This document shows, one piece after another, positions 1-64,000 of a stretch of 64,000 bases of DNA. The translations under genes were made by a program, and so were the position numbers. The stretch lies in contig NZ_JACCCW010000001.1 in NCBI RefSeq assembly GCF_013410065.1, positions 310,001-374,000 of the forward strand, given 5' to 3'. The stretch comes from Granulicella arctica. Lineage in GTDB: Bacteria > Acidobacteriota > Terriglobia > Terriglobales > Acidobacteriaceae. The notes beneath the pieces are model-generated. The model was given only the letters and a program-made list of their open reading frames with translations, did not search any database and was not told the origin of the DNA. Numbering within the stretch: position 1 is the first letter of the stretch; each line of letters opens with the position of its first letter.

Positions 1-89
1 GTGGGCACCACCGCAAATTGACTTGACCCCTCTTGTTTCAGCAAGCGACGCTGGCATGTTTTTCGGACAGACACTTTGGAGGCGGATTG

Positions 90-3000
90 ATGGTTGGAAG
101 ATTAGGAAGTGTATCGCTCTGCGGCAAGACATATAGGTTGCTGAGTTCAATTCTTGCTGTGAGGAGCTCAAGTAGGCGCCGCACTTTCCTACGCTTGTGT
201 CTATTGCCAGTAATATTGTTGGGGGGTGCCACCTTCCTGCAAGCTCAGCGAATTACGGCCTCTCTTGGTGGAACCGTCCGCGACCCAAATCAGCTCAACG
301 TTCCAGGTGCCGACATCCAGGTCACCAGCCCCGCCACGGGCCAGAGCTTCACAACGCAGAGCAACGCCGACGGTCTATTTCAATTCTCGAACCTCAGTCC
401 AGGGTCGTACACTGTCACGATCAGCGCGGCAGGCTTTCGAACGCTTGTCCAGACGGGCATCATCCTTCAAGTAGATCAGAGCGCAACGATCGACTTCAGC
501 CTGACGCTCGGGGCAACGTCGGAGACGATCCAGGTCACAGGCACAGCGCCGCTTCTTGAGACGCAGAGCGCGGAAGTCGGGCAGGTAATCAGCAACAAAA
601 GCATCGTCGACTTACCTCTGAACCAAAGAAATCCTTATAGTTTGATCCTCCTGGTACCGGGGGTTTCCGGCTCCGTGGGACAGAGTGGCAATGGTTTACA
701 GTTCAACGTGAATGGCGGCCGGGCTGGAACGACCGACGTGCTCTTAGATGGAATCCCTTCCGTGCCACCCACGGATGGTTTCAATAATCTGGCTATCTTC
801 CCGTCAGTCGATGCGACCCAGGAATTCAAGGTCATGACGAGTAATTACTCGTCGCAATTTGGACTGAGTGGCGGTGGAATTATCAACGTCGTCTACAAGT
901 CTGGCACCAATCAGCTTCATGGGAGCGTTTACGAATTCCTCCGAAACTCGAAGATGGATGCCAATACTTATTTCAATAACCAATCGAACGTCGCCAAACC
1001 CCACACAACCCGAAGCCAGTTCGGATTTAGCCTCGGCGGCCCCGTCTTTATTCCAAAGCTCTTCGACGGACGAAACAAGCTCTTCTTCTTCGCCGATTAC
1101 GAGGGCTTGCGGCAGCAGCAGGCAACAACCCTCCTGGCAACCGTGCCCACTCTGGCCGAACGAAACGGCGATTTTTCGGCAGACACTACTTCAACCGGAG
1201 TGCCCATCATCGTCTATGACCCTTTCACGACAAGCTCCGCCAGCCCTTACACGCGAAGCCAAATTAGCTGCAACGGTGTGTTAAACGTAATTTGCCCTGC
1301 ACGTTTCGACGCGGTTGCGAAGAATCTAATTGGCTATTTCCCCAATCCCAATCGACCTGGGATCAACGGAACTCAGATAAACAATTATGCCGCCAGCGGA
1401 AGCGTTCCCTACAACATCAACCAGTGGGATGTAAAACTGGATGGAAACATGAGTGATCGGCAGCATCTGGCATTTCGCTATTCGGTCAGAAACCCCACGA
1501 ATGGAACAGCCGTACTGTTTCCAGCCGCAATTGCGATCGCACAAAATGCAAGCTCAAATACTCAGGACGCAATCGCCGGAGAGCTAGACTATACGTTCGC
1601 GCAGAGTGCGAAAAGTCTCTATGAGATTCGGTACGGAGTGACTCACCTCTATAGCCGGGTCACGACGAGAGCAGACGGATTCGATCCGACTCAACTTGGA
1701 TTTCCGTCGTACCTCGCTCAGTCCGCTCTCGCAACCTCACCAAACACACTTACCTTTCCCGGCATTGAGATGACGGGATATCTGAGTCTAGGCGACGGCA
1801 ATAGTCTGGGCAAGGGCAATCTCGGTCTACTGACACAAAGTTGGCAAATTGACAATGTTCGTGCACTCGCGCGCCACACGATTACTTACGGTGGAGAAGT
1901 TCGGAGCTTTGCGAATAACACCGGCCAGGTTGGGAGGGCAACAGGCGACTTCAACTTCAACGCGGTCGTAACGCAAGGACCCCATGCGCAGACTGCATCG
2001 CCTGCGGCAGGCGATGCGTTCGCCTCCTTGCTGCTCGGATTGGGAAGCGGTGGAACAGTAACCCACTACTTCAAAATCATTAACACCATCAGCCAGTACG
2101 CAGGGGCATTCGTTCAGGACGATTGGAGAGCAACCGATAATCTGACACTCAATCTTGGCCTGCGCTACGAAATCTTATTCCCCAGGACGGAGAGAAAGAA
2201 CCGTCAAACGTACTTCGATCCGACGATCCCTTCCCCGCTGGCCGGAATTCCCGGACTTTTGGGCGGCATTGAATACACTGGAGCGGGAGGCAACCCACGC
2301 ACCCAGTCCAACACCGCTTATAACAACGTGTCCCCGCGCATCGGCTTCGCCTATCATCCGCTCAAAAATCTCGTTTTTCAGGGCGGATTCGGCATCTTTT
2401 ATGCAATCAATGGCAGCGAAGCCGCCGCAACGGTCAACCAGACCGGTTACCGGGCTGACAGCACGTACTTTGGAACCGCAGGAAATAGCGGCATTTTCCC
2501 GGGAAACTTCCTCTCGAATCCCTATCCGGGCGGGTCGTTTGTGCCGGTGACCGGAAATACTCTTGGGCTCGTTACCGGCACTGGCGGCAGCATATCTGCC
2601 CCGATGCGTCGATCTCTGACACCTTACACAGAAAACTACAACTTCGCGGTGCAATATCAGTTCCCGGCGAACTGGATGGTGGAAACCCGTTATGTTGGGT
2701 CTCACGGAGTTCAGCTGCTCTACGCCGCATCGATCAACCAGTTGCCTGACAGCTACCTGGCTATGGGAAGCAAGCTGTTAACCCCTGTCGCTAATCCACT
2801 TGACGGGCAAGTGCAGGTCTCCGGCCCGCTCTCCGGCAAGACCGTTCAGCAGCGCTACCTTCTGGCGCCCTTTCCGCAATTCACCGGTGTTTCTATTGTC
2901 AGCCGTAACGGAGCGATCTCTCATTATGATTCAGTTCAAGTGAAGCTCCAAAAGAAGTTCAGCGAAAAACTCACTCTGCTTGTCTCCTACACAGGTGGAA

Positions 3001-3674
3001 AGACTTTAGACGATGGCGCTGTCAATAATGCGAACGTTACGCCCGCAAGCCAGGGATCGGAGACCTATCAGGACGCGAGCATCCCACTGTTCCAAGACAT
3101 GTACGGACTCTCTACGACGGACGTCTCGCGGAATTTCGTAGCTAGTTTCGTGTATACGCTACCGTTCGGGCACGGGGAGCGTTTTGGCTCGGGATGGAAC
3201 CGGTACGTGAATGCTATGTTTGGCGGCTACCAGATCAATGGGATCGTTACCGCCCAGACCGGCACTCCACTGGCCTTCTCTGCGAGCAACGTCGCGAATA
3301 TATTCAATCCCGGAGAACGTCCGAATTGGAATGGGCAGAATGCGAAACTCTCCGGAAGTGTTGAAAGCCGACTCAAGAAGTACTTCAACACTGCAAATTT
3401 CTCCCAGCCCGCGGTATACACCTTTGGAAATATGTCTGGAACCTCGGGCTACTTGAGAAATCCTGGGGTCGCAAATTTAGATATATCGAGCTTCAAGACC
3501 TTTGCACTCCCAAAAGATTGCAAGCTTGAACTTCATGCGGAGGCTTTCAACATTCTCAATAAGCCGGCCTTCGGACCTCCCAATACGAGCGTCAACTCAG
3601 CATCCTTCGGAGTAGTCAGCAGTCAGATCAATGTTCCCCGCCAGATTCAGGTCGCCGCTAAGATCCTGTTCTGA
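90..3674 (+). CDS. TonB-dependent receptor, Oar-like, with carboxypeptidase-regulatory-like N-terminal domain
   Basis: Outer-membrane receptor of about 1194 aa. After a basic, hydrophobic export signal (RRRTFLRLCLLPVILL, ending at about residue 53) comes a beta-sandwich domain of the carboxypeptidase-regulatory type (GGTVRDPNQLNVPGADI), then a plug (LPLNQRNPYSLILLVPGVSG) and a long beta-barrel ending in aromatic VAAKILF, the usual outer-membrane C-terminus. I chose the ATG at 90 because GGAGG lies 8 nt upstream; an in-frame TTG exists at 33. A secreted polysaccharide lyase gene follows in the same direction, so the receptor may import oligosaccharides from that enzyme; this is inference. Substrate unknown. 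Oar-like receptors of this size are typical of Acidobacteriota and are the main taxonomic hint. Confidence 0.88.
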   Translation: MVGRLGSVSLCGKTYRLLSSILAVRSSSRRRTFLRLCLLPVILLGGATFLQAQRITASLGGTVRDPNQLNVPGADIQVTSPATGQSFTTQSNADGLFQFSNLSPGSYTVTISAAGFRTLVQTGIILQVDQSATIDFSLTLGATSETIQVTGTAPLLETQSAEVGQVISNKSIVDLPLNQRNPYSLILLVPGVSGSVGQSGNGLQFNVNGGRAGTTDVLLDGIPSVPPTDGFNNLAIFPSVDATQEFKVMTSNYSSQFGLSGGGIINVVYKSGTNQLHGSVYEFLRNSKMDANTYFNNQSNVAKPHTTRSQFGFSLGGPVFIPKLFDGRNKLFFFADYEGLRQQQATTLLATVPTLAERNGDFSADTTSTGVPIIVYDPFTTSSASPYTRSQISCNGVLNVICPARFDAVAKNLIGYFPNPNRPGINGTQINNYAASGSVPYNINQWDVKLDGNMSDRQHLAFRYSVRNPTNGTAVLFPAAIAIAQNASSNTQDAIAGELDYTFAQSAKSLYEIRYGVTHLYSRVTTRADGFDPTQLGFPSYLAQSALATSPNTLTFPGIEMTGYLSLGDGNSLGKGNLGLLTQSWQIDNVRALARHTITYGGEVRSFANNTGQVGRATGDFNFNAVVTQGPHAQTASPAAGDAFASLLLGLGSGGTVTHYFKIINTISQYAGAFVQDDWRATDNLTLNLGLRYEILFPRTERKNRQTYFDPTIPSPLAGIPGLLGGIEYTGAGGNPRTQSNTAYNNVSPRIGFAYHPLKNLVFQGGFGIFYAINGSEAAATVNQTGYRADSTYFGTAGNSGIFPGNFLSNPYPGGSFVPVTGNTLGLVTGTGGSISAPMRRSLTPYTENYNFAVQYQFPANWMVETRYVGSHGVQLLYAASINQLPDSYLAMGSKLLTPVANPLDGQVQVSGPLSGKTVQQRYLLAPFPQFTGVSIVSRNGAISHYDSVQVKLQKKFSEKLTLLVSYTGGKTLDDGAVNNANVTPASQGSETYQDASIPLFQDMYGLSTTDVSRNFVASFVYTLPFGHGERFGSGWNRYVNAMFGGYQINGIVTAQTGTPLAFSASNVANIFNPGERPNWNGQNAKLSGSVESRLKKYFNTANFSQPAVYTFGNMSGTSGYLRNPGVANLDISSFKTFALPKDCKLELHAEAFNILNKPAFGPPNTSVNSASFGVVSSQINVPRQIQVAAKILF

Positions 3675-3803
3675 TCTGGGCAGACCGTCCCAACTGCTTG
3701 CGGCCAATTGTTCTCTCAGCGGTCGATGGTTTCATGTTACTCATTGACCGCACGAAAGGCATTGGCCGCAGATATACCCGCAAGACGAGCCAAGAGAGGT
3801 AAA

Positions 3804-6665
3804 TTGATTTCTAAGCACAACGAGATTGGCCTGATGGTTATAGCTGGCCTCGCGCTGTTGCCTGGTATAGGTTCAGCACAGCACATAGCCATCCCATCCC
3901 ATGTGGCAACCACTCACCCAAGAGTCGCGACGTTGCCTGGAGACTCGCAGGCAGAGATACGCAAGCTGGGAAGAAGCGATGATGCCTCGAGGCAGATCGT
4001 GCAAGCCGCCGAGCAGGAATTGGCGCCGCTTATGGCGCATGTAAAGACTGACCCTATGTGGCTGGCGTCCCGGCTTCAGATGTATTGGAAGACACACGCG
4101 ACCGAAGTCTACAACGCTGGAGACAGCTTCGATCACACCGATGGACACGCGCCCGTTGCCACAGTGCGCTATCCGGGATCACGCAATCCAGCGGTTCCCT
4201 ACCGTGCGCCCAAGCTCGAAGATGTTCCGGCGTACGAGGATGAAACCAAAGGCGTATATGCCGTAAATGAGTCGTCGCCGGGAGAACCCTTCGTATGGGT
4301 CGAACCCTCGAAGGCCGGCCGCATCGTCGATGCGATCAACAGCGGCATATTGCGGAAGGCAGAGACCGCCGCCCGGCTTTACTGGATCACGGGAGATGAA
4401 GCGTATGCCCGATTCGCATTCACCGTCTTCGATACCTACATGCGCGGAATGTACTACCGGCATGAGCCAGTCGATCTAAACCACGGGCATAGTCAGACAA
4501 TCTATGGGATGTCGACGTTCGAAGTCATCCAAGAAGGCGTCCTCCAGACCCTCGCAGATACTTACGATTTTCTGCACGACTACATCAAAGTCCATGACTT
4601 GAACGCACTCCCCATCTATGCCGACACATTCCGTAAGTGGATCGACGTAACGATGCTTAACGGGGTGCCATTCAACAACTGGGACCTGATTCAGGCGCGT
4701 TTCGCGATTAACGTAGCGCTGGTGCTGGATGACGACAGCGCCTACGCAGACAGGCGAGGGGCCGAGTTTTACATCAATCAGGTTCTAAACGAGGACTCAA
4801 CGAGGCAATGGTCGTTAGGGAAGCTGGCTGCCCGCGGCTTCGATACCGAAACCGGCATCTGGTTTGAGTCTCCCGGTTACTCGATGGGCGTGGTGAACGA
4901 CTTCATTGCGCTCATCAACTCACTTGATACGGCGTTAGGCACCGACCTACTGCTCGATTTGCCAATCGTAGGGAAGGCGGTGACCGCGACCGCACAATAC
5001 ACCTTTCCCAACGGTTACACAGCGGGCTGGGGGGACTCGCACTATGGTCTATTGAACCCATCGGCGGCAAAAGAGATGGCGAAGAATGGAAGGATGCACC
5101 ATCGTCGGGAGCAGGAGGTTTCCTTTACGGGGATGGCGAAGGCACTCGCCAATCTCCCCGGTGCCTCCCCGAAGGGAGGCGGCCTGTCCCACGACAGCGT
5201 TCCTCTCGATGAGTTATTCAATCGCGCGGCGTTCCAGCTTGATCCATCGGTTCCGGCATCAAAACTGGGCGATCTAGTGACACCGACCTTTAGCGCACCC
5301 AATGTGAGCTACTTTGTACAGAGAGTAGGAACGGATGCACGCGATGGGCTGACTATCGCGGAAGCTGGATCACTTGGAAACCACCAGCACGCGAACGGAA
5401 TCACTATTGAATTGTTTGGCAAAGGCTTAGTCCTGGCACCGGATAGTGGAATTGGCTCAAACTACTTTCAGGCCGACCATAATGAGTACTATGCACAATT
5501 TCCCGCACACAACACCGTCGTAGTCGATGGCATCTCGTCGTATCCAACTATGATGAGCCACCACAGCTTTACGGTAAACCATGCATACCCCGATCCGAAA
5601 GAACCACGGCAAGCCTTGGAGTCGTCGGTCACATTCAATGATGTTTCATTCCTTGAACCGGAGACGAACGCCGATCAACGACGGGTGATGAGCATTGTGG
5701 GGAAGGGCGTCGCGGATGGATATTACGTCGACATCTTTCGTTCGCACCGCCGTGACGGACGAGATCTGAAGAACGATTACTTCTTTCACGGGCTCGGTCA
5801 AAGCTTGGACGTTGCCGATGCACACGGAGGCCTGCTCGAGAGCCGCACGACCGAGAAGTTGACCTTCGCCGACGAAGAGTTGAGCGCGTATGACTACCTC
5901 TACGACAAACATCAATTCGCAGCAGCAAGTGTCTATAGAGCGGTATATCGGTTGAAATTGCCGAACCAGCCTGAAGCTGACTTGATGCTTTGGATGACTG
6001 GCGGCCCAGGGCGTGTGCTGTTCCGCGTGAAGTCGCCCCCCGCGACCGGGTTAGGCGATATGATTCCAAAGAATGTTGCGAAGCTTCCATTGGAGACGTT
6101 GGTGATGCGTCAGACAGGCGAAGCGTGGGACCGTCCGTTTGTCAATGTGATCGCTCCAAGTGACCCGAATCACCCCTCAACGATTCAGTCAGTCGAGGAA
6201 ATGGCAACGCCTGGAGCGCCTGCCGGGTTTGTATGGCTGGTCGTACGACACACGGATGGAACTTCGGAGGCGATCTTCAGCAACGTTACCGGCGGACCCG
6301 CTGTCCAATGCGGACAAACGACAGTTCAGGCGACATACGCCATGGAGGAATCGGGATCGGAAGGAACGCGAGTGCTCTTCCTGGAAGGCGGCTCACTCAT
6401 TCGCGCGGGCGACGGTGCCTCGCTCCGTCTGGAGCACGCCGGCTCCGCCTTATTTCGCCGCGATGGCAGCAGTATGCGGCTCTCATCGAGCGGTGATGGA
6501 TCGCTGACTCTGCCGGCCAAGGATTCTCACGAGGCTAACCTCGTCGTGGAGGTTCCAGGCGGGACCGCATTGCACTTTGCCGCCCAAAAGACGACCGAGG
6601 GCGGCAAGGCTGTCGACGTATACCGTCTGTCGCGGCTGCCGATTTCGTCAGCCCACTTCCAATAA
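3804..6665 (+). CDS. Secreted heparinase II/III-family polysaccharide lyase
   Basis: Predicted secreted or periplasmic lyase of about 953 aa for a uronic-acid-containing polysaccharide. The N-terminal half is an alpha-helical, alginate-lyase-like toroid region; the C-terminal half carries a heparinase II/III-like beta-sandwich, recognised by the block GSLGNHQHANGITIELFGKG followed by LVLAPDSGIG and FPAHNTVVVDG. A TTG start at 3804 is preferred: GAGAGG sits 4 nt upstream and the protein then begins with a compact signal peptide (MVIAGLALLPGIGSAQ). The frame is open upstream to another TTG at 3708, but that would put about 30 residues before the signal. It follows the receptor gene by about 130 nt and probably forms a small glycan-utilisation pair with it. 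Substrate cannot be assigned. Confidence 0.82.
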   Translation: MISKHNEIGLMVIAGLALLPGIGSAQHIAIPSHVATTHPRVATLPGDSQAEIRKLGRSDDASRQIVQAAEQELAPLMAHVKTDPMWLASRLQMYWKTHATEVYNAGDSFDHTDGHAPVATVRYPGSRNPAVPYRAPKLEDVPAYEDETKGVYAVNESSPGEPFVWVEPSKAGRIVDAINSGILRKAETAARLYWITGDEAYARFAFTVFDTYMRGMYYRHEPVDLNHGHSQTIYGMSTFEVIQEGVLQTLADTYDFLHDYIKVHDLNALPIYADTFRKWIDVTMLNGVPFNNWDLIQARFAINVALVLDDDSAYADRRGAEFYINQVLNEDSTRQWSLGKLAARGFDTETGIWFESPGYSMGVVNDFIALINSLDTALGTDLLLDLPIVGKAVTATAQYTFPNGYTAGWGDSHYGLLNPSAAKEMAKNGRMHHRREQEVSFTGMAKALANLPGASPKGGGLSHDSVPLDELFNRAAFQLDPSVPASKLGDLVTPTFSAPNVSYFVQRVGTDARDGLTIAEAGSLGNHQHANGITIELFGKGLVLAPDSGIGSNYFQADHNEYYAQFPAHNTVVVDGISSYPTMMSHHSFTVNHAYPDPKEPRQALESSVTFNDVSFLEPETNADQRRVMSIVGKGVADGYYVDIFRSHRRDGRDLKNDYFFHGLGQSLDVADAHGGLLESRTTEKLTFADEELSAYDYLYDKHQFAAASVYRAVYRLKLPNQPEADLMLWMTGGPGRVLFRVKSPPATGLGDMIPKNVAKLPLETLVMRQTGEAWDRPFVNVIAPSDPNHPSTIQSVEEMATPGAPAGFVWLVVRHTDGTSEAIFSNVTGGPAVQCGQTTVQATYAMEESGSEGTRVLFLEGGSLIRAGDGASLRLEHAGSALFRRDGSSMRLSSSGDGSLTLPAKDSHEANLVVEVPGGTALHFAAQKTTEGGKAVDVYRLSRLPISSAHFQ

Positions 6666-6772
6666 ACCTTCCGCTTCGTCAACAACCGTATGCCTGAATC
6701 GGCGAGGGACAACGTTCCGTCGATCTTCCGTTTGAGTGGAATGGTACTTGCCATTGAATTGCCCGACGTTTT

Positions 6773-7118
6773 GTGCCAGTGAGAAGGAAGCTAGTGTCGT
6801 CGCAAAAGCGTCTCCGCGACAAAGATATTTTCACTTCCGAAGAGTTCCAAAATTTACTGCAACAACTTTTTCAGTACGCGACTGGAGACGAGCATTCGGC
6901 CTGCTCTAATTCGGGCGGCCATCATCGGCAAACAAATCGGCTGCCACAGCTTCCGTCATTCGCTGGCGACGAATCTGTGAATGCTCAGCGTCGACATCCA
7001 GGCTGCTCAGGAACTGTTGCTGCACGCGAGCAGCCGGACGACACTCGATATCTACACACAGGCCGTATCCCATCAGAAGCGGGATGCGAACTCAAAGGTT
7101 GTTGAGATGTTGAGATAA
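6773..7118 (+). pseudogene. Degraded tyrosine recombinase (integrase) remnant
   Basis: Two integrase pieces in different frames. The first (about 6797-6870) reads IFTSEEFQNLLQQLF, like the start of a phage-integrase catalytic domain. The second (about 6930-7118) reads CHSFRHSLATNL, an in-frame TGA at 6978-6980, then LLLHASSRTTLDIYTQAV, matching the conserved HxxR box and the LLxHxxxxTTxxxY region with the catalytic tyrosine. The roughly 100 residues normally between them are missing, so this is decayed and cannot be active. It lies about 100 nt from a tRNA-Ala 3' fragment, the usual neighbourhood of site-specific integrases. Confidence 0.75.
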
Positions 7119-7220
7119 TGCTTTCGCTGGAAATGAAGAAATTTCAGCAACCTTCAGCAACCTCGACAGAATTGGCAGCTACCAGCTAACACCTGCAAAC
7201 AGTTGTGACTGGAGGTTGTT

Positions 7221-7275
7221 TGGTGGACCTGATCGGGATCGAACCGATGACCTCTTCCATGCCATGGAAGCGCGC
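7221..7275 (-). other. 3' half of tRNA-Ala(GGC): attachment-site remnant
   Basis: Read on the minus strand, this is the anticodon arm (CTTCCATGGCATGGAAGAGG, anticodon GGC), the T arm (CGGTTCGATCCCGAT) and the 3' acceptor strand with encoded CCA (GGTCCACCA). The match to tRNA-Ala stops just before the D arm; the 5' half is absent, so it is not a functional tRNA. Such fragments arise when an element integrates into a tRNA 3' end. From the orientation, the element should extend to the right of this point with the chromosome to the left (inference). Confidence 0.75.
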
Positions 7276-7349
7276 TATAGGCGTTTTGTTGACGGTAAAG
7301 GACTTATGAGTCGGTACAGTCGGCCAAAACGGCCCAATCGCCGCTAAAT

Positions 7350-7368
7350 GCTACCAATTTGCTACCAA
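7350..7368. repeat. Short direct repeat GCTACCAA (two copies, 11-bp period)
   Basis: GCTACCAA occurs at 7350-7357 and again at 7361-7368, about one helical turn apart and close to the tRNA attachment fragment. The spacing and position suit paired recombinase or accessory-protein sites, but nothing here proves binding. The remainder of 7119-7547 shows no gene. Confidence 0.4.
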
Positions 7369-7509
7369 AATCCTAACCGAGCAGGGACGGGCTGTCCCGT
7401 GGGGGAGCAGCCCGATTTTCTTCCTTCATGTGTCCGTCGCTTCTGACTGTAGCCTCATCGCGCGACAATCTATAAATGCTCAAACATGCACGTATCGACA
7501 ATATAAAAC

Positions 7510-7538
7510 TTGTCATATTGACAGTGTTCGCCTATATT
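7510..7538 (+). promoter_or_regulatory. Putative promoter with flanking AACTTGTCAT direct repeats
   Basis: TTGTCA (7510-7515), a 17-bp spacer and TATATT (7533-7538) form a good sigma-70-type promoter. The first codon of the next gene is only 10 nt after the -10 box, so the transcript would be leaderless or nearly so. The decamer AACTTGTCAT occurs at 7507-7516 and 7540-7549, overlapping the -35 box and the start codon, which makes it a candidate operator for the HTH protein encoded directly downstream. Confidence 0.5.
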
Positions 7539-7547
7539 TAACTTGTC

Positions 7548-7997
7548 ATGCGCAGTGAGTTCAGAAATCTTCGTTTGAAACAACTGGATCGCGCCTTGGA
7601 GCCCTACCGCGCGGCGCGGAAGGAACCGCGTCCGTCAAAGGGATGGATACGTGCCATTCGTCAGGCACTTGGAATCTCTTCGGGGGAGCTGGCGCGAAGG
7701 CTCGGGACGAGCCGCCAACTGCCCTTGCAACTGGAAAAGAGCGAGGCGGAAGACCGCATCACCCTGAAGAGCCTACGCGCCGCAGCCAACGCGCTCGACT
7801 GCGATTTAGTCTATGCCCTCGTTCCACGAACTGACAGTATGCAGGAACTCATCGAGAACCGCGCACGCTCCGAGGCGAAAAATCGCGTTCTTGGGGTCGA
7901 ACATTCGATGGCGCTTGAGAATCAAGCGGTCGGACGAATCGACGAAGCGGTTGAAACGGAAACGCAACGGCTCGTCAGAAAGCGCACATCCCGATGA
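7548..7997 (+). CDS. Mobile mystery protein A (Xre-family HTH)
   Basis: 149-aa regulator with a central helix-turn-helix (about residues 37-85: IRQALGISSGELARRLGTSR then LKSLRAAANALDCDLVYALV). The pattern is that of 'mobile mystery protein A', which is found paired with a Fic protein, mystery protein B, on mobile elements. Its stop overlaps the start of the Fic gene (ATGA), so the two are translationally coupled. By analogy it acts as the antidote or repressor of the pair; the repeated decamer over its promoter supports autoregulation, which is inferred. Confidence 0.8.
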   Translation: MRSEFRNLRLKQLDRALEPYRAARKEPRPSKGWIRAIRQALGISSGELARRLGTSRQLPLQLEKSEAEDRITLKSLRAAANALDCDLVYALVPRTDSMQELIENRARSEAKNRVLGVEHSMALENQAVGRIDEAVETETQRLVRKRTSR

Positions 7998-8584
7998 CTC
8001 TATTTACTACGGGAGACGGCAATACACCGCTGTCTCCTGACGAGCAGGCCGACCTCATTCCTGACCTCACCACAAAGGAAGAATTGAATGAGTGGGAACG
8101 CCAGAACATCCTCGAAGCGGCTGCATGGGCGTTCGATCCGCGCAACTTGAATCGACAAGACCCATTCTCCGAAACCTACGTGAGAGAACTGCACCTGCGC
8201 ATGTTCGACCAGACGTGGAAGTGGGCAGGGGTCTACCGCACAACGGAAAAGAACATTGGCATACCTCACTACCAAATCCGCGATGCGCTGCCGGCTTTGC
8301 TGGGCGATGTGCGTTATTGGGTAGAACATCAGATCTTCGAACCAGACGAGCTTGCTATTCGGTTTCACCATAGGCTCGTCTGGATTCACCCGTTCGCAAA
8401 CGGAAACGGTCGTCACGCCCGACTCATGGCGGATGTCGTCGTGCAGCGATTAGGTCGGCCAGCGTTTACCTGGGGTAGCGCAGACATCGTGAAAGCCGGT
8501 GACTTCCGGCGCAGTTACATCGACGCTCTTCGCGATGCCGATAAGAATAATATTCAATCCCTAGTGGCCTTTGCTCGCTCATGA
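7994..8584 (+). CDS. Mobile mystery protein B, Fic/DOC-domain protein
   Basis: 196-aa Fic-fold protein with an intact catalytic loop HPFANGNGRHAR starting at His132; this loop binds the nucleotide phosphates and the histidine is the general base for transferring AMP or a related group to a target hydroxyl. The N-terminal part (TKEELNEWERQNILEAAAW) matches mystery protein B. It is coupled to the Xre gene by a 4-nt overlap, suggesting a toxin-antitoxin-like module that stabilises the element. No inhibitory (S/T)xxxE(G/N) helix is obvious, so control may rest on the partner. The target is unknown. Confidence 0.82.
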   Translation: MTLFTTGDGNTPLSPDEQADLIPDLTTKEELNEWERQNILEAAAWAFDPRNLNRQDPFSETYVRELHLRMFDQTWKWAGVYRTTEKNIGIPHYQIRDALPALLGDVRYWVEHQIFEPDELAIRFHHRLVWIHPFANGNGRHARLMADVVVQRLGRPAFTWGSADIVKAGDFRRSYIDALRDADKNNIQSLVAFARS

Positions 8585-8591
8585 GATGCTC

Positions 8592-8665
8592 GAGAAGTCA
8601 CCGGTTTGAATCTAGGCTCTTTTGTGCGTTCAAGACGCACCTCTACCAATTCAGATGAACTTCAC
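8592..8665 (-). tRNA. tRNA-like sequence, possibly a decayed tRNA-Gln(UUG)
   Basis: The minus strand folds as a 74-nt cloverleaf: acceptor GTGAAGT with ACTTCTC (6 of 7 pairs), a D arm with TCT/AGA stem and AATTGGT loop, an anticodon arm GTGCG-TCTTGAA-CGCAC (5 perfect pairs, anticodon TTG), a short variable region and a T-loop-like TTCAAAC. Against function: position 33 is C rather than U and the T stem hardly pairs. It is either a degenerate tRNA gene or an element-borne tRNA-like structure. Confidence 0.35.
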
Positions 8666-8710
8666 ATTGAGTTTGCAGATGCACGGTCGTGTGTCGGCCG
8701 ACTTGTATTT

Positions 8711-8738
8711 GCAAGAAAAAAGTGGTATTTTTTCTTGC
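8711..8738. promoter_or_regulatory. Perfect 11-bp inverted repeat upstream of the AbiE pair
   Basis: GCAAGAAAAAA, a 6-nt spacer GTGGTA, and the exact complement TTTTTTCTTGC, ending 17 nt before the antitoxin start codon. AbiE-type antitoxins repress their own operon by binding inverted repeats upstream, so this is the likely operator (inference). Confidence 0.55.
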
Positions 8739-8755
8739 AGATCGGGTGATTCTGG

Positions 8756-9373
8756 ATGAGCCAAACATTTGAAGACAAGGCGCTATATCGCATTCGAGGG
8801 ACAGGTGGAGGGTGGGCATTCTCGCCCCGAGACTTCCTGGACCTCGGAGGCCGCCCGACTGTCGATTCCGGGCTTCACCGGCTGGAGAAGCGCGGAGAGA
8901 TTCGCCGCGTCATTCGTGGCATCTACGACTATCCCCGCTTCAGCAAGCTCCTCGATCAGAGCTTAAGCCCCGACATCGACCAAGTTGCGAGGGCCTTAGC
9001 CCGGAAGTTTCGCTGGCGCATTCAGCCCACCGGTGCCACTGCCTTGAATTTCCTCGGGCTTTCCACGCAGGTTCCTGCCCGCGCCGTCTATCTCTCGGAT
9101 GGACCCGATAGGGTCTATCAGATCGGCAATACCGCGTTGGCTTTCGAGCATACGGCATTGAAGGAGTCCGGCATTGAACTCAAGGAAAGCGGCCTGATCG
9201 TTCAGGCGCTCAAGTCGCTCGGACAGGAGCGGATCACCCCTGAGATCATCGCGAAGATCCGTGCATGGCTGCCGGAATCGTCACGTGCCAAAGTCCTGGC
9301 CGATACCAAGACTGCGACTGGTTGGGTGTATAGCGCCATCCAGCAGATCACTCAAGAGGACGTTCATGGATAA
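8756..9373 (+). CDS. AbiEi-like antitoxin, DUF6088 family
   Basis: 205-aa protein with an N-terminal winged-helix region (FSPRDFLDLGGRPTVDSGLHRLEKRGEIRRVIRGIYDYP) and a C-terminal antitoxin domain (IQPTGATALNFLGLSTQVPARAVYLSD). This layout is that of the DUF6088/AbiEi type IV antitoxins, which bind DNA to repress the operon and counteract the AbiEii nucleotidyltransferase. It overlaps the toxin gene by 8 nt, indicating coupled translation. A perfect inverted repeat just upstream probably serves as its operator. Confidence 0.8.
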   Translation: MSQTFEDKALYRIRGTGGGWAFSPRDFLDLGGRPTVDSGLHRLEKRGEIRRVIRGIYDYPRFSKLLDQSLSPDIDQVARALARKFRWRIQPTGATALNFLGLSTQVPARAVYLSDGPDRVYQIGNTALAFEHTALKESGIELKESGLIVQALKSLGQERITPEIIAKIRAWLPESSRAKVLADTKTATGWVYSAIQQITQEDVHG

Positions 9374-10376
9374 GATTGCTGCTGGACCAGCCTCGGACAG
9401 GCGGGATCTATTCCGAGAGTCGGCGAGCCGGCTCGGGATGAATCCCGCCATCGTCGAGAAGGACTTCTGGGTCTGCTGGATTCTCAAACGCCTCTTTACG
9501 GAACCGGCCTTGAAGGATCAGATGGTCTTCAAAGGCGGTACAAGTCTCTCCAAGGTCTTCGGGCTGATTGATCGCTTCTCGGAAGACATTGACTTGGTTC
9601 TCGACTGGCGTCTTCTCGGCTACGATCAAGAGGGGGCCAACGATCCGTACCAAGCCACCTCCTCCAAGACACAGCAAAGCCGTCAAAACCAGGAGATGAA
9701 CGCAAGGGCAGTTGCATACATCCGGGACACGCTGATTTCTCAACTCAACCTTCTCTTCGCGCCGATCTCTGGCATAGTCGCCAGAACCGACGAGGACGAT
9801 CCTCATACAGTCAACGTGTTCTACCCGGCGGCGTTCGAGGCTGGATATATCCGGCCCGCAGTCCGATTGGAGATCGGGCCGCTCGCATCCTGGGTTCCTT
9901 CCAGTTCGCACAGCATCAAGGCTTATGCCGCTCAAGCCTTTCCGGGAGCTTTCTCCAATCCTGACTTTGAGGTCATCGCTATTGATGCCGAACGGACATT
10001 CTGGGAAAAGGCAACAATCCTTCATCAGGAAGCCCATCGTCCCGGCGCGATTCCCGCGCGGTACTCGCGGCATTACTACGACCTCTACAAGCTGAGCGAA
10101 AGTCCGATCAGGAGTGCTGCGCTTTCCGACCTCGTCTTGCTGAAATCGGTCGTCGAATTCAAGGAGCGGTTCTACTACTCTTCCTGGGCACGTTATGACT
10201 TGGCCATCCCCGGCTCATTCCGGTTGAGTCCTCCCAATAGCCAACTCCCCACGCTCGAAAAGGACTACCGCGCCATGCGCGATATGTTCTACCGGGAGCC
10301 TCCAACACTTGGAGCGATTCTGGCTGGACTGGCGGCATTGGAACAGGAAATCAACACAGAGAACCAAGCCGGTTAG
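9366..10376 (+). CDS. AbiEii/AbiGii-family nucleotidyltransferase toxin
   Basis: 336-aa toxin with the nucleotidyltransferase signature KGGTSLSKVFGLIDRFSEDI followed by DLVLD; Gly57-Gly58 and the paired acidic residues of SEDIDL are the expected nucleotide- and metal-binding positions. A conserved central block (DAERTFWEKATILHQEA, then SRHYYDLYKL) completes the AbiEii family pattern. Proteins of this family block growth, probably by modifying RNA, and give abortive phage infection. The ATG at 9366 lies inside the last codons of the antitoxin gene. Complete length. Confidence 0.86.
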   Translation: MDKIAAGPASDRRDLFRESASRLGMNPAIVEKDFWVCWILKRLFTEPALKDQMVFKGGTSLSKVFGLIDRFSEDIDLVLDWRLLGYDQEGANDPYQATSSKTQQSRQNQEMNARAVAYIRDTLISQLNLLFAPISGIVARTDEDDPHTVNVFYPAAFEAGYIRPAVRLEIGPLASWVPSSSHSIKAYAAQAFPGAFSNPDFEVIAIDAERTFWEKATILHQEAHRPGAIPARYSRHYYDLYKLSESPIRSAALSDLVLLKSVVEFKERFYYSSWARYDLAIPGSFRLSPPNSQLPTLEKDYRAMRDMFYREPPTLGAILAGLAALEQEINTENQAG

Positions 10377-10615
10377 GACGTACATTGGGATCGTCCCAGA
10401 GAAACCTCCCACAAGCCAGCTCTCGGGTAGTAAACGGAACTCGGTGAGTGCCTTGGCGATTTGGTATAAAGGCAGAATTCCTCTCAACCACAATTTCCCC
10501 CCTATCGATCCTACGAGAGCCCGTTCTTTCGCTATGATTCGCTGCTTTGACGGACTAAAATGAGGGAGTTGCTGAAACTGTGTGCCTTAGCGTGTGATGA
10601 CGTCTGAATTATCCA

Positions 10616-13600
10616 ATGGAGTTCAATTACAACGTACACCGGGACGCATATGCCACGATTGCAGGATTCGTCCTTCAAGTCGATCTGACGTTGTTGCGGT
10701 GGCTGAATCTCGATGATTCGGAGACCCTCGAACTCGAATGCGGAGAAGACGTCGACACCGTCGGGAATGACATCCGGGCGTCGGTGTCTCAGAAGACCCG
10801 AATGTTCGAACAGGTCAAGCGTCAACAGGCGAACATAACTCTTCGATCACCTATCTCACTCGAAGCGCTAGCTAACTTTGCCGATCATCGCTCTTCCAAT
10901 CCCGAATGGCGGCTACGCTTTCGTCTCCTCACGACCGCCAGGATCGGTCGGGAGCTACGCTGGCAGGGCGATCTCGAGGGAATCGCTCTGTGGGAAGCGA
11001 TTCGCGCGGGAGACCTTTCTGAGGAAGCCCGAGAAGTAGCAGTTCAGCAGATCAGGACCCTCTTTCAGCAAAGCAAGGCACCTGAACACATCTCGGTAGC
11101 GACCTGGCAGATCTTTCAGGCTGTAGTCCAGTCGAATGCAGAATTCAATGACTTCATCGAGGATTTTGAGTGGAGCACCAGTTCCGAAGATTACCTTGCT
11201 ATAGAAGCAAGGGCACGCGCCGGCATTATCCAGGCCGGATTCGCGACAGATGACGAGCAGGCCGGGGCACTAGCCGACCGACTGTTCGCCTTCCTCTTCC
11301 GCACTCTCAGTCAGGCCGGGGCGAAACGTCTTACCAGAGCCCAGCTTCTCGCCGAGGTGTCGCGGTCGACTCAGTCACAATCTGATCTCAGCATGGTTGG
11401 CTTTATCCGATCAGAGCTCGGGGAACTTCGCGTGCGGATGGCTGACGCAGAGAGCCGAATTTCCAGGTTGGAGAATACCTCTAACACGACGCAGGAGGCA
11501 CTGGCATCATTGGCGGGTCAAGTCGGCGCGATCGTCGAGTTCGTTCAACCCTCCTTCGTACATGACGTACCTGATCTGGTATTGCCTTCGATACCTCGCG
11601 TGAACACGGTTGGATCAGTAATTGAGGCCTTTGAACAAACCACGACCATATGTCTCCTCGGAGAGCCTGGCTCGGGAAAGACCCAACTTTGCCTACTCAT
11701 CGGAAGCTCCAACCCAAGGCCCCTAGTGTGGGTGGATGTGCCCCGTGGTGCGACTCCTGCCCAGGCGTGTTTTGCCATTGATTCGACGCTGAGACTGTTG
11801 AGCGGCGGCCGAACCGGCCCGATCCTGTCGAAGATGTATCAGGAGATCTGCGGAGCACTTCAGGACTCCCTGGTAGTGCTCGACAATCTTCCTCGTTTTC
11901 TGCAGGGCGATCTCCTCTCACGAAGAATCGAGTTGTTGAGTCGATACCTCGGACCTGTCAACGGTAAGATGCTTACCACGTCGTACTATCCATTCCCAAA
12001 ACGCACCAGCGAACAGGTGGCGGCAGTGGAACTGCAAGCGCCACGGTTCGATGAAGGCGAGACACCTGAACTTCTGATCGCTTATGGCGCCCCGACGGTG
12101 CTGGCGTCGAAACTGACGACGCTGATTCATACGGCCACCCAGGGGCTTCCAGCTTTGGTTACGGCTGTCGCTAGATATCTCGCTTCCAAAAACTGGGTGT
12201 TCGATAGCCATGAGTTCGAAGCAATCGTCAAGGCTGAGTTCGCCCACGCCGAACGAACTGATGCGCGCGAACTCCTGCGCCTGACGATACCGGATGAAGG
12301 CACTCGCGAGCTGCTATACCGCCTGACCCTGGTCATCGGGGTGATCTCAAAGGAGGAAGTTGAGAGTGTCGCGAGGATAAACCGTCCGATCTCTCTGCCG
12401 CTCGAAAAGATGGAAAGATTGACCGGGCTGTGGCTCCAGCCTTTTGTCGGAGATAAATACACGATATCGCCACTGGTTGACCCTGCAGTCTCCAATCTCC
12501 TTGAGGAGCGAACGCGCCGCGGCGTATACACGATCCTTGCCGTCAGCATCATGGCCAGGGGCACGATCTACCCTCTTGATGCCGTCACATGCATTCACTA
12601 CTTCACTTTGGCTGGGTTGTTCAGTGAGGCAGCCTTTGTGCTTGCCAGCGCGTTGACAGCCCTCATCGATGCTGAGCCAGATCTGATCGAGGACAGTATG
12701 GTGCTGGCGTCTGTTTGGATCGCCGATATCCCGGACCAGATCGATATCAATCTGAAGCTGCATATCCGCGGACTACAGATTGTGGCGATGGACAATCGGG
12801 GCCGCTCTATTGATTTCTTGCTCTCTAAACTCGATCAGGAGCTCGATTCTGGAGGCGCTAACACCTGGGGCAGTGCGGTGGCAGCCAGCTTCCTTGCAAT
12901 ACGGCTCTGCAAGAAGTATCCCGCGATCGCAAACCGATATCTCCTGAAATACCTGCAAAGGCCGGAGTCCCTTGTCTTTCCCGATGGCAAGCCAGTTTCT
13001 ATGGGTGAGACATCCTTGATTGGGATTCTCTGGGCGACAGCCCAGTACGCAGGGTCAGACGATGAGGTCGAATCCTGGATTCAGACCGTGGAACAGCTGA
13101 CACCGCAACAGATCGAAGAGCTCGATGCGTCCCCCTTTAAGGAAGAGAGCACATCGGTGCTGTGTGATGGTATTTGGCTGCGCGATTACAGAAAAGCGCC
13201 CGGTAACCGTGACTGGAGTCGAGTCGAAGCACTGCTTCTCAGAGTCGAGGCCGTAGGGATAGAGCGAAGACTCAAGACGCTTGAGGCATCCGCGATCAGG
13301 ACCAGAATCATGATCCTTGCCGAGTGGCGTCACGACATGGACGCTGCTGTGCAACTGGCTCTTTCGTCTCTGCCCCGGTTCAATAGCGACGGCGATGCGT
13401 TCCTCATTACAGAAGTGACAGGCCGACAACTGGCTTATGCCGGGAAGAAGAGCGAAGCGATCGAATGGCTCGAGTGGGCGCATGCTTACACTATCAGTGA
13501 GCACGAGCTGTGGCGTAGAAACGTCATGATCACCCTGGCAGAGTTTGTTGGAACGGACGACACCGCGAGGGCCGTGGCCCTGACACACGAAGCAGTCTTG

Positions 13601-14779
13601 TTGTCACGGTCGGCACTGATCGGCGAGCGGCTTGCTGAGTCCTGCGCAGAAGAGGCGATCTCCCGCTGGAACGCCAATGACAGAACAGGCGCATTCGATT
13701 CCCTCCAGCTTGCGGTAAGGGAAACACTGGCAGCGGAGAGCGATGCGACAACCTGGAAGGAACTGTTCCTCAGCCTCTTCCGGGTGGCTGTCTATTATGG
13801 GTCGATCGCTCATAAGTCCCGCCCTCCGGTTGGAATCGACGCCCCGACACAGGGAATGTTTCTTGGCACTGACGGTTTGGACACCACCAGGTTTAATCCT
13901 GCCCAGAAGAGCTATATCCAGATTTGGATGGCTATGTTTGGAGAGGGTCTCCGCAGATATTCGGACGTGGAGGTCTGGTTGCAGGCCGCAATGCAACTCG
14001 CCGAGATCTATCCAGCCGCGCGGAGTATCTACACATACGCCGGATTCTGGGTCGCATACCCGCTGCGGCGAGATAATTTCAGCGAGGCAACGCGGTTCAC
14101 CGTATTGATGGCGGACGCGAATCCCAACTCGGCAGCGCTATCGGATCAAGCTGGAATCGCCGTGCAGGAAGTTGTGGTGCCCGAGGAGTTAGTAGCTGCG
14201 CGAGGTCCGGCTGCGATGATCATGGGCCTCGTTCCTGCGGCTTTGCGTCTCGCCCTTCTCCGGCTGCTGGGATCCTCTGATGAAGATCTGGTCTCGAAAA
14301 TCGTAGCCATTGAAGACGGACTGTCAGGTCGCCCGGAGCTGAATCTGATCTCTCAGGCCCTTCGTGATGCGGTGTTATCCACAATGTCCGCGACCGATTG
14401 CTATCTCCGAGCCGGACAATTGATTCCAGAGAGGAACACCGCCGCAGGCATGATCTACATGGTGGGCAGTGCTCTCAAGGCGCGCGTGACGGATGCGCTC
14501 GTTCCGCAGACATGGCTTGGACAGCATCTCGCACGCTTTTTCGCCGAGTTTCCGTCCGTTCAGGATGAACTATTGTTCCCGTTCCTTGAAACCTATTGGA
14601 GCAGACAGGTCATTGCGAGCGGTCACGAGTTTAGAAGCGCGGCCTCCTTCACTCTTCGATTGATCGGTGAGTCAGGGACAACCTCGTCAGGTTCCCGAAC
14701 AAAGGCGTTACTTCGGAACATGGATTTGTGCATCCCGACCACACTCTCGAACGAATCTCGGAGTTGGCTCTCCTCGTAG
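10616..14779 (+). CDS. Avs-like STAND NTPase with N-terminal Cap4/DUF4297-type nuclease domain
   Basis: 1387-aa three-part protein. Residues 1-130 look like a PD-(D/E)xK nuclease of the Cap4/DUF4297 type: LELECGEDVD (Glu41, Glu44-Asp45) followed by EQVK (Gln66-x-Lys68). A linker with coiled-coil character (about 265-305) leads to a STAND-type NTPase with P-loop GEPGSGKT (Gly349-Thr356, Lys355) and Walker B LVVLDN (Asp423). The remaining roughly 750 residues are helical repeats resembling TPRs, expected to be the sensor. In Avs systems this architecture recognises a phage protein, assembles and degrades DNA. It stands alone between the AbiE pair and a convergent HEPN gene. The nuclease assignment is by motif only; the phage trigger is unknown. 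Confidence 0.72.
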   Translation: MEFNYNVHRDAYATIAGFVLQVDLTLLRWLNLDDSETLELECGEDVDTVGNDIRASVSQKTRMFEQVKRQQANITLRSPISLEALANFADHRSSNPEWRLRFRLLTTARIGRELRWQGDLEGIALWEAIRAGDLSEEAREVAVQQIRTLFQQSKAPEHISVATWQIFQAVVQSNAEFNDFIEDFEWSTSSEDYLAIEARARAGIIQAGFATDDEQAGALADRLFAFLFRTLSQAGAKRLTRAQLLAEVSRSTQSQSDLSMVGFIRSELGELRVRMADAESRISRLENTSNTTQEALASLAGQVGAIVEFVQPSFVHDVPDLVLPSIPRVNTVGSVIEAFEQTTTICLLGEPGSGKTQLCLLIGSSNPRPLVWVDVPRGATPAQACFAIDSTLRLLSGGRTGPILSKMYQEICGALQDSLVVLDNLPRFLQGDLLSRRIELLSRYLGPVNGKMLTTSYYPFPKRTSEQVAAVELQAPRFDEGETPELLIAYGAPTVLASKLTTLIHTATQGLPALVTAVARYLASKNWVFDSHEFEAIVKAEFAHAERTDARELLRLTIPDEGTRELLYRLTLVIGVISKEEVESVARINRPISLPLEKMERLTGLWLQPFVGDKYTISPLVDPAVSNLLEERTRRGVYTILAVSIMARGTIYPLDAVTCIHYFTLAGLFSEAAFVLASALTALIDAEPDLIEDSMVLASVWIADIPDQIDINLKLHIRGLQIVAMDNRGRSIDFLLSKLDQELDSGGANTWGSAVAASFLAIRLCKKYPAIANRYLLKYLQRPESLVFPDGKPVSMGETSLIGILWATAQYAGSDDEVESWIQTVEQLTPQQIEELDASPFKEESTSVLCDGIWLRDYRKAPGNRDWSRVEALLLRVEAVGIERRLKTLEASAIRTRIMILAEWRHDMDAAVQLALSSLPRFNSDGDAFLITEVTGRQLAYAGKKSEAIEWLEWAHAYTISEHELWRRNVMITLAEFVGTDDTARAVALTHEAVLLSRSALIGERLAESCAEEAISRWNANDRTGAFDSLQLAVRETLAAESDATTWKELFLSLFRVAVYYGSIAHKSRPPVGIDAPTQGMFLGTDGLDTTRFNPAQKSYIQIWMAMFGEGLRRYSDVEVWLQAAMQLAEIYPAARSIYTYAGFWVAYPLRRDNFSEATRFTVLMADANPNSAALSDQAGIAVQEVVVPEELVAARGPAAMIMGLVPAALRLALLRLLGSSDEDLVSKIVAIEDGLSGRPELNLISQALRDAVLSTMSATDCYLRAGQLIPERNTAAGMIYMVGSALKARVTDALVPQTWLGQHLARFFAEFPSVQDELLFPFLETYWSRQVIASGHEFRSAASFTLRLIGESGTTSSGSRTKALLRNMDLCIPTTLSNESRSWLSS

Positions 14780-14836
14780 TCGAGTGGACTATTCCCAAGA
14801 CCCATGCTGTCCGCCTGGTGAGGCCGAAGAATCTGA

Positions 14837-15721
14837 TTACGGGATCGCTGAGGGAAAGACTCTCGCCCGTACTGCGTTTTCTATCTTTTCGACGAAATCC
14901 TTGATCAGATCCGCTCGATCTTGAACGAACTGTTTGTCGAAAACCGTCAAAGTGTTTCCATCCTTATCGACTCCATTTCGATGGACGCAATCATGTCGCA
15001 AGTTGACCGCCTGAAACAAATTATCTTTCTCGCTCCCAGCCAAGGGAAGAATTCTCAATTGCAGGGCGATACCGTACAGTGCATCTACCTTCGGCAGGTT
15101 GTGATACAGGATCGAGCGAAGGTGATCCCGAACCTGGTCTTTGACGATATCCGGGTTCGCAGCAATCTCTGGGAGCGTGAACTTCGTTTGCTTCAGATCG
15201 GAATCATTCTGTATCAGACGCGTGATTGCGTGGATGTCTCCCAGCACCTCGTTTATCAAAGTGTCACCCAGGTAGGCCTCAAGCGCCGTGATCTGGTGTG
15301 AAAAGACCATCCTGTTGAGCAGGTCAGTACCGGCAAAGCTCCCATGATTGGTCAGTAGATCGCGTGTTTGCCCGTAGGATTGCAAGAAGATCGTGAATGG
15401 ATTCTTGGGAATAGGATAGGCAGCCCAGTCGTCTGGCGGTGGTTCTTCGTGCTCCAGGCCGTAGTCGAAATCCTCGATGATCTGGTGGTTGCCGACGTCA
15501 GAATCGCGATGATTTTCGATCCCAACCGGATACTCCCAAAGCGACCATCGGAGAACTCCCAAATGGGGGTGCTCTACTACCGCCTGATAGTGATTTTCCT
15601 GTCCCATCTGGCGTTCATCCCCGCCGGCAAGATCCCAGTCCAATTCTTCGGACCCAATCGCATTGACCTTGCCTGTTAGTCCATGACGGATACGAGCTTT
15701 ACCGCTGCAATAGACTTTCAT
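14837..15721 (-). CDS. HEPN-domain protein, putative ribonuclease
   Basis: 294 aa. The C-terminal half is helical and contains RHDCVHRNG (Arg242-x4-His247), the R-x4-6-H active-site motif of HEPN ribonucleases in its usual context of a conserved helix before a turn. The N-terminal 110 residues are acidic and tryptophan-rich (WSLWEYPVGIE) and not assignable. HEPN proteins cleave RNA as toxins or abortive-infection effectors. The gene converges with the STAND gene and is transcribed away from a PIN-domain gene that shares its upstream region. The start has only a weak ribosome-binding site and could lie further downstream. Confidence 0.62.
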   Translation of the reverse strand: MKVYCSGKARIRHGLTGKVNAIGSEELDWDLAGGDERQMGQENHYQAVVEHPHLGVLRWSLWEYPVGIENHRDSDVGNHQIIEDFDYGLEHEEPPPDDWAAYPIPKNPFTIFLQSYGQTRDLLTNHGSFAGTDLLNRMVFSHQITALEAYLGDTLINEVLGDIHAITRLIQNDSDLKQTKFTLPEIAANPDIVKDQVRDHLRSILYHNLPKVDALYGIALQLRILPLAGSEKDNLFQAVNLRHDCVHRNGVDKDGNTLTVFDKQFVQDRADLIKDFVEKIENAVRARVFPSAIP

Positions 15722-15901
15722 TCAACGCCGAGTTTATCCCAATCAGAACAAAACGTAGTATTAGCGTTTTCTCCTACCTAAAAAGTTGCGCTGATAAGAA
15801 GGCTTAGTTCTCAATTGGCGGTATCAGGCCGAGTCACTCGTTGAGCTGCACTATCCAAGCGAAACATGGGTGATTCGGGGCGTTGTTGTGTACCCTGTTT
15901 C

Positions 15902-16939
15902 ATGTTCAAAATTCTGATCGACACCTGTGTTTGGCTTGACGTGGCTAAGGATCGAAGCCAACTCCCATTACTCGACGTCATCGACGAGATGATTCGTCTC
16001 GATATGCTTACCCTGATTCTCCCTCGGGTGGTTCTTGACGAATTTAAGCGCAATAAGGAGCGAGTCGCCCAGGAGGGTAGAAAGAGTATGTCTGCCCATT
16101 TCCGCTTAGTAAAGGATGCGGTGTCGAAAGTAGGCGGCGAGAAGAAACGATTAGAAACTGTCTTATCTCATCTGGACGACGTGAACCAGAAAATCCCGCT
16201 CATCGGCGGCGCGACTGCTGACACGCTCGACCGGATAGAGGAGCTTATGGGGCGCGCAGAGATCATTGAGCCTCCCGAATCGGCAATTCTGAAAGCGGCG
16301 AAACGCGCGGTTCAGAAAAGGGCCCCATTCCATCACAATAAGAACTCGATGGCGGATGCCATCATCATCGAGACATACGCTCAGTGTTTGCTTCAAAAGC
16401 CCTCGAAAGGGATTCGTTTCGCGTTTGTCACGCACAACAAAACTGACTTTAGCGTAGAGCAAGGAAACCACAAATTGCCTCATCCGGATCTGGCCAACAT
16501 CTTTTCGCCGATCAAATCTCTCTATTTCATCAGTCTCTCCGAGGCCCTACGGCGCGTCGACCCCAAACACCAAATTGACTACATGCTTGATCTGTCATGG
16601 ACAGAGGAACCGCGCGGGCGAACTGAGATCTCCGAAGCTGGACACCTTCTCTGGAATCAGATTTGGTACAACCGCCACTGGAATCGCCGCTGCAGAGTTG
16701 AAGACGGTTCTATCAGGATTGTCGATGTCGAAACCGATGCTGATCGTAAAGGCCCACGCGAACGGACGGTTCAGCGCAACATCTGGGAAGGAGCTCTAGC
16801 CGCCGCGAAACGGGTCGAGGAAGAATTTGGTAAAGAGAATCTCGGGCCCTGGACTGATTTCGAATGGGGAATGATCAACGGCAAGCTGTCCGCGCTTAAT
16901 TGGGTTATGGGCGAGGAATGGGACATGCTTGATACTTAG
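15902..16939 (+). CDS. PIN-domain protein, putative ribonuclease (DUF4935-like)
   Basis: 345 aa, starting at the ATG that opens the PIN fold (MFKILIDTCVWLDVAKD). The expected acidic active-site residues are all present: Asp in LIDTCVWLD, Glu in LDEFKRN, Asp in SMADAIIIET and Asp in FVTHNKTDFS. The roughly 100-aa C-terminal extension (GRTEISEAGHLLWNQIWYN onward) is unlike short VapC toxins and could be a sensor or partner domain. It diverges from the HEPN gene over a 180-bp shared promoter region. Role is probably RNA cleavage in defence or addiction; no separate antitoxin gene is visible. Confidence 0.68.
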   Translation: MFKILIDTCVWLDVAKDRSQLPLLDVIDEMIRLDMLTLILPRVVLDEFKRNKERVAQEGRKSMSAHFRLVKDAVSKVGGEKKRLETVLSHLDDVNQKIPLIGGATADTLDRIEELMGRAEIIEPPESAILKAAKRAVQKRAPFHHNKNSMADAIIIETYAQCLLQKPSKGIRFAFVTHNKTDFSVEQGNHKLPHPDLANIFSPIKSLYFISLSEALRRVDPKHQIDYMLDLSWTEEPRGRTEISEAGHLLWNQIWYNRHWNRRCRVEDGSIRIVDVETDADRKGPRERTVQRNIWEGALAAAKRVEEEFGKENLGPWTDFEWGMINGKLSALNWVMGEEWDMLDT

Positions 16940-16989
16940 AAATGGGTGCCAGGATGCTTAGCCCGAGATGTCTGGCTCTCCTGAAGCTT

Positions 16990-17019
16990 GCAATCGGGTA
17001 GAGAGCAATCGGGTAGAGA
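16990..17019. repeat. Tandem 15-bp repeat
   Basis: GCAATCGGGTAGAGA occurs twice back to back (16990-17004, 17005-17019) in the non-coding stretch after the PIN gene. No gene is seen in 16940-17194. Function unknown; it could be a replication-slippage duplication. Confidence 0.5.
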
Positions 17020-17194
17020 TTTGCTGAGCGGTTAGACGGGGCTGTTTGGGATTGGCCACTTCTGTGCCACCGTGAATTCTCGGCAGATTTTGTAGACGAC
17101 CTTTGGGGTATGAAAACAAAGAGCTTGGTGATTTATGAAGGTCTCGATGAACACGGATGGATGTTTAGCCTATCTTCGCCGCGTAGGTCTATTG

Positions 17195-17359
17195 ATGAAT
17201 GCGGATACCCTCTTCGAACCCGTTCAGCTAGGCTCTTTGCTTCTGGCAAACCGCGTCTTCATGGCCCCCCTTACGCGTAGGTTCCACGATCGGTCGTGGG
17301 AAACGCGCCTTGTCGCCAAGGCGCAAGTGAGCCTAGCGATCGGTAGTGGGTTAGTTTGA
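17195..17359 (+). pseudogene. N-terminal fragment of an Old Yellow Enzyme-type flavin oxidoreductase
   Basis: The first 30 or so residues (DTLFEPVQLGSLLLANRVFM, then APLTR) match the beginning of NADH:flavin oxidoreductases of the Old Yellow Enzyme family. After about position 17283 the similarity stops, the sequence runs into unrelated residues and ends at a TGA, whereas the full enzyme is about 360 aa. This looks like a fragment left at a recombination junction between the defence island and the ParB operon. Confidence 0.6.
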
Positions 17360-17555
17360 ATCCTCGAAGAGTTCTGTAACAGTCTCGAAAACCCAGCCAC
17401 GCGAAGCGCCTCAAAGAGGAAGTTGCAAGAGCGGGAACGTCTCTGCCGCGCAGCCGGCGAGCGGAGGCCGGAGAGGAAGCGGGATGAGAGTCCGAGAGAA
17501 ACCAAAGCGGGTTCTCTCGGCGCGGCGCGGAAGCGCCGGTGCCGTTCCAGAAGAA

Positions 17556-17577
17556 AGCCCCGGACGAATCCGGGGCT
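17556..17577. terminator. Hairpin downstream of the ParB operon
   Basis: Perfect 9-bp stem AGCCCCGGA / TCCGGGGCT with a CGAA loop, 36 nt beyond the parB stop. The T run on the minus-strand side is weak (TTCTTCTGG), so termination efficiency is uncertain. Confidence 0.5.
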
Positions 17578-17612
17578 GAGAAAGCAAGGGGGCGTTGCCA
17601 CCCCCGATGCTT

Positions 17613-19307
17613 TTAGGCCGCTTTCTGTTTCCTGACGGCGCTCTTTTTGGGAGCAGCCTTGACGGGCGCGGGCATCTCCTTGGATTTGCTGGCGGTCTTT
17701 GGTTTGGAGGACTTCGGCGGTTGTGGAGCAAATGCCGCCTCCGCCTCGGAGAGAGGATCGGGTTCGTCTTCAGGGGGAATCCCGATGTGGTCGGTCAACG
17801 CGAGGCGCAGGGAGAAGCCGGTTAGCTTGTCGTCTGCGGTGTTGTCGAGTGCGGCGAGTACGATTTCCTCGTCGGTCTGCTGGGCGTTTTCATCGTTCCC
17901 TGCGAAGTGGCTAGCCACTTCCTCAAGGAAGCTGTAGGGGTCGATGTGGACGAGCAAGCGAAGGAAGATGCGAAGCTGAGCGGCGGTGAACATCGCCGGG
18001 GCATTATCGAGGATGCGGTCGAAGGTCGCGGTGCGGGCTTTGCTCAACTTCTCCCGGCGCTTCTGTTCGGCCTCATACTCTTTCTGCTGGCGTTCGTACT
18101 CGGCTTTGCGTTCCTCATCGCGGCGCTGTTGTTCGGCTTCATGCTCCGTGCGGCGCTGCTCATATTCCGCCTCGCGCTGTTCGGCCTCTTCTTCCGTCTC
18201 CTCCTCGGGTGCTGGCTCCATGACAGGGGCCGGGTTGTCGGCTTCCTGCTTGGCGAGACGGGCGGCGGTGGCGGGGTCATGTACCGAGCAGTGGTCATCG
18301 GTGCAAACGGTGATGGTCTTTCCGGCATGGCGTCCAAAGACGATCAATGCGGATTTGGTGTTGGGGCATGGCGGCTCGGCGTCCGGATTGTCGGGCGTAT
18401 CGAGTTCGCGGTAGGAGTGCTTGGGGAGAATGCCGGGGCGCTGTTCCTTGGCGGGTCGCCACGTCGTCTCGATCTGGACGAGTTGCGGACGCGCCGCAAG
18501 CTCCCGGTCGATATAGGCTGCGACTTTGGTTTGATAGCAGAGCCCGTCTAGGCACTGGTCACCCTGAACGTCGGCGAAGAGTGACGTGTTGAATCCGCTG
18601 CGGCGGGGGCAGGTCGCGCAAGCTCCGGCAGCGGGGTTGAGGCCGATGTCTTCGAGGTCGAACGGAGCATCGGCAAGGGCGAGATAGAGGTTGGTTTCGA
18701 TCCAAGCGGTTACATGCTTGGCTGGTAGCAGATGCGGCTCTTTGTCGTTCCAGTCCTTGCGCCAGCACTGCTCGAAGGCGGCGGCTTGATGCTCCTGCGG
18801 CAGACGGGCGATGAGGTTGGCATGGCTGGCGGTGATGCGTTCTTCGACGAATGCCTGGGCAACGTCGGGGATGAGTTGCAACAGGGAGAGACGAGCGTAG
18901 ATGTGCGATGCACTCTTGCCCGACTTCAGGACAAGCGCGGCCACGTCGTAACCTGGCATGTCGAGCAAGCGTTGGAAGCCCCGCGCCTCTTCGTAAGGAT
19001 GCACGTCCAAACGTTGAGAATTTTCAACGAGCTGCCACTCCATGGCCGCTGCGTCGTCTAGTTCGACTATGCGAGCGGGAATGGAAAACAACTCCGCAAG
19101 CTGTGAGGCGCGGAAACGTCGTGCGCCCGCAACGATCTCAAAGCCATTGGCGTTGGGTCGAACCGTGACGGGCTGGATGAGGCCATGTTGCCGGATGCTC
19201 TCGGCCAGTTCCTCAAGCTTGGATTGATCGAAGGTCTGGCGCGGGTTGGTGGTGGACTCGTGAATCTGGTCGATGGCGATGAATTGGAATGCGCTGCTGT
19301 CCTGCAT
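17613..19307 (-). CDS. ParB/RepB/Spo0J-family partition protein, long form
   Basis: 564 aa. An N-terminal ParB domain (FIAIDQIHESTTNPRQTFD, IVAGARRFRASQLA, LVENSQRLDVHPYEEARGF) is followed by an HTH (VLKSGKSASHIYARLSLLQL), a cysteine-containing segment (ACATCPRR ... DQCLDGLCY) that could bind metal, a long charged coiled coil rich in E, Q and R (about 400-470) and a lysine/alanine-rich tail. The ATG at 19307 has AAAGGAGG in front of it. It is last in a three-gene operon with the ArdC-like and DUF6908-like genes. No ParA is visible, so it may be a nuclease- or regulator-type ParB of the element rather than a full partition system. Confidence 0.82.
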   Translation of the reverse strand: MQDSSAFQFIAIDQIHESTTNPRQTFDQSKLEELAESIRQHGLIQPVTVRPNANGFEIVAGARRFRASQLAELFSIPARIVELDDAAAMEWQLVENSQRLDVHPYEEARGFQRLLDMPGYDVAALVLKSGKSASHIYARLSLLQLIPDVAQAFVEERITASHANLIARLPQEHQAAAFEQCWRKDWNDKEPHLLPAKHVTAWIETNLYLALADAPFDLEDIGLNPAAGACATCPRRSGFNTSLFADVQGDQCLDGLCYQTKVAAYIDRELAARPQLVQIETTWRPAKEQRPGILPKHSYRELDTPDNPDAEPPCPNTKSALIVFGRHAGKTITVCTDDHCSVHDPATAARLAKQEADNPAPVMEPAPEEETEEEAEQREAEYEQRRTEHEAEQQRRDEERKAEYERQQKEYEAEQKRREKLSKARTATFDRILDNAPAMFTAAQLRIFLRLLVHIDPYSFLEEVASHFAGNDENAQQTDEEIVLAALDNTADDKLTGFSLRLALTDHIGIPPEDEPDPLSEAEAAFAPQPPKSSKPKTASKSKEMPAPVKAAPKKSAVRKQKAA

Positions 19308-19393
19308 GATGCCCTCCTTTGGGCGTGGTTGTGCTGTGAGGTTGTAGAGCGAACACGCTTCCCTGTCTCCGCTCCGGTGGGCGGGAACCTGGG

Positions 19394-19810
19394 TCAACCG
19401 CGTATGTGCTTGTGCGGGTCGAAGGCTTCGGCGAAGCCCTGCAAGCGAAGGTTGTTGTCCCACGTCTTGGCAAAGCGTTCGTGCTGTTCGTGCAACTGGA
19501 CTAAATGCACGTAGTGGTCGCGGACGATATTGCGGCTCCACTGCTCTTCGCCGAGATAATCGTTCCGGTAATAGAAGACGTTTAGGTGTGGGCCGTCTGC
19601 CAATCCAAGCTCGAAACACATCTCCGGGTCGCGCATGAGGTCGCCGTTCTGTTCGCCGTAGTGACAAACGGAGATGGCTGGCAGTCCCATTGGGCCGGAC
19701 TCATCCATCGCCTCGATCACCAACTCCATGTAAGGCGGGTTTTCGATCTTGAGGTACAGGCCGTGGTGCCAACCTCCGGCCTGTTTGAGGATTGCGAGAA
19801 TGGTTTTCAT
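19394..19810 (-). CDS. DUF6908-like protein of unknown function
   Basis: 138 aa, acidic and histidine-rich (SVCHYGEQNGDLMRDPEMCF), a pattern I associate with the DUF6908 family found on plasmids and integrative elements next to ardC and parB. No catalytic motif, signal or membrane segment. Its start codon overlaps the stop of the ArdC-like gene, so the two are coupled. Function unknown; likely an accessory in establishment or anti-restriction. Confidence 0.65.
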   Translation of the reverse strand: MKTILAILKQAGGWHHGLYLKIENPPYMELVIEAMDESGPMGLPAISVCHYGEQNGDLMRDPEMCFELGLADGPHLNVFYYRNDYLGEEQWSRNIVRDHYVHLVQLHEQHERFAKTWDNNLRLQGFAEAFDPHKHIRG

Positions 19811-20727
19811 TACGCCACCCGCGCCAGTTCTGCATCGGGCATCGTCTCTGTAGTTGCGGACGGTTCCAATGCGGCAAGGATGACAGCGGAGGTCTGCTGC
19901 ACCACTTCAAGCGATTCCACCAGCAACGAAGCGTTGCCATGGTAGAGCGCGATATACGAGGCACTGGCATTGCCTGTCTGTAAACCAATTGCCTTGCCGA
20001 CAACGAAGGCGATAGCCTCGGCCTCCGTCTCCCGTACCGTCTTGGTGGTCGTCGTGCGGCGGGTGGAGTGCATCAGGAGTTCGTGTGCCAACTCATGCAC
20101 CAGCGTGGCGAAGGTTTCGGCCTTCGACTGTCCGGGCAGGATGGCGATGCGCCCGCCATAGCTCACACCAAGCGCGGGCGCGATCTTCTCGGTAAAGACA
20201 AGCTCGATGCCCTCCTTTTCAATGAATGCCAGAAGACGGTCGTAGTTCTCGCCCGCATCGCCCTGAACGTGTTCGATCTGGGGAAGGTCGGGGCCATCTG
20301 TTTGCTCCACATCAAAGACATAGGCATTCCTGAATCCAACAAGGACGCGAGTATTCTGCTTGGTGATGTCCTTCTCTACCTCTTCATCGTTCTTGCGCTT
20401 GAAGCCGATGATGGGAGCAAGAATGCGGATGCCCTTCTCGCCTTTCTTCACGCGGCGGCCAAGCTGGTTCCATGCGTACATACCTGCCACGCGCGTTGCT
20501 CCGGGGCGTTGTCTGGCGATCTCCAACACATTGCCAAAGGAATACGAACGAAAACGGCTCATCGCGTTGAGGTACGCGGTGAGTGCATCTGAGTGTCCGG
20601 CCTCTAGCTGCTCGATGAGGCTCTTTATGTTGGCGGCGATGATCTCCTTTGCGGTCTGCCGTTGCTGCGGCTGTTTGGGGTTTTGAGTAGACGGGGTGAC
20701 GGTGGGGGTGGTGGCTACGCTGTTCAT
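19810..20727 (-). CDS. ardC: ArdC-like antirestriction protein with zincin metallopeptidase domain
   Basis: 305 aa. Residues 20-110 are the ArdC ssDNA-binding N-terminal domain (LTAYLNAMSRFRSYSFGNVL, GMYAWNQLGRRVKKGEKGIRI). The C-terminal part is an ImmA/IrrE-like zincin with the zinc motif HELAHELLMH and downstream glutamates (ETEAEAIAFVVG). ArdC proteins enter recipients with or soon after conjugation and protect the incoming DNA from restriction. It is the first gene of a minus-strand operon and has a palindrome 35 nt upstream that may be its operator. Complete. Confidence 0.85.
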   Translation of the reverse strand: MNSVATTPTVTPSTQNPKQPQQRQTAKEIIAANIKSLIEQLEAGHSDALTAYLNAMSRFRSYSFGNVLEIARQRPGATRVAGMYAWNQLGRRVKKGEKGIRILAPIIGFKRKNDEEVEKDITKQNTRVLVGFRNAYVFDVEQTDGPDLPQIEHVQGDAGENYDRLLAFIEKEGIELVFTEKIAPALGVSYGGRIAILPGQSKAETFATLVHELAHELLMHSTRRTTTTKTVRETEAEAIAFVVGKAIGLQTGNASASYIALYHGNASLLVESLEVVQQTSAVILAALEPSATTETMPDAELARVA

Positions 20728-20761
20728 GGGTGTTTCCTCCTAGGCCTTGGCCGTTGTTTTT

Positions 20762-20779
20762 CATGCCATGCGTGGCATG
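20762..20779. promoter_or_regulatory. Palindrome upstream of the ardC operon
   Basis: CATGCCA-TGCG-TGGCATG, a perfect 7-bp inverted repeat 35 bp upstream of the ardC start, suited to a dimeric repressor site or a leader hairpin. No binding protein is identified. Confidence 0.45.
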
Positions 20780-21496
20780 TACCTACATGCCGAACGCCTC
20801 CTGGCGAAGGCGGGGCGGCAAGGCGCAAGGGGAGGGGTATCTCCCATCCGGAGCAAAGCGGAGGACGAGCGAAGCGAAGGTCTGCACAAGCGCAGCGCGG
20901 AAGACTGTTGGGAAACCCCTTGCGCCGCGCCAGGGCAGCGCCCTCAGCGAGGCTTGGTTTCCTTATTCGCGTGCGTACGCACGCCTGATGTCAGGGACGG
21001 CGTTGCGGGCAGGACACAGGCCCGCAGAGATGGGTGGCGGAAGCCGTACACGGCTGGAGCAGGGAGGAGCCCTCCTCCCTACTATGAAAGGCTTATGCTT
21101 TGCCGCTCTTTCATGGACTCAAAGATACGGACCGATGTATGCGAACAGCCTTCCTCACGCGTCTCAAGGAAGAGGTTATTTTGGGATTGTTATGAGGATG
21201 CCAGGTCTACCACCCACGAGTTCCGTGCGGGGTCGGGTTTGCGAGGATGTCGCCTTCTGCAATCTCGTTCTTGTTGCGGAATCTGGAGCGGACGGGCAAA
21301 CTGCTAGGAAGGCAAATGGGAAAAGCACTTGATACAAGCCTTTGCTAACTATCGAGATCGTGGCTCTCAGATGACTTGCTTGATCGACAACGAAGTCACT
21401 TACACGATGTCCACACGACGGTGTGTGACACTCGGTTCCTGACTTCTGCGATGTCGCAGCTCCGATCTTGAGCACCTAGAGGAGAAGCCCTTCGCT
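20780..21496. other. Non-coding stretch, GC-rich, no gene recognised
   Basis: About 700 bp between the divergent ardC operon and the lasso regulator. The open frames here are low-complexity arginine/alanine-rich reading of GC-rich DNA and lack ribosome-binding sites. The last 150 bp are more AT-rich and should contain the promoter of the regulator gene. I see no RNA gene. Confidence 0.45.
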
Positions 21497-23053
21497 GTGT
21501 ATCGGCAGATCCCCCGTACCGAGATTCTTGACGCGCTTGCTCATCTACGCGAGTTGCATCGGCAGGTCAGGCCGTCCAACGACCGTGAGCGCTATGCCTT
21601 CGAACGCCGCGAGCTGGTCACAAAGAACCTGTTCTCGAACCTGCGTCGTACAGGAGACCATCCCACACTGAGCATGTTGCTTGAGATCGCGGATATGTTC
21701 TCGTTGACGATCGAAGGCGCGCATCGGCTGTTTGGATACGATCTGGGCGGGATTCGAGAATACGATTTCCGATTGAACGGTGGACGAACCCATATCGTCG
21801 AGTCCTATGCCTTCGAGCGTGATCTTCTGGTGGATTTGCCTCTGGAACTGGCTTCTTCCGAGGCGTTCGCGTCGGACGGCACGCTTCGGGAACTGGTACG
21901 GAGCTGGCAGCGCGACGTTCCCATGCGCGCGTTGAAAGGTCCGGCTTGGCGCCGTCCAGGAGCTTTTTATGTACATGTCGGCACGGAGGACAGCCTGGGG
22001 TCGAGCCTGCCTCCGGGGGCGATGGCTCTTGTCGAGCCGATTGAGGAGGAAGAGGCGCGGCAGCCCAATCCTCGATCCATCTATCTGCTTCAATTCGGAA
22101 ACGGATATCGCTGTAGTCGATGCGTGGTCTCACGAGGAAGGCTACAGCTATTGAACGCGGAGCGATCCTATTCCGGCCCGCAGGAGTTTGCCTATCCAAA
22201 GTCGGTACGGATTGCTGGCCGCATCCGCATGTTTGCTGTCCCGTTGCCGCTGCCCGAGTATTCCCAACTTTCATTCACCCGCTATGAGGGCAACGCCGAA
22301 CTCGTTCTTCCCTGGGAACATCGCACGCGGGACCAATTGCTCGCCGCCAAGCACAAACGGTTTCGTCGATCGCAGGACGAGGAACAGCATGTTCGAGAGT
22401 TCCTTCAAGCGGAGTTGCACACGAAATTCAGTGATCGTACCTGGCGGCGCTATCGCAGTCCTGGCCCATCTGAACCGCATGTCCCAGCCCTTCTGCACCT
22501 GACCTTGACGCACTTCGCACGTTACACGGACTCTCTTCAGGCTGGCGGATACATGATCCGAGACTCAAGCCGTTTTTCGCTCGAAACTCTGCTTACGGCG
22601 AAGCACTATGGCGAGCTATTGACCCCGCGCCCGACGGCGAGCGTTCCCATGCCGACGGAGGTGTGGGAGACGAGACGGAGTGAATTCGTCGAGTGGCCGC
22701 CCTTGCTGGCTGTGAAGTTTCCGCAACTGCGTCTTTGGGATGACCGCGTGATTCGACTGGCTCAGGGGAGCCCGATCCGGGGTCTGCATCCGCAAATCGC
22801 ACCTGGCTCCTGGATGCTTCTGGAGAAGCTGACGGGGATTCCCGACACGCGGAGTGATGGAAGCAAGAAGGGGTGGTCGCGACCCCTCTATGTCTTCCGC
22901 AGAGGGGTCGAGATTCTTTGCGGCTACCTCGAACGAGAGGGAAACCGTTTCGCGTTGTTGTCCAGCAACGACGAGGGGAGCGCGAAGGTGACCTTCCACC
23001 CGGACGGACTTCGCGATGTAAGCCGTGTCTGCGGCGTCGCGGTTCCCATTTAG
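21497..23053 (+). CDS. Putative HTH regulator with two S24/LexA-like domains, beside the lasso cluster
   Basis: 518 aa starting at GTG, with AGAGGAGA 6 nt upstream. Residues 1-85 look like a helix-turn-helix region (FSNLRRTGDHPTLSMLLEIA then FSLTIEGAHRLFGYDL). Two later blocks (about 160-255 and 420-515) resemble S24-like peptidase folds as in LexA/CI repressors: PPGAMALVEPIEEEEARQPN and GLHPQIAPGSWMLLEKLTGI. I see no clear Ser-Lys dyad, so they probably sense or dimerise rather than self-cleave. The gene lies immediately upstream of the lasso biosynthesis operon and of a pair of TTTGGCCAAA palindromes, which makes it the best candidate for the regulator of the peptide genes. Exact family not recognised. 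Confidence 0.55.
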   Translation: MYRQIPRTEILDALAHLRELHRQVRPSNDRERYAFERRELVTKNLFSNLRRTGDHPTLSMLLEIADMFSLTIEGAHRLFGYDLGGIREYDFRLNGGRTHIVESYAFERDLLVDLPLELASSEAFASDGTLRELVRSWQRDVPMRALKGPAWRRPGAFYVHVGTEDSLGSSLPPGAMALVEPIEEEEARQPNPRSIYLLQFGNGYRCSRCVVSRGRLQLLNAERSYSGPQEFAYPKSVRIAGRIRMFAVPLPLPEYSQLSFTRYEGNAELVLPWEHRTRDQLLAAKHKRFRRSQDEEQHVREFLQAELHTKFSDRTWRRYRSPGPSEPHVPALLHLTLTHFARYTDSLQAGGYMIRDSSRFSLETLLTAKHYGELLTPRPTASVPMPTEVWETRRSEFVEWPPLLAVKFPQLRLWDDRVIRLAQGSPIRGLHPQIAPGSWMLLEKLTGIPDTRSDGSKKGWSRPLYVFRRGVEILCGYLEREGNRFALLSSNDEGSAKVTFHPDGLRDVSRVCGVAVPI

Positions 23054-23083
23054 GCATCGCAAAACGCTCAACGTGACCACACC

Positions 23084-23182
23084 GTAAGTTTGGCCAAAAC
23101 AGGCTGTCTCTCTGCACAGAGAACGCGGCAATTGGTGCGTGTAAGTCTTGCTCTCTCATGACTCGAAGTAAGTTTGGCCAAA
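23084..23182. promoter_or_regulatory. Pair of GTAAGTTTGGCCAAA operator-like repeats
   Basis: GTAAGTTTGGCCAAA occurs at 23084-23098 and 23168-23182. Each contains the perfect palindrome TTTGGCCAAA. The copies are 84 bp apart, eight helical turns, so a protein could bind both on the same face and loop the DNA. They precede the lasso operon start by about 90 and 175 bp. Confidence 0.6.
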
Positions 23183-23274
23183 CAGCCAGTTTCCGATTGC
23201 AAGGCGAACCCGCAGGGGTAAGCTCGACTTCACCGCTGCTCTCGACGCAGCCCTAACAGTCGTGAGGAGAACTC

Positions 23275-23529
23275 ATGGTCACCGGCAACTCCCATCTTCG
23301 AACCATCGTGAACGAAGATGGTGCGGCTGTAATGGATACGAAGCGAGGAACCATCTCGACGTTGAATGCGACCGGAGCATACATCTGGCAAGCGTTGGAG
23401 AGGGGCGAGCGTGAAGAGGACATCGTTGAGGGACTCGCTCGGGAAACAAGCTCGCTACCGGACGCAATCCGGCAGGATGTGAGCGACTTTATTGCGGCAT
23501 TGCAAGAGCACAGGATGTTGTCGCGCTGA
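23275..23529 (+). CDS. Lasso peptide B1 protein, PqqD-like leader-binding (RRE) protein
   Basis: 84-aa winged-helix protein of the PqqD/RiPP recognition element type: an N-terminal beta sheet (LRTIVNEDGAAVMDTKRGTI), the signature LNATGAYIWQALERG and a helical C-terminus (DVSDFIAALQEHRML). B1 proteins bind the YxxP motif of the lasso leader and present the precursor to the B2 protease. Start at 23275 follows GTGAGGAG by 4 nt. It is the first gene of a compact operon with the kinase, B2, the cyclase and the precursor. Standalone B1 means this is a split-B system. Confidence 0.88.
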   Translation: MVTGNSHLRTIVNEDGAAVMDTKRGTISTLNATGAYIWQALERGEREEDIVEGLARETSSLPDAIRQDVSDFIAALQEHRMLSR

Positions 23530-23547
23530 CAATGCGGAGAGAACAGG

Positions 23548-24918
23548 ATGCAAACAGAACTGAATCTGGACACCGTAGAGTACCGCGTTGTACTGGTCGA
23601 TCCCATATCGCGAGGAGCTCTGGCGCGGGACGAGGAGAAATCCGCTCGCGTCTTGCGTGTCTCTATTCCACTGAGGGCGCGGGCGGTGCGGCAGGTGCGG
23701 ACGGAGCTACAACGCTCTTGGGGTATCGCGGTTGTGATTCTGGATTTCTTGTCTGCCGGTAACAACGTTTCCCCATGTGTCGTCGCGGAACTCCTGGCGA
23801 CGAGCATTCCGGCGGGCTTTCGTGTGGTGTCTGCGGGGGAGATTGCGAGCGAAGAACTTGCCGAGCAGGAGCGCACACACCTGAACAGGGTGCTTGGGGA
23901 TGACGTTACGAGTCCTTTCTCCCGCATTGGCTGGATTGACGAAGCGATTGCCTGGGTAGAGGGTGCAACGGGCCAGCGGCTTCGTTCCAAGACATCCGTT
24001 GAACAGTTCAGCGCGGGCGGAGCCTTCACGCTGCTGCGGTTTCCAATGGCAGATGGATGCAGCTATTGGCTCAAAGCGACTGGCGTTCCAAACGCCAACG
24101 AGCGAACACTTACGGCTCTGTTGTCGAGCCTCTGCGGAAACTGCCTTCCTCGTTTCGTGGCGGAGAAGGTCGATTGGAATGCCTGGTTGATGATGGAAGA
24201 GGCTTGTGGCATTTCGGTTCTGCCTACGGAACCGGACGATCTGGTGCGTTTGCTTGGGCAGGCGGTGGAGTCTCTCGCGGAGCTTCAACTCAAGACAGTT
24301 GGATTCGATCAAGTGTTGATCGACGCGGGGGCCTTCGACCAACGCTTGCATGTCTTACGAACGGATGCGGACTTGCTCTTTGCGTATGTGGCCGAGGCGA
24401 TGTCCTTTCAGACCTCGACCAAAGTGCCGCGTATCGAGACGAGTAGGCTGCAAGCAATCCGCAAACTGTTTGAGGAGGCGTGCCGCCGTGCCGAGTGTTT
24501 TGAGATGCCGCCCACCATCTTGCATGGCGACATGAACCTGGGCAACCTTGTCTTTGCAAGGTCGCGCTGCCAGTTCATCGACTGGTGCGAAGGATACGTC
24601 GGACATCCGTTCATCACCTTCCAACACCTTCTGCTTCTGAACCCTATAGAGAATCCAACCGTCCGGGCATCGGTGAACGACGTGTTGAAAGGCATCTACC
24701 GGACTGCCATGCGCCCGTTATGTGATTCCCGCCAGATGGAAGAGGGGCTTGCGTCTATGCCCCTTATTGCTGCCGCATCTTCCCTCTATGGACGGGGCGA
24801 CTGGCTGCGCAGCGACGCACGGAATGCTTTGCTCCGCTACGAGTATGCGCGGACTATTGGCCGACACATGGATCATGCAGCACGGGAGCCGACGCTGTTA
24901 GAGGCGCTGTGTGTTTGA
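23548..24918 (+). CDS. APH-fold kinase encoded inside the lasso operon
   Basis: 456 aa. The C-terminal two-thirds is an aminoglycoside-phosphotransferase-type kinase: the catalytic loop HGDMNLGN starts at His326 with Asp328 as base and Asn333 as metal ligand, and the DFG-equivalent aspartate is Asp345 in FIDWCEGY. The first 130 residues form a separate domain I cannot identify (LQRSWGIAVVILDFLSAGNN). The gene sits 18 nt after B1 and 33 nt before B2, so it is part of the biosynthetic operon. Known lasso kinases (PadeK, ThcoK) are HPr-kinase-like; an APH-type enzyme here could phosphorylate the peptide or precursor, or provide self-immunity. Substrate is inferred only from position. Confidence 0.72.
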   Translation: MQTELNLDTVEYRVVLVDPISRGALARDEEKSARVLRVSIPLRARAVRQVRTELQRSWGIAVVILDFLSAGNNVSPCVVAELLATSIPAGFRVVSAGEIASEELAEQERTHLNRVLGDDVTSPFSRIGWIDEAIAWVEGATGQRLRSKTSVEQFSAGGAFTLLRFPMADGCSYWLKATGVPNANERTLTALLSSLCGNCLPRFVAEKVDWNAWLMMEEACGISVLPTEPDDLVRLLGQAVESLAELQLKTVGFDQVLIDAGAFDQRLHVLRTDADLLFAYVAEAMSFQTSTKVPRIETSRLQAIRKLFEEACRRAECFEMPPTILHGDMNLGNLVFARSRCQFIDWCEGYVGHPFITFQHLLLLNPIENPTVRASVNDVLKGIYRTAMRPLCDSRQMEEGLASMPLIAAASSLYGRGDWLRSDARNALLRYEYARTIGRHMDHAAREPTLLEALCV

Positions 24919-24951
24919 TGTGGGGAGCGTGATAGTACGACGGGGAGACCT

Positions 24952-25326
24952 ATGAAGCGACGCGTTCTGGAAAGCTGGCTACTGCTGCTCTACTTCGACT
25001 GGCTCATGCGCTTCCGAGGATTTTCGCGTGTCCACGCCGTCGTGCGTGAACAAGAAATTCGACCGAGAGCAACAAGGCTGGCAGAAGCGGAAGATTTGTC
25101 TCATGCAACGGATCTCGCGTGCGTCTTCTACTTCAAACGAGTTCTATGCCTACAGCGTTCAGCCGCATTGGCGGTTTTGCTGCGGCGTCACGGTCGGAGC
25201 GCAGAGATGGTGATTGGGGCGCAACTGTTTCCTTTCCTATCCCACGCATGGGTTGAGGTGGAAGGCCGGGTTATCAACGACAAGCCCTCTGTGACCCAAC
25301 TGTTTCAGGTGTTGGAGCGCTGCTGA
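24952..25326 (+). CDS. Lasso peptide B2 protein, transglutaminase-like leader peptidase
   Basis: 124-aa cysteine protease of the lasso B2 family, with the catalytic triad in order: Cys66 in VLCLQRSAALAVLLRRHG, His98 in FLSHAWVEVEG and Asp110 in VINDKPSV. It removes the leader from the precursor in an ATP-independent step that needs B1. A short hydrophobic N-terminus (LESWLLLLYFDWLMRF) is normal for the family. It is separated from the cyclase gene by 11 nt. Complete. Confidence 0.88.
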   Translation: MKRRVLESWLLLLYFDWLMRFRGFSRVHAVVREQEIRPRATRLAEAEDLSHATDLACVFYFKRVLCLQRSAALAVLLRRHGRSAEMVIGAQLFPFLSHAWVEVEGRVINDKPSVTQLFQVLERC

Positions 25327-25337
25327 GCGAGGTCACG

Positions 25338-27224
25338 ATGAGCATACTTTTTGGGCAGTTGGAAGAACGGGGTGCCGTGGCGACCGAAGCGGCGTTGCGC
25401 CGACTCTCGCGTGCGACAGAACGTTACGCGACAGAGCCGAGTGCGTTCTATATCAGCGAAAGATTGGGTATGGGCTTCCAACCCTACGTGAGCCACGAGC
25501 GTTCCGCGACGAATGTGAGTTCTGCTGTGGACATTTACGGCAACGCCCTGAGCTTTGATGGCCGCCTGGACAACTATCGAGAGCTTGCAGCGGAACTAGG
25601 GGTTGACGCTTCCAACGCAACGGATTCGCGCCTTGTTCTTGCCGCATTCCACCGTTGGGGGGAGGACTGCTTCCGACGCTTGACCGGGGATTGGGCGCTC
25701 GTGCTATGGGCACCGAGCCATGAACTGCTGTATCTGGCCAGAGACCACGCGGGGGCTCGAACGCTCCATTTTAGGATCGACGGCGACGCGGTTGAATGGG
25801 GCACCTATCTCGATACATTCCTAGCGGAGAATGCAGGCTTGGCGATTTCAAAGTCCTATGTCGCTTGCTACCTCAGTGGTATCCAGCTACGAAATCTCAC
25901 TCCCTATGACTCGATCATGTCCGTGCCGCCCGCTCACTACGTCATCGTCGGAGGGGGTCAAGTCAGAACGAGAGCGCATTGGTCTGCCGCGCAGATTGCG
26001 GAGGCCACCTGCAAATCGGACAAGGATTACGAAGACTCGTTTCTCGCTCTGCTCAAACAATCAGTCCGACGCCGTGCCAACGCCACAGAGACCGTTCTTG
26101 CCGAACTGAGCGGCGGCATAGATTCGACCGCCATCGTCTGTGTGTCGGATAGCCTGCGCCGATCCGAGCAGGCAGGTGCAGCATTGGTTGATACAGTCTC
26201 CTACTGCGACGATGCAGAGCTATCGCTCGATGACAAAAGGTATTTCTCGATCGCGGAGACAGAGAGGGGCAAAGTCGGCACCCATCTGGACATGGCCATT
26301 TCGCAGAGAACGTTCCTGCCGCACAGCTCCGCCAAGGGACGCTACCTCGTTCCCGGTGCTGACAGCTTATCTATCACTCGCGAAGAACAGTTTTTTCAAG
26401 CCGTCTGGTCCAAGGGGTATCGCAGCCTCCTTTCCGGGATTGGAGGAGACGAGCTGCTAGGCGGTGTTCCTGATCCAAAGCCAGAGCTTGCCGACTATTT
26501 AGTTTCTCGCGATATACGCAATTTCCTTCGGCAGTGCTTTGCGTGGTCGCTGATCGACAGAAGCCCGATGATAGAAACTCTCTGGGGCTCAGTCGCCCAT
26601 GTTGCCCGACTCTATCGCACGTCTTCCTCTTCATCGACCGTACCGTTCTGGCTGTCTCCAACTCTGACCGAGTGTGCACAAGCGACAGGGCGGGGATACG
26701 CATTAAGGCAGAGATCGACTTATACTCCTCGACAGTTGAGCGATGAAGGCACATGGTGGTCGGTCATGGAGACGTTGCCGCACCTGTTTCCACGAATTGT
26801 TGCACGACCTGAATATCGGTATCCGTACTTGGATAAAGATCTTGTGAACTTCCTGATGGCGATTCCCCGAGAGCAACTGTTGCGTCCGAATCGTCGCCGA
26901 TCCTTGATGCGGCGCGCGTTAGCGGGCATCGTCCCGCACGAGGTGCTGGAAAGGAAAGCAAAGGCGTTTCAGCTTCGTGGCGTGCTACACGCTCTTCAAA
27001 GAGCCCGACCGTCGCTCGAAGGACTCTTTCAACAATCTCGCCTCGTTGAGGAGGGTTGCATCGACCCTGACTTGTTCCGATCCGCTTTCAGGAAAGCGTG
27101 CGAGGGAGAGGCTTCCCACACGCGTACTTTGATTCGAACCATCGCGATGGAACTTTGGTTGCAGTCGGAGAAGACTGCGCTGGGAGCGAGGACGACGCCG
27201 TTCACTCTGGGTTCGGCCGCATGA
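25338..27224 (+). CDS. Lasso peptide cyclase, asparagine-synthase-like (protein C)
   Basis: 628-aa homologue of asparagine synthetase B. The N-terminal glutaminase-like half lacks the catalytic Cys2 (it begins MSILFGQLEE), as expected for a cyclase that does not hydrolyse glutamine. The synthetase half has the PP-loop ELSGGIDSTAIV (Ser258 to Ser263) that binds ATP. In lasso biosynthesis this enzyme adenylates the side-chain carboxylate of Asp or Glu in the core and joins it to the new N-terminus to close the ring. The start has GAGG 5 nt upstream. The precursor gene follows 80 nt downstream, an unusual order as precursor genes mostly come first. Confidence 0.9.
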   Translation: MSILFGQLEERGAVATEAALRRLSRATERYATEPSAFYISERLGMGFQPYVSHERSATNVSSAVDIYGNALSFDGRLDNYRELAAELGVDASNATDSRLVLAAFHRWGEDCFRRLTGDWALVLWAPSHELLYLARDHAGARTLHFRIDGDAVEWGTYLDTFLAENAGLAISKSYVACYLSGIQLRNLTPYDSIMSVPPAHYVIVGGGQVRTRAHWSAAQIAEATCKSDKDYEDSFLALLKQSVRRRANATETVLAELSGGIDSTAIVCVSDSLRRSEQAGAALVDTVSYCDDAELSLDDKRYFSIAETERGKVGTHLDMAISQRTFLPHSSAKGRYLVPGADSLSITREEQFFQAVWSKGYRSLLSGIGGDELLGGVPDPKPELADYLVSRDIRNFLRQCFAWSLIDRSPMIETLWGSVAHVARLYRTSSSSSTVPFWLSPTLTECAQATGRGYALRQRSTYTPRQLSDEGTWWSVMETLPHLFPRIVARPEYRYPYLDKDLVNFLMAIPREQLLRPNRRRSLMRRALAGIVPHEVLERKAKAFQLRGVLHALQRARPSLEGLFQQSRLVEEGCIDPDLFRSAFRKACEGEASHTRTLIRTIAMELWLQSEKTALGARTTPFTLGSAA

Positions 27225-27227
27225 TTG

Positions 27228-27261
27228 GCGGCCTTCAAGTTCCGCCGGTACAGCCTGTACG
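27228..27261 (+). promoter_or_regulatory. Two small intercistronic hairpins before the precursor gene
   Basis: GGCGG-ccttcaagtt-CCGCC (27228-27247) and GTACA-GCC-TGTAC (27249-27261) lie between the cyclase stop and the precursor start, ahead of AAGGAGA at 27291. They could protect or separate a precursor-only transcript after processing, giving more peptide than enzyme. Inferred from sequence alone. Confidence 0.35.
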
Positions 27262-27304
27262 TTGGACTGCGCTTACGGAAATTTCAACACCAAGGAGAAA
27301 TACT

Positions 27305-27439
27305 ATGAGCTACACCAAACCGAGCATCATCGCCACGCATGCAGCCCTCTCCGTCGTTAAGAGCGACAAGGGGGATCTCGTATTCGAGTCCAACCAGATT
27401 CAACTCACCTCGGGTGCGGCCTATCAGTCTGCTGAATAG
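27305..27439 (+). CDS. Lasso peptide precursor (protein A)
   Basis: 44-aa peptide with a strong AAGGAGA ribosome-binding site. The leader carries Y3-T-K-P6, the YxxP motif read by B1 proteins. In fusilassin the leader tyrosine is 17 residues from the cleavage site; the same distance here puts cleavage after Lys19 and gives a core beginning SDKGDLVFE, in which Glu9 could bond to the Ser1 amine to make a 9-residue ring, with a 16-residue loop and tail ending AAYQSAE. Position -2 of the leader is Val18, close in shape to the usual Thr. An Ala13-Asp21 ring with Thr11 at -2 is also possible but leaves only 12 leader residues. The gene sits between cyclase and terminator. Confidence 0.75.
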   Translation: MSYTKPSIIATHAALSVVKSDKGDLVFESNQIQLTSGAAYQSAE

Positions 27440-27467
27440 GGCCGTACAAGACTTGGCAATTTCCTTC

Positions 27468-27522
27468 CCAGCCTTGCCCTCTCCGGAAGCTGTTTTTCCG
27501 GCGGGGGCAAGGCTGGATTTTT
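27468..27522 (+). terminator. Strong rho-independent terminator of the lasso operon
   Basis: Outer stem CCAGCCTTGCCC / GGGCAAGGCTGG (12 perfect bp) with an inner CCGGA/TCCGG stem, followed by ATTTTT. It starts 28 nt after the precursor stop and separates the operon from the convergent isopeptidase gene. Confidence 0.85.
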
Positions 27523-27554
27523 GGGTTCGGTTGTTGCGAACGGTTCGTAAAGCA

Positions 27555-29918
27555 CTAGCGACTCGCCTGGGTCTTCATTGCCTCCCACTGTTCGTACCGG
27601 GCACGCTTCGCTGGATCGGAGTCCTCTTCGCCTTTCAACCAGAATCTAAACCAGTCCACGTTGCCCTGTTGTGATTCAAGTCGTTCCAAGGGGCGCTGGT
27701 GGATATGCGTACCTGATGGGAAATAGATCAAATCGACTGGCTTTTGTTGCAATCGTAAGGAGGAATACAGTTCCCACTCCTGCAATACGGATGGCGGCCC
27801 AATCGCTTCGATGCGAACAGGCGTTCGTATTCGGTCCAGGTTGAATCCCGGAGCTACGTCAGTCCATTGCCGGAGCGAGTTGCCTACAGGACTATGCCCA
27901 CGAACCTTATCCATCTGCTTCTGTAACGGATAGAACTCGACTGCGAAGAGCATGTATTGCATGTAGCTGTTGTCCAACCCGTCGGCGATGGTCGCTGCCG
28001 CAAAGAGGCTTGGCATCTTAATCAGCGCATTGATGGCGTACCAGCAGGTTAAGCTGAAGCCAACGACACCAACCCTCTTGCGATCTACTAAGCCGTCATT
28101 GGATAGCGTTTCAATGGCGCTGACATAGGCTTCGAGATGAATTTGAGGATCTTGTTCAGAAACCGTATCGGGTTGCTTCTTGATCTGGAGCACGACGAAT
28201 CCGGCATCTGCGAGATGACGGGCCGCGAAGGCAGTGGGATAGAGCCCGTCGGTCACAAACTCTCCGGCGTTGTAGCTGTAGAGTTGGATGACAAGCGGGT
28301 ATCGCACTCCCGGCGTGTAGTTGACCGGCTTGATGAGAATGCCGGACCAGGCACGGTCGTCCTTATCCTTCCATTGATAAAGCGACGCTTGTCCGAACTG
28401 CATCTGGTGAAGTTGTGGGTTCGGGTTCCACAACTCGCGTTCGTGACCATGGTTGTCGCTGGCCCAAATCGTAGGCGGCTCATTCAGACCCTGACGGACG
28501 AACAGCTTTAGACTGTCTTTCGCTGACTGGGCATCGTCGATGCCTCCTTCCAGCCCGTTCCTACTTATCTCCACCGAGGCAGTCGATAGCAAATCCCATC
28601 CGGTGTTCCGAAAGATATAGGTACGAATCAGTTGCCCTCCGATACTGGTGCGCAAAAGCACATTGATCTCGTTTGCCCGCTTTCCGTAGGCGATGTCTTG
28701 AAGGCGCGGGCTGTCTGATCGGCTCTTACCATCCTCAAAATAGAGGCAGCTCGGCTTTAGCGAGGCAATGTCAACAACTGCTGCGCCGCAGGGATGTCCA
28801 TCGGACGCATCACTATCGCCGGAAGCAACCGGGAGGAATGTGTTTGTGACCACGACCTGTTTGCCGTCAGGAGACCACGCAATTCGATTGCGGTCTGCCG
28901 TATAACCAAGGTTCCGAGCATTCGGTGCACGCAACAGTGCTTTCTCCGTCCCCGTTTTCAAGTCGATGAGGGTGTATTCGAGCGGTCTAAGAATGTTGTC
29001 CGCGCGGAGCCGCCGAGGATCGCTCGTGTCCGTGAGGCGAAGCTGCTCCGCACCGGGCGCAGGCGCGTAGGTGTTCCAGATTCCCGGTACAGACTGTGCG
29101 GGTTCGAGGTCAACGAGCGTTTGCGCGGTGGGGGAGGCGTTGAATGGATACAAAGCTGATAGAACGGGAATGTCCAGCAAGCTATAGTGCGGGACCAAGC
29201 GTATCGGCTGGCCCTTCCTGTCCACGTTCAACACGTAGATGTGAAACAGCGCTGGTTCCCGCGAGGCCAGGTCATCCGGAAAAAGTATTTCCTGTAAGCG
29301 TGCTCCCGTAAGATCTACCGCGTCACGATTGAGCGACTGCCCTGGATCGATCAAATGGGTAGCCGGGTCGCCGGCATTGAAGACGACAGTTCTTCCGATC
29401 ACGTCAAAATGGTTAACGCTTCTGTTGGGAGGGGTGAGATAGACAAGCTTGGTGGAGGTGACTCCAGCGGTACACAGTTGGTAGTTTCCGTGCATATTCT
29501 CGGCGCGGAAAAAGACGAGGGCGCTATCGGATGACCACCGAACATCTTTAATGACGGGGGCGTAAGCATTCATTTCGATGTGGTGCGGGTACGATTGAAC
29601 CGATGCGATCACCCGTGCCTTCGGTGAAGACATCGTTGGTGTGGAGAGAAAGTTCGATACGTCCCGAAGATCGAAGACCATGACTTGAGATTCAACAAGG
29701 TCCGTCTCCAACATGCCTCTCGTCGTGACGATTGCGACGAACCGGCCATTCGGGGACGGCCACGCGACTTCACTTCCGGGAACTGAAGGCTCGGCCAGAG
29801 GGGAACTTATCCGCCTCATGGCAATGTCGTCCGCCACAGTGAAGGCGTGTCGCTGGGCTTGGACGCAGGTTAGGTTAAGCGCCCCTAGAAGGGCGACTGC
29901 ATACAGGGGAAATCGCAT
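27555..29918 (-). CDS. AtxE2-like lasso peptide isopeptidase (S9 prolyl-oligopeptidase family)
   Basis: 787 aa with a signal peptide (MRFPLYAVALLGALNLTCVQA), a beta-propeller region and a C-terminal alpha/beta-hydrolase. The nucleophile is Ser622 in VGVVGFSLTCW and the catalytic histidine is His738 in SGTHIHQRP, a spacing like that of AtxE2. The aspartate expected at about residue 705 is not evident: the stretch reads AIGPPSVLQEWELYSSL. Such enzymes cut the isopeptide bond and linearise the imported lasso peptide. It converges on the biosynthetic operon and precedes no other gene; upstream lies the TonB receptor, as in proteobacterial isopeptidase-type lasso clusters. Confidence 0.8.
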   Translation of the reverse strand: MRFPLYAVALLGALNLTCVQAQRHAFTVADDIAMRRISSPLAEPSVPGSEVAWPSPNGRFVAIVTTRGMLETDLVESQVMVFDLRDVSNFLSTPTMSSPKARVIASVQSYPHHIEMNAYAPVIKDVRWSSDSALVFFRAENMHGNYQLCTAGVTSTKLVYLTPPNRSVNHFDVIGRTVVFNAGDPATHLIDPGQSLNRDAVDLTGARLQEILFPDDLASREPALFHIYVLNVDRKGQPIRLVPHYSLLDIPVLSALYPFNASPTAQTLVDLEPAQSVPGIWNTYAPAPGAEQLRLTDTSDPRRLRADNILRPLEYTLIDLKTGTEKALLRAPNARNLGYTADRNRIAWSPDGKQVVVTNTFLPVASGDSDASDGHPCGAAVVDIASLKPSCLYFEDGKSRSDSPRLQDIAYGKRANEINVLLRTSIGGQLIRTYIFRNTGWDLLSTASVEISRNGLEGGIDDAQSAKDSLKLFVRQGLNEPPTIWASDNHGHERELWNPNPQLHQMQFGQASLYQWKDKDDRAWSGILIKPVNYTPGVRYPLVIQLYSYNAGEFVTDGLYPTAFAARHLADAGFVVLQIKKQPDTVSEQDPQIHLEAYVSAIETLSNDGLVDRKRVGVVGFSLTCWYAINALIKMPSLFAAATIADGLDNSYMQYMLFAVEFYPLQKQMDKVRGHSPVGNSLRQWTDVAPGFNLDRIRTPVRIEAIGPPSVLQEWELYSSLRLQQKPVDLIYFPSGTHIHQRPLERLESQQGNVDWFRFWLKGEEDSDPAKRARYEQWEAMKTQASR

Positions 29919-29961
29919 GGAAGTGCTCCGATTCGACGGAAGGAAATGTGCCTGGAAAGGA

Positions 29962-32900
29962 CTAGAACGTTAGCCGGAGAGCAAACTGCATCGAGCGCGG
30001 GCCGCCTTGCTGATACTGAGAAGCCATTGTCCCGAGGCTGGCGTTGAGAGTTTGCGTTGCTTGCCCGAAGGTCGCGTCCGAATAGGTGGGGTCCACGTAG
30101 CCGAAGATCGGATGGTTCAAGAGGTTGAACGTCTCAGCACGAAAGTGCAGGGCGACTTCGTTATGTAGCGGGAAGTCCCGTCGCACAGAGAGGTTTACCT
30201 GAGTCGCTCCAAAACCGCGCGCGAAGTTGCGAGGCGCGTTCCCTTCTACCCCGGTTGTTGGGAGACTGAATGCTGCCGGATTGATGATTTTTCCGCCTGC
30301 ATACTGAGGACTGTAGAGGTAGATCGGGACGTTTGGGATGATATTCAGACCGCTGTTGTATTGAGCGCCTGTTGCGGGATTGGTCTGGGTAGTCCCGCCA
30401 AGCGTGATCGGATAGGCGGTACGAGCAACCAGCCGCAAGTCCACTCCCCAGTTGTTGGCGAGAGTTGCAAGAGGTTTCGGCCCAGAGACGATTGGCAATT
30501 CCCAGCTCAATCCGCTCTGAAGATTGTGTCTCACATCGAAGTCTGCGTTGCCACGTTGCAGGGCAAGAGTTGCGGACTGGGAACCAAGGTCGATGGTATG
30601 CGACCACGTATAGGACGTGAGGACCTGAAGCCCTTTTGCGACCGAACGCTGGAATTGCACCTGGAGACCTTGATAATTTGATGTGACACCGGTCGCAAAG
30701 TATTGGATCAGCCCGAAATTCGGGTTGAGCGCCGAGATGGAGCGTTGCTGAAGCCCCATCAACCGCCGACCTGCCGCCGCGACATACGAGACCGTTAGAG
30801 ACTGACGGGCACCCAAGGCTTGCTGCAGGCTTACATTCCACTCCAAGGTATACGGTAGCTGTAAATGCTCCGGGTACGCCGTAACGACACCACTTGTATA
30901 CGGTGCTGTCGTCCCGATAGGAACGTTCAATTGCGCTGGAGTATAGGGCAGTTGTGCGCCGCTACGAAGTGCGGAAGCTCGGAACCCCAGACCGTTGAAT
31001 CCAACGGAGGCGATCTCGTTCGCGGAGTCGAAGAAGACTCCTCCTCCCGCACGAACGACTGTTTCTGCACCTGGCTTGTCGTGGGCTGTCCAAGCGATAC
31101 CCACGCGTGGAGCGAAGTTATACCAAGAGGTGTTCCATAGAGAGGTGCCACGCGGAGCTACTGTCAATGTTGAGGGCTGATTGATGTCACCACGCAGTGT
31201 GAAGGCATCGTCTCCATGTTGCTCGGTCGGGGGCGGATTGACTTCCCAGCGAAGGCCGTAGGAAAGGTGAAGCCGGGTCTGGATCTGCCACTCATCCTGG
31301 GCGTACAAGGCCAGTTGGTGAAAGAGAGGAGTGGACTGGAGGAAGGAAAATACGTAGGGGATGGACGGGTGGCCCGTGAGCACGCTGCTGGGCGTCAAAA
31401 AGATTGCATACGGTTCGATTTGCGGTGGCGCAACCAACGACTTGATGTTCCGAAAGTCTACACCGAACCTGAAATGGTGGTTTCCGTTGAGAAGCGAAAC
31501 GGAATCGACAAGATTCCATTGCCTCCCGAGGTTACGGGAATTGTAGATTGCATAGAACGGGGCACCTATACCGGCGATGTTGATGTCGATAACAGGCACG
31601 ACTTGAGCATACGAACCGGCTCCCATAGCCGCGGATAGGTTAGTGGGTGTCGCTCCTCCGAAGCTGTCGCTTTCACTCATCTCGGACGAATTGGAGCGGG
31701 CATATCCGAGCCTAAACTCGTTGTTCCAGCGAGCGGAGAACATGCTGTTCGCGCCGAACGTGTACGTTTGAGCGTTGATTGCGGTGGTCGATCTTGCAAA
31801 ATACGGTCGCGAGTCCGTTGAGCTGGGCGTATCACCAACACGAAAGAAGATTGCCAATTTTGGATTTACGGTGTGATCGACTCTGACGCTGGTCGAGTTG
31901 ATGGTGCTTGGGAGGGAAAACGACTTGATGAACTGCGCGAGGCTCGGGCTGGAAGATGTCCCATAGTCGATCCCGTTCGGCACCGGAAAGGCATTGAGGA
32001 TGGGCTGCATCGCCGGAATCGCCTGTTGCCTCATGAAGATGTCGGGTACATACTGAATCGTCGCGGCGATCGGCTGTGTCAGGCGCAATCCCTCATAGGA
32101 TACGAAGAAGAAGGTGCGGTCGAGTCCGCTGTAGAGTTTTGGCAGTACAACGGGACCTCCGAATGTTCCCCCGAAGTCACTCTGGCGAAGCGCTGGGGTT
32201 GGCAGGCCGTAATGATCGTTGAACCAGTTGTTGGCGTCGAAGTAGTTGTTGCGAAGATATTCGTAGGCGCTGCCGTGGAGTTGATCGCTCCCAGAGCGCG
32301 TCGCCATCGAGAACTGGCCACCCGGCGAGCGTCCGAACTCTGCCGCATAAGTCGAGCTTTGGATGCGGAACTCTTGCAACGCGTCGACAGAAACCAATGT
32401 CTGGGTAGTTCCGAGTGCGGTCGTCGCTCCCAGGGCTCCTCCTGTTGATGCGGCCCCAGTACCGCCGCCATTGCCAGAGCTGATATTGGCGGTGACGCCA
32501 TCCACGGTGTAGTAGTTCGACTGGGCACGCTGTCCGTTGACACTGAAGTCTCCACCGCCGCCGACAATCTGGTTTTGCGCGTATTGAGGCGTCTGATTCA
32601 CCACGCCGGGCGCCAACGAGATGAGGTCTTGGAAACTCCGCCCGTTGAGGGGCATATTTTCGACGAACTTTCGATCCACCACCGTGCTGACCGATGCGTC
32701 TGTCGTATTGATAGCGGACGAGCCAGCGTCTACGGTGACGCTCTCAGAAGTCGCCCCCACTGGCAGAACGAAATTCAGCGCGACGGCACTTTGGACGTTC
32801 AAGACGAGATCGGCTTTGATGATGGTCTTGAATCCCGGCTTTGAGACCTGTACGTGGTAATGGCCGGGGGGCAGGATCGGAACGAGGTACATTCCTGAGC

Positions 32901-33078
32901 CGTTTGTTCTCGCCGAGTAAATCACCCCCGTTGCGTCGTTGGCGATCTCAACATCGGCATCCAGGATGAGTTTGCCCGCAACGTCCGTCACTCCGCCACT
33001 GATCGTGGCATTCGTAGATTGACAGAGAGCAACGGATGCGAAAAAACAGACACAAAGGAGGAGGAACCAGCATTTCAT
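29962..33078 (-). CDS. TonB-dependent receptor, Oar-like, probably for the lasso peptide
   Basis: 1038-aa outer-membrane receptor: signal peptide (MKCWFLLLCVCFFASVALCQ), carboxypeptidase-regulatory-like domain (ISGGVTDVAGKLILDADVEI), plug (NMPLNGRSFQDLISLAPGVV) and barrel ending QFALRLTF with terminal phenylalanine. It lies between the isopeptidase gene and an anti-sigma/ECF-sigma pair, the order known from astexin- and caulosegnin-type loci, where the receptor takes the lasso peptide back up. The glycine-rich plug segment (SSGNGGGTGAASTGGALGAT) is unusually long. Import of the peptide is inferred from context. Confidence 0.82.
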   Translation of the reverse strand: MKCWFLLLCVCFFASVALCQSTNATISGGVTDVAGKLILDADVEIANDATGVIYSARTNGSGMYLVPILPPGHYHVQVSKPGFKTIIKADLVLNVQSAVALNFVLPVGATSESVTVDAGSSAINTTDASVSTVVDRKFVENMPLNGRSFQDLISLAPGVVNQTPQYAQNQIVGGGGDFSVNGQRAQSNYYTVDGVTANISSGNGGGTGAASTGGALGATTALGTTQTLVSVDALQEFRIQSSTYAAEFGRSPGGQFSMATRSGSDQLHGSAYEYLRNNYFDANNWFNDHYGLPTPALRQSDFGGTFGGPVVLPKLYSGLDRTFFFVSYEGLRLTQPIAATIQYVPDIFMRQQAIPAMQPILNAFPVPNGIDYGTSSSPSLAQFIKSFSLPSTINSTSVRVDHTVNPKLAIFFRVGDTPSSTDSRPYFARSTTAINAQTYTFGANSMFSARWNNEFRLGYARSNSSEMSESDSFGGATPTNLSAAMGAGSYAQVVPVIDINIAGIGAPFYAIYNSRNLGRQWNLVDSVSLLNGNHHFRFGVDFRNIKSLVAPPQIEPYAIFLTPSSVLTGHPSIPYVFSFLQSTPLFHQLALYAQDEWQIQTRLHLSYGLRWEVNPPPTEQHGDDAFTLRGDINQPSTLTVAPRGTSLWNTSWYNFAPRVGIAWTAHDKPGAETVVRAGGGVFFDSANEIASVGFNGLGFRASALRSGAQLPYTPAQLNVPIGTTAPYTSGVVTAYPEHLQLPYTLEWNVSLQQALGARQSLTVSYVAAAGRRLMGLQQRSISALNPNFGLIQYFATGVTSNYQGLQVQFQRSVAKGLQVLTSYTWSHTIDLGSQSATLALQRGNADFDVRHNLQSGLSWELPIVSGPKPLATLANNWGVDLRLVARTAYPITLGGTTQTNPATGAQYNSGLNIIPNVPIYLYSPQYAGGKIINPAAFSLPTTGVEGNAPRNFARGFGATQVNLSVRRDFPLHNEVALHFRAETFNLLNHPIFGYVDPTYSDATFGQATQTLNASLGTMASQYQQGGPRSMQFALRLTF

Positions 33079-33183
33079 TGAGCAGCGCTCCGAAGAAGCA
33101 AAAGTGAATTGGGTACACTCCGTCTACGGCTGGCGGACCAAAGGTGTATCAATGCTTTTGCTTTTATTAAGGATGATTCAGCT

Positions 33184-34473
33184 TCAAGGATGATTCGGCT
33201 GAATCTGGAGGTACGCCCGGAGGAGCTGCTTGCCCGTGGGCTTGGCGCTCCCGCCTGGAGGCTCCACAGTCACAAACACCATGTTCATTCGCGCCAGGGT
33301 CTTCGCATCGTTGCACCGTAATACCCATCTCTTGTGGCTATCGTCCTGATAGAACAAGCCGAGGCTCGTCGCTTGCTTGTCACTGCCGCTTCCCCACGCC
33401 TGAAAAACAACCGATTCTTTTAGACCGGCTTGCTTTTCGAGATCGAACCCGTAGAACACCAAGGACCGATCCTTGGTGTAGAAGATGCGCCCGAATGGTT
33501 TCGCCGTTCTCCCGTTCTCGTTGGTGTCAAAGATGTCGGCGATGTACAGATTGCGCGCACCGATCAGGTCTCGGATGTCCCGGTCGTGCGCAAGAAAATC
33601 TTTGTCGAGAGATAGGATGCGGTCTTTATCACTCAGGGCTGTATTCGTTTCGTCGAGAGCGACATTGAGGTCGCGAACCTTGGCCTCAAGAGACGTGCTG
33701 CGTGCGGTCTGCTGATCTGCGTTTGCCTGAGTGGATGCGACTTTGTCACGGAGCGATTGAACATCTGCCTGCGCAGCGGCGAGCTGTTGGCTGAGGCTGT
33801 CTTTCTCTGAGGCAAGCTGCTGTTGTTGTGCGTGGTCGGCCTCAAGCTGATGTTGAAATGTCGGATCAGAAGACTTTGGTTGCGAAGCCCGGTCATTGGC
33901 AGCGGCTAGCTGCTGTTGCAGCTTCGCCACCTCCTGCTGTGCCCGCTCCACCGCCTGCCTCATATCCTCATTCGAGCCAGTGGCTGCTGTTGATGCCGAA
34001 GGCAGAACGGTAGAGACGCTCGGACTTGACGGGACCGGGGGGTGGGACTGTTGGCGGACCAGATGCACAGAGGCGAACGCAACGGCCACGAGAGCGCAGG
34101 CGGCGAGAGCCCCGCCAAGCACCCGCCACGACGGCTTCTGAGTCGCTGGGGGCTCCTTCGGAGAAGGCACGACACCCAACTGGCTCATCAGACGCCGCTC
34201 TGCTTCCGCGATGGCGCTCTCCGATTCCCTGGGCAGACTATTGAGTTCGGCAGCGGCGCTCGCCGCCATCGCCGGTATCACATTCGTCGTGACGTGCTTA
34301 TACTGCTCGAATGTGCTCTGGCAGGTGTCGCAGTATGCGAGGTGTACCTGCAGCAGCGACCACTCTTCGTCTGTGAGTTCCCCGGAATAGAAGAGTGCGA
34401 CCAGAGCAACGAACTCGTCATGAAATTGAGGGTTCACCGGCTCAGTTCCCTTGGGGTACAATTTGCCATCCAT
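33184..34473 (-). CDS. Anti-sigma factor, zinc-finger/transmembrane/coiled-coil with RskA-like C-terminus
   Basis: 429 aa. The N-terminus carries a zf-HC2-type anti-sigma domain (LLQVHLAYCDTCQSTFEQY); a single membrane helix follows at about 118-138 (VLGGALAACALVAVAFASVH). Residues 165-300 are a glutamine/alanine-rich coiled coil (QQEVAKLQQQLAAANDRA), and the rest resembles the periplasmic RskA domain (KPFGRIFYTKDRSLVFYGFD). It starts 9 nt after the sigma-factor gene and should hold that sigma factor at the membrane until a signal, perhaps receptor occupancy by the lasso peptide, releases it. A 15-bp sequence is duplicated at its very 3' end (33169-33200). Confidence 0.78.
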   Translation of the reverse strand: MDGKLYPKGTEPVNPQFHDEFVALVALFYSGELTDEEWSLLQVHLAYCDTCQSTFEQYKHVTTNVIPAMAASAAAELNSLPRESESAIAEAERRLMSQLGVVPSPKEPPATQKPSWRVLGGALAACALVAVAFASVHLVRQQSHPPVPSSPSVSTVLPSASTAATGSNEDMRQAVERAQQEVAKLQQQLAAANDRASQPKSSDPTFQHQLEADHAQQQQLASEKDSLSQQLAAAQADVQSLRDKVASTQANADQQTARSTSLEAKVRDLNVALDETNTALSDKDRILSLDKDFLAHDRDIRDLIGARNLYIADIFDTNENGRTAKPFGRIFYTKDRSLVFYGFDLEKQAGLKESVVFQAWGSGSDKQATSLGLFYQDDSHKRWVLRCNDAKTLARMNMVFVTVEPPGGSAKPTGKQLLRAYLQIQPNHP

Positions 34474-34482
34474 TCTCTCACC

Positions 34483-35151
34483 CTAGCCGCGCTTCTGGGG
34501 GAAGAGATGAGAACGCAGGCGGTCCAACGCCCGGTAATAGTGGTTCCTGACATTTCCGACCGTTTGCCCGTTTCTCTCCGCGATCTCGCGAAGACTATAC
34601 CCTTCGAAAAAGTGAAGTTCCAAAGTTTGCCGTTGCGCCGGGGTGAGTTGCTCTTTCAGGCGATCCCGAATCGCTTTCCCATCAAGTGCTTCTGGGGAAG
34701 GTTGTGCTGCCGTCGTGGGCATCCGCTGTTCGTCAAACTCTTCCGCCGTGTAGTGTTGTCGAAAATCCAGGTAGCGCCGCCGATCGATCGCACGATGGTA
34801 GGTCACTTGCATGATCCAGGAAGACCCGGAGCCCTTCTGGGCGTCGAAGTGTTGTGATCGCTCGGAAAGATACAGGAAAACTTCCTGGCGGAGGTCGTCC
34901 GCTTCAGATTCGTCTCTGAGGATTCGCCAAGCGACGTGGAAAACGGCGCGGGCATGTCGACGGAAAAGGAGTCCAAGTGCATCCTTAGATCCCACGCCGA
35001 CCTGCGAAAGCAACTGCTCGTCGCTTGGCTCAGACATGGAGAAATTACTCGCCGGATCGGCGTGCGAAAGACGCCTATCGTCCGCCCCCGCAGCAGCATC
35101 GGAGGCGTCGGCTAGTCCTTTTGGGAAGTAGGCGGCAGCTTCGGAACTCAT
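34483..35151 (-). CDS. ECF-type RNA polymerase sigma factor
   Basis: 222 aa with sigma region 2 (LGLLFRRHARAVFHVAWRIL, ADDLRQEVFLYL, WIMQVTYHRAIDRRR) and region 4 (LTPAQRQTLELHFFEGYSLR, EIAERNGQTVGNV). An ATG at 35151 has GAGG 6 nt upstream; an in-frame ATG at 35037 would remove a 38-residue disordered N-terminus. It is followed directly by its anti-sigma gene and then by the receptor and isopeptidase genes, all on the same strand, so it probably drives their expression. Its own promoter must lie between 35152 and 35306, where two copies of a palindromic operator are found. Confidence 0.86.
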   Translation of the reverse strand: MSSEAAAYFPKGLADASDAAAGADDRRLSHADPASNFSMSEPSDEQLLSQVGVGSKDALGLLFRRHARAVFHVAWRILRDESEADDLRQEVFLYLSERSQHFDAQKGSGSSWIMQVTYHRAIDRRRYLDFRQHYTAEEFDEQRMPTTAAQPSPEALDGKAIRDRLKEQLTPAQRQTLELHFFEGYSLREIAERNGQTVGNVRNHYYRALDRLRSHLFPQKRG

Positions 35152-35235
35152 AAGGCCTCATGCAGCTAGGAGAACGGAGTGGACAAAAACTCTGGAGGAT
35201 ACCGGCGTTGCCCGTGCGCACCTTCCGCACAATAA

Positions 35236-35273
35236 GCACTATAGTGCCAGCCTATGTAGGCACTATAGTGCCT
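35236..35273. promoter_or_regulatory. Two copies of the palindrome GGCACTATAGTGCC
   Basis: GCACTATAGTGC at 35236-35247 (flanks AA/CA) and a perfect AGGCACTATAGTGCCT at 35258-35273. Centres are 24 bp apart. They lie in the divergent interval between the ECF sigma gene and the first small Xre gene, so they could control both directions. Confidence 0.75.
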
Positions 35274-35306
35274 CTTAATTATGCCGTCAATGTCGACCAT
35301 GAAGGG

Positions 35307-35567
35307 GTGGCGGATTTCCAAAAACCGGAATCATTGACTCTGGAACAGGCAATCGGCCGGGTATTGCTCAATTTGCGTTCAGAAAGAGATCTCAACCAAG
35401 TTGATGTCGCAGTTGCAACCAACTTCGGTTTGAGGTCCATAAGAACGATGGAACATGGACTGCAAAGCATGACCATTCGGTCATTGGACGCGCTCGCGAT
35501 GTTCTATTCCATTCCTATTGAAGAGATCATTATCCGAGCGAAGTTATTACGCGATAAAACGCTGTAG
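35307..35567 (+). CDS. Small Xre-family HTH regulator
   Basis: 86-aa single-domain HTH protein (LTLEQAIGRVLLNLRSERDL, then NQVDVAVATNFGLRSIRTME). The GTG at 35307 is chosen because it matches the length of the paralogue 85 bp downstream and leaves the two upstream palindromes outside the coding region; the frame itself is open back to 35160. Likely a repressor that binds the repeated GGCACTATAGTGCC palindrome. Confidence 0.6.
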   Translation: MADFQKPESLTLEQAIGRVLLNLRSERDLNQVDVAVATNFGLRSIRTMEHGLQSMTIRSLDALAMFYSIPIEEIIIRAKLLRDKTL

Positions 35568-35601
35568 CGGAGCTGCGAATCGGAGCTAAGCCTCTACGAA
35601 T

Positions 35602-35617
35602 AGGCACTATAGTGCCT
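35602..35617. promoter_or_regulatory. Third copy of the palindrome AGGCACTATAGTGCCT
   Basis: Identical 16-bp perfect palindrome, 34 bp upstream of the second Xre gene, so each of the two tandem Xre genes has the operator in front of it. Confidence 0.75.
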
Positions 35618-35651
35618 TACGTCGAAGGCCAGGTCGGGAAAGATTGAGCCT

Positions 35652-35951
35652 GTGCCCAGGAGCAAAAACCAACGACCCGCGACTCTTGAGCAAGCCTTTG
35701 GTCTGGTACTTTTGGCTCGTCGGGAGAAAAAGGGCTTTTCCCAGATGGATCTTGCTGTGGCCGCCGGTTACAGCTTGCGATACATGGGGGACGTTGAACG
35801 GGGTGCAAAGAGCGCGACGATGCGCACAATGAACGACCTCGCAACGCTCCTGGATGTGTCGCTGGGAACGCTTATCGTTGAAGCGGAAGAACTGCTCAAT
35901 GGAAAATCGAAACCCCTAAAGAAATCTCTCCATCGGTCCAAGGGACAGTAG
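35652..35951 (+). CDS. Small Xre-family HTH regulator, paralogue of the preceding gene
   Basis: 99 aa from a GTG start. The HTH (ATLEQAFGLVLLARREKKGF, then SQMDLAVAAGYSLRYMGDVE) aligns along its length with the upstream protein, including TLEQAxGxVLL and the recognition-helix region, so the pair arose by duplication. The C-terminus is basic (KPLKKSLHRSKGQ). Both genes carry the same palindrome upstream, which suggests auto- and cross-regulation. Confidence 0.75.
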   Translation: MPRSKNQRPATLEQAFGLVLLARREKKGFSQMDLAVAAGYSLRYMGDVERGAKSATMRTMNDLATLLDVSLGTLIVEAEELLNGKSKPLKKSLHRSKGQ

Positions 35952-36424
35952 TCCACAGTATCCGCCGAATCAGGAAGAGAGCATGGAGGACAGGAAAGCG
36001 GAGGTTATGCCTCCATTCCAAAACTCCTGCCCCCAAAGGATTTGCGCCTTCAAGGGATACACGTCAACACTGCCCATTCAATCATCCATACATGACTCTC
36101 AAGCCGTTTTCTGCTTTGAAGTGGATTCTGACCGAACCACCCTCTAGGCGAACAAATGGCGAATGTGATTAAATAGATCATGAGGTGATTCCGCTGGCTC
36201 GACAGAATCAAAACTCAACCGGTTCGCCGATTTGTGAAGACGCTGCGCAACTAGCTCTTACTTCCCCTTTGGGGTTCGTACCAAGTTTTTCACAGAAAAA
36301 ATCTCGCTTGCCGCGGGGTAGTCAATCTGCTACGTCTCAAGCTCGTCACTATGGTGTAACGTGGAAAATTGAGGTAGGAGTTTCACCATGAATGGTGCAG
36401 TTTTTCCACAGCCCCTGATCGCTT
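35952..36424. other. Intergenic stretch, no gene recognised
   Basis: About 470 bp between the Xre pair and vsr. Short frames here lack plausible starts or family features. The promoter of the vsr-methyltransferase operon must lie in the AT-rich last 250 bp; I cannot place it with confidence. Confidence 0.4.
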
Positions 36425-36892
36425 ATGGACTTCCGGTACGAGGAGGCTGGCGGTGAAGTGGTCGATCACATTGACCCGGCAAGGCGTTCGCTCAACATGG
36501 CGGCGGTTCGTTCCAAGCACACTGAGCCTGAGCTGGTTGTTAGGAAGATCGTCTATGGCCTGGGGTACCGCTACCGGCTCCACTGGGAGAAACTGCCCGG
36601 CAAACCAGATTTGGTTTTCCCCGGAAAGCGCAAGGTTATTTTCGTTCATGGATGTTTTTGGCACGGGCATGATTGCATTCGGGGTAGATTGCCGTCCACA
36701 AACCTCGACTTTTGGGAGCAAAAGGTCGGGAAAAACAAAGAGCGCGACAGTCGGGTGCGAAATCAGCTTGAGGCCCAAGGTTGGAATGTATTGACTCTCT
36801 GGCAATGCAGGCTTAAAGAAGCTTCCGAACTTAAGCAGACCATAGTCCGGTTCCTAAAGACGAGCCACGATGAGGGAGATGTCCCTGAATGA
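36425..36892 (+). CDS. vsr: Very short patch repair endonuclease (Vsr)
   Basis: 155 aa with the Vsr pattern: RSLNMAAVRSKHTEPELVVR, then LPGKPDLVFPGKRKVIFVHG containing the catalytic Asp, and the zinc-binding CFWHGHDC. Vsr nicks 5' of T in T:G mismatches formed by deamination of 5-methylcytosine, so it repairs damage caused by the companion methyltransferase. Its stop overlaps the start of that gene by 4 nt (ATGA). Complete length. Confidence 0.92.
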   Translation: MDFRYEEAGGEVVDHIDPARRSLNMAAVRSKHTEPELVVRKIVYGLGYRYRLHWEKLPGKPDLVFPGKRKVIFVHGCFWHGHDCIRGRLPSTNLDFWEQKVGKNKERDSRVRNQLEAQGWNVLTLWQCRLKEASELKQTIVRFLKTSHDEGDVPE

Positions 36893-38013
36893 CCTATAAG
36901 CTGATCGATCTATTTAGCGGCGCTGGCGGTATGAGCCTGGGCTTCGTAGATTCGCGGTTCTGCGGCGGCTTCAAGTGCGTTCTTGCTGTCGACAACGATA
37001 AGGCTGCGCTTGAGACGCATGCTGCGAACTTCAGCGGGAAAACGGTCTTGGGAAATATTGAGCATTGGCTTGCCGAAAATCCTAACGTCCCTAAAGCCGA
37101 TGTAGTCATCGGTGGGCCGCCTTGCCAGGGATTCAGCCTTCTCAACAAAAATAGGAGCGGAGATCTTCGTCGTGCTCTTTGGGAACCATATCTCGATATC
37201 GTCGAGCTTTCGGAAGCAAAGATATTCGTAATGGAAAACGTGAGCGAACTTTACCGCTCGGACGAATTGGTTCAGATTAGGCAACAGGCCGAGCGAATGG
37301 GTTTTAGGACCGACGCGATGGTTCTTAATGCCGCCGATTATGGGGCGCCCCAGACTCGCAAACGTACAGTTGTCGTCGGATGGAGAAATAAAGATGTTGA
37401 GGCACCTGTGTTTCCACCCCCTCGGACTCATGCATCTTCGGACCTAAAGACAGACCTTCCAGCTTGGAGAACGGTCAAGGAAGCTATCAGTGATTTGGGA
37501 GAACCCAGAGGGACTGAGATTGGCGTGGGAGCACCCCTTGACTTGCATTTCGGACGAAATCCGACTGAAAAGAGCCTCAAACGGTATAGAGCTGTTCCGC
37601 CTGGCGGAAACCGCTTTGATCTAATGAGAAATGCACGGCACATTACACCAGCATGTTGGATTAGGAAGACCTCCGGGGGCACAGACCTATTCGGGCGTCT
37701 CTGGTGGGACCGGCCCTCGGTTACTATCCGAACAGAGTTTTTCAAACCTGAGAAGGGGCGCTACCTGCATCCCGTGAAGCATCGGCCTATTACCCACCGC
37801 GAGGCGGCTCGCCTCATGGGTTTTCCTGATGATTTCATTTTCAAGGGCGGAAAAACTGAGATTGCCAAACAAATCGGGAATGCCGTTCCTCCGAACTTGG
37901 CCGGAGCGATTGCGGCCATGGTGAAAGCATCCCTCGATGGAGATGTCTCCAAGAAATCAGCGAAGATTCCGTGGAGATTGGAGGCTCCGATTGGCGAGAC
38001 GGTCTCAGCCTAA
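36889..38013 (+). CDS. dcm: C5 DNA cytosine methyltransferase
   Basis: 374 aa with the standard C5-methyltransferase motifs in order: I (LIDLFSGAGGMSLGF), IV with the catalytic cysteine (VIGGPPCQGFS), VI (FVMENVSEL), VIII (QTRKRTVVVG) and X (KQIGNAVPPNLAGAI). It transfers methyl from S-adenosylmethionine to cytosine within a specific site that cannot be read from the sequence. It overlaps vsr upstream and the HNH endonuclease gene downstream by 77 nt, so the three form a restriction-modification operon. Confidence 0.93.
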   Translation: MTYKLIDLFSGAGGMSLGFVDSRFCGGFKCVLAVDNDKAALETHAANFSGKTVLGNIEHWLAENPNVPKADVVIGGPPCQGFSLLNKNRSGDLRRALWEPYLDIVELSEAKIFVMENVSELYRSDELVQIRQQAERMGFRTDAMVLNAADYGAPQTRKRTVVVGWRNKDVEAPVFPPPRTHASSDLKTDLPAWRTVKEAISDLGEPRGTEIGVGAPLDLHFGRNPTEKSLKRYRAVPPGGNRFDLMRNARHITPACWIRKTSGGTDLFGRLWWDRPSVTIRTEFFKPEKGRYLHPVKHRPITHREAARLMGFPDDFIFKGGKTEIAKQIGNAVPPNLAGAIAAMVKASLDGDVSKKSAKIPWRLEAPIGETVSA

Positions 38014-38953
38014 CGATCGGCCAGAAGAGCTGAGACGCGAGCTGGTCGAACTCCTTACCAATTTCGCGGAACAGCTGCATCGCGATGATCTGCGAGCAAA
38101 GGTCATAGCTCTGGTCCCAGCCTTTCAGAAGCTGCGCGATCTTGGTAGCTCGCTCATTCCAACGAGCGACGCCAACTCTGCGCGCGCACGCATATTGGCG
38201 TACCTCCTGAAATATCCGCACCAGATTATCGACGGAGACGAGCTGGCAGTAATTTCCGGAATCAGCGAGTGGGCCAGACGCGTTCGTGAGCTCAGAGTTG
38301 AATTTGGGTGGTGGATTTATTCCGGATACACGTTCGCCGACATTGCTTCTGCGGCTGACGATGCAGGTGACGCGGCAGAACTAGCTGGCGTCGAAGCGAT
38401 ACACATTAGGCCGGATCAGTACATTCTCATGCGGATCGAAGAAGACCGAGACGCTGCATATCGATGGAACGTGCTGAACGAGATTCGCGGCAAGAAGGTG
38501 TCGGTCACCGATAAGATTCTTGAATATTTCCGCCGGAACGTCGGCAAGCAGATCACGGGCGAGGAGTTGAAATATCTTGCTGGCGACGCCAAAGAATGGG
38601 CGCGTCGCGTCCGTGAGCTTCGCACCGAAGCGGGGTGGCCGATCATTACGAGGAACAGCGGCAGGGAAGATCTTGCTGTCGGTGTCTATGTTCTTGAAGA
38701 GGACCGGCAGGCCGAAGAACATGATCGGCGAATTCCCGATGACGTGCGCGTAGCTGTCCTCAAACGCGACAATTTCAGCTGCGTTCAATGCGGCTGGAAC
38801 CGCTCCATGCTTTCACACGACGATCCGCGAAAATTCCTCGAGCTGCATCACAAAACGCATCATAAAAACAAGGGCGCCAATACTGTCGAAAATCTTGAGA
38901 CCCTGTGCAATGTCCACCATGACGCTCTACACCGCAAGCTAAAGCAGACCTAA
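37937..38953 (+). CDS. Putative restriction endonuclease: tandem winged-helix repeats plus HNH nuclease
   Basis: 338 aa. Two copies of a DNA-binding-like module share EWARRVRELRxExGWxI at residues 111-126 and 220-235, each preceded by a winged-helix-like segment (ARILAYLLKYPHQIIDGDEL; ILEYFRRNVGKQITGEELKY). The C-terminus is an HNH nuclease: VLKRDNFSCVQCGWN with Cys282/Cys285, LELHHKTHHKNKG with His304/His305, and LETLCNVHHDALH. With the methyltransferase in the same operon it is most simply the cognate restriction enzyme. The start within the methyltransferase gene is the longest possible; an internal start is not excluded. Confidence 0.78.
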   Translation: MEMSPRNQRRFRGDWRLRLARRSQPNDRPEELRRELVELLTNFAEQLHRDDLRAKVIALVPAFQKLRDLGSSLIPTSDANSARARILAYLLKYPHQIIDGDELAVISGISEWARRVRELRVEFGWWIYSGYTFADIASAADDAGDAAELAGVEAIHIRPDQYILMRIEEDRDAAYRWNVLNEIRGKKVSVTDKILEYFRRNVGKQITGEELKYLAGDAKEWARRVRELRTEAGWPIITRNSGREDLAVGVYVLEEDRQAEEHDRRIPDDVRVAVLKRDNFSCVQCGWNRSMLSHDDPRKFLELHHKTHHKNKGANTVENLETLCNVHHDALHRKLKQT

Positions 38954-38960
38954 GCCCCGG

Positions 38961-40979
38961 CTACCAATCGAATGCAAACGAAAGCACAAAGTTTCCTTTC
39001 GGAAAACGCAGCTGGGGCCACCATACTTCTTCTTCGTTGCCGTTCTTGTTCATTCGATAAAGAAACAGGGTCGGAGCATCCATTGGAGCGAGCAATTCCT
39101 CGCCCTTACCAGAGATAATGCCGTCACGCTCGGAACGAATTGTTTTCAGGTCCCGACCACGTTTCACGACGAGGTAAACCTTATCGCCGTACACCGGCTT
39201 TCCATCCGGGCCTTGTTTCACTTTCAGTACATCCAGGGCAGATTTCAGAGCAGACATGTCCCATAGCTGAATCTGACCATTCGGGTTGGCATGGGTATGT
39301 TTTAGAAGTTCCATCGCCTGGTCGCAAGTGATTGTTGTGTAGGCCGGTGTATCCCCGATTCCCTTAAGCTTCGCGTCCAGCCACTGTGTATCCGCTGCCG
39401 ATTCCAGCGTTCTCAGCGGATAGCTGGGGTTCACGCTACCGCCCGCCAAAAACTGACCGAGCGAACTGGGATCGAGAACATTTCTACGTGTAGCGTTCCA
39501 GCTACCCGATATATATAGGCCCTCGAAGGCGCCGTCGGGAAAGCTTTGCAGCAGATTCCGAAGTGAGCTTTCCATCTCGTGGATTGTTCGAAAATGATCC
39601 GCCAGACGTTGGGGCAGGAATAGTCGGGTGACGCCGAGATCCTTTTTCCGGTAACCGTACATCCGGGCATGCTGAAGAACTGTATCCGCATTCGGTCTTT
39701 TGGGATTTCGGCCGTAGTAGCTGACCAGCAGATTCTTGATAGTCACACCGCGCCCGAGCTTGTTGCCGCCGACGAAAAGGTTGAATTTAGAGTCGAGTTT
39801 GATTTCGTCGCTAGAGAGGGCATTAATGAGTTTGATATTCGCGCCGTTCAGATAGAACTCGATCTTCGGTAGGATCGCATCGAAAGGCTGTAAGGTCGGG
39901 TCGGTAGTCGTCAGATCGGCGTGTGCCGTTTGGAGATTCTTCATCAGACTTGTGTAAGCCGAGCCAGTTTTCTTCTTAAGCGCTGCGGCTGATTCTTGCT
40001 TGAAATCGTCCAGAAGCTGTCGCGTGAATTCGTGATCTTTGGTCCCCATGCTGACGTGCAGTAGGAACGCATACCCCTGGGACGGATTCTTAATGATCTT
40101 CGATGCGGCACCCACGAAAAACGTGCACACAGCTTTTTTCAAACCTGCCGGCAGGCCGCCGGTCGGCGACGGTTGATTCGAAGCGGTCAGCTGCGTTGTT
40201 TCGTTTATGTCCACAAGTTCGAGGAGTTTGGAGCCGGTCGAGAAGAAAGCGTCTCCGCCGACGTAATCCGAGCCCGGCTCGGTCAGTACGGTGAAGCTAG
40301 GGCGGTATAGGTGGTTCGGCCTCTGCAAAAACAAAGCCTGGGGAGTAGCTGTGACCTGTAGGTAAGTGTTCACCGGAAAGTATGAACGGATCGCAGAAAT
40401 TTCCCTGTTGATGGGGCTGACTTGGCCTGTGGGCTTGCTCGTCTTGGTGTCCAAACTCGCCTGATCGGCTTCATCATCCACAATCAACAAGGACAAAGAT
40501 TTAGCCTTAGCGGCCTTGAACGCATTGACCAGGCTGGTCAGCATCGAGCCGTTCTTGGAGCACACGATTGCAAAAGGCTTCGCCTTGATCTGGTTTGCAA
40601 ACCGAACGGGATCTTTCCAGTCTTTTTTCCCCAGGACAGTAAGACCGCCCAATGCGGCTCTGATTCGGTCTTTCGTTTGGTCGTAGAGCGGATCGTTGTC
40701 GGTTGTGAGAACCAAGATGCAATCGAAATCGTTATCTACGGATAAACCGGCAGTCAACGTCAAAATGCTGGTCTTGCCGCTCTGGATAAGGCCGTAGAGC
40801 AGTCCGTCAGAAGGTTGAGCGGGTTTCCCCATCGTCGGGTCCACCGCCAGTTCCAGAATGCGCTTCGCCTTAACTAAGGCCTTTTTGGTTCCATCGTTCC
40901 CAATATCCTGAGCGAGAACATTCAAAACTTCCTGTGCGTGAGGCGCGTCTGTCTTAATCGGGCGTGGCGTCTTACTCAT
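38961..40979 (-). CDS. Z1-domain P-loop ATPase associated with restriction
   Basis: 672 aa. The N-terminal helicase-like core has the Walker A YGLIQSGKTSILTLTAGLS and Walker B LLIVDDEADQAS; the C-terminal Z1 domain shows LFVGGNKLGRGVTIKNLLVS and the arginine-finger-like QHARMYGYRKKDLG. Z1 proteins are known from loci with C5 methyltransferases and Vsr and are thought to act as the motor of a multi-subunit restriction system. The ATG at 40979 has GAGG upstream and overlaps the end of the preceding small gene. It converges with the HNH gene with only 7 bp between stops. Confidence 0.87.
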   Translation of the reverse strand: MSKTPRPIKTDAPHAQEVLNVLAQDIGNDGTKKALVKAKRILELAVDPTMGKPAQPSDGLLYGLIQSGKTSILTLTAGLSVDNDFDCILVLTTDNDPLYDQTKDRIRAALGGLTVLGKKDWKDPVRFANQIKAKPFAIVCSKNGSMLTSLVNAFKAAKAKSLSLLIVDDEADQASLDTKTSKPTGQVSPINREISAIRSYFPVNTYLQVTATPQALFLQRPNHLYRPSFTVLTEPGSDYVGGDAFFSTGSKLLELVDINETTQLTASNQPSPTGGLPAGLKKAVCTFFVGAASKIIKNPSQGYAFLLHVSMGTKDHEFTRQLLDDFKQESAAALKKKTGSAYTSLMKNLQTAHADLTTTDPTLQPFDAILPKIEFYLNGANIKLINALSSDEIKLDSKFNLFVGGNKLGRGVTIKNLLVSYYGRNPKRPNADTVLQHARMYGYRKKDLGVTRLFLPQRLADHFRTIHEMESSLRNLLQSFPDGAFEGLYISGSWNATRRNVLDPSSLGQFLAGGSVNPSYPLRTLESAADTQWLDAKLKGIGDTPAYTTITCDQAMELLKHTHANPNGQIQLWDMSALKSALDVLKVKQGPDGKPVYGDKVYLVVKRGRDLKTIRSERDGIISGKGEELLAPMDAPTLFLYRMNKNGNEEEVWWPQLRFPKGNFVLSFAFDW

Positions 40980-41409
40980 GCGAGTTTTCCTCATCTTGGA
41001 ACAAGATTTCAGGCCATCGTTTTATGGCCACTTTCGTTTCTAGTCGTCCCGCCGGTCCACTGACACCATACCAGCCGCGAAACTTTCTCCTTACCCCTAT
41101 CCATGCAGCCGAGTCTTCCAATAGGGCACATGCCGCGTCGGCCGAGATTGTGCAGATGCCGTCACCAGCACATACGAGCGCCAAGACAACTCGATCGACC
41201 CCATCCGGACAATGTTGCAAGCGCGCAACATCTTCCGTTGTAAAGGTGAACTGCCAAGGTGAATGACTCTTCGTGGTGTATTTAATAAGGGCGAGAACAG
41301 CATCGTTCACCAAGTAGCCGGGCGGGCATCTGGCTACGTCTCTGCATCGGGGATCATCGAGCGCCTTTGCTAGCGCGGCACCATGATAAAAATCCGCTTT
41401 GTCGATCAT
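40972..41409 (-). CDS. Uncharacterised small protein in the Z1 operon
   Basis: 145 aa, soluble, no signal or membrane segment. Recognisable stretches are KADFYHGAALAKAL, KSHSPWQFTFTTEDVARL, DRVVLALVCAGDGICTIS and VRRKFRGWYGVSGPAG. I associate this pattern with uncharacterised proteins beside restriction genes but cannot name a family or a catalytic site. Its start overlaps the stop of the peptidase gene upstream and its stop overlaps the Z1 start, so it is tightly co-translated with both and probably is a subunit or adaptor. Confidence 0.6.
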   Translation of the reverse strand: MIDKADFYHGAALAKALDDPRCRDVARCPPGYLVNDAVLALIKYTTKSHSPWQFTFTTEDVARLQHCPDGVDRVVLALVCAGDGICTISADAACALLEDSAAWIGVRRKFRGWYGVSGPAGRLETKVAIKRWPEILFQDEENSHE

Positions 41410-42389
41410 GCCGCTCGCCAGTAGAAAAGAATATCGGGATGCTCGATATCGGCGTGGTCCCGTTGGTAGGGGGCCTGTACTACTTCGAGTATGCCTTTGA
41501 GTTCTATGCCATTTGGAAGTGGCTCTCCAGATGACATGACTCCGTTTGGCCCTACTTTATATACGATGGAATCTTCATCGAAGGACTTGTTCCAGCGCAC
41601 CGTATGAGTTGTAGGGAAGTCATCCGATGTATGGAATGATTGCCTTCGGTACTTCGGGTCAGCGATCCCGGCAGCGGATTTGGCAGAGCTAGAGAAATCG
41701 AAGAGACTCGTCTGGGGATACTGCATCATTGATTCCAGCTTGGCTTGGTCTCCCTTAGTCCTGCGGAAGCAGAGCAGACCAGCGGCGGCCATGCCAGGAT
41801 AGGCAGAAGCCAATCTGAATACTGTCGCCTCGCGGGAACTTCCAAACTCCGCAATTAGCCGCTCGACACAGTCGATCCCCCAATGCCCGCCGACCGATGC
41901 CTGAAACTCTTCCCTGGGCATCAATACCTCGGCAGCGCCTAAGTCGCAGAGCCGCTCCAACTCGCTCATCTCCTGTGCATCGTTTGCCGTCATCTCACGA
42001 AACCGGGCTCCCCCTGAAGTAGAAGGGAAAAAGGTATGCGCGATCTCGTGTGCGATTGAGAAGGCCCGACGGCCAGAGGGACGGTCTGGGTTATACAAAA
42101 TCTGTCCGCGCTTCCTGCTGGTCGCTCCATTGAGAATGACGACAGCATCGCGCCGTTCATGTCGCGACCGCTCAATATTCATGGGTGCCAGTGTTAGCCC
42201 TTGAAGAGAGGCGATAAACTTCAGCCTCTCCATCGGAGTATTGCCGGAACTCTCAAAGCGTCGGTAGCTCGCATTCAGTTTGCGCGCCTGTGTCAGTACG
42301 AGTGAACGCGCGTCACTGAGACCACCACCTGCCTCGACAAGTGCAGTGACATCGGGATCGCGCCTTCTTTCCGTCCGAATGCGGCTCAT
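41406..42389 (-). CDS. ImmA/IrrE-family zinc metallopeptidase
   Basis: 327 aa with a gluzincin core FSIAHEIAHTFFPS (HExxH) and downstream ELERLCDLGAAEVLMPREEF carrying the third zinc ligand. ImmA/IrrE peptidases usually cleave a partner Xre repressor to switch on genes after a stress signal. An Xre gene lies directly upstream in the same operon, 8 nt away, fitting that partnership. Here the pair is joined to a Z1 ATPase, suggesting that the restriction module is switched on by proteolysis. This role is inferred. Confidence 0.83.
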   Translation of the reverse strand: MSRIRTERRRDPDVTALVEAGGGLSDARSLVLTQARKLNASYRRFESSGNTPMERLKFIASLQGLTLAPMNIERSRHERRDAVVILNGATSRKRGQILYNPDRPSGRRAFSIAHEIAHTFFPSTSGGARFREMTANDAQEMSELERLCDLGAAEVLMPREEFQASVGGHWGIDCVERLIAEFGSSREATVFRLASAYPGMAAAGLLCFRRTKGDQAKLESMMQYPQTSLFDFSSSAKSAAGIADPKYRRQSFHTSDDFPTTHTVRWNKSFDEDSIVYKVGPNGVMSSGEPLPNGIELKGILEVVQAPYQRDHADIEHPDILFYWRAA

Positions 42390-42397
42390 AAAGGAAG

Positions 42398-42832
42398 TTA
42401 TTTTTGATTTGGCCTCTGACTTACCATCCGCAAAGCTTCAAGTAAAAATCTCCAGCCTTCCTTATCTCGCGGACGGTGCCCGCGGAAGTTCATATCAGCC
42501 AACAGCTCAACATCTTCTGCCGTTAGGTTAAGCTCTTGCTGTAGCTCTAACAGACCAGGGGGCAGATCTTCATTTCTGCGCTTTTCGACCCGGTGCGGTT
42601 TTGGTTTCGACTCTCCTAAGAGTTCGTCCAAAGTCACATCTAGGGCCGTGGCAACAGAATAGACATATTGAATATTCGGCTTTCCGGCATTTCCATTCTC
42701 CAAATCCGAGATATATGCCTTGGATACGCCGCTTTTCTCGGCCAACTCCGAAAGGCTCCAGCCCTTCCCGAGCCGCAATGAGCGGATCGTCTGCCCGAGT
42801 CTCACTAAATCCAGTATCTTATCGTCAGCCAT
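42398..42832 (-). CDS. Xre-family HTH regulator, likely partner of the ImmA/IrrE peptidase
   Basis: 144 aa. The N-terminal HTH is clear (LGQTIRSLRLGKGWSLSELA, then EKSGVSKAYISDLENGNAGK), followed by VYSVATALDVTLDELLGESK; a C-terminal tail (LQQELNLTAEDVELLADMNF) may be the sensor or dimer region. First gene of the minus-strand Z1 operon, divergent from the CBASS operon with about 140 bp between start codons, so it could repress both. ATG at 42832 chosen over an in-frame TTG two codons upstream. Confidence 0.82.
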   Translation of the reverse strand: MADDKILDLVRLGQTIRSLRLGKGWSLSELAEKSGVSKAYISDLENGNAGKPNIQYVYSVATALDVTLDELLGESKPKPHRVEKRRNEDLPPGLLELQQELNLTAEDVELLADMNFRGHRPRDKEGWRFLLEALRMVSQRPNQK

Positions 42833-42855
42833 TAGCAACCGGTTGTAAAAAAGTG

Positions 42856-42884
42856 TTGACGTGCGTTTCGGTGAGGGTTAGGCT
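42856..42884 (+). promoter_or_regulatory. Putative promoter of the CBASS operon
   Basis: TTGACG (42856-42861), 17-bp spacer, TAGGCT (42879-42884), about 87 nt before the cyclase start. It lies in the shared intergenic region with the divergent Xre gene. Confidence 0.45.
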
Positions 42885-42970
42885 TGTCGTGTACCCGCAA
42901 CCCGTCTGCTGTAGACAACAGTACAACGGTGGCGCAGGAAAGGCAACCGGCAAAAGGAGAACCACCGACT

Positions 42971-43936
42971 ATGGCACGTTCGCACGTTTCACATGGTGAT
43001 CTTGTCCAATTCGCGGATGATCGCGTCAATCTCAAGAAAGATGACGCGGTCGATCTCCGACGTCAGGCCAATCTGCTGCGCGACAAGCTGGAAACGTACC
43101 TGGGTGACCATCCCGATTTCGAGCTGCGGAAGATGCTTCTCTCCGGAAGCCTCGCCAAGGGCACGGCTCTGAAATCCATTAGCGATATCGACGTGGCCTG
43201 CTATATCAGCGGCGATGTGGCTCCACACAAAGTCTCGGAGCTGATTCCGTGGCTTGCGAAACGGTTGGAGAAGGCGTTTCCAAACTTCAAGCCTGAGCAA
43301 ATTACGCGAAAGAACTACTCCGTGGGTGTGAAGTTCATTACGACTGGAAACGAAGTAGACATCGTTCCGATTCTGTATTCGGGAGACCCAGAGTGGCGGG
43401 GCTTACTGATCTCTAAGGATACCGGCGAGGAACTGATGACGAGTGTTCCGCTGCACCTCAGGTTCATTCGGAAGCGCAAAGACGAGAACAAAACCCACTT
43501 CGCTCAGATCGTGCGGTTCGTTAAGTTCTGGGCGAATATCCAAAAGCAAGGCGATGAAAACTTCCGCTTCAAATCTTTCATGGCAGAGTTGCTCGTCGCA
43601 CACCTCGCGGACACTGGCGTGAAGTTGAATGACTACCCGGAGGCGCTGTCTGCTGTCTTCAACTATATGGCGTCCGATGAGTTCCGTTCGACAATCGCCT
43701 TCAGCGATTACTACAAGGTTTCAGACTGCAAGAGCACAACTGATCCGATCCGTATGTGGGACCCGGTCAACTGCGAAAACAACGTCGCCAAGCTCTACAC
43801 AGAAAAGAACCGAGGATTGCTGTTCGAGGCGGCACTTGATGCGGGTGACGCTATCGATGCGGCGTTGAGAGCGACAACGAAGGAAGATACGGTTCGCTAT
43901 TGGCGGAAGGTCTTCGGACCATCATTCAGCGTTTAG
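42971..43936 (+). CDS. cdnC: CBASS cyclic-oligonucleotide synthase (CD-NTase)
   Basis: 321 aa of the cGAS/DncV-like nucleotidyltransferase family. The active site is complete: Gly59-Ser60 in LLSGSLAKGTALKSISDID, metal-binding Asp72 and Asp74 (SDIDVACYI) and Asp130 (NEVDIVPIL). The C-terminal helical part (KFWANIQKQGDENFRFKSFM) resembles HORMA-associated CD-NTases. When a phage is sensed it should make a cyclic di- or trinucleotide messenger for the SAVED effector. AAGGAGA lies 10 nt before the ATG. First gene of a four-gene operon. The subgroup letter is by context, not proven. Confidence 0.85.
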   Translation: MARSHVSHGDLVQFADDRVNLKKDDAVDLRRQANLLRDKLETYLGDHPDFELRKMLLSGSLAKGTALKSISDIDVACYISGDVAPHKVSELIPWLAKRLEKAFPNFKPEQITRKNYSVGVKFITTGNEVDIVPILYSGDPEWRGLLISKDTGEELMTSVPLHLRFIRKRKDENKTHFAQIVRFVKFWANIQKQGDENFRFKSFMAELLVAHLADTGVKLNDYPEALSAVFNYMASDEFRSTIAFSDYYKVSDCKSTTDPIRMWDPVNCENNVAKLYTEKNRGLLFEAALDAGDAIDAALRATTKEDTVRYWRKVFGPSFSV

Positions 43937-43944
43937 GAGGCATC

Positions 43945-44466
43945 ATGAGCACGAGCTACAGCATTAGCGGCACAGAATCTTTCACGATTACTCATGCGCG
44001 TAAGATCGCGTGCAAGGTCGCGACGGATCTCAAACGCTTTCAGCGCCTATACGCAAGAACATGGGACCCCACCGACCAGGAGATCGATAACTACGAGGCG
44101 GAACTGGTACATCTCCTGAAGCACGACGTTGTGGGAACCGTGATCTATGGATATATGCGCGCAGGCAAGTGGACACAGGCATGTGTCCGATATCATTCGA
44201 CTTCGGGCGGGGAGTTGATCGCGGATGATGATCCGGGGAAAATCAAGCCGGGGTATGACATTGCGGGTGCGTCGTTCACATCCTTTCTGACGTACAACTC
44301 AAATTGGGACAGTCTAAGTCCAAACGCGCGCGAGGCGATCAAAAGCTCCACTCCGCTCCAGCGTGGTACGGGATCAACACCGGTGCTGGAAACGGGCTAT
44401 TGGAGCCAGGACCTCACATATTCGGCCGGCGGCCGGGGTATTGTTCGCAGCATAGTGAAGGGGTAA
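43945..44466 (+). CDS. cap7: CBASS HORMA-domain sensor (Cap7-like)
   Basis: 173 aa with the bacterial HORMA family 1 pattern: ESFTITHARKIACKVATDLK, RFQRLYARTWDPTDQEIDNY, VGTVIYGYMRAGKW. In type III CBASS, the HORMA protein binds peptides from phage proteins in its closed state and then activates the CD-NTase. A near-ideal TAGGAGG lies 4 nt before the ATG. It is 8 nt after the cyclase gene and 2 nt before the TRIP13-like gene. Only one HORMA gene is present. Confidence 0.84.
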   Translation: MSTSYSISGTESFTITHARKIACKVATDLKRFQRLYARTWDPTDQEIDNYEAELVHLLKHDVVGTVIYGYMRAGKWTQACVRYHSTSGGELIADDDPGKIKPGYDIAGASFTSFLTYNSNWDSLSPNAREAIKSSTPLQRGTGSTPVLETGYWSQDLTYSAGGRGIVRSIVKG

Positions 44467-44468
44467 GG

Positions 44469-45413
44469 ATGCCACAGACGGATCTGGATGCATTGTTCAA
44501 TCGACGGTTGGAGTTTCCCGACATGGATGCGGCGAAGCGATTGCATCGACTTGTGGGCCTGGACGACAAAAAGTCGCGGCTCACAAAGACTCTAGGGGTT
44601 CTCGTCAATAGCGCCGGACCGCAGGCTTGGGCCAAGAAGCACCATAAGGACGCTGTGGTACTGCTGGACTACCTTGCTCGTCGACCACCGTTGGTGATTC
44701 TCGCAGGTGACGTGGGGACCGGGAAAACGGAACTGTCGGAGACGATTGGGGATGCTGTAGCTCGGCAAGAGAATATCCCCATCACGCTTTTTCCGATGAG
44801 TCTTTCCACTCGGGGGAGCGGCAGGGTCGGGGAGATGACCCAGCTTCTCAGCGAAGCATTTGACGCCGTCGTAACCTACGCGACCCGCCTTCGCGGAAGG
44901 GGTGCCAAGGCTAGCGGTGCCGTGATCATGCTGGTCGATGAAGGGGATGCACTCACTCAAAGCCGAGAAGCAACCCAGATGCATCATGAAGACCGCGCTG
45001 GAGTGAACGCCTTCATTCGAGGCGTGGATCGCCTGGCAGAACAGCATCTTCCGGTCGTTGTGATTCTCTGTACAAATCGTCTCGCCTCGATTGATCCTGC
45101 CGTACAACGAAGAGCTGCCGACATCTTTCATTTTGAACGACCAAACGAGATCCAACGCCATGCTGTTTTGGAAGGCCCACTGACCGAAGCCGGTTTTACG
45201 ACGCAGGAAATCACAAAACTGGTCAAGGCAACCGGCCCTGCGGAACACTCTGCGATTGGCTTTACATTCTCCGACCTGACGCAACGTTTTCTTCCTACCT
45301 TAGTGCTCGATGCCTACCCTGATAAACCCCTTTCCTTCCCTCGGGCCTTAGAGCTTGTGAAAGAAATGAAGCCAACTCCGCAGTTCCAGAATGGCCAAGG
45401 AGAAAGGCGATGA
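44469..45413 (+). CDS. cap6: CBASS TRIP13/Pch2-like AAA+ ATPase (Cap6-like)
   Basis: 314-aa AAA+ remodeller with Walker A LAGDVGTGKTELSE, Walker B IMLVDEGDALTQS and sensor region VVILCTNRLASIDPAVQRRA containing the arginine finger. In type III CBASS this hexamer opens the HORMA sensor and turns the response off, keeping the system quiet without phage. The reading frame is open upstream but the ATG at 44469 follows GTAAGG and starts right after the HORMA stop. Overlaps the effector gene by 4 nt. Confidence 0.88.
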   Translation: MPQTDLDALFNRRLEFPDMDAAKRLHRLVGLDDKKSRLTKTLGVLVNSAGPQAWAKKHHKDAVVLLDYLARRPPLVILAGDVGTGKTELSETIGDAVARQENIPITLFPMSLSTRGSGRVGEMTQLLSEAFDAVVTYATRLRGRGAKASGAVIMLVDEGDALTQSREATQMHHEDRAGVNAFIRGVDRLAEQHLPVVVILCTNRLASIDPAVQRRAADIFHFERPNEIQRHAVLEGPLTEAGFTTQEITKLVKATGPAEHSAIGFTFSDLTQRFLPTLVLDAYPDKPLSFPRALELVKEMKPTPQFQNGQGERR

Positions 45414-46945
45414 CACAGGCTGTTGCCACAAGGCGAGATGGCGATACGTTCCAAGCCCGCTTTTTTTGGCAGAAAGCGGCTCGGATGCTGATCGCAAACA
45501 CCCATATTTCACGAGTGGGCTTTGAGAAGGGTCCCAAGGGATTTGACGACGTCTGGGTTGAGTATCTCGGCTATGCCGCGCCCAAGGACTTTCAAGGGTT
45601 GTCGATTCTCCGGGATCATTATCAATGCAAGTGGCATGTCACTTCGGGGCAGTACGGCTATCGCGATATCGTTGATCCCGAATTTATCAACGCGACGTCA
45701 CACTCTCTTCTCCAGCGCGCGAGGCAGGCCCAGCTTCAGTATGCCCCGGATGGAACCGGATGCCGGTTCCGTCTCTACACCAACTGGAGAATAGCGTTCG
45801 ATGATCCTCTGCGCGAACTCATTCATCAGAGAGCGCACAATCTTCGCCTGGACAGAATGTATCAAGGGACGACAGCTCGGAGCGCATCAGGACAACTACG
45901 GCAGCTCTGGCGCGATCATCTAAATATTCCCGATGAGGCTCTTAGGGTCCTCGCGCGAACACTTGCGTTTACGGAAACCACAGAATCGCTGGATGATGGT
46001 CGTGACAGGCTGAATGAGCTCTTCCATACCGCCGGCCTAAAACCTATCCGCCCCAACGAAAGCTCCTGCATTTATGATGACTTGGCATTCCAATGGCTTG
46101 CACAGGGCCGTCTTGTATTCGATCGATCCACATTCTATGCTGCGTGCAAAGAGGAGGGGCTGCTCGACCAGGGGCATGCCGCCCCCATCGTCTTCGGCGT
46201 TAAGTCCTTTGAGCACCCAACGGATATTCTTGAAGAGCGCTGCACAGCAGTCCTTAATCTCCTCCCTAAGTTTTATGACAGACAGATTCGTCCGGAATCC
46301 GCCTGGGAAACTGATCTCTATCCTGAGCTTCGGGCTTTTCTTATTGCATCAGCAAAAGCAACGGACCGATTGCGCCTGGCACTCGATGCGCATGTGACGC
46401 TTGCAGTAGCCACCGGCACGATCCTAGACGTGAAGAGTGGTCGAATCATCGAAATCGAGCAAAGAACAGGCGCTCGCCAAATTTGGGCTCCTGATGACCG
46501 AGAGCCATCCAAAGACTGGTGTTCTCTTGTATCCACCATCGAAAAGTCAGATGAAACTTCGCACGACATTCTTGTGACCGTAAGCCTAACGAGAGATGTG
46601 GAGCCGATGGTTCGCTCGTATATGGAATCTACTGAGTTGAAATATCGAGTGCGTCTTTCCGCGGTCCCTTCGTCAGGTCCAGGTTCGGCCAGTGTGCAAT
46701 GTGGCCGACACGCGGTCGATCTTGCAGAGGAGTTAATGAGGAGGATTGGGGATCAACGCGCCGCAATAGGCTTCTCTGGACGCGTGCATCTCTTTTTAGC
46801 AGTACCCAACGGCTTTGCCTTTTTCCTTGGACAGCGTCTCAAGCCGGCAGGCAGGGTGATTCTTTATGAATACGACTTTGAGGGGCTTAATGGGGGTTCC
46901 TATGAGCCGTCATTGGGATTGCCTGTTGGTAGCCGTAATCCATAG
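45410..46945 (+). CDS. cap4: CBASS effector: Cap4-like nuclease fused to SAVED sensor domain
   Basis: 511 aa. The N-terminus looks like the Cap4 PD-(D/E)xK endonuclease: GFDDVWVEYLGY (Asp46/Asp47, Glu51) and HYQCKWHVTS (Gln72-x-Lys74). The C-terminal SAVED domain is recognised by VTVSLTRDVEPMVRSY, then a central segment, GRVHLFLAVPNGFAFFLGQR and VILYEYDF. Cap4 proteins oligomerise on binding the cyclic nucleotide and degrade double-stranded DNA without strong site preference, killing the infected cell. Start overlaps the TRIP13 stop. It ends 40 nt before the convergent relaxase gene. Confidence 0.82.
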   Translation: MTQAVATRRDGDTFQARFFWQKAARMLIANTHISRVGFEKGPKGFDDVWVEYLGYAAPKDFQGLSILRDHYQCKWHVTSGQYGYRDIVDPEFINATSHSLLQRARQAQLQYAPDGTGCRFRLYTNWRIAFDDPLRELIHQRAHNLRLDRMYQGTTARSASGQLRQLWRDHLNIPDEALRVLARTLAFTETTESLDDGRDRLNELFHTAGLKPIRPNESSCIYDDLAFQWLAQGRLVFDRSTFYAACKEEGLLDQGHAAPIVFGVKSFEHPTDILEERCTAVLNLLPKFYDRQIRPESAWETDLYPELRAFLIASAKATDRLRLALDAHVTLAVATGTILDVKSGRIIEIEQRTGARQIWAPDDREPSKDWCSLVSTIEKSDETSHDILVTVSLTRDVEPMVRSYMESTELKYRVRLSAVPSSGPGSASVQCGRHAVDLAEELMRRIGDQRAAIGFSGRVHLFLAVPNGFAFFLGQRLKPAGRVILYEYDFEGLNGGSYEPSLGLPVGSRNP

Positions 46946-46985
46946 CTGATAGCGAGTCAACACTCGCAGTGGCTGGGGAGGATAG

Positions 46986-49900
46986 TCAGAGTCCGAGACC
47001 GAATCCCTCTGACTCGATCTGGGGCACGGAAGGCTTGGAGAAACTGTCGATATTCGACAAAATCACGTTCTGCACCAGCACAATCTCCGCGTCTGGAATG
47101 GATTTCTTTACTGCAAGCTCCTGGCTGTTCGACGTGTAGAAGGTGAGATCGCGGATATGCGGAGAGAGGCGTGTGAGCGCCTCCTGTTGTTGGGTAAGCT
47201 GCGAGGCATCACCGGTGACAAGAACACGATCGACGGGAGCGCGCTGTGCGGTCTCGTCGACATAGCCATACTCGATATTCCGGGCTTGATCGGAATCCAA
47301 TTCAACCGACTTCCCGTTATCAAGCCGCACGGAGAGCGTAGTGTCATTCCCGATGCGCTCCACGGTAGCAAAGTCGCCGGAACGGATATGAGCATCACGG
47401 TCTGAGTCAGTGAGCCGGATACGTTCACCCACAGCAAGATCGCGCTGCTCCTCGCGGTACACCGTACTCTGGCCGGTCTGTTTTTTCAGGAGAGCGGGAT
47501 TGTAGGAGACTTCGTTGCCGTCGCGGGTCGCGACGGTAAGGGTGTTGGCGCGGGCATCGACCGCTAGTACGGTAGCCGTGCTGTTATCGCCGATGCCATG
47601 CCCCACGGGGCTGCCAGCCTTATAGCGTATCTCATCACCGGGCGCATAGTTCGCCGCGAAACGGGGATTGCCGAAGTCCTGCTCGACCCGGATTGAGACG
47701 GAGCGGCTTTCCGTTGCAAGCCGCCCCTGTTGTCGCAACTCATCACGAATGAGCTGGGTAAGTTCCTGCCGTTCGTCAACATTGGGAGCGACGATGACGG
47801 CGCGATCTTCCTGCGCGGTATATGCGAGAGCAACGGCGGCAAGCCTATGTTCCGGGCTCGCGTACTCGTGGAGACGCCCTTGCTCCTGTAATAATGTCGT
47901 ACCGGTCGCGGGATTGTTCGCACGGAAAGCAGCGACCACCTGCTGTATTTCGGTTGTGGAACTCGGTGGCCGGAAGTCGAGAGCGGCGGTCTTCGAGATG
48001 TCGGTTGCCAACCGTACCCCAAGAGTTTCAGCATTATTCGTATACACCCGCGCATCGTCAGAGGCTCGCGAAATGGCTACATAAGCAAGCCGGGTGTTGA
48101 TGAGACTGTGCGAGCTGTCGGTATCGAAATGAGCCAGCACACGGCCAGCCGTGAGACCTTGCGAACTGTGCGAGGTCACAGCGTAGCCGTGGTCGAACTG
48201 CCTGAACTTGGCAGTATCGAAGGTGACGGTGCGCCCAGCTTTACCGTCGATCCGCACGGACATCTGCCCGTTCTCGATGCCGGTGATGGTGCCGAGATCA
48301 CGGTTTGCAAGCCCAAGTTCTTTATAAGGAGCGGTGAGCTGGATTCGGTCGCCGGTGGCGAACTCGCGCTCGGTTTCACGGAAGACGTTGACGCCCCGCA
48401 GTCGTCGTGGGTCATAGACCACGCTGGCTCCATTTGCGAGTTCCACGGTGAGCGTGTTTGCGCGGGCATCGACGGAGCGCACGGTGGCGAAGCTATCCCG
48501 TTCGATGCCTTCGGCTTTACTGCCGGTGGTGTACTGGAGCACATTGCCCGGATCGTATCGTGCCGCCCAGGTTCGGTCGGCACCCGTCATATCGGAGCGG
48601 TGGCTGAGGGTGCGAAGGTGCTGGCTATTGTCGGCCAGCGTCCCATTCTGCAACAGTTCGACGCGAACCGCTTCATTGATCTGCTGACGGCTGCGATTGT
48701 CGGGAGAAACGATGATGGTGTTGTCGGGTTGCGCCGCATAGTCTTTGGCGATAGTAGTGATGCGCTCCTGCTTGTCGGGAATCTCATTGACCCGGCCCTG
48801 ACTCGCAAGCATGTCGATACCTTGCTGTGTGTTGTTCTTCGCAAGATGCTCAACCGCCTTAAGTAGTTCGGGGTCTTTCTGGCGCATGATCCGGTCTAGC
48901 TGCGAGGTACGCATCCCAGCATTTTGCATCTGCTCGAAGGGCTTTCCGGCGTCCACGCCCTGATGCTGGCTGGTATCTCCGATAAGTAACACACGGTCAT
49001 CCAGTTTGAGTTTGTCCAGAAACGACCGCATCTGCCGGGTGCTGGCAAGGCTCGACTCATCCAGCATATAAAGGTGGCGCAGTTCGGGGTTTGCGCTCGG
49101 ATGCTTTTCGCCACGGGCAAGGAAGCTCTGCAACGTGTTCGCGTCGATCCCGGCCTCACGGAGCTGTGCCGAGGCGCGGGAGGTTGGGGCAAAGCCCTCG
49201 ACCGTATACCCACTCTTTTCCGCGCCTTCGCGGATGGAGGCCAGGGCCACGGTCTTCCCGGTCCCGGCCCGTCCTTGCAGGCCGAGGATGCGGTCGGTGG
49301 AGTTTAGAACCTCCTCAATCACACGGCGCTGCGAGTCATTGAGAAAGCTGCGCGATGCGGCTTGCTCTTGCGCTTTCTCGGCAGTCATCATCGGTTCGAC
49401 CGCATTCCGTCCCGCAATTACATGGGCAACATTGGCGCGTTCGGCGGCGATAGTCTCCGGGGTTGTAAAGCTGCGACCGGAGGCGTACTTCGCTGTCTCT
49501 ACGGAGCGGAAGTCACCGCGTTCGCGCCGCGCCTCGAAGTCTGCGCGGACCTCGGCATAGGTCGTCTCACCTATGCCACGCCGCAGCGCATCGCGGAAGA
49601 TGAGCCGTTCATCGGCGACAGCTTCCCGCTCGAAAAGACTGTCCCGCGCATAGGTGACGGCTTCCTTTGCGCGAGCATTTCCATCAGGGTCATGCTCCTG
49701 CATCCGGGCACGCTGGCGAGCGTCCGCTACTACCTGTTGCGGCTGGTGGCCATACTCGACGGCTACTTTACGATGAGCGGTCAACACCTCGTCCCGTGTA
49801 AGCTCCTGCTTCTTTTCCCGCGTGGAATGTGCCGCGATCTGCGCTGCCCTCGGGCCACTGACGCCCTTTCTCTCCATCTCATCTTTAATCTGGTGCGATC

Positions 49901-50654
49901 GGAGACTGGAAGCATCGAGATATTGCTGGGTGTAGCCTTTGATCTCCGGCGCACCACTCTTGCCTGCTTCTATTTCGTAGCCCAGGCCACGCAGTCGGTA
50001 CATCAACTCTGACTGATACACAGCGGTCGCAAACTGCTTGCTCTCGAAAAATGGGCGCTCTTGCAAGGCCCGTGTGGAACCGTCTGCGCGTTCGGTTACA
50101 TTGAAGATGACAGCGTGGGTGTGGAGCTGCGGCGCGGCGTAACCATCGACCGGACGGGCGGTGTCATGCTCAAACTTTGCAACGATGAACTTGCCTGTCG
50201 TCTCGGCGGGATTGTTCCCGCCGATGCGGGCCTGTGTGTACTTCTCCAACTCGTTCAATGCAACCGTGACGGCGGCGCTATGGGCTTCGCGGATTCGGTC
50301 ATCTCCACCGACCAGGGCGGTCAGTGACACGGACTTCGGCGCGGAAAAGGTAGCGTCCCAACCGGCGCGATGTTCCACGGCTTTAACGGTCTTCCCATTC
50401 GCATTTTGATACTCCACGGCTGCCCTGTGCCGAACCATCTGGGCCTCCGTCTGCGGATGCTGGCCTTCCGATAACCGGGAAAACTCCTGGGCCGTGACTT
50501 CGCCGGAGAGTCCGAACGAGGCCGCAAGCCGCCCCTGCCACTCTCCTTTTACTTCGTCTCCCTGTTTGTAATAGCTCTGAGTGGCGGAGGTATACTCCAG
50601 CTTGTGATAGGTCTGGGCCTGGCCGGAACTGAGCGGTTTAGGAATCGAGACCAT
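46986..50654 (-). CDS. MobF-type conjugative relaxase-helicase (TrwC/TraI-like)
   Basis: 1222 aa. The relaxase domain spans the first 300 residues: catalytic tyrosines in EYTSATQSYYKQGD, the block GWDATFSAPKSVSLTALVGG and the metal-binding histidines in APQLHTHAVIFNV. A RecD-like helicase follows with Walker A GLQGRAGTGKTVALASI and Walker B LYMLDESSLAS; the C-terminal third holds two SH3-like repeats (RDLGTITGIENGQMSVRIDG; SGDFATVERIGNDTTLSVRL). It nicks oriT, stays bound to the 5' end and unwinds the strand for transfer. It directly follows the coupling-protein gene (2-nt gap). Confidence 0.92.
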   Translation of the reverse strand: MVSIPKPLSSGQAQTYHKLEYTSATQSYYKQGDEVKGEWQGRLAASFGLSGEVTAQEFSRLSEGQHPQTEAQMVRHRAAVEYQNANGKTVKAVEHRAGWDATFSAPKSVSLTALVGGDDRIREAHSAAVTVALNELEKYTQARIGGNNPAETTGKFIVAKFEHDTARPVDGYAAPQLHTHAVIFNVTERADGSTRALQERPFFESKQFATAVYQSELMYRLRGLGYEIEAGKSGAPEIKGYTQQYLDASSLRSHQIKDEMERKGVSGPRAAQIAAHSTREKKQELTRDEVLTAHRKVAVEYGHQPQQVVADARQRARMQEHDPDGNARAKEAVTYARDSLFEREAVADERLIFRDALRRGIGETTYAEVRADFEARRERGDFRSVETAKYASGRSFTTPETIAAERANVAHVIAGRNAVEPMMTAEKAQEQAASRSFLNDSQRRVIEEVLNSTDRILGLQGRAGTGKTVALASIREGAEKSGYTVEGFAPTSRASAQLREAGIDANTLQSFLARGEKHPSANPELRHLYMLDESSLASTRQMRSFLDKLKLDDRVLLIGDTSQHQGVDAGKPFEQMQNAGMRTSQLDRIMRQKDPELLKAVEHLAKNNTQQGIDMLASQGRVNEIPDKQERITTIAKDYAAQPDNTIIVSPDNRSRQQINEAVRVELLQNGTLADNSQHLRTLSHRSDMTGADRTWAARYDPGNVLQYTTGSKAEGIERDSFATVRSVDARANTLTVELANGASVVYDPRRLRGVNVFRETEREFATGDRIQLTAPYKELGLANRDLGTITGIENGQMSVRIDGKAGRTVTFDTAKFRQFDHGYAVTSHSSQGLTAGRVLAHFDTDSSHSLINTRLAYVAISRASDDARVYTNNAETLGVRLATDISKTAALDFRPPSSTTEIQQVVAAFRANNPATGTTLLQEQGRLHEYASPEHRLAAVALAYTAQEDRAVIVAPNVDERQELTQLIRDELRQQGRLATESRSVSIRVEQDFGNPRFAANYAPGDEIRYKAGSPVGHGIGDNSTATVLAVDARANTLTVATRDGNEVSYNPALLKKQTGQSTVYREEQRDLAVGERIRLTDSDRDAHIRSGDFATVERIGNDTTLSVRLDNGKSVELDSDQARNIEYGYVDETAQRAPVDRVLVTGDASQLTQQQEALTRLSPHIRDLTFYTSNSQELAVKKSIPDAEIVLVQNVILSNIDSFSKPSVPQIESEGFGLGL

Positions 50655-50656
50655 GA

Positions 50657-52753
50657 TTACAGCTCCCTGACATATTCAGGACCATGCAAATCTTCCTGTG
50701 CGGTGTCGGTGTCGGCAACGACTGTGGGGGGAGAGGCAGGCGCGGGCCGGTTCAATTCGCCGGCGCGCGCAGGTTCATTCGTATCCTTCATGGGCCACGG
50801 AATCGGGTTCTTTTCGAGAGCAAGTGGTGCATCGTTCGCCATAGACTCCACCGTGTCTGTAGTGGCCACTGGTTCCGTTCTTACTTCCGGCTTAGCGGAT
50901 TTCGGGGTACGCGGCTCTAACGTGTCGGGATCGAAACTCATCTCCCCGTCCGGGGACTGCCGGGGCAGAAATCCCGGTGTCGGCGTGGGCAGGTCCAAGT
51001 AGTCGAAAGCAAAGCGGGCGACATTATTTCCCAGCTTCAAGTAAGCGTGGCGGTCATCGAGGCCGGTGATCTCCGAACCCATCACAAGCGGCTCGATCTG
51101 GCGCTCCACGGTGAAGTTCTTGCCCGACCGCGAGCCATCGAACTTCGTCTCTTTCAGCCGTTCGATTTCGACTTTGCCAATGGCCTCCGAAATCCATTCG
51201 GCTGCTTTTGGCTCCGCGGTCTTCATAAAGATTTTGGTGGCGGGCTGCGACAACATGACTTCGGCAAGATGCCCATAGATCACTTCAAGCTGGGCTTTGC
51301 CCTGGAAGCCGAGAACGAGCGGATTTTTACTCTTCCGGTTCTCAGTGATGGCGGTATGGAGCTGCGGCAATTTCTGCAAACTCGCCAGCTCGTCGATCAC
51401 GAACCAGACAGGCTTCTGTCCCGGCTGAGGTGCGGTCAGCAGGCGCATGACAAGCAAATCAATCCAGAGTGAGTGCAACGGACGCAGCGTTTCCCGTTCG
51501 GGCGGACGAGACGTAATGAATATCCATCCCTTACGTTTTTTGGCCCAAGTGCGGGCGTTCCATACTGGCCGTTTCTCATCCCTTTGAGGCAGAAGCCGGA
51601 AACACTTGGCAACCAAACCGAGAGATGAAAGTACACCGGCGCGTTGCGGGCCAGCCTTGCGGTCGATGTAGAAGGCCATCTCCGTTCCTTCTACCCGCTT
51701 CATCAATTCCGTATCGCTCGCCATCCACTCGGCGAGCTGATGCGGCGTCGGCCCGAGCTTCAACAGGTGCGCGAAAATCTGCGCCGGGGTCTGGTGAAAG
51801 AACTCGTCTTTATCAGCAGTGGCCGGTTGATAGAGCGAGGCCGCAATAGCGTCGGCCTCGGCATTCGACTCCATCTCCTGCGCCGGACCCCAATAGGGGC
51901 AGCGGGTGTCGAGCGGGTTTAGTACGATGTCCTCGCGTCCGGCGTCGTAAAATCTCTGGATGTACTCGCAAGCCGGGTCATAAACAATCGCAGAATCGCC
52001 GCGCTGACGAATCTGGCGAAGGCACTGCATAATAAGTTGGGTCTTACCAACTCCGGTATCGCCCATGAGCTGAAGATGCTGCGCTTCTTTCCGCAGCGGA
52101 ATCCGCATCATCTTGTCGGATTCCGTAGTTTTGAAGCCGATGCCGTCACCCTTCTGCACCTTGTTGAACTCCTTGGGCGAGAGCATGAGCGGGCCGCGCA
52201 GGACCCGCCCATACTTCATCTGCCGGAATCGCTGGATGTCCCTTGGAATGGCGAACCAGAGCATCACCGCAAGACAAACTCCACCTTCAGTGAAACTCAC
52301 GATAAACACGCCGAATGGCCCATTGCCATCGAAAATCGCATAGCGGAGCCAGCGGTACAGCGCGGCGTCCGCGACCTTCTGCGCTGGACCGCGAAACGGA
52401 AAGCGATACCCCTGCGCTTGTGCCAACTCCGAGAGTGCGAACGGAATGAATCTGCCGTCCGGGAGCGTCGTCTTGCCTACTGCGAAGTCCACCGGCAACG
52501 CGAGACGCGGCTTGGCTTTTCCGCCACCGAGATACAGCAGCCGATAGGTGCCGTGGGTGTGGACGGCAGCTCCAACCTCGGCGCGTATGTATTCAGTGAT
52601 GTAGGACTGCTGCAAGGGAGGCAGAGAGAAATGAAGCCGCTGCCAGAGGAACAAGCCAGTGCAGAGGATTGCGGCCGCTATCGCGCTGTAGCTCATCACC
52701 GGTGCGTGCGGAGGCCAGATGATCGTCTCTTTTCTACCCCATTGTGTTGCCAT
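50657..52753 (-). CDS. Type IV coupling protein (VirD4/TraD/TrwB-like)
   Basis: 698-aa membrane ATPase. Two N-terminal membrane helices (YSAIAAAILCTGLFLW; FGVFIVSFTEGGVCLAVMLW) precede the ATPase domain with Walker A LMGDTGVGKTQLIMQCL and Walker B VWFVIDELASLQKL, plus ENRKSKNPLVLGFQGKAQLE typical of TraD/TrwB AAD proteins. It links the relaxosome to the secretion channel and pumps DNA. The C-terminal 120 residues are proline-rich and disordered. AAGGAGT precedes the start; the MobC-like gene ends 5 nt upstream. Confidence 0.92.
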   Translation of the reverse strand: MATQWGRKETIIWPPHAPVMSYSAIAAAILCTGLFLWQRLHFSLPPLQQSYITEYIRAEVGAAVHTHGTYRLLYLGGGKAKPRLALPVDFAVGKTTLPDGRFIPFALSELAQAQGYRFPFRGPAQKVADAALYRWLRYAIFDGNGPFGVFIVSFTEGGVCLAVMLWFAIPRDIQRFRQMKYGRVLRGPLMLSPKEFNKVQKGDGIGFKTTESDKMMRIPLRKEAQHLQLMGDTGVGKTQLIMQCLRQIRQRGDSAIVYDPACEYIQRFYDAGREDIVLNPLDTRCPYWGPAQEMESNAEADAIAASLYQPATADKDEFFHQTPAQIFAHLLKLGPTPHQLAEWMASDTELMKRVEGTEMAFYIDRKAGPQRAGVLSSLGLVAKCFRLLPQRDEKRPVWNARTWAKKRKGWIFITSRPPERETLRPLHSLWIDLLVMRLLTAPQPGQKPVWFVIDELASLQKLPQLHTAITENRKSKNPLVLGFQGKAQLEVIYGHLAEVMLSQPATKIFMKTAEPKAAEWISEAIGKVEIERLKETKFDGSRSGKNFTVERQIEPLVMGSEITGLDDRHAYLKLGNNVARFAFDYLDLPTPTPGFLPRQSPDGEMSFDPDTLEPRTPKSAKPEVRTEPVATTDTVESMANDAPLALEKNPIPWPMKDTNEPARAGELNRPAPASPPTVVADTDTAQEDLHGPEYVREL

Positions 52754-52758
52754 CGTCG

Positions 52759-53148
52759 TTACTCCTTTCCTGCGTTCTGCGTGTACTGCTGCATCACATC
52801 CTGCGCGGCCTTATGCTTCTCCTTACGCACCATCGTCATCGCTTCCGTGATCCATGTAGGCGATACCTTTTCACCGAGGATGAGAGGCTTGATGAGGTTC
52901 ACCAACAGCATCCGTGTGGCTACCAGTTCCGTGAATACAGCGTCATCCTGGGAGCGACGTGCTTCCCTCAAGAGAATCTCGCGTGCCCATTCACTGAGCG
53001 ATTTGCCCTGTGCATGAGCTGCGTCGTGCAACTCGCGCTGCTCCTTGGCAGTCACACGAGCATTTGCCATGCGGTCTCTTCCGGTGCGGCCTGCGGATCG
53101 CGCCAGTCGAACATCCATGCTGATCGTGGTGTTTTGCGAAGTGTCCAT
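52759..53148 (-). CDS. MobC-like relaxosome accessory protein
   Basis: 129 aa. The central part (VRLARSAGRTGRDRMANARV, KEQRELHDAAHAQGKSLSEW, AREILLREARR) fits the ribbon-helix-helix/MobC-type proteins that bind near oriT and help the relaxase melt DNA. ATG at 53148 chosen: GAGGAAG lies just upstream; the open frame continues to 53286 through the repeat region. Lies directly before the coupling-protein and relaxase genes and directly after a set of inverted and direct repeats that are probable binding sites. Confidence 0.7.
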   Translation of the reverse strand: MDTSQNTTISMDVRLARSAGRTGRDRMANARVTAKEQRELHDAAHAQGKSLSEWAREILLREARRSQDDAVFTELVATRMLLVNLIKPLILGEKVSPTWITEAMTMVRKEKHKAAQDVMQQYTQNAGKE

Positions 53149-53166
53149 AGCTTCCTCATAGACTCG

Positions 53167-53252
53167 GTAAACAATTGTTTTCGCAATGAAAACGGTTGTC
53201 TTACGGACGATTGCAGGTTGTTGGAAAGCAAGGACGTAAACAGTTGTTTTCG
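53167..53252. other. Three-copy 17-bp repeat: oriT or relaxosome binding-site candidate
   Basis: GTAAACAATTGTTTTCG (53167-53183) and GTAAACAGTTGTTTTCG (53236-53252) are direct repeats with one difference; an inverted, imperfect copy GAAAACGGTTGTCTTAC lies at 53188-53204. The first pair forms an inverted repeat around GCAAT. Position upstream of the MobC-like gene and next to the coupling protein and relaxase genes is where oriT or an autoregulatory operator would be expected. No nic site is identified. Confidence 0.55.
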
Positions 53253-53347
53253 TACTTGCTCCAAACACCACCCTGGAAGGGATCAAGTGTCAACATTCCT
53301 CCGGTGCGCAGCACCGTAGTGGCTCTGCCACTGATCTAGCAGCGGGA

Positions 53348-53674
53348 TCATTCCTTCGATCCCGCAACCGCTGCTGGCGTTTGTACTGGCGATAATGCTG
53401 CGGATTCCGGCTTCTTTACAGGCGGCTCCGCTACATCGTTCGCTGGCGCTCTTCGGATGCGAAGCGTCGAAGAAGCCTGCTTCGCTTGCGGCGTCTTCAG
53501 GAAGTCCTGGAAGTCGCGATCTTTCGAGAAGACGTAGGCGAGCGCCTGTTCCACGACATCATCGGCGGATGCATGGATGAAAGCGGCGTACTGATCGACC
53601 TGCGTTGCGGTTGAGTCAGTAAGCCGGATAGAGGCGCTCACCTGTCGGGTTTGGATAACTTCGAGTAGTGGCAT
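53348..53674 (-). CDS. Small CopG/RHH-like element protein
   Basis: 108 aa from an ATG with AAAGGAGA upstream. The first 55 residues (VSASIRLTDSTATQVDQYAA, SADDVVEQALAYVFSKDRDF) resemble a ribbon-helix-helix DNA-binding fold; the rest is proline/alanine-rich and disordered. Possibly a regulator of transfer or copy control. It lies between the primase gene and the repeat region. Family not certain. Confidence 0.5.
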   Translation of the reverse strand: MPLLEVIQTRQVSASIRLTDSTATQVDQYAAFIHASADDVVEQALAYVFSKDRDFQDFLKTPQAKQASSTLRIRRAPANDVAEPPVKKPESAALSPVQTPAAVAGSKE

Positions 53675-53699
53675 TGCTGTTCTCCTTTGGGTGATGAAT

Positions 53700-54644
53700 T
53701 CAGGCAATCTTGTCGCGGACGATCATGCGCTGCGCGGTGGCTGCGATCTCCCGCGCGCGAGCAGAGCAAAGTGTCGTGGGAAGCTCAGGCTGTCTGCGGC
53801 TTTCAAGCATCGCGATCACGTCGGCGATGCTTGTGCCTTCTCGCAACCAGAGACGGGCAGAAGCCATGTCTACAGTCCGCTGGGCGTAGTACGTGGGGTT
53901 GGGCTTATCAGAGCGGTGCGAAGCCAGCTCCAGGGTGAGCGTCAGGGCTTCTTTTCCGTGGGCAAGCTCACGCGAAACCCAAGCCCAATCATGCTCGGAG
54001 TTGGTCTGCATATCGCGACGGATCGGCTGCTGCGGGACAGGCGGGATCATGCAGGCTTCGCGCAAGACATACAGATGAAAATCATCCGGCTGGTAGGTCG
54101 CGTCCGAAAGGTATTGGACGGTGACGAGCTGCGCGGGATCGTACTTGCAATTCTTGAATCCGGGGATGCGAAGAACCCGGTTGCAGTCGGTGCAGGAGAT
54201 GTCGCCGTGGAATGCCATCGCGAGGAGCTTGAGCGTCATCTCTTGCGTGTAGAAGTCGAAATCCTCTACGCGCCACAACACCTGGTATTTCCCCGCCGAT
54301 GTAGAGACGATGACGTTCGGCTCCGGTACAAGCTCCGAGGTCCGGAGCGCAGCCAGCCGGGCCTCTCCGTTCACGTCAATGTCGATATAGAGATGGCGAA
54401 TGGAAGCGATGCAATCCTTAGTGCGCTTCCGGCTGCCGGAGAGAAGCGGATTTGCAGCCACATAGAGGTTCGCTCCATTACGGTTTTCATGAGCGAGCCA
54501 GCCCCGGTAACGAGGTGCGAGCGCACGTTCCAAAGGAACGATCCGTTGCTGTGTCTTTGCGGTGCTCTCGTTGCGAAGCAAGAGAGCGATGGTGTCACCC
54601 GGAGCGAAGCAACGGGTGAGAAAGTCTTGGGCAACTTCCTTCAT
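53700..54644 (-). CDS. RepB-type DNA primase domain protein
   Basis: 314 aa. The core matches RepB-like primases of mobile elements: RHLYIDIDVNGEARLAALR with metal-binding acidic residues, NVIVSTSAGKYQVLWRVEDF and CNRVLRIPGFKNCKYDP. The ATG at 54644 has GGAGG 9 nt upstream. It would prime complementary-strand synthesis after transfer or vegetative replication of the excised element. Placed just downstream of ssb in the same direction. Lacks the fused helicase found in some plasmid primases. Confidence 0.8.
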   Translation of the reverse strand: MKEVAQDFLTRCFAPGDTIALLLRNESTAKTQQRIVPLERALAPRYRGWLAHENRNGANLYVAANPLLSGSRKRTKDCIASIRHLYIDIDVNGEARLAALRTSELVPEPNVIVSTSAGKYQVLWRVEDFDFYTQEMTLKLLAMAFHGDISCTDCNRVLRIPGFKNCKYDPAQLVTVQYLSDATYQPDDFHLYVLREACMIPPVPQQPIRRDMQTNSEHDWAWVSRELAHGKEALTLTLELASHRSDKPNPTYYAQRTVDMASARLWLREGTSIADVIAMLESRRQPELPTTLCSARAREIAATAQRMIVRDKIA

Positions 54645-54746
54645 GGAACCACCTCCATTCATGTGTCTGCGAGCGCGATGCCACGGGCCTTTAGCAGCCG
54701 AAGAGGTCCGGCTCGATGCCGGACTCTTCGGAGAGGAGGAAGGGGC

Positions 54747-55121
54747 CTATGCGGCCTCTTCCTCGGTGGATTCATCATCGTCATCCGCTGCCGCTTTCTG
54801 AGCCCGATCCAGCTTGAGAATCGAGTTCACCCGGATCTCCCAGATGGTCACTTCGGTGTTGGTCTTCGTGCTGTCGTACTTGCGGCTGCGCAGCTCGCCC
54901 TCGACCTGGATATGAGCGCCCTTCTTGAGCGTGGCGGCGAACTCTCCGAGCTTGCCGAAGACCACGCAACGGTGCCATTCGGTGTGCTCGATGTACTTGC
55001 CGTCCTTCTTGTAGGAGCTCTTGGTTGCCAGCGAGAGAGTGGTGAGGCTGCGGTCGTTGTTGGTGCGAACCTCTGCGTCGTTGCCGAGGAATCCGATGAG
55101 GGTGACTTTGTTTGAGTACAT
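54747..55121 (-). CDS. ssb: Single-stranded DNA-binding protein
   Basis: 124 aa with an OB fold of the SSB family (NKVTLIGFLGNDAEVRTNND, HTEWHRCVVFGKLGEFAATL, KKGAHIQVEGELRSRKY). The C-terminal tail is acidic (DDDDESTEEEAA) but lacks the usual terminal DIPF-like motif, as in many element-encoded SSBs. Start at 55121 with GGAGATC upstream; the frame is open further to 55604 but that part is GC-rich and non-coding in appearance. It coats transferred single strands. Confidence 0.9.
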   Translation of the reverse strand: MYSNKVTLIGFLGNDAEVRTNNDRSLTTLSLATKSSYKKDGKYIEHTEWHRCVVFGKLGEFAATLKKGAHIQVEGELRSRKYDSTKTNTEVTIWEIRVNSILKLDRAQKAAADDDDESTEEEAA

Positions 55122-55652
55122 GGTGGTGATCTCCGTTTCGTTGAATTTCCCGTATCCTGCTCGGGTCACACTTGGCAAAGCCAGCGAGTGGGCCCGGCTC
55201 CCAAGTGCCAAGGAGTGCTTTCTTGGCGGGGCCCGAAAGAAGTTTGCGCGGCGTTCGTTGCCGCGGTTCTCAAACTTCTTTTGGGAGGAACCGAGACCCT
55301 GAAAGGGCGCTGTAAGCGAAGCAGAACGACGCCGTGCCGCCGGGCGCCGGTTTGGCCCCGAAGCGTGACCCCGAGCAGAGGACGGGATACGAGGCGGAAG
55401 GCTCCCCAATGCACCGAAGTCAGACTCTTGATCTCGGCGCTTGAAGTTCGCCCGAACCGCAGCTATCTTCCGAGCGGCAAAGGCTCCATCGAAGGACGGC
55501 ATCGAGTACCCGCCGTTGCGTTCACGGTAGCTCTCAGCCGCTATGCTGGGCGCTTTCAGAGACGAGTTGGGCTGTGCAGCCGATTTGGCAGCATGACGGT
55601 ACATCGGAGTGACCTCGATTCGGGTTAGGTTCTCTAGCTGTATGCCTGGGGC
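55122..55652. other. GC-rich non-coding region with complex inverted repeats
   Basis: 530 bp without a convincing gene in the middle of the transfer operon. It holds a hairpin AAGTTTG-CGCGGC / GCCGCG-(5-nt bulge)-CAAACTT at 55240-55277 and, beside it, a nested repeat from GGGCCCG (about 55189) to CGGGGCCC (about 55235) with inner CCAAG/CTTGG. Candidates are a single-strand origin, a structured leader of ssb, or a transcription attenuator. Confidence 0.45.
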
Positions 55653-56621
55653 TCAGGCGGCGGAAGCACGATAGATGTCCTCCGTCTGGAAGCTCTGGTC
55701 TGCATGGGTATATCCGGTCACGGTAATCAGCTCGCGCACTCGGCGACGGCCCGTGACATCGCGCTCGCAGTACAGAACGAAGTCAATTGCTTCCGCTGTC
55801 TCGGAGCGGATGAATGCGTGATTGAGATTGGCCCGCGCACTCAAGGCCAAGTCCGAGAGCCTGTTCAGCGCGTCCCAAGCGGACTTCGCATGGATGGTGG
55901 AGAGCGTCCCACCATGCCCCGTATTCATCGCTTGCAGCAGGTCATAGCCGCACTCATCGCGTATCTCGCCCATAATGATGCGGTCGGGACGGTGACGCAG
56001 AGCGGCGGCCAATAGCTGGCTGGGAGTGATGCCAACCTGACCGGGAATCGCCTCGACAGCCTCCCAACGGACGGCATTGGGATGCGACACCTTCAGCTCT
56101 GCCGGTTGCTCGATGACAACAAGGCGCTCCTGCTGGGGAACGTGGTCAAGCAAAGCCTTCATCAAGGTCGTCTTTCCTGAGCTGGTTCCGCCGCTGATGA
56201 TCCCATTCTTTCGTTCGTTGATAAAGCCGATTACCTTATCTCGGACCGGCTCCGGCAAGCTACCAGCCGCGATCAGCTCATCGGAGGTGTACCAGCGGTT
56301 GAATTTGCGGATGGTCAGGGTTGGGCCGTTGATCGAAGACGGGGCACCCACGACCGCCACACGCGAGCCATCCGGTAAGCGCGTATTGAGGATCGGATTC
56401 TGGGTAGTGAGGTCCTGTCCAAGGATGCGCGCCACGCGCTCAATGGCAGCCTGCAGCCGGTCGTTCGAATACGGTGTCGCCAGGGGGATATGCTCGACGA
56501 TGCCGTTCCGGTCCGCATAAACTCCGGTGGTGCCATTCACCATGAGGTCGGAGATGGAAGGGTCAAGCAGGAGCGCCCGCAACTCCTCGGGAAAGAACGG
56601 CAGTATAAGGTGGTAGCTCAT
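55653..56621 (-). CDS. virB11: VirB11/TrbB-type secretion ATPase
   Basis: 322-aa hexameric ATPase of the conjugation channel: Walker A IISGGTSSGKTTLMKALL, Asp box ERLVVIEQPAELKVSHPNAV, Walker B RPDRIIMGEIRDECGYDLLQ and the His box MNTGHGGTLSTIHAKSA. It drives pilus assembly and substrate loading at the cytoplasmic side. ATG at 56621 overlaps the stop of the VirB8-like gene (ATGA). Residues before that in the open frame are translation of upstream coding DNA and are excluded. Confidence 0.92.
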   Translation of the reverse strand: MSYHLILPFFPEELRALLLDPSISDLMVNGTTGVYADRNGIVEHIPLATPYSNDRLQAAIERVARILGQDLTTQNPILNTRLPDGSRVAVVGAPSSINGPTLTIRKFNRWYTSDELIAAGSLPEPVRDKVIGFINERKNGIISGGTSSGKTTLMKALLDHVPQQERLVVIEQPAELKVSHPNAVRWEAVEAIPGQVGITPSQLLAAALRHRPDRIIMGEIRDECGYDLLQAMNTGHGGTLSTIHAKSAWDALNRLSDLALSARANLNHAFIRSETAEAIDFVLYCERDVTGRRRVRELITVTGYTHADQSFQTEDIYRASAA

Positions 56622-57424
56622 CGTGTCGCTCCTGCAGCAGGCATTGCCGGGAGGGCCGGCAACGCTGTAGTGGTTCCTGGCGCTATCGGGTCGACCGAAA
56701 GCCTGTTCTCGTGGAACTCCGTGATGGTCAATCCAAGCGGATTGATCGTCTCGAACTGCGGAAAGATGCGGGCCTGGTCGCTGACCTGTTTCGGATTCAG
56801 ATAGTAGGTAATACTGAGCATCCAATGCTCCGTGCGAGGCTCGCGGGAGTTCTGGGCGGAATAGAACCTATCAATCGCAACAAGGGCTGTCCCACGGGCG
56901 ATCCGTACGCCCTGAACGGTCTCGTCCGACATCGACGTGATCGTGACGTTCTTCACTTGCACGTCGCTCGTCTCGATCTGCCCCGCCACCACTTGCGAGA
57001 CAAGATGATTGGCGTTGTCCGCGGTCATCAACTGCGAGGCAAGCGTCTGCGACAGAAAGTAGTAGTTGAGAGGGTATTTCTTGGCGATGGTGTCCCGGCC
57101 AATCGTGTAGCGATAGTTGGCCCAATCGGTGAGGTACGTCCGCACCTCTCCCTCACGCGGGCTGTAGTTCAGATCGCTGTATTGGATCGCCTGGGCGCGG
57201 CCCATCTCATCGATCCGGATGTAGCGATTCGCAATGGGACGATGTGCCAGAGAGAAGTTGAGCCACATCGAACCGAGTAGCACAACCGTCCCGCAACCGA
57301 TGGCGAGACGGTAGGCTTTGCGCTCGGCATAATGGGAGGCATAGACCTCATTTCCGATGTGGTCGGTGAGCAGGGCTTGCTCCGGCGTCAGCGCGCTTTC
57401 AACGGGTGCTGTGTGTGTGGACAT
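56618..57424 (-). CDS. virB8: VirB8/TrbF-like inner-membrane channel protein
   Basis: 268 aa: a cytoplasmic tail, one membrane helix (LAIGCGTVVLLGSMWLNFSL, about 40-60) and a periplasmic VirB8/TrbF domain (VRTYLTDWANYRYTIGRDTI, TEHWMLSITYYLNPKQVSDQ, NPLGLTITEFHENRL). It nucleates the inner-membrane part of the type IV secretion complex. The NPLG motif at the C-terminal side is typical of TrbF/VirB8. Coupled by overlap to virB11 and partly overlapped by a small membrane-protein gene upstream. Confidence 0.86.
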   Translation of the reverse strand: MSTHTAPVESALTPEQALLTDHIGNEVYASHYAERKAYRLAIGCGTVVLLGSMWLNFSLAHRPIANRYIRIDEMGRAQAIQYSDLNYSPREGEVRTYLTDWANYRYTIGRDTIAKKYPLNYYFLSQTLASQLMTADNANHLVSQVVAGQIETSDVQVKNVTITSMSDETVQGVRIARGTALVAIDRFYSAQNSREPRTEHWMLSITYYLNPKQVSDQARIFPQFETINPLGLTITEFHENRLSVDPIAPGTTTALPALPAMPAAGATR

Positions 57425-57584
57425 GAGGATCTTGACTCCTTTCCGAGACGGCGTGGAAAACGACATAGGCGTAGATGAATCCGTAGACGATCACGCCTAT
57501 CAAGAAAAGCCACAGGAGGGGGCGAACGATGCGCCAAATGCCTGTAGCTCTACCGAAGAAATAACCGAATAGAAAGTCCCACAT
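57399..57584 (-). CDS. Small single-span membrane protein in the transfer operon
   Basis: 61 aa beginning MWDFLFGYFFGRATGIW, with one hydrophobic segment (PLLWLFLIGVIVYGFIYAYV). It overlaps the start of the virB8 gene by 26 nt and follows the virB6 gene by 4 nt, so it is very likely translated. No family recognised; could be a small T4SS accessory or entry-exclusion-like protein. Confidence 0.55.
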   Translation of the reverse strand: MWDFLFGYFFGRATGIWRIVRPLLWLFLIGVIVYGFIYAYVVFHAVSERSQDPHVHTHSTR

Positions 57585-57588
57585 ATGC

Positions 57589-58524
57589 TTATGCGCCTCC
57601 TGCTCGAACTGCGATTGTGGCGAGTCCTCCGGCAACGTCTGAAGCCCTCGATGCCAGTCCTGCCGCGCCACCAAAGATGGACTGAGTCATGCTCGGAATG
57701 AACAGCATATTAATGATGAAAGCGACGAAGACCATTAAGCAAGGGATCAAATTCGCAATCCACATATCCATCGAATAGTTGCCGTTGAAGGTCTGCTGAA
57801 GGAATCCATTCATGAATCCGGCCCACACATAGATGAAGGCGGCCGCGACAGCGCGAATCATAGCGAAGCTGATGAGCACATCAAGGAAGTGGAAGAACTT
57901 TGCTTTGAAGGTCTGTGTCATGAGCAACGGCACAAAGACAGGACCAAAGAGCGCCGTCACTCCGTAGAGGATGAAGGCGCTGCAATTGATGACGAACAAG
58001 ATGGCTGATGCCAAGCCAAGCATGATCTGGACGAGTACATAGCAGAGGATCTGAACGGGTGCGGTGAAAGACGGCATGGACGTTCCATCGCCGGCGTTCT
58101 TGAGAAGCTGGAGCAACTGGTCGAGCGAATGTTGATCGAACGCCGCGACCATCGCCTGTGCGATGTATGAAAAGAAGTGATTGATGCCGAAGCTGGCACC
58201 GGGAAACGGATTGACCCAATAGTTCAGCAGCAAGCTGCACACGATGAGCTTGAGCAGGAAGTGGGTAAGGTCGCCCGCACGCACGGGATGGTGATGCAGC
58301 CGGAACGTCATCGTGCTGGTGTTCCAGTTGATGACCATGTTCACAAGGGTGAAGAGAGAGATGCAGCTCAGCTCCGTCCAACCGAACTGGGTCAACGCGC
58401 CGCCGTTCTGCGTGGTGAGGTTGGTCAGGTTGTTGGTGAACTGGTAGAGCCAGTCCATGCCCGACGATGCGGACGGCAGTGCTTGTGCGAGAACGGCGAT
58501 GCTCATATCGGTCTCCGGTGACAT
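57589..58524 (-). CDS. virB6: VirB6/TrbL-like polytopic membrane protein
   Basis: 311 aa with at least five hydrophobic segments (ISLFTLVNMVINW, LIVCSLLLNYWV, CYVLVQIMLGLASAILFVIN, ILYGVTALFGPVFVPLLMT, NLIPCLMVFVAFIINMLFI) and an aromatic, amphipathic N-terminus, as in TrbL/VirB6. It forms the inner-membrane part of the channel. The ATG at 58524 forms TGATG with the stop of the small gene before it; ATG 58506 with GGAGA is an alternative. Confidence 0.82.
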   Translation of the reverse strand: MSPETDMSIAVLAQALPSASSGMDWLYQFTNNLTNLTTQNGGALTQFGWTELSCISLFTLVNMVINWNTSTMTFRLHHHPVRAGDLTHFLLKLIVCSLLLNYWVNPFPGASFGINHFFSYIAQAMVAAFDQHSLDQLLQLLKNAGDGTSMPSFTAPVQILCYVLVQIMLGLASAILFVINCSAFILYGVTALFGPVFVPLLMTQTFKAKFFHFLDVLISFAMIRAVAAAFIYVWAGFMNGFLQQTFNGNYSMDMWIANLIPCLMVFVAFIINMLFIPSMTQSIFGGAAGLASRASDVAGGLATIAVRAGGA

Positions 58525-58772
58525 CAGGGGATATAGCTCTTCCAAGTCTTGCCTTCGTTACCAGCGGCGGAATTATGCCGCTTCTTGTCCTGCTCTACCT
58601 TCTTGCGAAACGCTTCATCCTGCCGCTCGCGCTCCTAGGCGTCGTGCTGTTGCTGCTGAAGGATAGCGGCGGCCTTGTGAGCCTCATGACTCTGGTAAAT
58701 CACGGCGCTGCAGATGGCCGTCAGCGCCGCAAGGATCGCGAGCAGTATCTTGGTGTTGATCGCTTTCGGCAT
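58524..58772 (-). pseudogene. Small transfer-operon membrane protein interrupted by an in-frame amber codon
   Basis: Begins MPKAINTKILLAILAALTAI with one membrane helix, then ILQQQQHDA, a TAG at codon 46 (58635-58637), and continues in the same frame as ERERQDEAFRKKVEQDKKRH to GKTWKSYIP and TGA, a continuation of the same charged helix. The last residues resemble the end of the neighbouring VirB5-like protein (NTWQTYLP). The stop overlaps the virB6 start. Either a recent nonsense mutation, a sequencing error, or readthrough. Confidence 0.65.
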
Positions 58773-58784
58773 CGCGTCTCCGAA

Positions 58785-59570
58785 TCAGGGAAGATAGGTC
58801 TGCCAGGTGTTGCTTTCGTTCGCCGCACTCACGTTGTTGGTCGAACGTTGCTGCTGAACAAAGGCGGCGGTATTTAGGTCTTGTGCCGCAGCGTTCCTGC
58901 GCTCCATATTGGTGACGGTCATCTGTGAAGCGAGGCAAGCCTGCAAGACGCCCTGCGATTGCATCTCGGACATCTTCTGCGCTTCCGCTGCATTCAGGAG
59001 ATTGAGCTGTTCGACTTCGGTGTTGGTGCCATCGCTAGCGTCGAGCTGCTGCGAGGCGAGCGTGTTGTTCGCGGTAACGTTCTGTGTCCGCGCACCTCTG
59101 TACTGGCCGACAGCCGTAAGGCAGTCGGGAGAGATGGAGTCCGACGCCTCGATCATGGCGAGTTGCGAGAGCTGGGCACTCCCCGGGGTCTGTCCTTGCA
59201 GGTAGGTGGTTGTGTTCCCGCTTACCTTGATCGTTCCGGCTGTCCACGCCGTGGACGACGCGCTGGGCGAGTTGGTATTGAGCGCGATGCTCATGCCGCT
59301 CGTCTCGCCAAACATATTCGTGACGTTGGCGTTCTTCATGGCATTCAAGGTTGTCTGCCACTGCTGCTTGAGCGAGAAGTGCGTCACGTTGTTCTTGAGC
59401 ATCTTGTATTGCGTCTCCAGCGTCGTGAGCTGGGAGACGAGACTGGCGTAGCTGGTTGGGTCGAAGACGATGTCGCCGATCCCGAAGAGAGCGAAGCTGG
59501 GTGTGGCGGTCAACAACAGCAGACCGCCGGTTAGAAGATACTTGTTGCGTTTGGTCATCACGAGTTTCAT
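58785..59570 (-). CDS. VirB5/TrbJ-like exported pilus-associated protein
   Basis: 261 aa with a signal peptide (KYLLTGGLLLLTATPSFA) and a mature part of helices and low-complexity Asn/Ser/Thr (LVSQLTTLETQYKMLKNNVT, QLDASDGTNTEVEQLNLLNA, SQGVLQACLASQMTVTNMER). Order and features match TrbJ/VirB5 proteins, which sit at the pilus tip or in the periplasm. Start at 59570 follows AAAGGAGG. Located between the small exported protein and the interrupted gene. Confidence 0.75.
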   Translation of the reverse strand: MKLVMTKRNKYLLTGGLLLLTATPSFALFGIGDIVFDPTSYASLVSQLTTLETQYKMLKNNVTHFSLKQQWQTTLNAMKNANVTNMFGETSGMSIALNTNSPSASSTAWTAGTIKVSGNTTTYLQGQTPGSAQLSQLAMIEASDSISPDCLTAVGQYRGARTQNVTANNTLASQQLDASDGTNTEVEQLNLLNAAEAQKMSEMQSQGVLQACLASQMTVTNMERRNAAAQDLNTAAFVQQQRSTNNVSAANESNTWQTYLP

Positions 59571-59593
59571 ACAGCCTCCTTTGGGTGAAAAAG

Positions 59594-59824
59594 CTAGAAG
59601 CACTGCGGGCAGGTGGGGTCCAACCTGTCCAGGGAAAAGTGACGGATGTCGGTCACGATCTTGCATGGAAACTCCGTCACAGCGTCAACGGTCTGGATAA
59701 ACCATTCGAGCGTGCTGGCTACAGAGCTACGTCCAACAGGCGAGAGGAGAAGAGTGAGAGCCAGCGTGGATGCACTGACTGAGACAATGAGCCTGTTGCG
59801 TCTTGTAATCGCGAGTGTGGTCAT
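59594..59824 (-). CDS. Small exported protein of the transfer operon
   Basis: 76 aa starting MTTLAITRRNRLIVSVSAST with a signal-like hydrophobic segment (ASTLALTLLLSPVG) and a short mature part ending CPQCF. The terminal CxxC plus an earlier Cys could form a disulphide. GAGAGG precedes the ATG. No family recognised; place in the operon suggests a T4SS accessory. Confidence 0.55.
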   Translation of the reverse strand: MTTLAITRRNRLIVSVSASTLALTLLLSPVGRSSVASTLEWFIQTVDAVTEFPCKIVTDIRHFSLDRLDPTCPQCF

Positions 59825-59850
59825 GCGGTTTTCCTCTCTCACAAGAGCAT

Positions 59851-61182
59851 TTACATGGTTGGATCGACGCGATGCTGCGCGTAGGACGGGATGAGGATGT
59901 CGCGCCCGACGTATACGCGGGCACGGGAACCTTCCTTAAGCGTGATGACAGGCAGCCGATTCAGGAAGTGGTTCAACACCTGCTCACCCTCGGTGGCCGA
60001 CTGCTCGGAGATCCCGCTGCGTATCTGAGAGGACGCCGTAAGCACGCTGCCGTTGTTTCCGATCTGCGCCAATCCACCTAAACCGCCAACGGCAGCCGCC
60101 GCGCCAAACGCCATCAGATAGCCGTGGTCTACTTTCGTTGCAAGGCCGGTTGTGCCAAGTGGGTCAAGGCCGATGTACTTGTCGAAGTCAAGCGAGAACC
60201 CATCCGGGCAAACGGCGCGATGGAAGGTGACGAACATCTTGCGCTGTTGCGCATTGCCGACGCTCTGTACTGTGCCGATCAGGCGAGTACCCTGCGGCAT
60301 GAGAAGCTGCTGATGGTCGTGCGAGTAGTAGTCGGTGGTGAGCATAACCAGGATCGGGCCACTCAACCCACCGTCAATATGGTTGGTAACAACCCCTTCA
60401 AATACCGTTCCCTCGAAGACGCGATAAAGACGGCCCTGATAGTTATCGAAGTCGTATTCAGCCATCGGGTCGGCCTTGGAATCTGATTTCGACGGCTTGG
60501 CAGAAGTGGTTTGTACGATTCCGGGTTTGTCGCTTGCGCTGCTGGAAGATGTCCCAGCGGCCACCTCCGTAGCCGTCTGGGAGCGTGCCTCCTCACGCTC
60601 CCCCATGACAGCCGTTGCCGCTTGCGGCGGAACGGCGGCACCGGGTGCTGCGCCCGCGTGGGCAAAGTCGATAGCGACCGTATCGCTGTTGATGGCGTCC
60701 TGCGCTTGTTTCTCCTTCGCAAGCTGTTTTTGCTTGGCCTCTGCCTGGGCCTGCGAGATGTTCGAGGTGTGCTGCGGTGCATTCGGGCTATTGCCATAGA
60801 TCGCATCGCGCTGCGCAGCCGTCATCGGCTGTGTCCCGGCGGCCTCTGGGCCGGGGACACTTTGTTCGGCCTGGAGCTGCTGCATCGCAGCGGCCAACTC
60901 CTGCTGATGTTGGCGCTCCTCCGCATCCCGTTGTGCCTGTACCTGCTGCTGCGTCGAAAAGCTGTTTACCTGCTGGGCATTCGGCGAAGCGGGGCGCATG
61001 GTCATTGAGCTTGCCGGGGCTGCTTTCTTGTTGCCGCTCAACAGGCTCGACACATTGGCAACGCCGATCAGGGCAATGATGACAACTAGAACGATCACCA
61101 CAGGCATACCCTTTTTTAGTGGTGATTTCGCTTCCGGCTGCTCCGGGACGGTCGCGGGCGGATTCTGGTTTGGCTCCGTCAT
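59851..61182 (-). CDS. virB10: VirB10/TrbI-like channel protein
   Basis: 443 aa: short cytoplasmic tail, one membrane helix (GMPVVIVLVVIIALIGVANV), a long Gln/Ala-rich periplasmic linker (about 65-240) and the conserved VirB10 C-terminal domain (YRVFEGTVFEGVVTNHIDGG, HDHQQLLMPQGTRLIGTVQS, HGYLMAFGAAAAVGGLGG). It spans the cell envelope and opens the outer-membrane pore on energy from the ATPases. Directly follows virB9 with 2 nt between. Confidence 0.9.
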   Translation of the reverse strand: MTEPNQNPPATVPEQPEAKSPLKKGMPVVIVLVVIIALIGVANVSSLLSGNKKAAPASSMTMRPASPNAQQVNSFSTQQQVQAQRDAEERQHQQELAAAMQQLQAEQSVPGPEAAGTQPMTAAQRDAIYGNSPNAPQHTSNISQAQAEAKQKQLAKEKQAQDAINSDTVAIDFAHAGAAPGAAVPPQAATAVMGEREEARSQTATEVAAGTSSSSASDKPGIVQTTSAKPSKSDSKADPMAEYDFDNYQGRLYRVFEGTVFEGVVTNHIDGGLSGPILVMLTTDYYSHDHQQLLMPQGTRLIGTVQSVGNAQQRKMFVTFHRAVCPDGFSLDFDKYIGLDPLGTTGLATKVDHGYLMAFGAAAAVGGLGGLAQIGNNGSVLTASSQIRSGISEQSATEGEQVLNHFLNRLPVITLKEGSRARVYVGRDILIPSYAQHRVDPTM

Positions 61183-61184
61183 GG

Positions 61185-62015
61185 CTATTTCGCCCCTCCC
61201 ACGCGGTGGAACTCCACCTTTTGTTTGCCGATGGCGAGATAGCCGTTGTCCAACTTCTTCGGCACCGTATATAGGCCAGCGTTGAAATCGAAGTTGATGA
61301 GCGAGCCCTTACCGTCCTTCAACTCATAGAGAGCCGGACTCTCCTGAAACTGCCCGCGCAGGTACGTGAACTTGTCGTCGCGCCATATCTGCTGAAGGCC
61401 AAGAGCCTTACCCTTCGATTGGTCCCATGTGTAATCGAAGTGGAGGTTGCCCGGATACTGGCTCCGATACTGCTCGGCTTTCGTCTCTTCTGCCTTCAAC
61501 TCCGCTGCCTGCGCTGCTTTGGCGGTAGCTGCCTCCTGCTTGGCCTTGTCCAAATCAGCGGCAGGCACGAACACAGGAAGCTGCGTCAGCCGGTCCTTTG
61601 CCGCCTGGTCACCGGGAGCAATGAAGATTTTGGAATCGAAGTGGGCATCCGGCTCACTGGAGACTTCATGGAGCTGCAAGGTGTACTCGTTTCCGTGGTC
61701 AGAGACGATATGAATGTCTGTCGATCCATTCGCCACCTTAGGCTTGACGCTGATGAACCGGCTCGCGACATGGCCTCCGTCAAACACCCAATCGACAGTG
61801 TCACCGGCGAAGACATTCGCGACCTTCTCCTCAGCGGGAAGGACGATCAGTGTCGATTGCAGCAGGCCGGCGCGGATCACAGGAGGCGTGTCCGCCTCGG
61901 TCACGGTGACGGTATGGGGGGCATTGGGTTGCAGAGGATGAGTATCGGCTGCCTGGCACGCGGCAGAGGCCAGCGCGAGTCCGGCGGAGACGACGATGGG
62001 GATAAGTGGTTTCAT
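61185..62015 (-). CDS. virB9: VirB9/TrbG-like outer-membrane core protein
   Basis: 276 aa with a signal peptide (MKPLIPIVVSAGLALASAACQA); the cysteine could be lipidated but the lipobox is weak. N-terminal domain KVANVFAGDTVDWVFDGGHV and C-terminal domain NLHFDYTWDQSKGKALGLQQ, IWRDDKFTYLRGQFQ, NGYLAIGKQKVEFHRVG are typical of VirB9/TrbG. ATG at 62015 preferred; an in-frame GTG at 62048 overlaps the virB4 stop. Confidence 0.88.
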   Translation of the reverse strand: MKPLIPIVVSAGLALASAACQAADTHPLQPNAPHTVTVTEADTPPVIRAGLLQSTLIVLPAEEKVANVFAGDTVDWVFDGGHVASRFISVKPKVANGSTDIHIVSDHGNEYTLQLHEVSSEPDAHFDSKIFIAPGDQAAKDRLTQLPVFVPAADLDKAKQEAATAKAAQAAELKAEETKAEQYRSQYPGNLHFDYTWDQSKGKALGLQQIWRDDKFTYLRGQFQESPALYELKDGKGSLINFDFNAGLYTVPKKLDNGYLAIGKQKVEFHRVGGAK

Positions 62016-62044
62016 GGCACTGGCCTTTCTGGGTTGGGAATTAG

Positions 62045-64000
62045 TCACACAGTCTCGCCTTGGGCAAAGCGATCGATGCCCTCGGTGAGACCGTACTTTT
62101 CGATCAGCTTCGACCGGCGCACCCGGTCCTTCGGCTTGGTAGAGAAGATGGCATAGCTGCGCCTATCGAGGTTCAACGTGACGACCTTCGTGATGCCGTC
62201 GCGTCGCATGTACAGGGCCTCGCGGGCCTGCAAGCTTTCAAAGAGTGCAATCTGCTGCTCGTTCATCTTGAACAGCTCGGCATAACGCTTTCGGTTGAAG
62301 GTCGCATCCTTCAGGAACAGGAACGATGTACAGGAGTTCACGATGCTATCGGCGTTGGCCCCAAGATCGTCGGCGGACTGCCCGATCATGGTGACGCCGC
62401 CAAGATTTTTACGAACCGTCTTGATGGAAGCGAGCGCACCGTCAAGGAGCTGCTTGTTCTTCATCGAAGAGAAGATCTCTTCGATGAGGATGTGCTTGGG
62501 AACGCCCAGATTGGCGGGGTTGTACAGAACGTCATTGATCCGCCGTAGCAGCCACACCATCAGCGGCTCGATCAGGTCGGCGTATTGCTCGTTGTTCACA
62601 CCCTGGAAGTCGAAGCATTGCAGGCGAGAGAGGGAGAGGCTGTCTTCGACGTTGTCAAAGACGGCGTTGTAAATGCCCTTGCCAACCCACTTCGACAGGT
62701 AGCGGTCGAGCTTCTTCGGCAGAAAGAGATTCGACAGGCGGCGATTCTCCGGGTCGAGCAGGTACATATCCTGCACGGCCTTGTGGATCACATCATCGTC
62801 TTCCGGCTCCAGTTCCGCGCCGCCGTTGGTGAGCAGGAGCTTGATAAACGAGTACAGGAACTTGATGTTGCTTTCGGTCGGCTCCAGCGCAAACGGATTC
62901 ACTCTCGGACCGTCTTTGCCGACGCGGTCAACGCGCCCGCCGTACAGCTCCACGACGCTCTCGTAGCTGCCGCCGATGTCAAAAATATAGGTAAAGCCAC
63001 CATACTTCTGCTCCAACGCGATAGCTGCGTTAGCGTGTACGGACTTGCCTGATCCCGTAGGACCGATGATGAGCATGACCCGCACGCCATCCACATACAC
63101 GTCCTGAAAAAATGGCGTCCGGGTGCGTGTCTCGAAGACATTCAGGTACTCGCTATCGAGGTCTTCCGAGTAAGGATGGCCGATGTGTGGAGCGAACACA
63201 GAGGAAAGCCGCGCGTGATGGTCTTCAGCCAGCCACAGCGGGAAGACGTTGAATTTGTGGTTGCCGGGGAACATCGCGTAGAACGCCGATAGGTTGCCAA
63301 GCGTCTCCTCCATCACCTGAGCGCGGGCATCGACGAAGATCCGATGCACTGCGGGGACGGTGTTACGCAACTGCTCCTGGCTGCGCGCTGCTAAGAGCAA
63401 ACACAGGGAGTATTCGCCCTGGGCCTTCTTATCTAGCGAGCGGATGACATCGCTAAGGTCATCGACGCTGTTGTTGGCAGCCTTCGCACCAGCCCCGGTT
63501 TCGAGCGAGGCGGTATCGCGCCCGCTCATCACTCGTGTCAAGACTCCAACCTTGAAGAATGAGATGAACTTCTCCTGAGCGTCGATCTCGCTGCGGGCCG
63601 CTGTCGTCGATTTGGGTCGCCATGATGAGCAGAAGACACTATCGCAGTCGAGCGTGAGCAGGCCGGAGAAGAGGCAAGGCCTCGACGCCTCCGGCGTCAT
63701 CTTGAGGGAGAACGTCTGCACATGGCGCTTGCCCACCTGGAGGTAATCGCTATGCCATGCAACCGGACTCTTCACGATCTGGCGGTCTACGCCGGTATCG
63801 CTGCGGAGATGGTCATGCTCGGCCCATTCCTCAAGGTTGAATAGGTAGCTGAAGAACTGGAAGGCATGGGCCTTGTCGAGCAGCCGCAGGCCCAGCGCGC
63901 TGCCAAGATGACTCTGAAGGATCGTTGCTGTCTTCTCAAGCTCCGCGAGCATCCGTGATGTATCCACGGCGTTCTCCTGCGGCTTTTGCTCGAACGCTTT
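62045..64000 (-). CDS. virB4: VirB4/TrbE-type secretion ATPase (cut by the window edge)
   Basis: At least 651 codons; the frame is still open at the window edge, and VirB4 proteins are usually about 800 aa, so the N-terminus lies outside. A GTG at 63967 with AGGAG upstream is a possible but less likely start. Walker A IIGPTGSGKSVHANAAIAL, then FTYIFDIGGSYESVVELYGG, and the Walker B region KHILIEEIFSSMKN identify the AAA+ domain. It powers assembly and transport and is the highest-confidence marker of the conjugation system. Pilin and VirB3 genes would be expected further right. Confidence 0.92.
   Translation of the reverse strand, partial: KAFEQKPQENAVDTSRMLAELEKTATILQSHLGSALGLRLLDKAHAFQFFSYLFNLEEWAEHDHLRSDTGVDRQIVKSPVAWHSDYLQVGKRHVQTFSLKMTPEASRPCLFSGLLTLDCDSVFCSSWRPKSTTAARSEIDAQEKFISFFKVGVLTRVMSGRDTASLETGAGAKAANNSVDDLSDVIRSLDKKAQGEYSLCLLLAARSQEQLRNTVPAVHRIFVDARAQVMEETLGNLSAFYAMFPGNHKFNVFPLWLAEDHHARLSSVFAPHIGHPYSEDLDSEYLNVFETRTRTPFFQDVYVDGVRVMLIIGPTGSGKSVHANAAIALEQKYGGFTYIFDIGGSYESVVELYGGRVDRVGKDGPRVNPFALEPTESNIKFLYSFIKLLLTNGGAELEPEDDDVIHKAVQDMYLLDPENRRLSNLFLPKKLDRYLSKWVGKGIYNAVFDNVEDSLSLSRLQCFDFQGVNNEQYADLIEPLMVWLLRRINDVLYNPANLGVPKHILIEEIFSSMKNKQLLDGALASIKTVRKNLGGVTMIGQSADDLGANADSIVNSCTSFLFLKDATFNRKRYAELFKMNEQQIALFESLQAREALYMRRDGITKVVTLNLDRRSYAIFSTKPKDRVRRSKLIEKYGLTEGIDRFAQGETV

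Follow-up and report, generated by a model that had tools for sequence, protein, structure and literature searches.

Classical lasso peptides carry a ring closed on the front end of the peptide, and rings of 7 residues are rare among them. Side-chain to side-chain lactams of Lys with Asp/Glu are found in graspetides, which are made by ATP-grasp ligases and not by asparagine-synthetase-like cyclases. The proteobacterial isopeptidase lasso loci (astexin, sphingopyxin, benenodin), as described in PMC9266682, have in common with the locus analysed here a cyclase, an isopeptidase (AtxE2-related in our locus), a TonB receptor and a sigma/anti-sigma pair, and likewise hold no ABC exporter among the cluster genes; in AtxE2-type loci a GntR-like regulator precedes the precursor (PMC9266682). 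The account of the bsf locus of Bradymonas sediminis (PMC10368454) describes further shared features, namely Ile/Val at -2, the Y(-17)/P(-14) spacing, a kinase and separate B1 and B2 genes, but the bsf kinase is distantly related to HPr kinases, the ring is given as G1-D8, an ABC transporter is present, Ser3 is phosphorylated, and a lysine rule of the kind reported below does not figure in the description of the locus. The same account had already reported Ile/Val(-2) in Acidobacteriaceae, Ile at -2 being functional in BsfA and Val at -2 a prediction only (PMC10368454). BGC 482.1 lies on a fosmid from a soil metagenome, with best hits among acidobacteria, and was described with the same order (B1, a kinase labelled aminoglycoside phosphotransferase, B2, C, A1, A2 and a 2118-bp ORF), but with a ring read as glycine to aspartate (PMC9064862). 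Finally, lariocidin B ('class V') is described as a lasso peptide that likewise has an isopeptide bond on a lysine epsilon-amine, but in that peptide the bond links K2 with the C-terminal R17 and comes on top of the normal ring (PMC12427821).

In the window, the whole 64-kb stretch of Granulicella arctica DNA analysed here, Pfam and NCBIfam profile scans assigned B1, kinase, B2, cyclase and precursor genes running one way and isopeptidase, receptor, anti-sigma and ECF sigma genes running the other. The scans bore out the complete set of synthesis, uptake and degradation genes that an earlier note on this DNA had claimed, and by its sequence matches this is a genuine lasso-peptide locus with predicted genes for all three functions. 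On the forward strand, B1, a PqqD-like leader-binding protein (RRE; 23275..23529), matched PF05402 over the cut-off (2.3e-15, 57 bits); the earlier note had let B1 begin at 21497, where we found instead a 518-aa S24-like regulator (21497..23053, forward; weak PF00717 match, below cut-off), which also lies near the cluster in a fraction of the relatives' loci. B1 is followed by an APH-fold kinase carrying an additional N-terminal domain (23548..24918; PF01636, over cut-off), the B2 leader peptidase (24952..25326; NF033537, 2.8e-22, 79.5 bits, cut-off 33), the asparagine-synthetase-like lasso cyclase (25338..27224; PF00733 at 2.4e-36 and GATase, both over cut-off; best NCBIfam model NF033535, 1.1e-62, 212 bits, below the curated cut-off of 525) and a 44-aa precursor (27305..27439) which matches no family model and has the Y(-17), P(-14), V(-2) spacing. 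On the reverse strand, the AtxE2-like isopeptidase (27555..29918) had NF033523 (Atxe2 family, 3.9e-49) as its best NCBIfam model, at 168 bits below the cut-off of 400; its best solved-structure match was AtxE2 itself (5txc, E 1.6e-18), whose Ser and His positions it keeps. Next come a TonB-dependent receptor, which we take to be Oar-type (29962..33078; PF25183, OMP_b-brl_4, and PF13620, CarboxypepD_reg), an RskA-type anti-sigma factor with a coiled coil (33184..34473; PF10099, RskA_C, over cut-off; PF13490, zf-HC2, below it) and an ECF sigma factor (34483..35151; PF04542, PF08281). The sigma pair had been called FecI-FecR-like, a label that did not hold, as a domain scan at E up to 0.1 found neither a FecR nor an STN domain at the pair. 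Adjoining the sigma gene, a forward ORF of 135 aa (35160..35567) had no Pfam match, and a similar ORF occupied the same place in 4 of 55 other loci.

The kinase belongs to the APH family by sequence and fold, unlike the known HPr-kinase-like lasso kinases, and no homology to HPr kinases was found. Residues K176, E185, H326, D328, N333 and D345 were invariant in a 49-row alignment, and the best fold match of its structural model (pLDDT 90.9) was MphH. No GntR-like regulator precedes the precursor, the regulator found being the S24-like one before B1. Compared with the proteobacterial isopeptidase loci as described in PMC9266682, the locus differs in its Oar-type receptor, RskA-type anti-sigma factor, additional APH-fold kinase, S24-like regulator and separate B1/B2 genes, and in the lysine-acid rule and AYEADE-like tag of its precursors. 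By analogy it would work like the AtxE2-type loci, yet we do not class it as a member.

The cluster lies within a larger element. No tRNA gene occurs within the window, and the bounding tRNA-Ala(GGC) stands about 4.2 kb beyond its right end; 57 bp from the 3' part of this tRNA recur exactly as an att-like repeat at 7220..7276, and the second copy is at the tRNA gene (68171-68227, outside the window), beside which there is an integrase (66817-68166, also outside). The integrated element (7277..64000, continuing to 68170) carries ParB-like and ArdC-like genes left of the cluster (17613..20727, reverse strand; PF02195, PF08401) and, at 46986..63967 on the reverse strand, the TrwC relaxase, the TrwB coupling protein and VirB11/8/6/10/9/4, which agrees with the earlier placing of a T4SS at 47-64 kb. 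With an integrase, att-like tRNA repeats, a relaxase, a coupling protein and a T4SS, it has the features of an integrative conjugative element. As had been proposed, the cluster is enclosed by this tRNA-Ala-bounded element, judging from repeats and gene content, from which we infer that the element may be transferred between cells.

Loci of this type are frequent in the family, the cyclase being present in 60 of 398 genomes. Out of all cyclase matches, 20-kb stretches were taken from 15 loci and 40 further loci, and the gene order that the earlier note had suggested looking for, a forward cyclase with reversed isopeptidase and receptor, was present in 46 of the 55 other mapped loci (counted by hand; the nine without it were L031-L036, L072, L088 and L105), a recurrence which indicates that the arrangement is not due to chance. 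A pattern search of genome contigs for related loci matched 10 stretches, none of which was confirmed. In five other genomes the cluster lay amid similar element genes: relaxase, coupling protein, VirB, ArdC and ParB in G434, G573 and G599; relaxase, coupling protein, ParB, integrase and tRNA-Ala(GGC) in G733; and ArdC, integrase and tRNA-Ala(GGC) in G651. The cluster of G573 sits between the copies of a tRNA-Val repeat 60 bp or more in length, the sole integrase match lying about 2 kb outside it, and the same script found no att-like repeats for the tRNA-Ala of G651 and G733. Among the 35 lasso genomes searched for a relaxase, out of 68 found, 6 had a full TrwC gene no further than about 75 kb from the cluster and 29 had none in that range; the cluster is therefore not tied to such elements.

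The element's insertion site was compared from the right flank only, because the heparinase-like gene that flanks the repeat on the left was found in just 1 of the 41 genomes searched, its own (E <= 1e-80); the right flank was conserved in 39 of the 41. A tRNA-Ala was present at this flank in 8 of the 10 same-genus genomes fetched, with an integrase match beside it in 4, a partial match about 8 kb off in 1 and none in 3. None of these 8 genomes had a cyclase match, so that a cluster at the same site without the element, which would have spoken against the earlier proposal, did not appear among them.

The window precursor consists of the leader MSYTKPSIIATHAALSVVK and the predicted core SDKGDLVFESNQIQLTSGAAYQSAE, with K3 and E9 in the core; Y3, P6 and V18 of the leader give Y(-17)xxP(-14) with V(-2), not the usual Thr. 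When 97 precursors were aligned on this Y, the cut-site columns were conserved (A(-6) in 94, I/V(-2) in 96 and G/S(+1) in 82; 2.5 to 4.1 bits) whereas every position from 3 before to 5 after K reached at most 1.2 bits, indicating that it is Y, not K, that fixes where the leader is cut. The precursors also share a C-terminal AYEADE-like tag (Y in 95/97, last E in 95/97), as conserved as the key positions of the leader.

In 94 of the 97 precursors an Asp/Glu stands precisely 6 or 7 residues after a lysine, and with spacings of +5 to +8 allowed all 97 contain such a pair (L084 is K4-E9, +5, and L023 and P0080 need +8). Set 1 was drawn from ORFs of up to 60 aa that have a YxxP-like motif close to the start and a Shine-Dalgarno-like stretch. 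Its 68 rows were reduced to 54 by removing L031, L032 and L034-L037 (canonical), L088 (degenerate), L103, L104 and a short L098 artefact, and to 47 by removing near-duplicates; four distinct sequences were dropped by residue -2, of which one, from L105, was restored by hand, the Shine-Dalgarno filter missed a second precursor of L073, and L087 yielded no precursor. In this set, where the rule had been spotted by eye before the test, 45 of the 47 non-redundant precursors followed it, against a mean of 7.3 and a maximum of 17 in 5000 shuffles that ignore shared ancestry. Set 2 came from a protein search that gave 111 hits; one lacked the motif, and the others left out of the final 50 were near-duplicates, either of rows already included or among themselves. 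Of its 50 precursors, chosen by a profile that includes the lysine/acid columns, 49 followed the rule (2000 such shuffles, mean 7.0, maximum 15). Every other lysine-acid spacing from +1 to +12 stayed within the range of its own shuffles in both sets. For comparison, 6 canonical acidobacterial loci supplied 11 control precursors, which had an acid at positions 7-9 in 11/11 cases and the lysine rule in 0/11; L033, for which the script's downstream search started from the wrong cyclase, has two canonical precursors outside this control. A quick tree, which excluded L088 for its shortness and left 22 of its 52 inner branches open, placed the window cyclase in a clade of 33 rows in which K occupies positions 3 to 9.

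From this spacing we infer a ring closed on lysine, most likely via the epsilon-amine. B1 would bind the leader through YxxP, B2 would cleave behind V(-2)-K(-1), by analogy with the cleavage shown in BsfA, which has I(-2), and the cyclase would activate the E9 side chain and join it to the conserved K3. The resulting rings would have 26-30 atoms in 94/97 precursors, compared with 25-29 for classical D8-E9 rings. The product would be a lariat linked side chain to side chain, in which a short N-terminal overhang stays free and the tail terminates in the conserved acidic tag; such closure would leave two free ends, and the leader cut would no longer set the ring size. Calculated monoisotopic masses for the window core are 2657.25 when linear, 2639.24 when cyclised and 2719.20 when cyclised and phosphorylated, against 2437.18 for a cyclised core trimmed to K; rings S1-E9 and K3-E9 have equal mass. 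The kinase probably phosphorylates the precursor, the tag's conserved tyrosine or Ser/Thr being candidates, and the tag may be a phosphorylation or receptor-recognition signal. As an explanation of the tyrosine tag the kinase was rejected, since L094 and L096 show both tag and lysine spacing with no kinase match in the stretch searched, and the two are therefore not strictly coupled. The Oar-type receptor would take up the product, the isopeptidase would linearise it and the ECF/anti-sigma pair would tune expression. We give an even chance to this explanation as a whole, that of an ICE-borne lasso-type locus with a K3-E9 side-chain ring, kinase, uptake, linearisation and ECF control.

The window core also permits an ordinary lasso, in which the S1 alpha-amine closes on E9 and K3 is kept for, e.g., recognition by the cyclase. 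The same ring is open to the other 7 loci in its 8-row clade, all K3/E9, L084 is better suited to a classical 9-residue ring, the canonical outgroups of the same phylum all conform (11/11), and the outgroup loci L103 and L104 combine K3 with classical G1-E9 or G1-D8 rings. Across the family, however, an acid at 7-9 is found in only 28/97 precursors, the acid after the lysine standing at 9-17; a ring from the first residue to that acid would span 9 to 17 residues (28-52 atoms), yet the lysine-acid distance is nearly constant. In L086 (K8-D14), L095 (K7-D13) and P0069 (K7-D13), for example, the N-terminus has no acid at 7-9 on which to close. We consider the ordinary lasso unlikely. A shade less probable still is that a second peptidase trims the overhang to the lysine, whose alpha-amine would then join an acid at 7 or 8 in a classical lasso. 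The +6/+7 spacing equals ring sizes 7 and 8, giving rings of 22-26 atoms in 94/97, and a prolyl oligopeptidase gene lies between kinase and B2 in many loci, which tend to have longer overhangs (30 vs 17 precursors, Mann-Whitney p = 0.011, phylogeny ignored). This gene is nevertheless absent from the window and 7 other clade loci, where the overhang is still there, and the enzyme, a possible trimming peptidase, was set aside on account of its absence from the window. The sequence before K shows no strong preference, K, found at core positions 3-10, is at position 1 or 2 in 0/97 precursors, and 66/97 rings would have 22-23 atoms, that is, 7 residues. That there is no ring at all, or one elsewhere such as in the C-terminal tag (in the window GAAYQSAE, G1 to E8), is very improbable, for although the tag is so well conserved and we know of no product of this precursor family, the first residue of the octapeptide varies in relatives (position -8, 1.4 bits) and the lysine rule would be left without a reason.

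Closure on the lysine epsilon-amine is the reading we retain. That the Acidobacteriaceae hold a separate lasso-type class, with Lys-epsilon joined to Asp/Glu at +6-7, a free overhang, an acidic Tyr tag and a mobile make-import-degrade unit, we propose tentatively and with rather more doubt than assent. If an acid is required at 7-9, 69/97 precursors fit no classical ring; if the lysine rule does reflect closure on lysine, ring closure would be uncoupled from the N-terminus in these peptides, and both the range of lasso cyclase products and the targets of genome mining would be wider. Because the locus unites genes for production, uptake, degradation and regulation on a single mobile element, it gives a way into the unsolved problem of the function of isopeptidase-type lasso peptides, and, should this reading be true, a make-import-degrade unit can travel on conjugative elements.

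The lasso-peptide cluster that the earlier note had recognized was borne out by sequence inspection and domain scans, with its genes lying on both strands between positions 21497 and 35151 of the window. The forward strand encodes a 518-aa S24-like regulator (21497-23053), B1 (23275-23529), an APH-fold kinase (23548-24918), B2 (24952-25326), the cyclase (25338-27224) and a 44-aa precursor (27305-27439). An isopeptidase, an Oar-type TonB receptor, an RskA-type anti-sigma and an ECF sigma are encoded on the reverse strand (together 27555-35151), and the FecI-FecR-like label previously given to the regulatory pair was corrected accordingly. Elsewhere in the same genome, a second match to the B2-like Transglut_core3 domain was found in a 272-aa frame (L042, G000:C1:873237-873545). 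This gene set is already in print and not new, since BGC 482.1, from a soil fosmid with acidobacterial best matches, shows the order B1-kinase-B2-C-A-A (PMC9064862); the TonB/sigma/anti-sigma architecture has also been described (PMC9266682), and isopeptidase genes are placed primarily in alpha-proteobacteria (PMC13352647).

The suggestion that the cluster is mobile cargo is supported by the anatomy of the integrative conjugative element which encloses it at tRNA-Ala(GGC). In the literature searched, mostly without subscription papers, no acidobacterial conjugative element was described as carrying a lasso locus. The region also holds a CBASS operon (42884-46945; oligonucleotide cyclase, TRIP13-like ATPase and SAVED-PDDEXK-type endonuclease effector, by PADLOC models) and a 1387-aa ORF (10616-14779) matching AAA_22 and, at its N-terminus, LmuA (Lamassu). 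Directly left of the element's left 57-bp repeat, a fragment (6930-7118) looks by eye like the C-terminus of a further tyrosine integrase, which an older element may have left behind.

Cyclase-encoding genomes (E <= 1e-40), the window's own included, amounted to 18 out of 396 in the phylum sample and 60 out of 398 in the family sample. We mapped 55 loci outside the window, and counting on the locus map revealed a forward cyclase with reversed isopeptidase and receptor in 46 of them, including four (L094, L096, L097 and L103) whose "isopeptidases" carry active-site motifs resembling those of other S9 or hydrolase proteins. Many loci, not the window, carry an extra prolyl oligopeptidase gene between kinase and B2 (PF02897 and PF00326 in the L025 copy). 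Near the G573 lasso cluster, a second isopeptidase-TonB receptor pair (L117, G573:C3:974052-979575), beside which no synthesis genes were detected, is possibly an uptake-only pair. Locus L088 (G494) is degenerate, with a broken cyclase, a shortened kinase match, a precursor devoid of the acidic end and no adjoining isopeptidase match. VirB11-like ATPase matches (35-39% identity) lie a few kb from the lasso clusters of L024, L025 and L083, and could belong to an element or a pilus. Precursors 84-100% identical to that of the window are present in public collections (P0034, P0046, P0047, P0074 and P0083).

Counting the window, 44 of 56 loci matched the kinase profile strongly (E 1e-39 or better) and two (L034 and L036) weakly; the other ten gave no match, one of them (L079) being cut by a contig end. 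Residues K176, E185, H326, D328, N333 and D345 were invariant in a 49-row alignment, and are those that an active APH-type kinase should have. The kinase structure was predicted with a pLDDT of 90.9, and its best fold matches were macrolide phosphotransferases (TM by query 0.41-0.44, 15-16% identity in the first five rows); HPr kinase was absent from the Pfam, NCBIfam and PDB-sequence matches and from the 50 fold matches listed.

The predicted core begins 17 residues downstream of the first residue of YxxP, a spacing shared with BsfA, whose cleavage after Ile(-2) has been demonstrated (PMC10368454). This cut site is uniform among the 97 non-redundant precursors, with alanine at -6 in 94, isoleucine or valine at -2 in 96, and glycine or serine at +1 in 82. 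Only 28 of the 97 possess an acidic residue at any of the classical positions 7-9. Of the 47 precursors derived from the loci, 45 have a lysine at core position 3-10 followed by an acid at +6 or +7, as do 49 of the 50 that a separate protein search supplied, the exceptions being L023 (+8), L084 (+5) and P0080 (+8); residue shuffling gave about 7 in each set (maxima 17 and 15, respectively). Among 11 canonical precursors from six loci of the same phylum, all had the acid at 7-9 and none obeyed the lysine rule, and two outgroups lacking a kinase match were intermediate (L103, K3-E9 plus a possible G1-E9 ring; L104, K3 and D8). These comparisons therefore indicated that the position of the acid tracks that of the lysine rather than that of the cut site. 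Three precursors with core cysteines at L105 (G736), a locus with two kinase-like ORFs, all obey the rule.

A ring from the lysine epsilon-amine to the acid at +6 or +7 would comprise 26, 27, 29 or 30 atoms (94 of 97 precursors), close to the 25-29 atoms of classical rings at D8 to E9; a lysine-alpha ring after trimming would comprise 22-26 atoms in the same 94, and one joining the same acid to the predicted N-terminus 28-52. Taken with the constant cut site, the only weakly preferred residues flanking the lysine and the fact that it never occupies positions 1-2, these counts favour closure on the epsilon-amine. For the window precursor (K3, E9) a classical S1-E9 ring is possible; the case for lysine closure there is made by its cyclase, which in a quick tree falls within a clade with variable overhangs. 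Lasso rings closed on lysine were not described in the literature searched, mostly without subscription papers; the lysine bond of lariocidin B is a second isopeptide (PMC12427821).

The last residues of the precursors are near-invariant, with Y(-5) in 95, D or E(-2) in 93 and E(-1) in 95 of the 97, while 79 share a T or S at -9; the window precursor ends in AAYQSAE, with A at -2. Kinase target, receptor recognition and export are candidate roles for this tag. The lysine-acid rule, together with the tag, is the main new point, and amounts to a testable claim about the bond.
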